From positions 1-32,567 of the forward strand of contig QCSN01000021.1 in the NCBI GenBank assembly GCA_003211515.1: a DNA stretch of 32,567 nt, given 5' to 3'. Under the pieces are notes generated by a model. The model did not search any database. It was not told the origin of the DNA and worked only from the letters and a program-made list of their open reading frames with translations. Position 1 is the stretch's first letter, and the number at the start of each line of letters is the position of its first letter. This DNA is from Synechococcus sp. AG-670-F04. Lineage in GTDB: Bacteria > Cyanobacteriota > Cyanobacteriia > PCC-6307 > Cyanobiaceae. The position numbers were made by a program, and so were the translations under genes. Of the stretch, positions 1 to 32,567 are shown piece by piece.

Positions 1-1
1 G

Positions 2-571
2 ACCGAGGACCTCAGCTTAGTGCCCATCTCGGTGTACAACAAAACCAAGATGGTGGCGGAACGGGTGTTCCTTTCCTATGCCGATCAGATGCAAGTGCAC
101 TGCATCCGACCAGCCACCGTTTGCGGAGTGTCGCCACGGATGCGACTCGATGTGAGTGTCAACATGCTGACGTATCAGGGCCTCAAGAATGGCAAGATCA
201 CCGTCTTCGGGGGGGAACAAACGAGACCAAACATCCACATAAAAGATCTAGCGAATGTGTACAGACACTTCCTTGCGAATAGAGAGTTTAACTCAGGGTG
301 CTTCAATGCAGGCTTTGAAAATCTAAAAATAATAGATATTGCCGAAAAAGTGCAGGAAAAAACCAATGCCGAACTCATAGTAACTGAGAGCAATGACCCA
401 CGATCATATCGACAAGACTCAACCAAATTACTGGCAACAGGGTTTAAGCCAAAATACACTGTAGAGAATGCAATAGATGAAATAAAAGAAGCTTACTTAA
501 AAAAACAGCTCAACGATGGTGAAAATTGCTATACAGTCAAATGGATGAACAAATTGGGACTAAATGGATGA
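2..571 (+). CDS. NAD-dependent sugar epimerase/dehydratase (extended SDR), 5'-truncated by window edge
   Basis: This is the C-terminal part (about 189 residues) of an extended short-chain dehydrogenase acting on nucleotide sugars. The catalytic YxxxK motif is visible as YNKTK at nt 35-49, followed by the family-typical RPATVCG and RPNIHIKDLA segments and a C-terminal NAGFEN-type stretch. The N-terminal Rossmann half lies outside the window, so the true start cannot be seen. The 4-base ATGA overlap with the next gene (568-571) ties it to the downstream operon. The oddity is composition: lines 61-180 are 57% G+C, whereas line 301-360 is 32%, and the change falls inside this reading frame near a run of seven G (209-215). 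The reaction (epimerase or 4,6-dehydratase) cannot be decided from this fragment. Confidence 0.85.
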   Translation, partial: TEDLSLVPISVYNKTKMVAERVFLSYADQMQVHCIRPATVCGVSPRMRLDVSVNMLTYQGLKNGKITVFGGEQTRPNIHIKDLANVYRHFLANREFNSGCFNAGFENLKIIDIAEKVQEKTNAELIVTESNDPRSYRQDSTKLLATGFKPKYTVENAIDEIKEAYLKKQLNDGENCYTVKWMNKLGLNG

Positions 572-1569
572 AGATGAAAAAAGAGAGCGAAAAAGAAAAA
601 AAAGTAATTTACAAAACAATGAAGCGAATAAGAATGATTGAAGAAGCAATTGCCGAAAAGTATCCAGAGGGAAAAATGAGATGCCCAACGCATTTATCGA
701 TTGGCCAAGAATTGACACCAACCATAATTTCAATGCTGACCAGCAAAAGGGATAAAGCAGTAAGCACTCATCGGTGCCACGCTCACTACTTAGCAAAAGG
801 CGGATCTTTAAAAAGAATGATTGCTGAATTGCATGGAAAGACAAATGGTTGCTGCAAAGGCAAAGGAGGGTCAATGCATCTAATAGATATGAAGGTAGGG
901 TTTATGGGTAGCTCAGCAATTGTAGGAAATAGCATACCAGTTGGGACAGGGATTGCGTTAGCAGAAAAGATTCGAAAAACGAACAATATTAGCATTGTTT
1001 ACTTGGGTGATGCAGCAACCGAGGAAGGCGTGTTTTACGAATCAATTAACTTTGCAGCACTAAAGAAATTAGATATATTGTATGTTTGCGAGAATAATCT
1101 TTATTCAGTGTACACACCATTAAAAGAAAGGCAGCCACCAAATAGAAACATTGTAGAAACAGTCAAATCAATGGGAGTAGAATATACAAAAAATCTAACA
1201 GAGAGAAAGACCGAGGATTTGTACAAAGAGCTAAAGTTGGTCTTAGGTAAAATTAAAAAAAATGGAGGCCCTGGATTCGTTGAAGTTGAAACATACAGAT
1301 GGAGAGAACACTGCGGACCAAATTATGACAATCATATAGGGTATAGGAATGAAAGTGAATTCATGGAATACCAGAAAACTGATCCTTTAAATATGCTAGA
1401 ACAGATGTTAACCAAGGAAGTAGTTGAATTTGAAATATGGAAGGAAGAGTTGGAAAAGAGAATCAGTGATGAAATAAGTAGAGCATTTGAATATGCTGAA
1501 CAGTCGCCATGGCCAGAAGAAACAGAAGGGATAAAAGGCATTTATGCAGATAACGGGAGCTACAAATGA
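568..1569 (+). CDS. TPP-dependent dehydrogenase E1 component, alpha subunit (pyruvate/acetoin dehydrogenase-like)
   Basis: This is the alpha subunit of a 2-oxoacid or acetoin dehydrogenase type E1 enzyme, which decarboxylates a 2-oxoacid on thiamine diphosphate and passes on the acyl or aldehyde unit. The TPP/Mg motif runs from GDAATEEG (about residues 147-154) to CENN (about 174-177), and the GKGGSMH segment lies near residue 98. I start it at ATG 568 because that makes an ATGA overlap with the preceding stop and has GGGA 8 bases upstream; an ATG at 541 in the same frame is the alternative. The beta subunit follows with another ATGA overlap. No lipoyl E2 or E3 gene is in the window, so a normal dehydrogenase complex is not indicated. 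In sugar pathways such E1 pairs are proposed to transfer a two-carbon unit to a keto sugar (AviB1/AviB2 of avilamycin biosynthesis). That role here is inferred. Confidence 0.9.
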   Translation: MKMKKESEKEKKVIYKTMKRIRMIEEAIAEKYPEGKMRCPTHLSIGQELTPTIISMLTSKRDKAVSTHRCHAHYLAKGGSLKRMIAELHGKTNGCCKGKGGSMHLIDMKVGFMGSSAIVGNSIPVGTGIALAEKIRKTNNISIVYLGDAATEEGVFYESINFAALKKLDILYVCENNLYSVYTPLKERQPPNRNIVETVKSMGVEYTKNLTERKTEDLYKELKLVLGKIKKNGGPGFVEVETYRWREHCGPNYDNHIGYRNESEFMEYQKTDPLNMLEQMLTKEVVEFEIWKEELEKRISDEISRAFEYAEQSPWPEETEGIKGIYADNGSYK

Positions 1570-2609
1570 AATTTTGCGAATTAGTGCGTAAAGCCATCGA
1601 AGACGAAATGGACAAGGATGAAACAGTTATTTGCTACGGACTTGGCGTAACGGACCCTAAAGGTGTGTTTGGCACAACTAAAGATCTACATAAAAAATTT
1701 GGCAACAAAAGAGTTTTCGATATGCCCACATCAGAAAATGGAATGACGGGTATTGGAGTAGGTGCCGCGATAATGGGATTAAAGGTAATAATGACACACC
1801 AACGAGTGGACTTCTTTTTATTGGCAATGGACCAAGTTGTAAATAGTGCAGCAAAAATGCATTATATGTACGGCAACCAATTGAATTGTCCTATCGTAAT
1901 AAGATTAATTATTGGAAGAGGATGGGGCCAAGGTCCAACACACTCTCAAAGTTTACAAGCATGGTTTGCACACATCCCGGGCCTTAAAGTAGTAATGCCA
2001 ACATTTGCGGAAGATGCATACACGTTATTAAGAGAGGCAATCCAGGATCCAAACCCGGTTATTTATTTAGAGCACAGATGGCTACATGAAACAAATGAAA
2101 GTAGTGTAAAAGGAAATATAAGCATAGGGAAAGCCAGAATATGCAGAGAGGGAAAACATTGTACGATAGTAAGTAATTCATATCTTACACTGGAGTCAAT
2201 AAAGGCCGCGTCATACTTAAGCGAGAGACATGGAATTGAATGTGAAATTATAGATTTGGCAACGGTAAAGCCAATAGATGAAAAAACTATTTTGGAATCT
2301 GTGAAAAAAACGAGACGAATATGTGTGTTGGATACTGGATTTGAGATTTGCGGGCTAGCAAGTGAAATCATAAGCATGGTATGCATTAATAATGAAATCG
2401 AACTAATTGATAAACCAATCAAAGGAAGCATGAAAGATATACCAGAACCAACAAGCTATGGACTAACGAAAAATACATATTTGGATGCAGCTGACATATC
2501 CAGAAAGTTGTTGAAGATGTTTAAGGAAACTATAGTTGAGAATGAACTAATGAAGTTGAAGCCTACAAGGCATGATATTCCCGGAGACTCGTTTAAGGGG
2601 CCTTTCTAA
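1566..2609 (+). CDS. TPP-dependent dehydrogenase E1 component, beta subunit
   Basis: This 347-residue protein is the transketolase-like beta subunit that pairs with the preceding alpha subunit. It has the pyrimidine-binding domain with the FDMPTSENGMTGIG segment, where Glu57 is the expected cofactor-activating glutamate. It also has the conserved GRGWGQGPTHSQSLQAWF segment (about 117-134) with its active-site-region histidines, and a C-terminal transketolase domain from about residue 190. Start ATG 1566 overlaps the alpha stop by four bases, so a fixed subunit ratio by translational coupling is likely. The next gene abuts its stop. Alpha and beta lengths are normal for separate-subunit E1 enzymes. 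The substrate is unknown; pyruvate is the family default. Confidence 0.9.
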   Translation: MKFCELVRKAIEDEMDKDETVICYGLGVTDPKGVFGTTKDLHKKFGNKRVFDMPTSENGMTGIGVGAAIMGLKVIMTHQRVDFFLLAMDQVVNSAAKMHYMYGNQLNCPIVIRLIIGRGWGQGPTHSQSLQAWFAHIPGLKVVMPTFAEDAYTLLREAIQDPNPVIYLEHRWLHETNESSVKGNISIGKARICREGKHCTIVSNSYLTLESIKAASYLSERHGIECEIIDLATVKPIDEKTILESVKKTRRICVLDTGFEICGLASEIISMVCINNEIELIDKPIKGSMKDIPEPTSYGLTKNTYLDAADISRKLLKMFKETIVENELMKLKPTRHDIPGDSFKGPF

Positions 2610-3413
2610 ATGGAAAATACGTTAATCATAGGAATAAGCAGTGGTATAGGCTCGGCTATAGCTGAAAGACTTTCAGAAGTTGGGCATAAAGTCAGTGGCA
2701 CAACAAGAAAGGGAGATAGATCCTCAGTTGAAAAAGAAGGCCAAAGAAACATATATTATCTAGACATTAGCAAAAAAAAGAATATCAAAAAGTTCCTTAA
2801 GGAGTACCAAAGCAGTGAAGAATGGGACAATTTAATAGTATGCCCTGGAAAGTTGGAACCGATAGTTAAGTTTGAATCTTGCGACATACAAGAATGGTCA
2901 GAGAGCTTTGAGATTAACTTTACAAACCAAATAATTCTATTGCATGGTCTAATAAAGGCAAGAAGTAAAGAAAAAGGAAGGGTGATTTTTTTTGCTGGAG
3001 GAGGAACTAACTCAGCAACACCAAGCTTCAGTGCCTATACAACAGCAAAGATCGCATTAATAAAAATCATTGAACTGTTAGATGATGAATCAGAAAATAT
3101 GACATATACAATTTTAGGCCCGGGTTGGGTTAAAACAAAAATTCATGAGCAAAGCATGGATCCAAAGAATAAAGCACTTGATTGCTATAAGGAGACAAAA
3201 AGGAGAATGGAAGAGAATGACTTTGGCGATATGGGCCGTGTGGTAGAATCCATAATGTGGATATTAAGTGAAGAAAAAAGTGTAGTTGGTGGAAGAAATT
3301 TTAGTACTGTGCATGACAAATGGGGGACTGAAGAGTTGAGAGAAATGTTGCTAAAAGACGAGAATGCTTATAAACTAAGAAGATATGCAAACTCAAGAAA
3401 GTGCGTACGATGA
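2610..3413 (+). CDS. Short-chain dehydrogenase/reductase (classical SDR)
   Basis: This 267-residue protein is an NAD(P)-dependent oxidoreductase. The nucleotide-binding GISSGIG is at residues 8-14 and the catalytic YTTAK at 143-147. The PGWVKTKI segment after the active site is also family-typical. The segment where the catalytic serine would be expected reads AGGGTNSATP, so the serine position is uncertain. ATG 2610 directly follows the E1-beta stop (TAA|ATG), and the stop overlaps the next start. Placed after a two-carbon transferase pair, it could reduce a new keto group on a sugar or its branch; this is inferred from context only. A C-terminal tail of about 40 residues extends beyond the usual core. 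Confidence 0.85.
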   Translation: MENTLIIGISSGIGSAIAERLSEVGHKVSGTTRKGDRSSVEKEGQRNIYYLDISKKKNIKKFLKEYQSSEEWDNLIVCPGKLEPIVKFESCDIQEWSESFEINFTNQIILLHGLIKARSKEKGRVIFFAGGGTNSATPSFSAYTTAKIALIKIIELLDDESENMTYTILGPGWVKTKIHEQSMDPKNKALDCYKETKRRMEENDFGDMGRVVESIMWILSEEKSVVGGRNFSTVHDKWGTEELREMLLKDENAYKLRRYANSRKCVR

Positions 3414-4276
3414 TCAAGGCTGAAAGAACACTAGATTTTGTGCTTAGAATCATAAATCATGTGACTAGCGGGCACAGTAGAGAAAATGATATATATAAAT
3501 ATATGGATGACATTCTTAAACCGGCAGTCAATGAATTATATGGCAAAACAACCGAGTGCAAAGCACACATGGATGGTATAGGAGAAATAAAAATGACATA
3601 TTTTGATATGGGTAATATAAATTCCACTCACTTATTTGGACTAGACGAATTAATAATTTTTTGTTTATATAAACAAAACACACTTACTTACAATAAAGTA
3701 GCAGATCTTGGGGCAAATATAGGGCTACATTCGATAGTCCTAGCAAAACTTGGGTTTGAAGTATCAGCGTATGAACCAGACATCGTGCACCTAGAAAGAC
3801 TAAGACTAAATTTAAATGAAAACAATGTACGGGACAGGGTAAAAGTATATCCCTGTGCAGTATCAACAACTAAGGAGACAAAAGAGTTCGTAAGAGTTAA
3901 GGGCAATACAACGAGTAGCCATCTGAAGGGAGCCAAAGATACGGCATACGGGAATTTGGAAAGTTTAAAGGTAGAGACTGTAGAATTCGAATCTATATTG
4001 AGGGGGAATGACCTTTTAAAAATTGATGTAGAAGGTCACGAAAGTGAAATAATATGCTCTTCAAAACTAAAAGACTGGGAAAACTGTGATGCAATATTAG
4101 AAGTTGGCAGCGAGAAAAATTCATACGAGATATATGAAAAGTTCAAGAACAGCAAGATTAATATGTTTTCACAGATGACAAACTGGAGGAAAGTTGAGAC
4201 AATGGATCAGATGCCAAAATCGTATAAAGATGGGTCAGTATTTATCACAATAAAGGAGAAAATGAAATGGAAATAA
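3410..4276 (+). CDS. FkbM-family SAM-dependent methyltransferase
   Basis: This is a class I SAM methyltransferase of the FkbM type (288 residues), a family that O-methylates sugars and polyketide hydroxyls. Motif I reads VADLGANIGLHS (about residue 99). An acidic AYEPD strand end follows, then the diagnostic LLKIDVEGHE (about 202-211). I choose ATG 3410, giving an ATGA overlap with the SDR stop; a GTG nine bases upstream is also in frame. The gene ends inside the next gene (10-base overlap). It most likely methylates a hydroxyl of the sugar made by this operon; the acceptor is not identifiable. Confidence 0.88.
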   Translation: MIKAERTLDFVLRIINHVTSGHSRENDIYKYMDDILKPAVNELYGKTTECKAHMDGIGEIKMTYFDMGNINSTHLFGLDELIIFCLYKQNTLTYNKVADLGANIGLHSIVLAKLGFEVSAYEPDIVHLERLRLNLNENNVRDRVKVYPCAVSTTKETKEFVRVKGNTTSSHLKGAKDTAYGNLESLKVETVEFESILRGNDLLKIDVEGHESEIICSSKLKDWENCDAILEVGSEKNSYEIYEKFKNSKINMFSQMTNWRKVETMDQMPKSYKDGSVFITIKEKMKWK

Positions 4277-6027
4277 AAGTCAAAGTATCAAGCATAGTAA
4301 GCAAGTTTATAAGAGAAAAGAACATAACACATACATTTAGCATCTCGGGTGGTGCTTCATTACATCTAATACATTCAATCGAAGAAGTAGAAGGTTTGAC
4401 GAACATATGCTGCCATCACGAGCAGGGATGTGCGATGGCAGCGGATGGATATGCAAGAGTTACGGGTAGAACAGGGCTGGCGATTGCCACAAGCGGCCCA
4501 GGAGCAACTAATCTAATAACAGGGATTTGCTGCAGCTATTACGATTCGGTTCCCATGATGGCGATAACGGGACAAGTAAGTAGGTTCCGTATGATTGGCA
4601 AAAGTAAAGTAAGACAAATAGGATTTCAAGAAACACCAATTGTCGAACTATGTAAGTCCATAACAAAATATGCCGTAAGAGTGACAAAAGCAGAAAATAT
4701 TCTTTACGAACTTGAGAAGGCCTATCAAATAGCTAATGCAGGAAGGAAAGGGCCGGTACTAGTCGACATACCAGATGATGTACAGAGAGAATATATTTTG
4801 GCATCTAAATGTAAAATATACAAAAATAAAATTCAAACAGCGAGGAAACACGAAGTGAGTGGCCTAGAAAGCAGATTAGATGCAATAAATAAATTATTAA
4901 GGGAGAGTGAAAGGCCAGTAATAATAGCGGGGTGGGGTGTACATCTTGCACAAGCAGAAAAAATGGTAAGAAGAGTAATTGAACAGCTGAATATACCTGT
5001 AGCTTTAACATGGGGGGCTGCAGATTTAATAGAAACTGAAAATCAGTTGTATTTAGGGACATTCGGAACACACGGGCAACGCTGCGCAAATTTAGCTGTT
5101 CAAAATGCAGATTTGATTTTATGTATGGGAGCACGACTAGACACAAAAGCAACGGGAACGCCGATAGCAACTTTTGCACCCAAGGCGAAAAAGATAGTAA
5201 TAGATATAGATAAAGAAGAACTTAAAAAATTTGATGAATTTGATCTGTACATTGAGGAAAAAATCTGTGAAGACTTAAATATCCTCAAGGACAAAGAAGA
5301 ACTCATACAAAAACTAAGTGGCAGTATGAATGGATACCTTAAATGGAAAAAACAAATAAGCGAATGGAGGACAAAGACAGAAACCTTTGACAGAGGAAAA
5401 AGAAATGAAATTAAGAGCCTGGTGAATCCATATCATTTCTTTGAAATAATTTCAGACGAACTAGAAGGTGAAACAAATATATTTCTTGATACAGGTTGTA
5501 CAATCGCATGGGCTATGCAATCTATAAAAATGAAATCAGGTATAAGGACATATCATGACTTCAACAATACAGCAATGGGGTGGGCGTTACCGGCTAGTAT
5601 TGGTGCAAAATTAGCTGATACAAGAAGAAACACAGTCTGTATAATGGGAGATGGATCACTCATGATGACAATGGAAGAATTAGCAATTATAAAGAGATTC
5701 AAAATTAACTTGAAAGTGATAGTAATGAATAATAGTGGTTATTCAATGATACAACAAACACAAGATCAGTGGCTTGACTCTAAATATATTGCCTCATCAT
5801 ATGAAGGAGGTATTGACTTTCCAAATCTCGAAAAAATAGCAGATGCGTTCGAGATGGATTACGAGGTAATCGACAGCAATAAGGATTTAGAACATAGGAT
5901 AAAGAATATAATCGACTTAAATGGTCCTGTTTTGTGTGATGTGAAAGTTGAAAGAGCATTTAGGGTAATACCACAGGTGAAGGCTGGATATCCAAATGAA
6001 AAAATGGAACCAGAATATGAGATATAG
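4267..6027 (+). CDS. Thiamine-diphosphate-binding protein of the acetolactate synthase family (IlvB-like)
   Basis: This 586-residue protein has the full three-domain architecture of acetohydroxyacid-synthase-type enzymes. It has the N-terminal pyrimidine domain with HHEQGCAMAADGYAR (Glu52 activates TPP), a central domain, and a C-terminal PP domain with GDGSLMM (about 461) to MNNSGYS (about 487). The start overlaps the FkbM gene and the stop lies six bases before the next gene, so it is an integral operon member rather than the housekeeping ilvB. Relatives in surface-sugar loci include YerE, which joins a two-carbon unit from pyruvate to a 4-keto sugar to make yersiniose. A similar carboligation is inferred here. 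No regulatory IlvH subunit accompanies it, which argues against plain acetolactate synthesis. Confidence 0.88.
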   Translation: MEIKVKVSSIVSKFIREKNITHTFSISGGASLHLIHSIEEVEGLTNICCHHEQGCAMAADGYARVTGRTGLAIATSGPGATNLITGICCSYYDSVPMMAITGQVSRFRMIGKSKVRQIGFQETPIVELCKSITKYAVRVTKAENILYELEKAYQIANAGRKGPVLVDIPDDVQREYILASKCKIYKNKIQTARKHEVSGLESRLDAINKLLRESERPVIIAGWGVHLAQAEKMVRRVIEQLNIPVALTWGAADLIETENQLYLGTFGTHGQRCANLAVQNADLILCMGARLDTKATGTPIATFAPKAKKIVIDIDKEELKKFDEFDLYIEEKICEDLNILKDKEELIQKLSGSMNGYLKWKKQISEWRTKTETFDRGKRNEIKSLVNPYHFFEIISDELEGETNIFLDTGCTIAWAMQSIKMKSGIRTYHDFNNTAMGWALPASIGAKLADTRRNTVCIMGDGSLMMTMEELAIIKRFKINLKVIVMNNSGYSMIQQTQDQWLDSKYIASSYEGGIDFPNLEKIADAFEMDYEVIDSNKDLEHRIKNIIDLNGPVLCDVKVERAFRVIPQVKAGYPNEKMEPEYEI

Positions 6028-6033
6028 TAAAAA

Positions 6034-6786
6034 ATGAACATTTTAGACTTCATTAAACTCACAGAGTATGCTGAGATTTACCGTAGCGGCTACAAGAGGG
6101 CCAAACCATTCCCTTCAGTTGTAATAGATAATTTTTTTGATGATGATGTATTTGAACATGTGCATAACTCATTCCCATTGCTAGGAAGTAGCATATGGAA
6201 AACACCAAGTAATAGACATACTAAGGAGAAGAGTGTAGTCAAGAGGGGGAATACAGGGTTAAAAGAAAACAATCTATCAGAAAAGAGTAAGAATATTATA
6301 TACCAACTAAACTCGGCCACATTTATAAATTTTCTTGAAAATATTACTGGAATAGAAGGGCTATGCCCCGATCCGTACATCTATGAAGGTGGTTATCACC
6401 TAAGTAAAGGCCAGGGAAAGTTAGATATACATGCTGATTACTCACATCACGACAAATTGGGACTAGAACGAAGGGTAAATGTATTAATATATTTAAATAA
6501 AGATTGGGATGAAAAATTTGGTGGAAGCCTTGGTCTGTATGATAAAAAGATTAATTTAATAAAGAAAATAAGTCCAATAGCGAACAGAATGGTAATATTT
6601 TCTACAGATATAGACTCATATCATGGATTCCCAGATGAGATGAACATTAGCAAGGAATATGAGAACCTACACCAGGGTAGAAAATCAATTGCTATGTATT
6701 ACTACACCATTCCAACTAAAAGGAAAAAACACAAAATAATTTTTGCCAACGATCCTTCATTTACATTTGAGCCAACAATAGAATGA
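6034..6786 (+). CDS. 2-oxoglutarate/Fe(II)-dependent oxygenase (prolyl-4-hydroxylase-like fold)
   Basis: This 250-residue protein carries the facial triad of the 2OG-Fe(II) superfamily: His133 and Asp135 in DIHADYSHH, and His197 in SYHGFPD. A downstream basic residue in the RKSIAMYYYT strand (about 216) would bind 2-oxoglutarate. The RRVNVLIYLN and GGSLGLYD segments between them are typical of the 2OG-FeII_Oxy_3 group. It follows the IlvB-like gene by six bases and overlaps the next by four. It is likely to hydroxylate or otherwise oxidise a sugar intermediate or an attached group; the substrate is unknown. Confidence 0.85.
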   Translation: MNILDFIKLTEYAEIYRSGYKRAKPFPSVVIDNFFDDDVFEHVHNSFPLLGSSIWKTPSNRHTKEKSVVKRGNTGLKENNLSEKSKNIIYQLNSATFINFLENITGIEGLCPDPYIYEGGYHLSKGQGKLDIHADYSHHDKLGLERRVNVLIYLNKDWDEKFGGSLGLYDKKINLIKKISPIANRMVIFSTDIDSYHGFPDEMNISKEYENLHQGRKSIAMYYYTIPTKRKKHKIIFANDPSFTFEPTIE

Positions 6787-7460
6787 CTTATGACTTTGAC
6801 AAAGATGGATTAACCATCGTAAACCTTTTCACAAAACCAGAAATAGAACAAATAAAGAAGGATTTATCGAAGTATATATGCTCAAAACTAGGAATGAATA
6901 AAGTAGAGGAAATCGAGAAATATCATAAGTGGTACGATAAAGCTATTGATGGAAGAAAGACCGCTTTGTCAGCAAAAAACAGACACTTCAAAAATGGACG
7001 CTGGCAAGAAATCGATATTGTTGAAAGAGTAAGAACAGAAGTTATAAACAATAGGGTGTGTAAGAATATAGAGGTATGGGATGAAGGCTATGGGCAAATA
7101 GCGTACAGATTAATAAGACCAGGATTCAATGACGGATATCCTGCATCACGGAAAAGTTGGGGTCCAGGAGGAAAGCTAATCTCAGCAACGATACCAATCA
7201 TTGGATTTACTGAATATGAGAGTCAATCATTCATAATCGGGTCACATAGAAAAAACTACAGAAGCTATCTTCCGAGTGATCCTAAATTCTGCTCAGAAGA
7301 GCGCAGATTGGTAAATCCAGAAATTTATAAATATACGCAAGTGAAACCAAATGTAGGTGATGTGATAATATTTCACTGGGATACAATTCACACGGAACAG
7401 ATAATAGGTAGAGACACAACAAGATTAGCTTTGGAGGTGAGATACAAGCTAAATGAGTGA
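6783..7460 (+). CDS. Phytanoyl-CoA dioxygenase (PhyH)-like protein with no obvious HxD iron ligands
   Basis: This 225-residue protein resembles small PhyH-type oxygenases. It has a GSHRKNY segment (about 155-161) like the usual PGSH element. A C-terminal VGDVIIFHWDTIH segment supplies a distal-type histidine, and an arginine follows in TTRLALEVRY. The proximal HxD pair normally found before the GSH element is not evident: that stretch reads SWGPGGKLISATIPIIGF with no histidine. Either the metal ligands are displaced or the protein has lost iron chemistry. ATG 6783 forms an ATGA overlap with the upstream oxygenase, and its stop lies inside the next gene. It may act together with the intact neighbouring oxygenase. 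Confidence 0.65.
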   Translation: MTYDFDKDGLTIVNLFTKPEIEQIKKDLSKYICSKLGMNKVEEIEKYHKWYDKAIDGRKTALSAKNRHFKNGRWQEIDIVERVRTEVINNRVCKNIEVWDEGYGQIAYRLIRPGFNDGYPASRKSWGPGGKLISATIPIIGFTEYESQSFIIGSHRKNYRSYLPSDPKFCSEERRLVNPEIYKYTQVKPNVGDVIIFHWDTIHTEQIIGRDTTRLALEVRYKLNE

Positions 7461-8415
7461 GACAAATGTATGGCTTGGCACCCTCCACTACGGAGAAAAA
7501 TTAAATAAGAATGAGGTGCTATACCTACTAACAAACCTACCAACTGGAAAACAATACATATTAGATGTTGCAGACATCTATAGTGGAGGGAAAAGTATTC
7601 AGATACTCACTGGGTTAATAAGTAAAGTAAAAAGCAACATACGCCTAAGTTACAAAATAGGATTAATTGGATATAAAGAAGAAGAAATATTTAAAGTGAA
7701 AGAAAGATGTTGGAGTGAAGGTGAATTTGCCGAAGAAATCGAGAAGATAATAAAGAAAGTAACGATAGATAGAATGCATTCAATTCAACTTCATGCCATT
7801 CCAGCAAAAGATAGTTCTTTGATAAATGTAATAAAAGATATTAAAGAAATAATGCAAAGGTACAAGCAAATAGAAGTAGGCATAGCAAATATAAATAGCG
7901 AAGAATTGGATAAACTAACAAGACGCTATGGCTTAAGATTTAATTTTGTACAATTACATGGCAACATAATAGAAAGAAGACTTGTCAGAAGTTTTTCAAA
8001 CAAAAAATACAAGAAAGACAATATTTACTTAATAGCTAACAGGGCATTATGTAGAGGATTGATAAACAAAGAGGATCACATAATTGGAAACGAAAGGAGC
8101 AGATTCAATTCAAGTAAAAGAATACAGCAGTCATATGATGAACGGAAAAAAGAACTTATGGGCAGAATAATACAAGTTTGCGAAGCAGAAAGAATTAAAT
8201 TAATAGAAATAGCGTATGGATATTTAATAGATCAAGAATTATCGATAATACCAATTATTGGTGGTAGTAATTATGAACAAATAAAAGAGTCAATAGAAGT
8301 AATAGAAGGTCTACAAGGTAATAGGATGGGGAGAGTTAGAAAAATAATAAGAGAACTAGAATCTGAGATGGTGTACAATTCCTATGATTATCCTAATACG
8401 GCATTCGAAAAATAG
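7453..8415 (+). CDS. Aldo/keto reductase family protein
   Basis: This 320-residue protein shows the catalytic tetrad of the aldo/keto reductases: Asp and Tyr in VADIYSGGKS (about 40-49), Lys in SYKIGLIG (about 68), and His in IQLHAIP (about 114). A C-terminal segment IIPIIGGSNYEQIKES (about 271) matches the NADP-binding end of the barrel (usual form IPIPG.....). It is otherwise divergent and rich in Lys and Ile. It overlaps the upstream PhyH-like gene by eight bases and abuts the next SDR. It probably reduces a keto or aldehyde group on the sugar made by the operon. A second, less divergent aldo/keto reductase is at 22108-23016. Confidence 0.8.
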   Translation: MSETNVWLGTLHYGEKLNKNEVLYLLTNLPTGKQYILDVADIYSGGKSIQILTGLISKVKSNIRLSYKIGLIGYKEEEIFKVKERCWSEGEFAEEIEKIIKKVTIDRMHSIQLHAIPAKDSSLINVIKDIKEIMQRYKQIEVGIANINSEELDKLTRRYGLRFNFVQLHGNIIERRLVRSFSNKKYKKDNIYLIANRALCRGLINKEDHIIGNERSRFNSSKRIQQSYDERKKELMGRIIQVCEAERIKLIEIAYGYLIDQELSIIPIIGGSNYEQIKESIEVIEGLQGNRMGRVRKIIRELESEMVYNSYDYPNTAFEK

Positions 8416-9150
8416 ATGAGCAAGATTGTATTCGGTGGAAGCTCAGGGATTGGGAAAAGGATAATTGAAAAGTTGCGGATTGATAGTACAGTGGTAAATA
8501 TTGACTTAAAGGAAAATGGTAGCAAGAGACTAATTGAATTAATAGGTGACTTAAGGGACGACAATTTTGTAAAAGAGGTAATAAGTAAAATCTCGAGTGA
8601 AACGAATATTGAATCAATAGTTTGGAGTATAAGATATAGAAACAAAAATAAGGGAGGAAGAGTAGCGATGATAAAGGAATGTATGGAATTAGAGATATAC
8701 TCATTCATAAAAATAATTGACGGGCTAGAAAAGGAACTAATAAGGGATGGAACATCTATAGTAATAATTTCGTCAATAGCGTCTGAATTGATATCATCAC
8801 AAGAAATGTCCTATAATATTGTCAAGGCAGCTCAAGAAGCTATGGCAAGAAAGTTTGGAGTGATATATGGTGAGAAGAGTGATGTGAGATTTAATTGTAT
8901 ATGTCCTGGAATAGTGGGTATGGAAGAAAGAATTCAAAATGATGAGACTAAAACAGAAGTAGTATTAAAGCTGCAAAGGTGTAGTGTTCCTCGGGAAAAG
9001 ATTGTAAGTGCTGAAGAGATAGCAGAGTTGGTAAGCTTTTTGACAAAAAAAGAATCCTCTTCGATAAATGGAGCAAGAATAGTGTGTGATGGGGGCGAAA
9101 GCATAATGGACCAATACTACGTCGCTGCAAGAATGCAGGAATTGCTATGA
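8416..9150 (+). CDS. Short-chain dehydrogenase/reductase (classical SDR)
   Basis: This 244-residue SDR has GGSSGIG (7-13) for NAD(P) binding, a serine in IVIISSIAS (about 119-120) and YNIVK with Tyr133 and Lys137. It also has the NCICPGIVG segment and a C-terminal INGARIVCDGG typical of the family. It abuts the upstream aldo/keto reductase (TAG|ATG), and its stop overlaps the following DegT-like start by four bases. It is the second classical SDR of the operon and shares only the general fold with the one at 2610-3413. The substrate is unknown; a keto-sugar reductase is the contextual guess. Confidence 0.87.
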   Translation: MSKIVFGGSSGIGKRIIEKLRIDSTVVNIDLKENGSKRLIELIGDLRDDNFVKEVISKISSETNIESIVWSIRYRNKNKGGRVAMIKECMELEIYSFIKIIDGLEKELIRDGTSIVIISSIASELISSQEMSYNIVKAAQEAMARKFGVIYGEKSDVRFNCICPGIVGMEERIQNDETKTEVVLKLQRCSVPREKIVSAEEIAELVSFLTKKESSSINGARIVCDGGESIMDQYYVAARMQELL

Positions 9151-10217
9151 ATAATAAAAAAGGTTGGTTTCACACACAGATTACGGAAAAAGCAAAAGAA
9201 TACTCAATCATGGCAATTCAAGAAGATAACTACACGAATGGTATGTACACTAATGAGCTTGAGAAGGAATTAGGAAGTATTTTAGGCTTACCATTTTGCG
9301 TGTATGTGAACAGTGGTACAGCGGCGCTAGCAATGAGTTTCATTGCTAGTGGTGCCTCAAAGCATAGTCAAGTGGCTGTACCAGGGATTGGATGGGTTGC
9401 GACGCCTCAGGCGGCACAAGTGACAGGAGCGAGTATAGATATACTGGATGTACGAGCTGATATACCTATTCTAAAAATAGGAAGCTATTACAAGGAATAT
9501 GATTATATAGTGGCCGTAAACTATAATGGTAGACAGGTAGATATAGAAAAACTAAGGAGGGCAAACAAAAAAAGTATAATTATTGAGGACTCATGTAAAA
9601 GCTTGTTCTCACTGTCATACGGAGGTGAGACCTTCTCCGGATCTGAAGGCAACTATGGATGTTATTCACTAGGAATGATATCAGCACTGCCGGGCATATA
9701 TGGTGGAATAGTCACAGCAAGAAATCCAAGAGAAGAGGAAAAGTTGAGAACAATAAAATGGCATGGAACAAGTTATGAAAAGAACAAAGAAATCTACAAG
9801 TATAGGTCATTCAATTTTAAAGCGAGTAATGTTCATGCTGCTATGGCATTAGGAATGCTAGAAGATTATGAAGAGAGAATAGAAAGACTGAGAGTGATAT
9901 ATAATATGTATGAAAAGGGTTTAGAAGGGTTAGAGAATTCAAAGCTGACAGAAGTAGCTGTTGATAGGGGGGAAATACCTTTACTGATAGACATAGAAAC
10001 TAAGGACAGGGAGACAATGATAAACCATCTAAAAGCGCAGGATATTGAGACCTGCAATTATCATGAATCACTAGCAAAATGTCCTGATGTAAACACCACA
10101 TTAGCTACCACAAATAGCAATTATTTTGGTGAGCATGTATTTCACCCGCCTTGCGGAGCTGATCAAGAATTAAGCACAATAGAAAAGGCTATAAGATTGA
10201 TTCGAGAAAAAGGCTAG
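9147..10217 (+). CDS. DegT/DnrJ/EryC1/StrS-fold protein lacking the PLP-binding lysine
   Basis: This 356-residue protein follows the sugar aminotransferase fold. NSGTAAL (about 55-61) is the phosphate-binding turn, IIEDSC contains Asp148 that should contact the pyridine nitrogen, and GIVTARN follows the active-site loop. The loop that normally carries the Schiff-base lysine reads GCYSLGMISALPG (171-183), with serine (Ser179) at the expected lysine position. It is not the histidine found in the ColD-type 3-dehydratases either. Asp148 is followed by Lys151 where Gln, His or Ser is usual. The enzyme is therefore probably not an ordinary aminotransferase. It could be a non-catalytic partner, use external PLP or PMP, or have new chemistry. 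It is the last gene of the operon and ends 26 bases before a convergent gene. Confidence 0.82.
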   Translation: MNNKKGWFHTQITEKAKEYSIMAIQEDNYTNGMYTNELEKELGSILGLPFCVYVNSGTAALAMSFIASGASKHSQVAVPGIGWVATPQAAQVTGASIDILDVRADIPILKIGSYYKEYDYIVAVNYNGRQVDIEKLRRANKKSIIIEDSCKSLFSLSYGGETFSGSEGNYGCYSLGMISALPGIYGGIVTARNPREEEKLRTIKWHGTSYEKNKEIYKYRSFNFKASNVHAAMALGMLEDYEERIERLRVIYNMYEKGLEGLENSKLTEVAVDRGEIPLLIDIETKDRETMINHLKAQDIETCNYHESLAKCPDVNTTLATTNSNYFGEHVFHPPCGADQELSTIEKAIRLIREKG

Positions 10218-10243
10218 AAAGCTACACTGAAAAAGAAAGTTGA

Positions 10244-11890
10244 CTAGTAGAAGCCATTGGAAGAAGGATAACGAGAAAGCTTTACTTTATAATGGTCATA
10301 ATAATGACTATTGTTTAGACAAGATAGGTCAGGAAAGCGGAGTAGATTATTGTAGAAATAAGAAAAAGCATCAACAAGTTCTAGGGTCGAAAGATTGCTG
10401 TATGTAAAGCCGATACTAGAGAGAGATTCATGATCATGAGGGATGGAGTCTCTTAGAAAAGTGTAATCAAAGTTATGATTAGATTGATTTTTATAATTCC
10501 AATGCTTAAAAAGATGGGCACAAAGCGGATGATATAAAAAGGAATTGAATGGTAAGGAATCAAATATTAATGAAGGTTTATTGAAAAGGAAGGCTCCTGA
10601 ATAGCAAGAACCCGATGGACCAGAAAAACAACAAATAGCGCGCGACAAAAGGAATAAATAATCAGAATGAGATATCTCAGAAAAAGGCAATAATTCAGTT
10701 ATAAAGGAAGAATCATGAACAAACTTAGTTGCTTTAAATGAAATATCGCATAGAATGATAATGGGAATATTAGTAATGCGAGAAAACTTATCCAATGCAT
10801 TAAGAACAGACATCTCGTCAGAGTTACGGTGTAGGTTAAAATTAGTAGACTCTTGTTTGAAATGATTAGTACGCCAAGAAGCTACAATAAAATTGGGATA
10901 TGAAGAAATGAAATCACAAATTAGGGGGGACACCTCTGTCGTTTCAGGAGAAGACAAAACGATAGATGAGGAAACACTGGAAAGTTTTGAGGTATTCAAA
11001 AGGGTATCAATGGAATATTCAGGATGAGAATAAGGTTGAGGAATGAAACCAAATGAAGAGAGTTGTTCGCGATAATTAGGTATAGAGAGCGAGATCGGCC
11101 AAAGCCGATAATTAATTGGTGAGAAAGTGTTAGTGTCAATAAGGTGTATCGGGAAATTTGCTTTTAATTGCAACTTAAGCAAGGACGGGTTAGCAACAGA
11201 CCTAGGATCGACAATAAGTCGATATTGTGTATTAAATACTTTATTGTATGCGTGAAAAAATCGTGGATAGACGACTTGGTGACCAAAGGCATAAAGAAGA
11301 TTAACAGTATCAATAGTGTTGTATAAAGCATACCTTTCTGCCCTCGAAATGATAAGACTTAAGCGATGTATACAGCCATGTCGAGAAAGAGTATAAAGAG
11401 ATCGATAGATTGCATTTGCAATGAACGGAGTGTAGAAGGGTGCCAATGACGCAATATCAGACAATACACGCTTTGAAAACAAAATTAGACTATGATTAAA
11501 GCCAACTGGATTAGATAAAATGCGAATTATTGAGTAAAGGAATGAAATATCAAGATGGTCGATATTGCAGGCTTTAATATTTGAGATAAAACGGAGATAA
11601 CAAGGGTGAGAAATATTAGGGTGAGAAACATTAATACAACTACAAATAAAGGCATCAAATTGATTTGATGAAGACGAAAACAACTCATCAAAAAGAAGGT
11701 GCCAGTCTATGCGAGAACAAAGACTACAATAGGAGTTATAATAAGGAGATACAGAAGATAAGAGTTGGACAATCGGGGGGGCGATGTAATCAATGCACGT
11801 AATGAGAACTTGAATATGGTGCGAGCGAATTAATTGTTCAGAATGAAATCTTAATTCTGTTGGAGAGAGCCGATTTTGACGATATTGCAC
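10244..11890 (-). CDS. Putative glycosyltransferase resembling the TIGR04372 family
   Basis: This 548-residue protein resembles TIGR04372, a family of putative glycosyltransferases in exopolysaccharide loci. The signs are NFNLHRNSDEMSVLNALDKF, an IIILCD strand, and FLLSRAICCFSGPSGS followed by GAFLFNKPSLIFDSLPFN, the sugar-nucleotide-binding-like end. Family membership is judged by eye. The start is a GTG at 11890 with no Shine-Dalgarno sequence; in the same frame an ATG at 11965 opens only nine codons before a TAA, so the N-terminus is uncertain. Composition is odd: very rich in Ser, Leu, Ile and Phe and poor in Gly, Glu and Lys, because its coding strand is pyrimidine-rich. It is convergent with the operon ending at 10217 and divergent from 12261. 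Confidence 0.7.
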   Translation of the reverse strand: MQYRQNRLSPTELRFHSEQLIRSHHIQVLITCIDYIAPPIVQLLSSVSPYYNSYCSLCSRIDWHLLFDELFSSSSNQFDAFICSCINVSHPNISHPCYLRFISNIKACNIDHLDISFLYSIIRILSNPVGFNHSLILFSKRVLSDIASLAPFYTPFIANAIYRSLYTLSRHGCIHRLSLIISRAERYALYNTIDTVNLLYAFGHQVVYPRFFHAYNKVFNTQYRLIVDPRSVANPSLLKLQLKANFPIHLIDTNTFSPINYRLWPISLSIPNYREQLSSFGFIPQPYSHPEYSIDTLLNTSKLSSVSSSIVLSSPETTEVSPLICDFISSYPNFIVASWRTNHFKQESTNFNLHRNSDEMSVLNALDKFSRITNIPIIILCDISFKATKFVHDSSFITELLPFSEISHSDYLFLLSRAICCFSGPSGSCYSGAFLFNKPSLIFDSLPFNSFLYHPLCAHLFKHWNYKNQSNHNFDYTFLRDSIPHDHESLSSIGFTYSNLSTLELVDAFSYFYNNLLRFPDLSCLNNSHYYDHYKVKLSRYPSSNGFY

Positions 11891-11985
11891 TTGGTTGAAC
11901 AGAAAGAAGTAACAGTTGAAGGATCTAGCGAAAGATTAGAGAGAATTAAGGGAAGATTGGCTCATAGAAATAACAAAGAATTAAA

Positions 11986-12005
11986 AAGGAAGGAAGGAAG
12001 GAAGG
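11986..12005. repeat. Tetranucleotide tandem repeat (AAGG) x5
   Basis: Five perfect copies of AAGG stand at 11986-12005. On the - strand this is (CCTT)5, lying in what would be the 5' leader of the transferase that begins at 11890. Tetranucleotide tracts of this kind are slippage-prone and, in several bacteria, cause phase variation of surface-glycan genes. Whether this tract varies is not known, and five copies is short. Confidence 0.9.
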
Positions 12006-12019
12006 GATTAGTTGTACAA

Positions 12020-12048
12020 AGTATAATTCAAGATGATTGAATATGCAA
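12020..12048 (-). promoter_or_regulatory. Candidate sigma-70-type promoter for the 10244-11890 gene
   Basis: Read on the - strand, TTGCAT (12048-12043) is separated by 17 bases from TATACT (12025-12020). The -10 matches the consensus at five of six positions, the -35 only weakly. The predicted transcript would start about 12013, just before the CCTT repeat, giving a leader of roughly 120 bases. Confidence 0.4.
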
Positions 12049-12260
12049 GAATACACAAAAAGACAGAAGAGCAGAAAACATCAAATTAATGAGGAAAGAA
12101 TTACTTATTATTATAAGGGATTGAAAGTGTGTTGCGGACAATAATCGTCAGTCAATATTTAGATTCAAAAGAAAAGTCAGTCTCAAAAGGCTCTAGGAGA
12201 ACGTGAATCACGGTGCAGGGCCGGGGTAACAATGGTAGAATAAATGAAAATATATCCATC

Positions 12261-13031
12261 ATGCTAAACCAGAGTAAAGCGATAGAGTTGATCAAGAACT
12301 ATATCAAAAGCTGGAAAGATAATGATACAAACTACGATGAGATACTGAAGATAGATCAAATAAGACTAGCTTACTCAAGAGAACGTTTACAAAACTCGGA
12401 AATAAGAACAAAAAAAGAGACAAATAATTCAATTGACAATACAGTCAAGCATAATCTGTGGGGTGTAGATCCTGGAAACTCACTGAATAGACCAATGGCA
12501 TTATTGGGTCCACTAATAGGTACAAATGAGATGAATGATCGAAAGGAACAAAAGGTTCTAATTGTAGGCCCAAGGAGTGAAAACGAACTATTCTTGTATA
12601 CTGCAAATGGATTTCGCAAAGAAAATATTACATGCGTGGATTTAATTAGTTACTCTGAAGATATAGATATTGGGGACTTACACAATTTACAATATGAAGA
12701 TAATAGCTTTGACATAGTTGTTTGCGGATGGGTTTTGGCCTACAGCAAAAATCAAACACTTGCTATCTCGGAAATGGCAAGGGTGACTAAATCTGGTGGA
12801 CTCATAGCTATCGGATCCGATATCAACAATAAAAGCAATACTGAAAAGGAAATATATGCAAAAGAAGTATTAAACTCACGAGGCTATGAATTAAGATCTG
12901 AGGGACTGGCGAACAGCGAAGCATTGATAGCAAAGTTTTCCGAATATAGTGAAAAAGTTATCTTCGATAACTATGTCAATGGGAATGGAAGATGGAACAA
13001 TATTATTGTAAAATTAAAACAGAAAAAATGA
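12261..13031 (+). CDS. Class I SAM-dependent methyltransferase (Methyltransf_11-like)
   Basis: This protein of about 256 residues contains a SAM-binding core in divergent form: KVLIVGPRSENE replaces the usual glycine-rich motif I, ITCVDL ends the next strand, and YEDNSFDIVVCGWVLAYS is motif post-II with the expected acidic turn. EMARVTKSGGLIAIGSD is the typical motif III region. I choose ATG 12261; a GTG at 12213 extends the frame by 16 unlikely residues (QGRGNNGR...). The stop overlaps the next start by four bases (ATGA at 13028). With the oxygenase and transferase downstream it forms a three-gene + strand unit. The weak glycine-rich loop means a non-methylating paralogue cannot be excluded. 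Confidence 0.75.
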   Translation: MLNQSKAIELIKNYIKSWKDNDTNYDEILKIDQIRLAYSRERLQNSEIRTKKETNNSIDNTVKHNLWGVDPGNSLNRPMALLGPLIGTNEMNDRKEQKVLIVGPRSENELFLYTANGFRKENITCVDLISYSEDIDIGDLHNLQYEDNSFDIVVCGWVLAYSKNQTLAISEMARVTKSGGLIAIGSDINNKSNTEKEIYAKEVLNSRGYELRSEGLANSEALIAKFSEYSEKVIFDNYVNGNGRWNNIIVKLKQKK

Positions 13032-14062
13032 TGCTTAAACAAAACACATGCAGCAATTGGAGTTACGCCAAAAAGATACTAATAGAAGATGCAGATAAAT
13101 ATAATTTATGCATTAATAAGCCTGTTCATCTCAAAGCAATTAAAGATATATTCACTAGCACAAAAAAAGTAAATAACGGATTCATGAGGGAATTATGGCT
13201 TGCCACGAATAAACAATCGTCAATTCTCTGGAAAGCTATAAATCAAAAAATACAATTACAAAGTAACTATGTAGGAATTGAACATAAATTTGGATATTGG
13301 GAAAGTGAAGAAGATGCCGCAATCAAATCATTAAACGAGAATGGCATGTATATTTTTAAGAAAAAGATTGACATTCAAATAGTTAAGAAATTATTGGAGG
13401 ATATAAGTCAAGAAACTGTGAGACCAAGTAACAGCATGCAACAAATAATTGATGTTAACGAAAAGGCAGGAAGTATTATCAATACACAACAATCAGAATA
13501 TATACGATGGCACTTCGATAATCATATATTTGATAGAATCAAGAATCTTTCAAATTTAGCAAAAGAGCCTAGCCTAGTTAAGATTGCAAAAAATTATTTA
13601 GGGACAGACCCTATATGTACAAATAAGCAAGCATGGATAAGCAAAGGTAAAAGAATAAACGATATAAATGAGTGTTCTAGTGCTGCACAGATGTATCATT
13701 TTGATTATGATAGCTTCAACTTCCTAAAAGTAATGATTTATTTCTCTGATGTATGCTTAGAATCAGGTCCACACACATATATGAGTACTACACATAAACC
13801 CTTCACCACGGACAAAATTAGAGCTAGAATAGCACCATATGGCAGATATAATGATTATGTTATTTATGAGCTATTTGATAAGTCTAACGAGGTACAGATA
13901 TGTGGCAAAGCTGGAACGGTTATATTAGTTGACACGTCTGGATTTCATAAGGGACAAATATTAAGAGAAGGGCGGACTCGTATAATGGCTCAGATAGAGT
14001 TTGTGGATTGCGGTTTACATTTTGGCCATAAAGAGGATGTAACCAAGCAAAAAAGAGAATGA
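13028..14062 (+). CDS. Phytanoyl-CoA dioxygenase (PhyH)-type 2OG/Fe(II) oxygenase
   Basis: This 344-residue protein has a complete iron site: MYHFDYD gives His224 and Asp226, SGFHKGQ gives His307, and Arg in REGRTRIMAQ (about 316-318) should hold 2-oxoglutarate. The ESGPH motif sits about 20 residues after HxD. I start at ATG 13028 (ATGA overlap with the methyltransferase) rather than an in-frame ATG at 12992. The same arrangement (HFDxD, FLKV, GPH, then H(K/R)G and Q(I/L)xFVD) occurs in the - strand protein at 15567-16475, so the two are paralogues. It probably hydroxylates a sugar or lipid part of the surface glycan. It is lysine-rich (about 36 Lys, 24 Ser), the reverse of its - strand paralogue. 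Confidence 0.85.
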   Translation: MMLKQNTCSNWSYAKKILIEDADKYNLCINKPVHLKAIKDIFTSTKKVNNGFMRELWLATNKQSSILWKAINQKIQLQSNYVGIEHKFGYWESEEDAAIKSLNENGMYIFKKKIDIQIVKKLLEDISQETVRPSNSMQQIIDVNEKAGSIINTQQSEYIRWHFDNHIFDRIKNLSNLAKEPSLVKIAKNYLGTDPICTNKQAWISKGKRINDINECSSAAQMYHFDYDSFNFLKVMIYFSDVCLESGPHTYMSTTHKPFTTDKIRARIAPYGRYNDYVIYELFDKSNEVQICGKAGTVILVDTSGFHKGQILREGRTRIMAQIEFVDCGLHFGHKEDVTKQKRE

Positions 14063-15558
14063 GGGAATTAAGACTTCTTTTACATTGGCATCCCCAAGGT
14101 TCCTACTTGGCCAGGTCGATATTTCATTCTTTTAAATTTGCAAAAAAGGCTGAAAGAATTCGGGTTGGTATAGTTGTTGGAAGCAACTTTATGGCTCAGA
14201 CAAATCAAGAATCTATTGCCTATGTAAAAGAACTTACAAAAAGAGATACTAACAACAAGTTAGTCAGCTTTGAATTAATAGTAATAGATTACCCACTATG
14301 GAATTTTAGTCTATATGCATCGAAGAAAGAAGAAGAAAACACAAAGATGTATAATGGAAAATATAAAAAGTTGTTTGCTAATTCTGTAAAAGATTCACTA
14401 GGAAGAGGGCTTGAAGTATGTTTTAACAATAAGGACTACATGACATCAAATGAGGTGAGTGAGAAACTTGAAAAAGAAAGAATGGGATATGCCACAATGT
14501 TGATTGAGAAATACAGGCAAATCATAAAGGATTTTAATCCAGACATAGCGGCTATTTCACATGGAACGTATGATCATTATGTAGCAGTATACATTGCAGC
14601 AGGGGAGGAATCAGTACCAGTTTTAGTAGTGAATGGTGGCTGCAATATGGCATATGTTTGTGAATCACAAAATAAAGTGATCACGGATCCATGTATCGCA
14701 AATGCATTTTCAGATATAGTAAAGCTATATAAAGAAGAAAAGAATATCATGGAAACGGTATTGCCTCCAGATCTAAAGCGATTAATAACTAAGGCAAGTA
14801 ACCGTTATCTACCTAACAGCTCATCTGGTATTATTGCAAAATCAAAAGTATTTGAAAAAGGGACGCATACAAGTAAACCACTAGCAATGCTGCCAGTGTT
14901 TGCAGAATTGAATCATCACAACTGTCTTCAGGAGCTTGAATTTAAGTCAAGATATGAATGGCTTGAATGGTGTTTCAAGATGGCGCATGAATCCAATAAA
15001 CAATTACTTTTATATGCACACCCACAGACAAATGCTTATGGCCAAAATTCATTAACAAATGAACTAGTTAATAATGCAGCGATAAAGTATCCTGCAGAAT
15101 TTAAGCTTCTGGCCAAACTTGGTGATTTGGAATATGAAAGTTTAAAAGATGCGTTAGTACCTATAACCATGGCTAGCTCTGTGAGCTTAGAAATGAACAT
15201 GCTAGGGAAGGTATCATGTGTAAGTAATTACTCAACTTCTTCACCTTTAAAATGTAATGTACAATTTCGAAAAAACGATTGCTTTAAAGATCTAGAAGGC
15301 AGATTTATGCTACAGAAAGACATTGAGCTTGATCACCATATTAGTGATGCGGCAAATCAAGCTTTAAAATTTAATAGTTACAACAAATTTGGATCACAGG
15401 ACTATCACATAAGAAAAGCCTTTGAAAAGTTAATATGGTTTGGCACGTATTCAAAGGGATCAGTAGATAATTTTATAAGCCTATTAGAAGAATATATTTA
15501 TCAAATGAAGGTGATAGAACTTCCGAGTGAAAGATTTGTACAGTTAATTCCATATTAA
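14059..15558 (+). CDS. KpsS/LipB-like capsule polysaccharide transferase (putative)
   Basis: This 499-residue protein shows no membrane segment and has a two-half organisation typical of GT-B-like capsule proteins. An early HWHPQGSYLARS segment, a HGTYDHY motif about residue 172 and a YAHPQTN motif about 321 are followed by ITMASSVSLEMNMLGKVS, which matches the end-domain pattern of KpsS/LipB proteins (serine-rich turn, Glu, then LGK). KpsS-type enzymes add Kdo-like acids to the lipid anchor of capsules; a nonulosonate substrate is plausible here given the neighbouring NeuB genes. The start overlaps the oxygenase stop (ATGA at 14059). It converges on the - strand oxygenase eight bases downstream. 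The family call is by motif only. Confidence 0.6.
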   Translation: MRELRLLLHWHPQGSYLARSIFHSFKFAKKAERIRVGIVVGSNFMAQTNQESIAYVKELTKRDTNNKLVSFELIVIDYPLWNFSLYASKKEEENTKMYNGKYKKLFANSVKDSLGRGLEVCFNNKDYMTSNEVSEKLEKERMGYATMLIEKYRQIIKDFNPDIAAISHGTYDHYVAVYIAAGEESVPVLVVNGGCNMAYVCESQNKVITDPCIANAFSDIVKLYKEEKNIMETVLPPDLKRLITKASNRYLPNSSSGIIAKSKVFEKGTHTSKPLAMLPVFAELNHHNCLQELEFKSRYEWLEWCFKMAHESNKQLLLYAHPQTNAYGQNSLTNELVNNAAIKYPAEFKLLAKLGDLEYESLKDALVPITMASSVSLEMNMLGKVSCVSNYSTSSPLKCNVQFRKNDCFKDLEGRFMLQKDIELDHHISDAANQALKFNSYNKFGSQDYHIRKAFEKLIWFGTYSKGSVDNFISLLEEYIYQMKVIELPSERFVQLIPY

Positions 15559-15560
15559 GG

Positions 15561-15591
15561 TGAGATCTAAGGATATGAGTAATTGATCTCA
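15561..15591. terminator. Inverted repeat between convergent genes, possible bidirectional terminator
   Basis: TGAGATC (15561-15567) and GATCTCA (15585-15591) form a perfect 7-base stem around a 17-base loop, between the + strand stop at 15558 and the - strand stop at 15567-15569. No strong U-tract follows on either strand, so termination is only suggested. Confidence 0.35.
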
Positions 15592-16475
15592 TTTATCTCG
15601 GTATCATTGAACTGTGGTTTGGCACCAAAAAGTGAATCGACAAATTGTAATTGCAGTATATTCCTTTCAGAATTAGCTGAAACAGGAGCACCTCTATGTA
15701 AATTGTGTGTATCAGCAAATATAAGTGTTCCGCGGGGTCCCGTTAAAAAGTTAGGTAAAAAACCATGCTTCAAAACAGTACAGTCAGAAATTCGTCCATC
15801 GACTTGCATGGATGGATGAAGAGACCTACGATAAAACATGTTGGTATATGGAACAAATATATGTGGCCCATTTAGGTGATTAACATTATCAAGGTACAAG
15901 AATACTTTAAGAAATCTATTATGGTCTGAGTCAAAATGGAATTTCATGGCGTCTGCACTTGTATTGTGTTTACCTCGAGGTTTATGCGTTGTGTTCCATG
16001 CTCGTATACTATTCAATATTGAATTACAACGGAGATATTGATCGGCAATGTACTTGATAGATAAGTCGGATAGTAAAGCTTGAATCAGTGAAGAAGTTGA
16101 AAGTTCATTCCATTCATCAAGGAATCGCCTAGCTGACGAAGAACGAAAATCAGAAGACTTTGATTTAATTAAGGAGATGAGTTCTAAATAATAAGCTGGT
16201 GGTAAATCAATGGAGGTAACAAAATATCCTGATCGAAAGAGTGAAGCGACGGCGGATTGTATCTCTGAAGAGTGAACTAACCCTCGACTAGCACTAGATA
16301 GAGGGGATCGAATAGGTCGATAACGTGATATTTGCTTGTTTATAGTCCAATTATGATCACCATATGTAAGAACAAATAAGCGCCTAAGCTCTAGATAGAG
16401 GGCTTCATCATAGGAACAGCTAGACATATAAGATTGTTGTCCTAGCGCTGCTTCTAAAATTGAGTTATTGATCAT
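15567..16475 (-). CDS. Phytanoyl-CoA dioxygenase (PhyH)-type 2OG/Fe(II) oxygenase
   Basis: This 302-residue protein carries KFHFDSD (His180, Asp182), HNLHRG (His260) and Arg271 in NSERNILQ, the complete ligand set of a PhyH-type oxygenase. It also has LNGPH about 20 residues after HxD. It is the last gene of the nonulosonate operon: its ATG shares one base with the TAA of the GT2 gene. That position suggests it oxidises the nonulosonate or the finished glycan. It is a paralogue of 13028-14062 but has opposite composition (about 39 Ser and 10 Lys), following the purine-rich + strand. The two paralogues face each other tail to tail with the KpsS-like gene between. Confidence 0.85.
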   Translation of the reverse strand: MINNSILEAALGQQSYMSSCSYDEALYLELRRLFVLTYGDHNWTINKQISRYRPIRSPLSSASRGLVHSSEIQSAVASLFRSGYFVTSIDLPPAYYLELISLIKSKSSDFRSSSARRFLDEWNELSTSSLIQALLSDLSIKYIADQYLRCNSILNSIRAWNTTHKPRGKHNTSADAMKFHFDSDHNRFLKVFLYLDNVNHLNGPHIFVPYTNMFYRRSLHPSMQVDGRISDCTVLKHGFLPNFLTGPRGTLIFADTHNLHRGAPVSANSERNILQLQFVDSLFGAKPQFNDTEINEINYSYP

Positions 16476-17152
16476 TAGGTAAGACTCAGAATCTTGTTAA
16501 ACTTAGAGCAGAAAACAATAATACAGCCTCTCAAAAAAGCATAAACAAGTTTGAGTTCAATTTGAATTGAAGAACCAATCCTTGACGGGCCATTCTGACG
16601 AGAACAAATATTAATAGACATTTCTTTTACCAAGAACCCAGAGCCAAGGGCACTAAAAAGCACAGATGTACCTATAGAGTCATAATCACAAGGTGACAGA
16701 CATCTATCGAGAACGGGTCGTGTGTAATACTTGAATCCGGATGTTATATCAAATAGACCGAAAAGCTTCTGCGAGAGAAATGATATGAATATTTCTGAGA
16801 TCCGTGGGTGTGAAGCTCTCGAGCCAATTAAGATATGACAATCAAGATAATCTGCAAAAGCAAAGAATTTTGAAATGTCAACATTAATATGTTGTCCATC
16901 TCCATCCAATGTGAGAACAGACATTGCACCTAATTCATAGGCATACAAGAGACCTAGTCTAATAGAGGCATCATATCCAAGATTTACTGAGTTATTTAGG
17001 ACAAAAGCGCCGTGATCGTGAGCTAATTCACTAGTATTATCCGTACTACAATCGTTGACTACAATGACATGATTGACAAAGGTTTTAACGCTATCAACAA
17101 CATCAGGAATAGAGAGTGCCTCGTTAAATGCAGGTATGACGACAACTCTCAT
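16475..17152 (-). CDS. Family 2 glycosyltransferase
   Basis: This 225-residue GT-A glycosyltransferase has the classical N-terminus VVVIPAFNEA (3-12), VNDCSTDNT (about 34-42), and LTLDGDGQH (about 81-89) with the metal-binding DxD. This is the dolichyl-phosphate-mannose-synthase-like branch, but there is no clear C-terminal membrane pair and it is short. The start overlaps the NeuB stop (ATGA at 17152-17149), and its stop runs into the oxygenase. It probably adds one sugar during repeat-unit assembly at the cytoplasmic face; donor and acceptor are unknown. Confidence 0.88.
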   Translation of the reverse strand: MRVVVIPAFNEALSIPDVVDSVKTFVNHVIVVNDCSTDNTSELAHDHGAFVLNNSVNLGYDASIRLGLLYAYELGAMSVLTLDGDGQHINVDISKFFAFADYLDCHILIGSRASHPRISEIFISFLSQKLFGLFDITSGFKYYTRPVLDRCLSPCDYDSIGTSVLFSALGSGFLVKEMSINICSRQNGPSRIGSSIQIELKLVYAFLRGCIIVFCSKFNKILSLT

Positions 17153-18210
17153 AATTCTAAATTCTGAAATCGAATAAGATCACCCTTTTTAATAGTTTCT
17201 GTTACTTCTTTGCCCACGACTGAGTGCAGGTCTGAAGGTAGAAGTGAACCTTTGGGGCACGGTCTTAAAGCAATTACATTTTTGTTTGAAAGTTTATCAC
17301 CAGGACTTAAATCGGTATTGGCTCGCAAAGAACGCCTTTGTAATACGTAAGTTTCAGTTTCATTTGCTTCGACACGTTTGACACCGTCACCAAGGGACTG
17401 TTCAAGCTCTCGCGATCGTTGAACCATATCCTTCCAGGAAGTAGGGCACATAGAGAATTTATGATCAGGTCCAATTCTTGCATTATCATCAGTGAAATGT
17501 TTTTCGATCACGCGAGCTCCTAAAGTAATGGCGCCTAATACTGTTGAATGTCCTGGTGTATGGTCCGATAATCCAAGGATCACACCTGGGTATCTATCGG
17601 CATATAATGAGAGGACGTTCAGATTGACATATTTAATATTCTCGAGGGATGCGGTATAGTTTGTATTACATTGCATCAATACAACATCATTGGTATTAGC
17701 AAGTGCAACTCTCATCGCATTATCTACGTCTTTAAGTGTCGAAGCCCCAGTTGCAATTAAAAGAGGTTTGTTCATTCTGGAGAGTTTATCAATTAATTGA
17801 GTCCAATTTATATCACCTGATCCAATCTTCCAGGCACATACAAACGGATCTAGAATCTCAACAATATTAAGGTCATATGGAGCCGTAAAATAGTCGACAC
17901 CAGCTTGTCGACTAGCATCTCTAAGCTGTTCAGACCATTCGATAGAAATTGAGGCCTTTTTATAAGTCTCATAAACACTTTGTTTCCATTCACTTTGATG
18001 AGAAGACAAGCTAGCTAGATCTCGAAACCCTTTATCAGAAACAATTGTTTCAGCCTTGAAATTTTGAAATTTCACAGCGTCTGCTCCTGCTTCGGCTGCT
18101 TGGTATATCAAGTCAATAGCTCTGGATATTTCACCATCATGGTTAGCGGCAATGTCTGCTACAAAGTAAGTAGGATGGTCGAGGCCAATGAAGCGAGAGT
18201 TAATCTTCAT
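17149..18210 (-). CDS. pseI: N-acetylneuraminate synthase family protein (NeuB/PseI-like)
   Basis: This enzyme of about 353 residues condenses phosphoenolpyruvate with a six-carbon N-acetyl sugar to make a nine-carbon nonulosonic acid. Motifs in order are VADIAANHDG, VKFQNFKAE, WKIGSGD, ATGASTLKD, LSDHTPGHS (metal-binding His), IEKHFTDD (second metal His) and GPDHKFSM. A C-terminal SAF domain begins with RRSLRAN. I choose ATG 18210 because GGGAG lies six bases upstream (18221-18217) and homologues begin with MKI...IG; an ATG at 18231 adds seven residues. PseB in the same operon makes a pseudaminate-type product most likely, but legionaminate or another isomer cannot be excluded. A second, divergent NeuB is at 28078-29085. 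Confidence 0.9.
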   Translation of the reverse strand: MKINSRFIGLDHPTYFVADIAANHDGEISRAIDLIYQAAEAGADAVKFQNFKAETIVSDKGFRDLASLSSHQSEWKQSVYETYKKASISIEWSEQLRDASRQAGVDYFTAPYDLNIVEILDPFVCAWKIGSGDINWTQLIDKLSRMNKPLLIATGASTLKDVDNAMRVALANTNDVVLMQCNTNYTASLENIKYVNLNVLSLYADRYPGVILGLSDHTPGHSTVLGAITLGARVIEKHFTDDNARIGPDHKFSMCPTSWKDMVQRSRELEQSLGDGVKRVEANETETYVLQRRSLRANTDLSPGDKLSNKNVIALRPCPKGSLLPSDLHSVVGKEVTETIKKGDLIRFQNLEL

Positions 18211-18216
18211 ATATGA

Positions 18217-18221
18217 CTCCC
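18217..18221 (-). promoter_or_regulatory. Shine-Dalgarno sequence that fixes the NeuB start
   Basis: On the - strand GGGAG stands six bases before ATG 18210. It lies inside the alternative reading that would begin at 18231, which has no such site upstream. Most genes here lack a clear ribosome binding site, so this one is informative. Confidence 0.6.
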
Positions 18222-18310
18222 ATGTGCTCATTGATGTGTATTACCTAATATACAATAAGATCATTGATGAACGGTTGCGAAAGTGGAATCCTCAAGAAAA
18301 TCGCGAAATC

Positions 18311-18319
18311 TGGTATAAT
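18311..18319 (+). promoter_or_regulatory. Extended -10 promoter for the 18338 methyltransferase
   Basis: TGGTATAAT is a perfect extended -10 element (TGnTATAAT). Its -35 is poor (CTCAAG at 17 bases), as is common for extended -10 promoters. Transcription would start about 18326, giving a leader of only about a dozen bases before ATG 18338. It lies in the 127-base gap that is divergent from NeuB. Confidence 0.55.
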
Positions 18320-18337
18320 ATGGATCATTTATTTTAA

Positions 18338-19423
18338 ATGAAGTCGCGCAATTCCTTTGCTGCAATCGCGGAAAAAGTTCATGCAGACGCACTAAATCGC
18401 AATCTTTACGGCTCAAACAAAACAATTGAACCAAATGATGAAGATTTAATCATATCAGAGCAAATAGTCGAATATTTGAGAACCCATCAGGCAGATTACA
18501 ACAAAGATGCAACGGGAGAATGGGCATGGCTGCAACAAAATAAACAAGCAAATTTTATAGGCAAATTACACAATCTAGACACCAAAGGTATAGCTCATGA
18601 TCTAGCAAATATGTTCAGAACAGATGCTACGTATGGTTACGTAAGTCCATCATTTGTAGACACAATTGACAAAAGCAGCAAAGTCATTAGCAATATATTG
18701 TGTGACATAGATACGGCAATCGAATTTACTCAGCTAAAAGATATAAAAAATTTAGCGGCAAATGTTAATGTAGGAAATCCATTTGGAATTATAACGGATG
18801 GATACTGTATTCTTCCAGATGCGCCAAGGCATTATTATTATAGTAAAAAAATCAACAACTTATTAAATCTAGCAAATATTGAAAATCCAGTGATATTTGA
18901 GATTGGAAGTGGATATGGTGGGCTCACCAGCTATTTGAAAAAGACTTACAAGGGCAATGCACAAATAATCAATATTGATTTAATACCAGGATTAATATGT
19001 TCATATTATTACTTGAGAAAACAAGGTTATCAGCCGACTTTGATAGGCAACAACAGCACTATCTGTTCAGATATTGGGCAACTATATCTATTACCAGCGG
19101 AAATTTTTAATAGAAAGACCAAGGATATGGAAGTAATTAAGCCTGATCTAATTTTTAACTCGAGGTCTCTTTGCGAAATGTCCAAGGAAACATGTGACGG
19201 ATACATTGAATGGATAAATAAGAGTAAAACAAAATTCTTTTATCACGAAAATAGTAATTATCTTCTATTTCCTGATTCCGACAGGCATATAGAAATACTT
19301 GCCTCTGACTTCAAAATTGATGAAGAGTGCTACGATCTAATTGAAAAATCCATCACTCCATTCAATGGAGGGTCAGGACGGTATAGAGAGTACGTCTACA
19401 AAGCAAAATCGATTCTAATTTAG
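18338..19423 (+). CDS. Putative sugar O-methyltransferase (NanM/TIGR04371-like)
   Basis: This 361-residue protein has a SAM-binding motif VIFEIGSGYGGLTSYL (about 187-202), an acidic IINIDLIPG strand end (about 211), and a DLIFNSRSLCEMS segment followed by FYHENSNYLLFP. The long N-terminal half before the SAM fold, and the association with NeuB genes, fit the TIGR04371 group of putative sugar O-methyltransferases; I assign this by pattern only. It is the only + strand gene within the otherwise - strand nonulosonate operon. It has its own extended -10 promoter, and its 3' end overlaps the convergent fusion gene by nine bases. It may have been inserted as a separate unit. Confidence 0.7.
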   Translation: MKSRNSFAAIAEKVHADALNRNLYGSNKTIEPNDEDLIISEQIVEYLRTHQADYNKDATGEWAWLQQNKQANFIGKLHNLDTKGIAHDLANMFRTDATYGYVSPSFVDTIDKSSKVISNILCDIDTAIEFTQLKDIKNLAANVNVGNPFGIITDGYCILPDAPRHYYYSKKINNLLNLANIENPVIFEIGSGYGGLTSYLKKTYKGNAQIINIDLIPGLICSYYYLRKQGYQPTLIGNNSTICSDIGQLYLLPAEIFNRKTKDMEVIKPDLIFNSRSLCEMSKETCDGYIEWINKSKTKFFYHENSNYLLFPDSDRHIEILASDFKIDEECYDLIEKSITPFNGGSGRYREYVYKAKSILI

Positions 19424-21508
19424 TCGCTTAAATCCAGACTGACAGACACGAGATTCAAGTAAATCATTAATATTTCGACCATCATTCTCACATTGAGAGA
19501 TCACTTTAAAGACTGTATCTAGTCGTAAGTGGTATTCTTCTATAAACTCAAGAGAGTGGCAGGTGGAAGCATAGAATATGGTAGAGGCCAAAAATCCATG
19601 TTTAAGCATTTCTTGAGTGAGGAAAGTTTTGTATTCCAAATGATGAGGTGAAATAAACACGAATGACGCCAAGGAATCGATGCCATTGATATTTATTGGA
19701 ACAGAATATTTGTCGGAAAGTGCTTGCCATATTGATTTAATAGATGCACCGATATTGGTGACAAGCTTCCAAGTCAGATCACGTTCCATAACTTCAAGTG
19801 TTTTTAATGCAGCAACAGGCCCTATTCGTTCTGTCCAGAAAGTACTACTAATAAAAGTTTTTTCACAAGACTTCATCACTTCACTTCTCCCAATAATAGA
19901 GGTGATTGAATAACCATTACCCAAAGCCTTTCCGAACATAGCAATATCAGGTTGAACAGAATAGTTCAGGTGAATTCCACCAAATGACTCTCGGAAACCG
20001 GAGGTACACTCATCAAAGATTAATAAGGTTCCATGTAAATCACATAGTTTTCTAATTGATTCTAAAAACCCTGGTTTCGGGGGTTCAGAGCGCTGAACTT
20101 CCATTTTTACAGCTGCTAAATCAAACCTATTGAAAAGATCTGATACCTGCTCATGGGAATTGAATTGAAAAGGCTGGACCGTACCCTCAAGCGACTTTGG
20201 CACTCCGAGAGGTTCAAGCCCAGGTAAAAGATGTTGAGACAGGCCCGAACTGCCAGTGAGGTTTGCTGCTAAATACCAATCATGCCAGCCGTGATAGCCA
20301 CAGATAGCAACCGTGTCGCGTTGAGTAAAAGCTCGGGCAATACGAATTGCAATGGCATTAGCTTCACCACCAGACCGGGCAAATCTGGCCATGTCTGCCC
20401 AAGGATGCATTTTTACTAGCTTGTGGGCAAGCTCAACTTCTTCAGGACAATTTAAAGTAGACATATTGCCTAAGGTAACTGCTGAAATAACATTACTATC
20501 AACCTCGGGATTACTATAACCAAGTAAATTTGTACCGATACCCATGATCGACATGTCAATGTATTTATTTCCATCCAAATCCCAAATCTCACATCCTTTA
20601 GCTCTTGAATAATAGGAAGGCCATAAATCAGGCAAAAACAAATCGGGATTTTTTGAAAGCAGCATATTCCCACCGGCTATTACATTTTGAGCTTCCTTCC
20701 AAAGAATTTGTCCTTTTCCATTTAAACATGATGAAGCGATAAAATCATTCTCCGTACTTACAGACTTTAAATACCCCTCATTCCTAAGTGTTGAATTATT
20801 TTGAGAAGCAACAGATGGATTGGTTGACAAAAAATGGATTACATCATCAATCGAGAAATCTGAATTGAGGCGAAATTCTGAAAATATGGCATTAATGACA
20901 TCGAAATCATTTTGATCATCGACGGTCAACCTGAAAAAAGGTCTAAAAGGTTTATGAATGAAGTGTCTACAACAACAGTCCCCAAGATTTTTTTTGATCC
21001 ATGGAGTGACGTGTTCAAGATCTGACTCAAGAAAAGCATGATGATTAGCTTTTTCTAGTGATGCGTAATTAAAAACTTCTATGTCAAATCCATCGGGGAC
21101 AGATAACGAAGAACTGTCCATATTGTTAGCCAAATAATCTACGTCTTCAACATGGAATTGACCAACGATTTCATCAATCAAATGATGATCCATCAAGGGG
21201 CAATCACCTGTGATCCTAACAATAGATTTGGCCTTATAATAATTTGAACATTCGATGAATCTCTCGAGAACATTATGCAGACTTCCTCTAAAAACTTCAA
21301 AACTATTTTCTTGAACAATTCTAGCCAACAGATCATCACTGGGGTCAGACGAAGTAGCCAAAACAACAAGGTCAACTAACTTCGATTTAGAAATTCTCTT
21401 TAAAAGATGAACAATCAGAGGCTTTCCTAAGATTGGTAGCAAAACCTTAAGAGGTAAACGACTCGATGAAGATCTAGCCTGTACAATTGCAATTGTTTTC
21501 TGTCTCAT
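19415..21508 (-). CDS. Fusion: SpsF/PseF-like cytidylyltransferase + class III aminotransferase
   Basis: This 697-residue protein has two enzymes in one chain. Residues 1 to about 235 are a CMP-sugar synthetase of the SpsF/PseF type: IAIVQARSSSSRLPLKVL is the nucleotide-binding start, ITGDCPLMD follows about 98-106, and LTVDDQNDFDVI closes the domain. Residues about 265-697 are a class III PLP aminotransferase like glutamate-1-semialdehyde aminomutase: ARSGGEANA, GYHGWHDW, IFDECTSGFR and FGKALGNG with the Schiff-base Lys at about 527. The first domain should activate the nonulosonate with CTP. The second could supply the amino group that PseC normally adds, since no PseC is visible here. The start overlaps the acetyltransferase stop (ATGA). 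Confidence 0.87.
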   Translation of the reverse strand: MRQKTIAIVQARSSSSRLPLKVLLPILGKPLIVHLLKRISKSKLVDLVVLATSSDPSDDLLARIVQENSFEVFRGSLHNVLERFIECSNYYKAKSIVRITGDCPLMDHHLIDEIVGQFHVEDVDYLANNMDSSSLSVPDGFDIEVFNYASLEKANHHAFLESDLEHVTPWIKKNLGDCCCRHFIHKPFRPFFRLTVDDQNDFDVINAIFSEFRLNSDFSIDDVIHFLSTNPSVASQNNSTLRNEGYLKSVSTENDFIASSCLNGKGQILWKEAQNVIAGGNMLLSKNPDLFLPDLWPSYYSRAKGCEIWDLDGNKYIDMSIMGIGTNLLGYSNPEVDSNVISAVTLGNMSTLNCPEEVELAHKLVKMHPWADMARFARSGGEANAIAIRIARAFTQRDTVAICGYHGWHDWYLAANLTGSSGLSQHLLPGLEPLGVPKSLEGTVQPFQFNSHEQVSDLFNRFDLAAVKMEVQRSEPPKPGFLESIRKLCDLHGTLLIFDECTSGFRESFGGIHLNYSVQPDIAMFGKALGNGYSITSIIGRSEVMKSCEKTFISSTFWTERIGPVAALKTLEVMERDLTWKLVTNIGASIKSIWQALSDKYSVPININGIDSLASFVFISPHHLEYKTFLTQEMLKHGFLASTIFYASTCHSLEFIEEYHLRLDTVFKVISQCENDGRNINDLLESRVCQSGFKRLN

Positions 21509-22068
21509 TTAGTTTGCTTTAACCATCTTTCACATGTTAAACCAACTCTAAGCAAATCGGTTCGTTTGCCTGAAGATAAATACACTTCATCCTTTAAAAT
21601 CGCCTCTACAAGAAAACCTGCTTTTTTAAAAGCCTTAGCACTGGCTACGTTCTCGGCATAGATATAGGCATGCAGCTTAAAAAGCTTCAGATGAGCAAAC
21701 GACCATTCAGAAATCAATCGTATTGCGTCTGTGGCATAGCCATTACCCCAAGAATTGCGATCCCCAATAAACAAGCTCAAACAGGCTATAGAATGAAGGT
21801 AATTAATTGGGCCGAGTTTGATATTTCCAATATGTTTTTGGCTATCTTTGAGGCAAATGGCAAACCAAGGATTATCGGCTGAATTGTGGTATTTATACCA
21901 ATAATTAGCAAGGTCACTACGGGTGACCTTGCTGAACCTTATGTCAGTATATTTAACTACATCTATATCATTCATCCAGCCGAGATAAGATTCCGTAAGG
22001 TCAGTTTTTAAGACTTTTCGCAAGATTATGCTTGAACTGATTAATGTGGGGAGTTGATTGTCGTTCAA
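21505..22068 (-). CDS. GNAT N-acetyltransferase (PseH/RimJ-like), start ambiguous
   Basis: This GNAT-family acetyltransferase (187 residues from TTG) has the family opening SIILRKVLKTDLTESYLGWMND, CLSLFIGDRNSWGNGYATDAI as the acetyl-CoA loop (about 93-113), and AENVASAKAFKKAGF as the closing helix. In the nonulosonate operon it would acetylate the 4-amino group, as PseH does. The start is a puzzle: TTG 22068 has no ribosome site, whereas an ATG at 22091 is out of frame by one base, with a run of seven T (22079-22073) between. One extra T would give an ATG-started protein. A sequencing error, slippage or a genuine TTG start are all possible. Confidence 0.82.
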   Translation of the reverse strand: MNDNQLPTLISSSIILRKVLKTDLTESYLGWMNDIDVVKYTDIRFSKVTRSDLANYWYKYHNSADNPWFAICLKDSQKHIGNIKLGPINYLHSIACLSLFIGDRNSWGNGYATDAIRLISEWSFAHLKLFKLHAYIYAENVASAKAFKKAGFLVEAILKDEVYLSSGKRTDLLRVGLTCERWLKQTK

Positions 22069-22107
22069 TTTAAAAAAATATTCACATCCATAATAGCTTT
22101 AATGATC

Positions 22108-23016
22108 TTATTTGGGCCACTTGCGCGGATCTAAGAAAGAATTATCATTGAGAGACCACTTATGCAATTCGTCTTCCGTAAATCTAACTGGTTTACGCCA
22201 CATTTTCAATAAATCTGATAATTGATTTAAATTACAAGCACCGAAGATCACGAGCTCTAGAAAATGTAATGAACGAGCAAAGTTCAAAGCTATTTCGATA
22301 AATGATGATTGATTTATCTCAAGATACTCTTGAAGACGTCTGTGGTGAGCACGAATATTCTGTGGGATCCATAAAGGCCATCTTTCTGAGGGTTGTAACA
22401 GTAACCCTTGCAAATAGAGACTTCTACCATGAAGTTTTATCCCCTTTGACAGCAAATTTTCTATGGTTCCATTGTTCAAAAGTCTCTGATCGTATAAAGA
22501 AACAGGAAGTTGCACAACATCAATTTGATTCAGATCAACATTACTAAGACAAGTTAATGAATAAATAGAAAGACCTATTCTTTTGACAAGATTGCGTTCC
22601 TTTAATGTATTAAGCCACCAAAAAAGAACATTCGCCCCTAACTTGCTAGCATCTAAGGCGTCGTGGAGCAATAAAGTATCTAGGCTTTTGACTTTTAAAG
22701 TATTAAGCATATTCTCGAAAGTTAGGTCCCACTCACTAATATTTTCACTATCAAAATATCTAGATTGTTGAGAAGGAAATTTGCTGATGATTTTCATATC
22801 AGGATAGACAATTGCTGATTCCCCAACCCGACGACTTGAATCACCATAACTAAGCGCTGTATCGAAATAGTTGATATCGCTTTTAATGGCATAACTGATC
22901 ATCCCTCTAACAAGACTAGAAGAAACCTGGCCACTAGTATTCGTTATGCCATAATCCATACCAAAGGCTGCGGTGCCTAAACACAATTGAGGACTTAAAA
23001 TGTTAGGATAAGACAT
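22108..23016 (-). CDS. Aldo/keto reductase
   Basis: This protein of about 302 residues has the full catalytic set: Asp and Tyr in YFDTALSYGDS (about 50-60), Lys in IISKFPS (about 77) and His in LLLHDA (about 120). LCLGTAAFGMDYG forms the N-terminal barrel start. I choose ATG 23016, which lies eight bases after the PseB stop; a TTG at 23028 overlapping that stop is less likely. Its position between PseB and the acetyltransferase implies a reduction step in the nonulosonate precursor, which the textbook Pse pathway does not contain. It could set a different stereochemistry or act on an attached group. Confidence 0.85.
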   Translation of the reverse strand: MSYPNILSPQLCLGTAAFGMDYGITNTSGQVSSSLVRGMISYAIKSDINYFDTALSYGDSSRRVGESAIVYPDMKIISKFPSQQSRYFDSENISEWDLTFENMLNTLKVKSLDTLLLHDALDASKLGANVLFWWLNTLKERNLVKRIGLSIYSLTCLSNVDLNQIDVVQLPVSLYDQRLLNNGTIENLLSKGIKLHGRSLYLQGLLLQPSERWPLWIPQNIRAHHRRLQEYLEINQSSFIEIALNFARSLHFLELVIFGACNLNQLSDLLKMWRKPVRFTEDELHKWSLNDNSFLDPRKWPK

Positions 23017-23024
23017 TGCACTTA

Positions 23025-24056
23025 TCAAAAAATAGGTTGGAAGGTAGAGTCTACATATTTAACAATTAACTCTCGAATCTCTTGTATTGTCAGGAATTGT
23101 TTGTTATGAGCAGAATTATATGAAAAATTAACTGGAACTGGGGCAAAAGAAATTTTATTTTTTTCATAAATTTTATGGACGCGCCCGTCAGAAGGGAGAA
23201 TTGCATAATATTTTCCAAGATCAATAGTTGACTGACTATCTGAAGAGGTAATCATTTCCTCATGTAATTTCTCACCAGGCCGTATACCAATGATGTCTTG
23301 TTTACAAGAGGGAGCGATCGCGGTAGCAACATCTGTAATACGATAGCTAGGTATTTTAGGAACAAATAGTTCACCACCCTTCGAATATTTTAAAGCCCAC
23401 ATAACCATTTCGACACCTTCCGACAGAGAAATATTGAATCTAGTCATTGAAGGGTCCGTTATAGGTAATACCCCTGATTTCGCCTTGTTAAGGAAAAAAG
23501 GAATGACAGAGCCCCTTGAACCCATAACATTACCGTAGCGTACAACCGAAAAGGACAGATCCCTAAATCCTCTTACGTTATTTGCAGCAATAAAGAGTTT
23601 ATCTGAACACAACTTTGATGCTCCATAAAGATTAATTGGAGCTGCAGCTTTATCAGTGCTTAATGCTACTACTCTTTTCACCTCTGTATCTAAACATGCT
23701 TGTACAAGATTTTCAGCGCCTAAAACATTCGTTTTTATAAATTCCATAGGGTTATATTCAGCAGCAGGAACCTGTTTAAGAGCTGCTGCATGAACAACAG
23801 TATCCACTCGCTCCAGAGCAGATTTCAGTCTGGACTGGTCACGTACATCACCTAAGAAAAATCTAAGTTGAGGGTATTTTTCTACAGGGTATTGTTGCTG
23901 CAGTTCCCATTGCTTTAATTCATCTCTACTATATATAACAATCCGACGCATTGCAGGATAAGTATTTAATAAATGGAAAATGCACGCCTTGCCAAAACTT
24001 CCTGTACCACCGGTAATCAAAAGGCGACTGGTCTCATCAAACATGCAAATAACCAT
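23025..24056 (-). CDS. pseB: UDP-N-acetylglucosamine 4,6-dehydratase (inverting), PseB
   Basis: This enzyme turns UDP-GlcNAc into UDP-2-acetamido-2,6-dideoxy-4-keto-L-arabino-hexose, the first step to pseudaminic acid. Visible features are LITGGTGSFGKACI (13-26) and YSRDELKQWE (42-51), which is diagnostic of the PseB/FlaA1 group. LSTDKAAAPINLYGASK (132-148) contains the catalytic Asp135, Lys136, Tyr144 and Lys148, and IGIRPGEKLHEEM follows near the end. Length (343) is normal. An alternative ATG at 24044 would match homologues slightly better; neither has a ribosome site. A 114-base gap separates it from the upstream RmlD-like gene. Confidence 0.92.
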   Translation of the reverse strand: MVICMFDETSRLLITGGTGSFGKACIFHLLNTYPAMRRIVIYSRDELKQWELQQQYPVEKYPQLRFFLGDVRDQSRLKSALERVDTVVHAAALKQVPAAEYNPMEFIKTNVLGAENLVQACLDTEVKRVVALSTDKAAAPINLYGASKLCSDKLFIAANNVRGFRDLSFSVVRYGNVMGSRGSVIPFFLNKAKSGVLPITDPSMTRFNISLSEGVEMVMWALKYSKGGELFVPKIPSYRITDVATAIAPSCKQDIIGIRPGEKLHEEMITSSDSQSTIDLGKYYAILPSDGRVHKIYEKNKISFAPVPVNFSYNSAHNKQFLTIQEIRELIVKYVDSTFQPIF

Positions 24057-24170
24057 GTACGTATATAACTTTATATCTTAGCAGACTCATAGAATGCTTT
24101 ATTAGAAGTTTGGGATGAGAGTCGATAAGCATCCAAAAGTGTAGTAGGCAATCTAAAATCAAAATTAGAA

Positions 24171-25049
24171 TTATTCAGCCAACAAGGAGCTGAAATCCTC
24201 CATCGTCCCCTCTATCGCGTGAAGAGGCCTTCCTGTTGATTTTTGATAGTGGGCAACACTCAACGATTGATTTAAGGATCTTGGAGCATTAAAGTTAGCA
24301 TGCTTAAGCAAAGACTTCTGTATAAGGTTTTGATCTAAATGGAAGTATTTGGCAAACTTACAACCAAATTGATATTTTGAAATCGAAGTTGTACCACTTA
24401 TATGCAGCAATCCGTTGATTTTATAAAGAATCACATGTTCGATCTCCTCCGCCAATTTTAAAGAACTGATGGGAGTAAAATAGGTATCGCCAAAGAGCTT
24501 AATTGATGCCTTATTTTTAAGTGAAGAATAAATCCATTCAACAAGTGTTTTGGAAGGATAAAAACGGTTTACCCCTAATATCGTAGTTCTAATAATTGTA
24601 AAAGGGATCCCGGAGTCAGAAATAAGAACCTCCCCATTCAACTTGGTTTTACCATAAAAGTTGATTGGGGTGGTTAAACTTGACTCGCATGGAAATTTCT
24701 CAGCACCATTAAAAACAGCATCTGTTGAAATATATATTATTCTCTTTGTATAATCATTTCTTTGAGTTAGTTTATGGCAGGATAAAGAATTGACCTTACT
24801 TGCTTCCGTCTGATTATTTTCACAGTAATCAACCTGTGTGATGGCGGCACAATGAACAATTATGTCTGGCTTTGACCAATTTAAAAGGTAATCATAGTTT
24901 TTATTCTTTAAGTCAAACTTTAAATACTTTGATCCCGAATGAACTGAATTTTTTCTGTTACCAGTTAAATACAAGTCAAACTTCCGATCCCATGCTAAGA
25001 TCAGATTACTAGCAAGCATGCCATCTGCACCTGTCAAAAGCACTCGCAT
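24171..25049 (-). CDS. RmlD-like sugar-nucleotide reductase (dTDP-4-dehydrorhamnose reductase family)
   Basis: This 292-residue extended SDR of the RmlD/SDR_e type reduces 4-keto sugar nucleotides. It starts with VLLTGADGMLASNL (3-16), has IVHCAAITQVDYCE (64-77), ISTDAVFNG (107-115) and the catalytic YGKTK (132-136). The LNQSLS element near the C-terminus matches the family's R.(L)N.SLS end. No RmlA, RmlB or RmlC is in the window, so it probably does not make plain L-rhamnose from genes in this segment. It follows the KpsS-like gene by 28 bases in the same operon. Confidence 0.85.
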   Translation of the reverse strand: MRVLLTGADGMLASNLILAWDRKFDLYLTGNRKNSVHSGSKYLKFDLKNKNYDYLLNWSKPDIIVHCAAITQVDYCENNQTEASKVNSLSCHKLTQRNDYTKRIIYISTDAVFNGAEKFPCESSLTTPINFYGKTKLNGEVLISDSGIPFTIIRTTILGVNRFYPSKTLVEWIYSSLKNKASIKLFGDTYFTPISSLKLAEEIEHVILYKINGLLHISGTTSISKYQFGCKFAKYFHLDQNLIQKSLLKHANFNAPRSLNQSLSVAHYQKSTGRPLHAIEGTMEDFSSLLAE

Positions 25050-25077
25050 AATTTAATTAAAGACATTACAATTGGGT

Positions 25078-26649
25078 TCAATCCTTCGAAATCAAGTCAA
25101 AAGGGAAATCCTCCATATTCAATAATCTTATCATAAAAGCATCATAATGTTTAGTTTGATCCTTACGTGAGTCATCAATCAAGGTCCATCTCCCCGGTGA
25201 ATAATTATCTTCTACTGCTGCCATTGGAATACTTATGCATGATGCCAAGTAATAGAGATGTGCGAAAATTTTTGTACGCCTTGCTTGGTCAGGGTCTGCC
25301 AGAGTCTTGTCCAATCTTTTAATTGTACGTTCCAAATTTTCAATAGATTGATGCCAATCATTGTTGTGTGTCGTTAGCTTGCCAAGCTGAGCATCCTTTC
25401 CTAATGATATGCACCTGTTCTTGTGGTACATCATATCAATGAATAAACTTGAGTATGGAACAACACTAAGTGAAGCATTTTTCGACAAAATCGACCAATG
25501 GCATTTGATATTTGGCTCAATAAGTTTAATATTAAAATTCTTACACAGCTTTCTAGCATTATCTAAAAAATAAGTGGCTTCTATAGGGCAGCCAATTTGA
25601 CCAAGATTCGGGTGTTGTCTGACAATCAAATTAAACCCTTGCTTATTACACGCAACAGCAAGTTCCTCAAGATATTTTAATTGGTCGGAGTATGTAAACG
25701 TATCATCAAAAATACATATTTCATCTAGACTTGAGGTATAAAAAATTATTTTTTTGTGCTTATTTTCAATCATGTCTGCTATTGTTGATTCTAATTTAAT
25801 AGTCCCCGTGAAGTCCATAAAGTTTTGTTGGCCACCATGGTAACGTTTGTCCATAAATACACGTAAATTAATTAGTTCATTTCTATTGGTTATCTGTGGA
25901 ATAGTGGTACAATCAATGTCATTGAAATGTTTGTCTATCCATTGCATAAGCGAAAGGGCATCATATGGAACTGTATTCTTTGCTAATCTCCAGTTGTTTG
26001 GAAGTGTTCCTCTTTCGTGCAATATGCAATCAATATTTTTTTGCTTTAATGATGAAAGAATGCCACTATAAGGGTGAAATCTACCATTATACATCAATGC
26101 CAAAGTATTAAAAGCATTTAAAGAATATCTATCGCAGATTTGATCCCAATTTACCATGGACTCTAAGTGGCTTTGATAATAGCTTAAAGCTAAGTTTTTA
26201 TAGCTTAGCTTACTTTGTGTCTCCTGCAATTCTCGTGAACTACTAACCCGATAAATACTGAGCGCCGGAGAAAGAATATTTCTTTTTTCAACCTCACTCA
26301 AGACCTCAAATTCTTCAAACAAGACTTCTCTACTTCCCATAATAAGAGAAGAGTTTTCATCAAATAATTTTGCCTTGATATCAAAGACATCGTGAAATTT
26401 ATTTATTTTTGAGTTATAGCAGTTTTTGCAAATTTTTGAATGATCCCGAGGGTCTACTCGATTTAGCATTTCACATGTATGGTCCAAATATTTATTATTG
26501 CCATTGCAAAAAACTCCTATTGTGACTAGTCTAAGCTTCGACAAACGAGCAAATTGGGAAATATAAAATTCAATCTGATTATGGACATCCCAATCATATC
26601 CAATAAAAAACACCATAAATTTAATCTTTTTCTCCCAGTCGATGTGCAT
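25078..26649 (-). CDS. KpsS/LipB-like capsule polysaccharide transferase (putative)
   Basis: This protein of about 523 residues has an N-terminal part with a conserved-looking cysteine set (Cys about 48, 59, 74 and 77, the last two as CKNC) that could bind a metal. An ILHERGTLPNNWR motif follows about residue 209, then VRQHPNLGQIG (about 343) and SVVPYSSLFIDMMYHKNRCISLGKD (about 396-420). The H-E-R-G and R-Q-H-P-N elements are typical of GT-B-like capsule transferases acting in the cytoplasm. The start may be ATG 26649, ATG 26616 or an upstream TTG at 26667; homology would decide. It is the first gene of the - strand operon and divergent from galE. It shares only the general plan with 14059-15558. 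Confidence 0.65.
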   Translation of the reverse strand: MHIDWEKKIKFMVFFIGYDWDVHNQIEFYISQFARLSKLRLVTIGVFCNGNNKYLDHTCEMLNRVDPRDHSKICKNCYNSKINKFHDVFDIKAKLFDENSSLIMGSREVLFEEFEVLSEVEKRNILSPALSIYRVSSSRELQETQSKLSYKNLALSYYQSHLESMVNWDQICDRYSLNAFNTLALMYNGRFHPYSGILSSLKQKNIDCILHERGTLPNNWRLAKNTVPYDALSLMQWIDKHFNDIDCTTIPQITNRNELINLRVFMDKRYHGGQQNFMDFTGTIKLESTIADMIENKHKKIIFYTSSLDEICIFDDTFTYSDQLKYLEELAVACNKQGFNLIVRQHPNLGQIGCPIEATYFLDNARKLCKNFNIKLIEPNIKCHWSILSKNASLSVVPYSSLFIDMMYHKNRCISLGKDAQLGKLTTHNNDWHQSIENLERTIKRLDKTLADPDQARRTKIFAHLYYLASCISIPMAAVEDNYSPGRWTLIDDSRKDQTKHYDAFMIRLLNMEDFPFDLISKD

Positions 26650-26901
26650 TAGTTTAGCCAAATGCAAAATAATTTTGTAATTACTATCCTACAGCATGAA
26701 CCCATTCATTAAGGATAATGTAGCACGCATGATGTGTTAAAAGATTTGGATGCCAAATTCATCCAATAAATCAAGCCAAAATAAAAGCACACTACACTAA
26801 ATTTATCTTAGCTCAAGAAAATATATAGACCAAACAATATGTTAGAGAGGGATTTGGTTATCCCATGCACTGTTGTAGGATTATTACAGCTTCGAGAACA
26901 G
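26650..26901. other. Divergent intergenic region between the nonulosonate operon and galE
   Basis: This AT-rich spacer of 252 bases must hold the promoters for both the - strand operon and galE. I see T/A-rich -10-like words but none with a convincing -35 partner, and no hairpin. An ATG at 26839 is in frame with galE and would add 21 residues that do not look like the family's N-terminus. Confidence 0.5.
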
Positions 26902-27966
26902 ATGCCCACTATTCTCGTAACAGGTGGCTCGGGTTTTATCGGGAGCCACACATGTATATCTCTACTTAGCTGTGGCTATGATGTAATCATCTTTGATAAT
27001 CATTCAAATAGCAAAGTTTTTCCTTCTTTAGAAGTGGCATCTTTTCTGTCAATTAATAACCCTGATCGCATTAAGATAATTCATGGTGACATTTGTAAGC
27101 CTGATGATATAGAACATGTCTTTCTTGCTTCCGAAAAAATTGATGCTGTCATTCACTTTGCCGGTTTGAAGTCCATTCCAGAATCATTTAAAAACCCTTC
27201 AAAATATTGGTCTACAAATGTTGCCGGTACTATTAATATTCTAAATTGTATGGCAAAGTATTCTTGTGAAAATATTATTTTCAGCAGTAGTGCGACAATA
27301 TACGGTGGTGGGCAAGGCAAACAGATTTCTGAATCTGACTTAATAAACCCTACAAGTCCATATGGATGGACAAAATTTATTTCAGAAAAAATCATTCATG
27401 ATCAACATAAGGCAGCAAAGGAAAGCGCAAATAGTTGCGATGAAACTTCAAAAACGATAAATGCAATTATCCTACGATATTTTAATCCGGTAGGCGCGAT
27501 TAAAAATGGAATCATTGGAGAGTCGCCTCTTTTAAGCGCAACAAATTTATTTCCTACTATCATGAAAGTAATAAATGGCGAAGACAGTCAGCTAAACATA
27601 TTCGGCAACGATTGGCCAACTATTGATGGAACTGGAGTGAGGGATTACATTCACGTAATGGATCTTGCGGAAGGTCATGTCGCTGCTATTAATTACCTTC
27701 TCGCAACTCCAAATTGTTTCATTGAATTAAACCTAGGTACAGGTGTCGGATATTCTGTTCTGCAAGTAATAAATACATTTGAGCAGATAGTTGGTCACGT
27801 TATACCTCATACATTTCATGCAAGAAGGGACGGCGATGTCGCCTCATGCGTAGCAGATTCCTCACTTGCCCGTAAAATATTAAAGTGGAAAGCAAAAAGA
27901 GAGCTCTCAGAAATGTGTTTTGATTCATGGAATTATTGGAGCAAGTATTTGGGTTCAAACTTATAA
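26902..27966 (+). CDS. galE: UDP-glucose 4-epimerase
   Basis: This 354-residue extended SDR interconverts UDP-glucose and UDP-galactose (or the N-acetyl forms). ILVTGGSGFIGSH starts at residue 4, HFAGLKSIPES follows about 86-96, SSSATIYGG about 128-136, the catalytic YGWTK is at 154-158, and the GalE-specific DGTGVRDYIHVMDLAEGH stands about 234-251. I choose ATG 26902, which places the Rossmann motif at the usual distance and has GAG six bases upstream. It heads the rightmost + strand group and supplies a common donor sugar for the glycan. Confidence 0.93.
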   Translation: MPTILVTGGSGFIGSHTCISLLSCGYDVIIFDNHSNSKVFPSLEVASFLSINNPDRIKIIHGDICKPDDIEHVFLASEKIDAVIHFAGLKSIPESFKNPSKYWSTNVAGTINILNCMAKYSCENIIFSSSATIYGGGQGKQISESDLINPTSPYGWTKFISEKIIHDQHKAAKESANSCDETSKTINAIILRYFNPVGAIKNGIIGESPLLSATNLFPTIMKVINGEDSQLNIFGNDWPTIDGTGVRDYIHVMDLAEGHVAAINYLLATPNCFIELNLGTGVGYSVLQVINTFEQIVGHVIPHTFHARRDGDVASCVADSSLARKILKWKAKRELSEMCFDSWNYWSKYLGSNL

Positions 27967-28066
27967 ACTGTTTTCTTGTTGCTACATGAGATATTTTTAT
28001 TCTTTTTTTGATTTGCGCAATTCACTAGCCTAATTATTTTATTGTTTGTTAGAGTGATTGGGCTTT

Positions 28067-28070
28067 GAGG
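28067..28070 (+). promoter_or_regulatory. Shine-Dalgarno GAGG before the second NeuB
   Basis: GAGG ends seven bases before ATG 28078 and supports that start. Upstream, 27967-28066 is an AT-rich 100-base gap with T-runs and no strong hairpin. Confidence 0.55.
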
Positions 28071-28077
28071 CGTTTTT

Positions 28078-29085
28078 ATGTTTTTGATCGGTGAAGCAGG
28101 TGTCAACCACGAGGGTAGCCAGGAAAAAGCTATTGATCTTGTTCGTCAAACGCATGCTGCCGGCTGGAACGCAATCAAATTTCAAACTTATCGATCTTCA
28201 TTTCTTGCTGCACAAGAAAGTCCCTCATACTGGGATTTGTCTGAGGAGTCTGAAACTAGCCAATATCAATTGTTTAAAAAACATGAATGCTTTGATCTTA
28301 ATTGGTACCTTCCAATTATTGAAACTTGTAATGCGGTTGGAATAGAATTTATGACAAGTGTGTTCGATCCATTTTTGGTTGATATCTTCGATCCATATCT
28401 TCAACGTTATAAAATCAGCAGTTCTGACCTAACAAATCATCAGTTAATTAAGATCATTGCAAGCAAGAGTAAGCCAATTATTTTATCGACGGGAGCAAGT
28501 ACTATTGACGAAGTTTCAAAATGTGTCGGCTTGCTTAATGAAAATAAAATTCCTTTATCCAATATAACTTTACTTCATTGCGTTCTTAATTATCCAACTG
28601 AAAGCCGATTGGCGAATATCTCGAGAATTTCATCTATTTCCAAAACTTTTAATTGCGGAGTAGGTTACTCTTGTCATGTCAAAGGAGAAGACAGTGTTGA
28701 AGCGTGTCAAATTGCCCAGGTATTAGGTGCAAGTGTAATCGAAAAGCATATAACTTCTACGCCATTTATGCCAGGCAATGATCACTACCATGCCTTTGAT
28801 TTCAGGATGATGTGCAAATTAAAAGATAACATAGAAAAAACATCATTGCTTTTAGGTAAAGGTTCGGATGACATCGATTCTCAAATTCTCGCACGACAAA
28901 ATGCAAGGAGAGGACTCTACTTCGCAAAAAATCTAAAAGAAGGTGAGATTCTCTCTGAAAATAATGTTGTGTCATTAAGACCCACTCATCAAGGTTTCAA
29001 AGCTGAAGAATTGTGCGGTATAATTGGAAAGACACTCGTTCGTTCTGCAGTGAAAGGTACTCCCATTAGTTCTCAATATTTTTAG
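28078..29085 (+). CDS. N-acetylneuraminate synthase family protein (second NeuB)
   Basis: This 335-residue nonulosonic acid synthase has GEAGVNHEGS (5-14), AIKFQTYRSSF (31-41), YKISSSDLTNH, LSTGASTIDEV, LHCVLNYPT and IEKHITST. A C-terminal SAF domain starts at ARRGLYFAKN. The loop that is usually SDHT reads GYSCHVKGED, so Asp is replaced by Cys while the metal-binding His is kept. It is clearly a different subfamily from the NeuB at 17149-18210, so the locus should make two distinct nine-carbon acids. It is followed by a methyltransferase, a NeuA-like enzyme and a GT2, forming a compact module. The precursor sugar is not evident from neighbouring genes. Confidence 0.9.
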   Translation: MFLIGEAGVNHEGSQEKAIDLVRQTHAAGWNAIKFQTYRSSFLAAQESPSYWDLSEESETSQYQLFKKHECFDLNWYLPIIETCNAVGIEFMTSVFDPFLVDIFDPYLQRYKISSSDLTNHQLIKIIASKSKPIILSTGASTIDEVSKCVGLLNENKIPLSNITLLHCVLNYPTESRLANISRISSISKTFNCGVGYSCHVKGEDSVEACQIAQVLGASVIEKHITSTPFMPGNDHYHAFDFRMMCKLKDNIEKTSLLLGKGSDDIDSQILARQNARRGLYFAKNLKEGEILSENNVVSLRPTHQGFKAEELCGIIGKTLVRSAVKGTPISSQYF

Positions 29086-29094
29086 TTACGGCAA

Positions 29095-29661
29095 ATGTAC
29101 GACCACTCTATGCTTCAAGATCTAGAAGAAGGATGGTTCTTTTATGATCACGCTTGGCTCCTTTTGCATGAACTTATAAAACAAATTAAAGGTTCTTCGC
29201 TCTTGGATGTTGGGTGTGGCACTGCGATAGCCTTATCTATCGTCAAGGCCGTGAAACCTCATCTTTGTGTACAAGGACTGGAGCCTTCCTCTGATGCATC
29301 ACCCATTTGGGGAATGAGAGGGATTGACGTGAAAGTCGGAAGTGCAACTGCCATACCTTTTCAAAATAATGAATTCGACACAGTGATCTCTTCTCATGTC
29401 ATTGAACACATACAAGATGATTTGCTTGCCCTCAAAGAAATCTTACGAGTTGCAAAACAACGTGCCATTATAGTTGTACCATTCGGAAACGTTGACGAAA
29501 AAAATCCCGGCACTCCACACTTACATTATTATAATAGGATAAATTTTAAGAAGTTACTTAATAATGGTATCGGTACAGATCATAAATTACAGTTATATAG
29601 CCTTCCACACCATCATATAGATAATTTAATCGCCATTATTGATAAAACACATCATGGCTAA
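29095..29661 (+). CDS. Class I SAM-dependent methyltransferase (Methyltransf_11)
   Basis: This 188-residue protein has SLLDVGCGTAIAL (about 35-47) as motif I, VQGLEPSSDA as the acidic strand end, and IPFQNNEFDTVISSHVIEHIQDD (about 83-105), the textbook Methyltransf_11 pattern. It starts ten bases after the second NeuB and overlaps the NeuA-like gene by eight. It is likely to methylate the nonulosonate or the growing glycan made by this module. Confidence 0.88.
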   Translation: MYDHSMLQDLEEGWFFYDHAWLLLHELIKQIKGSSLLDVGCGTAIALSIVKAVKPHLCVQGLEPSSDASPIWGMRGIDVKVGSATAIPFQNNEFDTVISSHVIEHIQDDLLALKEILRVAKQRAIIVVPFGNVDEKNPGTPHLHYYNRINFKKLLNNGIGTDHKLQLYSLPHHHIDNLIAIIDKTHHG

Positions 29662-30238
29662 TCATTTATCACTGTTTATGATTGCAAAGAGTTATTCGAC
29701 TCGATTGCCATCAAAAAATCTTCAGGATTTTCAGGGTTCTCCCTTGTATTTATACGGCTTAAAAAAAATGCTGTCATTAAATCTACCAATTTATTTCGAT
29801 AGCGACTCTTCAGAGATGTGTGACCAAGCATCCAAATTGTCGCCATTAATTTCGACTCATATTCGTGATGCACATCTTTTAGATACATCCACACCGAGCG
29901 TGCCAATTTTCCAGTCTATGTATTCATACTTTCACCTTAGCGATGAACGTTCTTCTGTTTTAAACGTACAAGCAAATTCTCCAAACATTGAACTACGCAC
30001 ATTAAAAAAAGCTGCTAACATTTTAAAATATTCAGACACAAATGAGTTGTTATCTATTTATTCATATGATCGCAGTAATAATGGTTCGCTGTGGGGGTTC
30101 TCCTCGTGCCGACTTATGAATTATGGAGATCCCTATGTGCACCTTCCCGATTCGTTTGTCATTGATGATTCGATTGATATCCATACACAAAGAGATTTAG
30201 AGAACTCCTTACTACAAACAACGAATTCTAAAGAATGA
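29654..30238 (+). CDS. CMP-nonulosonate cytidylyltransferase, short NeuA-like
   Basis: This 194-residue protein follows the NeuA plan in short form. SLFMIAKSYSTRLPSKNLQDFQG is the CTP-binding start (usual form ARGGSKGLPGKN), then SPLYLYGLKK, a FDSDSSE strand where NeuA has TDS-E, QANSPNI (usual QPTSP) and a closing DIHTQRDLE. It is about 30 residues shorter than typical NeuA and lacks the glycines of the first loop. It overlaps the methyltransferase by eight bases; I use ATG 29654 instead of a TTG at 29639. It should activate the product of the neighbouring NeuB with CTP. Reduced activity is possible given the changed loop. Confidence 0.78.
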   Translation: MANHLSLFMIAKSYSTRLPSKNLQDFQGSPLYLYGLKKMLSLNLPIYFDSDSSEMCDQASKLSPLISTHIRDAHLLDTSTPSVPIFQSMYSYFHLSDERSSVLNVQANSPNIELRTLKKAANILKYSDTNELLSIYSYDRSNNGSLWGFSSCRLMNYGDPYVHLPDSFVIDDSIDIHTQRDLENSLLQTTNSKE

Positions 30239-30900
30239 AAAGAATCTCAGTCATCATTCCACTGTATAATAATATGTGGTACATTGAAAATTCCATTAAT
30301 TCTTGCCTCGATCAAGTTATCGATGATGACACAGAAATTGAATTAATTGTGGTCGACGATTGCTCAACCGATAATAGTTTCCAAACAGTTCAATCAATGT
30401 TTAACCATTACACAAATGTTAAAATTCTAAAGAATGAGAAAAATCATGGAATTTCTTATACACGTAACAAAGGAATTTTGGCTGCTCGCGGTAGATATAT
30501 ATACTTCCTGGACAGCGACGACTTTATTCATAAAAGAACTTTAGTCACTCTTTCAAATATTATCGAGTCTTTAGATTCACGCTTCATAGGTGTCAAGACC
30601 GATTATATATATGTCGATGATGATGATAAACGATCCGAAAAAATATCATCAGAAGATTATCCCATCGCATGCGGTATCCTTTTTAAAAAATCAATGCTGA
30701 TAAATCTTGGAGGATATAATGTTAATTTACGGTCATTTGAGGAACTAGACCTCTTCGATCGAATTCAAAAATCCGGAAAACTAATAGCTCACGTTCCGGT
30801 TGCTTTTTATCGTTATCGTATGCATCAAGCGAACCATACGAAAAATATAGATGTCCCGTCAGAATACAATAACTATATTAAAGAAAGTAATTCGGAGTAG
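30235..30900 (+). CDS. Family 2 glycosyltransferase
   Basis: This 221-residue GT-A glycosyltransferase has ISVIIPLYNN at residue 4, VVDDCSTDNS (about 39-48), HGISYTRNKGI, and YFLDSDDFI (about 90-98) with the DxD motif. GGYNVNLRSFEELDLFDRI near residue 157 is the acceptor-side ED motif. The start overlaps the NeuA-like stop (ATGA at 30235), making it the last gene of the second nonulosonate module and of the island. Donor and acceptor are unknown. Confidence 0.9.
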   Translation: MKRISVIIPLYNNMWYIENSINSCLDQVIDDDTEIELIVVDDCSTDNSFQTVQSMFNHYTNVKILKNEKNHGISYTRNKGILAARGRYIYFLDSDDFIHKRTLVTLSNIIESLDSRFIGVKTDYIYVDDDDKRSEKISSEDYPIACGILFKKSMLINLGGYNVNLRSFEELDLFDRIQKSGKLIAHVPVAFYRYRMHQANHTKNIDVPSEYNNYIKESNSE

Positions 30901-31222
30901 CTTTTACTTAAATCGAAGTTTTCTTTTTCCACAGATCAATCATGTAATGTTCTTTTGCAAATCATTTACATCTTTCATACTATTTCTAACTTAAAACATC
31001 AAATTAAATGTTAAATATATACGCACGTATTAATTCCACAATTCCTATTAAGCACATGCTCTTAACGCCCTGTACTTAGTTTTTGAACTACCGACTCACG
31101 CTCTTACCTTTGGCAAGCGCAGTATTGAGCCACTCAACTTTTAACGACACTTGTCGTCACAAGTATCCGTTGCTGCAGTCTCAGCGCAATTACTGATGCT
31201 CCAACCAAACTAGATTATTCAC
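30901..31222. other. Non-coding junction between the island and the core genome
   Basis: These 322 bases lie between the last island gene and the end of ribH, and I see no gene in them. The first 170 or so are strongly AT-rich like the island; from about 31,080 the composition rises toward that of the core genes. Two mutually exclusive small hairpins share the sequence at 31144-31164 (ACGAC/GTCGT and ACTTGT/ACAAGT). Neither is followed by a U-tract, so a terminator for ribH is not clear. I see no convincing tRNA or attachment repeat. Confidence 0.6.
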
Positions 31223-31723
31223 CTAATTCGCAGTGCTCAAGGAAACCTTGGGCAACTCCTTCATCAAACTTCCCATCTCCAGCGCCTCCAGCCCATAACT
31301 CCAGCCCAAATTGCTCTTGATCCCCGCACGCTCAAGCGCTTGCTGCATGGTGTCGGTGGTCAGTACCCCAAAAATCACAGGGATGGAGGTATCGCGAGCC
31401 ACAGAGGCAATGCCCTTACTGGCTTCGGCGACAACCACATCAAAGTGGGGCGTATCACCACGGATCACAGCGCCAAGGGTGATCAGCACCTGGTACTTGC
31501 CACTACGAGCCATCTGTTGGGCGACGACCGGAAGCTCAAAGGAACCAGGAACCCATGCCACATCAAGGTGAGTACTTGTCTCAGTTGTATCGATTCCATG
31601 GCGCTTCAGGCAATCCAAACAACCGCTTAGGAGCTTGGCAGTCACTAAATCATTGAAGCGAGCAACAATGACGCCGATTCGCAACGTTGATGCGTCTGTA
31701 AACCGGCCTTCAAAAGTGGCCAT
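31223..31723 (-). CDS. ribH: 6,7-dimethyl-8-ribityllumazine synthase
   Basis: This 166-residue enzyme makes lumazine, the direct precursor of riboflavin, from a ribityl pyrimidine and dihydroxybutanone phosphate. Visible motifs are VIVARFND (18-25), [10 protein letters not shown] (57-66) and [15 protein letters not shown] (83-97) with the catalytic His, then [19 protein letters not shown]. Length and composition are normal for a picocyanobacterial core gene. It lies 64 bases downstream of psbZ on the same strand and is probably co-transcribed with it. Confidence 0.97.
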
Positions 31724-31787
31724 CGGGATATGACAGCGAATTCAAAACCCATCGTGGCACCCTCAGAGCACCGCTGAGCTGACGGAT

Positions 31788-31976
31788 TCAGACCACAAAG
31801 AAGCTGACGCCCCAGTTGAGCAGCACCAATGCCACCCAGGCACCACTCCCTAACAGGATGATCCGGTTGGAACGGCCGCTGTCCTCACTGGAGGCGTACA
31901 GCACAGGCACCGCGACAATCAAAGCAAAGGACATCACCACCAGGGCCAGCACAGTGAGGGTGTTGATGATCTGCAT
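31788..31976 (-). CDS. psbZ: Photosystem II protein PsbZ
   Basis: This 62-residue protein with two membrane helices is a small peripheral subunit of photosystem II that stabilises core and antenna contacts in the thylakoid membrane. It begins MQIINTLTVLALVV, has a loop with ASSEDSGRSNR (about 28-38) between the helices, and ends LLNWGVSFFVV. ATG 31976 gives exactly the usual PsbZ length; longer readings upstream in frame are not protein-like. It identifies the host as an oxygenic phototroph. Confidence 0.95.
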   Translation of the reverse strand: MQIINTLTVLALVVMSFALIVAVPVLYASSEDSGRSNRIILLGSGAWVALVLLNWGVSFFVV

Positions 31977-32097
31977 GGGAAGTGTCGCGACACTGAGTCG
32001 ATGCCAGATTCTCCCATGCAACAGAGAAAAGCCATGGATAATTCCAACAGAAGCGTTACAGCCTGTGGTGTGACCGCCTCCCCTGCAGCCTGAAGGG

Positions 32098-32567
32098 ATG
32101 GCCATCCCCACCTACCTGATCCATTTCGGACCGACCCAACCGCTTTGGCAACAACCTGGCTTGATCCAGGTAGGCACCCAAATAGCGGATGGGCCCGGTG
32201 CAATCCAGCTCGAAGCTCCTTCGGTGAGCTGCCTGGTGGGGGCCCTCAGGCAACGCAACTGGGCTGAATGCGGCGTGTTGCTGCAGTACACCGACCCCTT
32301 CCTTATACGCGCAGCGCCGCTGCAGGGGGTTCGTAAATGGCCCGGGCCAAAGGTGCTGGCCTGCGGCGATCTGCATCACGGACCAACCCCGATCGATCAC
32401 CTGAAGGCGTACCTCATGGCAGAACCCCACGACGCAGTGCTGCTCACCTTCAATCCAGCCCTGCTGAAACAGGTCCAGCAGGAACTTGACAGTCCAGTCC
32501 GCTGCCTTCCGCCGACTTTCTTCCGCTACCCCATCGCCAAAAGAGCTGCCGTGCCAAAACCGGCCTT
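32098..32567 (+). CDS. Glycosyltransferase-like protein (CgeB-like), 3'-truncated by window edge
   Basis: An open frame runs from ATG 32098 to the end of the window (156 codons) without a stop; an in-frame TGA at 32071-32073 bounds it upstream, and GAAGGG directly precedes the ATG. The protein starts MAIPTYLIHFGP and contains VLACGDLHHGPTP (about 87-99), HDAVLLTFNPALL (about 112-124) and LPPTFFRYP (about 139-147). That resembles CgeB-type glycosyltransferases, in which a short D-x-H-H segment and a VxxxxLPP strand recur. It is GC-rich with core-like codon use and divergent from psbZ, so it belongs to the core side. The assignment rests on the N-terminal part only. Confidence 0.7.
   Translation, partial: MAIPTYLIHFGPTQPLWQQPGLIQVGTQIADGPGAIQLEAPSVSCLVGALRQRNWAECGVLLQYTDPFLIRAAPLQGVRKWPGPKVLACGDLHHGPTPIDHLKAYLMAEPHDAVLLTFNPALLKQVQQELDSPVRCLPPTFFRYPIAKRAAVPKPA

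Follow-up and report, generated by a model that had tools for sequence, protein, structure and literature searches.

Gene organization of the operon

The window, i.e. the whole stretch of 32,567 nucleotides from the marine cyanobacterium Synechococcus sp. AG-670-F04 that was analyzed, is an entire contig. Its first base falls inside an upstream gene encoding an epimerase-type short-chain dehydrogenase (SDR), hereafter Epi, so the sequence further upstream lies beyond the contig end. The genes that follow are listed in Table 1. An earlier note, made from the sequence alone, had placed a pyruvate dehydrogenase (PDH) E1-type pair and a full-length IlvB-like enzyme, both thiamine diphosphate (ThDP) enzymes, in one coupled operon without E2 and E3 partners, and this is borne out by gene calls, Pfam matches, and gene junctions of −13 to +6 bases, several of which are ATGA overlaps. 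The packing is tight over positions 568–6027 and continues to 10217. The open reading frames (ORFs) are intact.

Table 1. Predicted genes of the operon, with their positions in the window and the profile matches found
Feature	Position	Strand	Profile match
Epi, C-terminal part of NAD-dependent epimerase/dehydratase-type SDR, cassette marker; truncated by contig start	2..571	+	Pfam Epimerase 3.9e-9
E1-alpha-type ThDP subunit; ATGA overlap with Epi	568..1569	+	E1_dh 2e-50
E1-beta-type ThDP subunit, 347 aa	1566..2609	+	Transket_pyr 1.3e-32, Transketolase_C 8e-23
SDR1, short-chain dehydrogenase; candidate branch ketoreductase	2610..3413	+	adh_short 1.3e-20
FkbM-family methyltransferase	3401..4276	+	Methyltransf_21 8.2e-12; TIGR01444 81.9 bits (cutoff 37.7)
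IlvB-like ThDP carboligase (predicted)	4267..6027	+	TPP_enzyme_N, M, and C, all three, E 8e-29 to 6e-38
2OG-Fe(II) oxygenase-like	6034..6786	+	2OG-FeII_Oxy_3 4.5e-15
Second oxygenase-like ORF, weak	6783..7460	+	No Pfam match; TIGR04324 20.5 bits (below cutoff 150)
Aldo/keto reductase (AKR); candidate branch ketoreductase	7453..8415	+	Aldo_ket_red 5.2e-21
SDR2, short-chain dehydrogenase	8416..9150	+	adh_short_C2 2.3e-24
DegT-family protein without the usual PLP lysine	9147..10217	+	DegT_DnrJ_EryC1 5.5e-39

The Epi fragment is 75% identical to Epi of locus L040, to which four full-length relatives are 65–77% identical. Three of the downstream proteins have counterparts in the equivalent operon of locus L039: the second oxygenase-like ORF (47% identity), AKR (33–34%), and SDR2 (41–42%). 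The DegT-family protein reads SLGMISAL; the corresponding stretch is S[FLM]HPLKN in the 11 DegT rows compared, which come from six loci, and we take its K to be the PLP lysine.

No E2 or E3 gene was found in the window. A tblastn search (E 1e-4), in which E2 of the host and AceF and Lpd of Escherichia coli served as queries, gave no match in any of 90 glycan loci, the window among them and a few of them overlapping, and matched both control loci; on its upstream side, the window is cut off by the contig end. An E2 or E3 hidden in the cluster was therefore not retained, the host's two lipoyl/biotinyl-domain matches being on other contigs. The single E2 match in the host assembly is likewise on a contig other than the window's. 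The host's E1-alpha and this E2 are themselves on separate contigs (C10 and C28, respectively), so the absence of E2 beside the window genes says little alone, and it is motifs and trees that carry the argument.

The E1 pair and the IlvB-like enzyme look like glycan-associated carboligases

Both carboligases look more like glycan-associated enzymes than like PDH E1 or acetolactate synthase (AHAS). The window E1-alpha shares 55–56% identity with that of locus L037 and 29% with the host copy. In the tree, cassette-type E1-alphas stand apart from human PDHA1 and from seven housekeeping E1-alphas (out of a set of 15), with SH-aLRT as the only support measure. An HCG motif is present in all 28 cassette rows (window counted) and in none of the 20 others; in the window it reads REHCGPN, at the place where PDH E1 has the GHS loop, presumably the phosphorylation loop of human E1-alpha. 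E1-alpha has GDA instead of GDG, and the ThDP residues of the pair are otherwise intact. E1-beta ends in FKGPF, and this GPF end is found in 28/28 cassette rows and absent from the PDH E1s compared. As assessed by alignment with PDB entries, the Glu and the His that are catalytic in PDH E1-beta are both retained in the window E1-beta. The AviB1/B2-type enzymes (alpha-KADH2) likewise consist of an E1-alpha/E1-beta pair that lies in a sugar cluster and has no E2/E3 beside it.

The IlvB-like enzyme falls in a 25-row clade (support 99/99) that also holds 5ahk, which we take to be YerE of P. protegens, 8rph, which we take to be JanthE, in agreement with its CDG motif, and other glycan-linked enzymes, and that excludes AHAS, including the host copy. 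Within this clade, it groups with cassette members of cyanobacteria and proteobacteria in a subclade of their own. The 13 rows of the window's clade have K or H (K in the window) in place of the AHAS arginine (of DDR) and T in place of the Trp, and they retain the Glu and ThDP motif; we assume these positions to be functional residues of AHAS, the arginine being the one that binds the acceptor. R is found at the arginine position (DDR.TG) in the host AHAS, Arabidopsis AHAS, and E. coli IlvB/IlvI; the Trp is also missing in E. coli IlvB. Loss of the arginine was dropped as a mark of YerE because 5ahk, L158, and others keep R, so that it argues against AHAS without marking YerE.

Pairwise comparison is less discriminating. 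The window protein is 32.1% identical to YerE, 28.7% to JanthE, 32.4% to Arabidopsis AHAS, and 28.4% to host AHAS; its best PDB matches are 8rph and 5ahk with plant AHAS just behind (279, 273, and 272 bits, respectively). Since YerE and JanthE were also flagged as long branches and 5ahk keeps the R, placement on the YerE side rests on the tree: it is there, and not by raw identity, that the predicted enzyme groups on the YerE/JanthE side of the family.

These results also bear on the view that the genes are an ordinary duplicate of PDH E1 and AHAS on an island, or decaying copies. Their best NCBIfam names are indeed PDH E1 and acetolactate synthase, and pairwise identity alone leaves the IlvB-like enzyme undecided, but all listed E1 and IlvB scores are below the curated cutoffs (e.g. 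262.5 versus 393.85, and 402.3 versus 538.35), the reading frames are intact, and conservation of the operon extends across phyla. On the trees and motifs, which agree with the non-housekeeping phylogeny that the note had anticipated, a housekeeping identity was rejected, and we regard it as extremely improbable.

Relatives carry exchangeable carboligases at two positions

An Epi-based scan yielded 79 usable loci in several phyla. At the threshold used, the first carboligase position holds E1 in 25–26 loci, a split transketolase (TK-A) in 41, neither in 12, and both in none. E1 is downstream of Epi in 25/26 loci, as is TK-A in 39/41. A second carboligase, either IlvB-like or another split transketolase (TK-B), occurs no farther than 10 kb away in 12 of the 25–26 E1 loci, in 0/41 TK-A loci, and in 0/12 loci with neither. 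Transketolase labels come from Pfam for five chains and from similarity for the others; a pattern search for the transketolase ThDP motif had 0 matches, the expression probably having been written for another family.

The gene order of the window recurs in other genomes: E1-alpha, E1-beta, SDR1, FkbM, and IlvB are found in this order in L040 (where E1 is fused), L114, L123, and L132, while in L061, L106, L112, L133, and L134 the cassette is rearranged or FkbM was undetected. SDR1 was matched in eight of 26 E1 loci, all eight of which have IlvB, and in none of the 41 TK-A loci. Two Pseudoalteromonas loci, L106 and L120, are collinear over ∼15.97 kb with 88.6% DNA identity into the middle of E1-beta; beyond this shared junction, L106 bears IlvB and L120 bears TK-B. 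Within Pseudoalteromonas, strains EB27 and H105 combine E1 with IlvB, strain 3D05 combines E1 with TK-B, and P. rhizosphaerae RA15 has TK-A. Carboligase modules are thus exchanged at both positions of the cassette. Together, the recurring pair and its swapped members suggest a modular way to make unusual branched sugars.

On balance, we think that the operon probably builds an unusual branched surface sugar using two ThDP carboligases in one pathway. In a somewhat unlikely but serious alternative, there would be two independent branched sugars of the same polysaccharide, E1 branching a heptose-derived one and the SDR1-FkbM-IlvB group another nucleotide sugar, with a shared operon because the polysaccharide needs both. 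The IlvB group is movable, as seen in genome G159, where it lies ∼37 kb from E1 beside other nucleotide-sugar genes, and genome G014 has an IlvB of 37–38% identity beside heptose genes and no E1-alpha match at 1e-40; in view of these two arrangements, IlvB can occur where E1 is lacking. The IlvB group is missing from about half of the E1 loci, 13/25 cassette-type E1 loci have no second carboligase within 10 kb (12 when the more distant one of L077 is included), and YerE by itself forms yersiniose, according to the part of a 2025 review available to us (PMC12247030). Against two separate sugars, the IlvB group directly follows E1-beta in L040, L106, L112, L114, and L123, no TK-A locus of the 41 has IlvB within reach, and the swap between L106 and L120 occurs past the same junction. 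When 50 genomes were searched whole, IlvB of at least 39% identity was found in 0/24 TK-A genomes versus 9/26 E1 genomes. Counting against a single pathway, the IlvB of one TK-A genome (G326) branches basally in the window's clade (support 89/84), and, with shared ancestry controlled, the association of the second position with E1 comes down to seven independent pairs, of which four to six favored it and none went against it (median p 0.06).

A heptose-type cassette and the predicted pathway

Homologues of heptose genes are frequent near Epi: GmhA in 63, HldE in 39, and HddC in 33 of the 79 loci. The two domains of the HldE-like protein come in the reverse of the usual order. In a 67-row alignment, the dehydratase-like SDR of the relatives has conserved TPE and YxxxR motifs, at positions where 4,6-dehydratases have TDE and YxxxK. 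The standard 4,6-dehydratase pathway was not kept for the cassette on account of these motifs. In the window, the Epi-E1 part of the heptose cassette is present and the upstream genes would lie beyond the contig end. In the host assembly (68% complete), a search for HldE gave no match, and one for Epi returned the window fragment and distant SDRs only, so that the missing upstream part was not recovered.

In the two-carboligase pathway that we favor, the stand-alone E1-alpha/E1-beta pair would decarboxylate pyruvate and transfer the acetyl unit to the ketone of a nucleotide sugar or sugar chain, instead of to lipoyl-E2, giving a tertiary alcohol that bears an acetyl branch, as for AviB1/B2-like enzymes of the alpha-KADH2 type. 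The acceptor is probably a heptose-type nucleotide sugar, made by the enzymes of the cassette that accompanies E1 in relatives: a GmhA-like isomerase, an HldE-like kinase/nucleotidyltransferase, an HddC-like nucleotidyltransferase, and two SDRs. The YerE-like IlvB would form a second C–C bond in the same pathway, either at the new branch ketone, which would lengthen the branch, or at a second ring ketone. SDR1 and/or AKR would reduce branch ketones, FkbM would methylate, and the 2OG enzymes may tailor the product.

Alternatively, E1 might supply a small building block, or a ketose precursor that enters ahead of the isomerase GmhA, by chain extension like that of DXS or transketolase, leaving only IlvB to branch the sugar. 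A split transketolase does alternate with E1 in the cassette, and GmhA homologues act on ketose phosphates. However, both E1 and TK-A are typically downstream of Epi (in the proportions given above), near methyltransferase and reductase genes, and a 1-deoxyketose derived from pyruvate could not be isomerized by GmhA in the usual way. We consider this precursor role improbable.

The two-carboligase branched-sugar reading of the earlier note thus stands in part: trees and motifs point to glycan-associated carboligases, and the pair recurs; that both act on one sugar, with a double or longer branch, is a prediction. The system is also wider than the note had it, with split transketolases as the alternative at both positions, and often accompanied by GmhA/HldE-like genes. 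More tentatively, and at rather less than even chances, we propose a widespread modular system of sugar extension. A heptose-type cassette would feed the first position, where E1 adds an acetyl or a split transketolase a hydroxyacetyl group, and the E1 product alone would be extended at the second position by a YerE-like enzyme or a split transketolase. All three ketone-taking ThDP superfamilies would then be exchangeable, ordered modules growing a multi-carbon branch on a surface sugar, diversified by recombination. If the two-carboligase reading is right, the natural swaps between closely related Pseudoalteromonas strains would make the role of each module testable through the polysaccharides that these strains already produce, and the cassette would be a source of new biocatalysts forming tertiary alcohols. 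A further suggestion is that bacteria may vary their surface sugars via exchange of C–C bond-forming enzymes, not of glycosyltransferases alone.

Comparison with known branched-sugar systems

Acetyl transfer from pyruvate to a ketone has been proposed for AviB1/B2 and Pau11/12, and shown in vitro for KbDH-alpha/beta (PMC12247030). Further parallels in the available parts of these papers are AKR Pau7, which reduces the branch ketone of paulomycin, and a non-heme-iron enzyme used in the avilamycin pathway. In each case, as here, an E1-alpha/E1-beta pair lies in a sugar-modification cluster, and Pau12 (345 aa) is close in length to the window E1-beta. As described in the same parts, these are actinobacterial antibiotic clusters with one carboligase per branch, whereas the window is a surface-glycan island with a YerE-like enzyme adjoining and heptose genes in relatives.

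YerE, JanthE, and ErwE are also full-length three-domain ThDP enzymes of glycan clusters, and the window IlvB is, as YerE and JanthE are, outside AHAS in the tree. It differs from them in that its identity to these enzymes (29–32%) is no higher than to AHAS, it is paired with an E1 carboligase, and it belongs to the cassette subclade. In the available part of the 2025 review (PMC12247030), YerE-like enzymes are associated mainly with LPS, alpha-KADH2 and transketolases mainly with antimicrobial natural products, and they are treated separately. We found no description of E1 and YerE-like enzymes in one pathway in the literature searched, as far as it was available to us; Krug et al. 2024 and Steitz et al. 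2022 may list such loci. The phrase "sporadic carbohydrate cluster", the name of a weak NCBIfam match, was also absent from the literature searched.

Homologues of NDP-heptose pathway genes (GmhA, HldE, and HddC) occur in many relatives' cassettes and none is visible in the window. The relatives' cassettes depart from those pathways in the domain order of the HldE-like protein and in the dehydratase-like SDR, which lacks the usual Asp and Lys.

Split transketolases have been proposed for miharamycin and amipurimycin, and the 13 ketone-linked ones in the part of the review available to us are all from streptomycetes; their acceptance of ketones is described there as still in need of experimental evidence (PMC12247030). 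There too, a two-gene transketolase occupies the carboligase position, as in our relatives, where TK-A replaces E1 and TK-B replaces IlvB. Unlike the miharamycin and amipurimycin enzymes, those of the relatives, which are absent from the window, are found in cyanobacteria, proteobacteria, and other phyla. Across phyla, all three kinds of ThDP enzymes are found at the two positions of a single surface-glycan cassette.

The operon and its recurrence

Eleven same-strand genes, with junctions of −13 to +6 bases, span positions 2–10217 of the window, starting with an SDR/epimerase-type gene (Epi) that is cut at base 1; nonulosonate and glycan genes make up much of the remainder. The window is an entire contig of a 2.25-Mb assembly (130 contigs, 68% complete), and it looks like a low-GC island, given a G+C content of 36–37% versus 51–62% in stretches of four other contigs.

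Features of the window, with the operon genes in order
Feature	Position	Strand	Remark
Epi	2–571		cut at base 1
E1-alpha	568–1569	+
E1-beta	1566–2609	+
SDR1, FkbM, IlvB, 2OG oxygenase, second oxygenase-like ORF, AKR, SDR2
DegT	9147–10217	+
Large ORF	10244–11890	−	zero Pfam matches
Large ORF	14059–15558	+	zero Pfam matches
NeuB-type synthase	17149–18231	−
Large ORF	18338–19423	+	zero Pfam matches
CMP-sugar-type cytidylyltransferase (CTP_transf_3)	19415–21508	−	fused to class-III aminotransferase
Large ORF	25078–26667	−	zero Pfam matches
NeuB-type synthase	28078–29085	+

The operon, singled out in the earlier note for its two ThDP systems, does occur in other genomes, as revealed by E1-alpha and IlvB searches of the host's order and by an Epi-based scan. 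Cassette-type E1-alpha matches of at least 47% identity occur in six of the 299 genomes of that order (the host G000, G233, G159, G032, G004 and G289; G233, G159 and G289 belong to the host's family group), and IlvB at 50% or more is found in three of these six (G000, G159 and G004). In G014, E1-alpha gave no match at 1e-40 and IlvB matched at 38%. For the scan, an Epi alignment was run against the genome collection, the best 80 of 292 confirmed relatives were taken and L073, which shares a contig with L072, was dropped. By their record labels (many are metagenome bins), the 79 loci include cyanobacteria, alpha-, beta- and gammaproteobacteria, Planctomycetes, Verrucomicrobia, Chloroflexi, Desulfuromonadales and one euryarchaeote-labelled record. 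Where contigs recur among the whole-genome loci (L066/L037, L077/L038 and L098/L041), counts use the scan copies (L057–L136) only.

E1 alternates with a split transketolase

Slots were assigned by tblastn. Slot 1 holds E1 in 26 of these 79 loci from the best 80 of 292, a split transketolase (TK-A, called at ≥40% to two TK-A references) in 41, neither in 12 and both in 0; cassette-type E1 loci number 25, because the E1 of L100 is PDH-like by motif and tree. The slot-1 gene lies 1 to 10 kb downstream of Epi in 25/26 E1 loci and 39/41 TK-A loci. An NT5C-like ORF is present in 38/41 TK-A loci versus 0/26 E1 loci, and an APH-like kinase in 34/41 versus 1/26. The SAR116 locus L092 has three ThDP systems: E1-alpha/beta, a TK-B pair and, upstream, a 637-aa transketolase-like ORF that at 34–35% is below the TK-A threshold.

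A second carboligase (slot 2) lies within 10 kb in 12/26 E1 loci, 0/41 TK-A loci and 0/12 loci with neither (Fisher p = 1.6e-6, a value that ignores kinship). Several contigs end early: the shortest TK-A ones reach 1.5 kb beyond Epi and the shortest E1 ones 4.6 kb. Ten of the 12 are IlvB (29–51%) and two TK-B (47–49%); two of the IlvB, in L059 (29%) and L108 (32%), fall outside the window's IlvB clade, on the side of 8rph (JanthE). An IlvB-FkbM-SDR1 group ~37 kb away on the contig of L077 brings the E1 loci with a second carboligase to 13. Across the whole genomes of 50 of the 79 loci (26 E1, 24 TK-A), IlvB at ≥39% was found in nine, all E1, and at 35–36% in two TK-A genomes, G326 and G341; the IlvB of G326 takes the basal position in the window's clade (89/84).

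An Epi tree was built from 82 rows, three of which (the window, L039 and L040) were selected for having the operon. Seven or more changes of the TK-A label fall on its supported branches, which supports repeated exchange. Of seven independent pairs, 4–6 link the second carboligase with E1 and 0 point the other way (sign-test median p 0.06, range 0.03–0.13), making a dependence of slot 2 on E1 suggestive rather than proved. Two Pseudoalteromonas loci, L106 (EB27) and L120 (3D05), share one 15.97-kb block of 88.6% DNA identity that ends inside E1-beta. In an alignment of the two E1-beta sequences, 149 of columns 1–150 are identical, as are 67 of columns 201–350; past E1-beta come SDR1-IlvB-FkbM in L106 and another SDR with a split transketolase in L120. 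L112 (H105) matches L106 at 90% throughout, and L110 (P. rhizosphaerae RA15) matches it at 94% in Epi and GmhA and 71% in the next SDR and methyltransferase, followed by TK-A. The G032 operon (L039) runs Epi, fused E1, TK-B split transketolase, SDR1 and FkbM, then counterparts of 2OGb-AKR-SDR2-DegT in the window's order.

Both ThDP enzymes look unlike housekeeping copies

The earlier note had proposed comparing both ThDP enzymes by phylogeny with housekeeping PDH E1 and acetolactate synthase (AHAS). Trees, HCG and GPF motifs and a changed AHAS arginine tell against reading them as housekeeping copies. The host carries separate copies of E1-alpha on contig C10 and AHAS on C43, and a single E2 match on C28.

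In an IlvB tree of 31 rows (29 different), the window's IlvB falls within a 25-row clade (99/99) with 5ahk (a YerE), 8rph and other glycan-linked enzymes, AHAS lying outside. Its nearest partners there are three cassette members from cyanobacteria (100/99), joined at 91/86 by five from proteobacteria; several long branches, including YerE and JanthE, were flagged by the tree program. At two positions with roles in AHAS, the window's clade (13 rows, two being one protein) has K or H for the DDR arginine and T for Trp, against R and W in the host's own AHAS. The Glu and GDG motif are conserved. Because the Trp is also missing from E. coli IlvB, 5ahk retains the Arg and identities are undiscriminating (32.1% to 5ahk, 28.7% to 8rph, 32.4% to Arabidopsis AHAS, 28.4% to host AHAS), the residues count against AHAS, and it is the tree that supports placing this protein among YerE-like enzymes.

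In a 48-row E1-alpha tree (SH-aLRT only; 7 of 15 housekeeping loci used, four duplicates dropped), cassette E1-alphas separate from housekeeping E1s and human PDHA1. HCG occupies the PDHA1 GHS loop in 28/28 cassette rows and 0/20 others. The ThDP motif is GDA instead of GDG in the window's E1-alpha and in L134; 8rph has CDG, in agreement with the motif ascribed to JanthE in a review (PMC12247030). In the E1-beta alignment (45-row tree; PDB rows are aligned stretches only, with tails outside them), 28/28 cassette rows end in GPF, mostly as HD[IV]PG..FKGPF, a tail that might help to identify stand-alone E1 carboligases; two further E1s, L051 and L146, also end in GPF. The window's E1-beta retains the PDH Glu and His positions. 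Natural E1-alpha/E1-beta fusions of 685–700 aa with a transketolase-like layout occur in L039, L040, L062 and L101. A second E1 family of Prochlorococcus islands (L042–L050), located in glycan regions of genomes from the family to which the host belongs, lies near the cassette rows in the E1-alpha tree, with unclear resolution; it has a GHVDWR.D motif and no GPF tail in its nine rows, and PseB-like genes of about 630–655 aa lie nearby at 7/9 loci.

A putative branching pathway

The computation shows the gene content and placement, that the ThDP residues are intact, and that the operon recurs and its modules are exchanged; the chemistry is modelled on known systems. E1 would transfer acetyl from pyruvate to a ketone, by analogy with AviB1/B2 and Pau11/12 (PMC4753412, PMC4425429) and with KbDH (PMC12247030). 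IlvB would add a second unit, and SDR1 or the AKR would carry out a reduction, like the AKR Pau7 for paulomycose (PMC4753412, PMC4425429). The operon would work like both alpha-KADH2 and YerE-like branching enzymes. We lean towards a shared pathway for E1 and IlvB. The lack of slot 2 in TK-A loci fits IlvB extending the first branch. That the two enzymes independently branch two separate sugars, which G159 (IlvB group ~37 kb from E1) and G014 would fit, seems rather unlikely. Since the tree, not identity, underlay the YerE placement, the identity comparison left both estimates unchanged. The literature searched, whose coverage excluded the main survey, yielded no description of the two enzyme types acting jointly, of split transketolases exchanging with them within a single cassette, or of a heptose-gene context.

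Before Epi/E1, L039 and L040 carry HAD phosphatase-, FAD oxidoreductase-, HddC-, GmhA-, methyltransferase-, Zn-ADH-, HldE- (domains swapped) and SDR-like genes, part of which recur in L037, L038 and L041. Of the 79 loci (best 80 of 292), 63 contain GmhA and 39 contain HldE. In one annotated Azospirillum plasmid, the same E1 type has PfkB, SIS-domain and two DegT genes beside it; another has a more distant E1 and no PfkB or SIS genes listed. We infer that the cassette supplies a heptose-type nucleotide sugar, an extrapolation for the window because base 1 cuts Epi. Pfam and NCBIfam liken the cassette SDR to 4,6-dehydratases; since TPE and YxxxR are conserved in a 67-row alignment, dehydration is not assumed.

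Other genes of the window

The DegT-family protein has SLGMISAL, without the PLP-binding lysine, which its G032 homologue also lacks; 11 other DegT rows have S[FLM]HPLKN. It possibly has a non-PLP or ColD-like activity. The island also encodes two NeuB-type nonulosonate synthases, on opposite strands.
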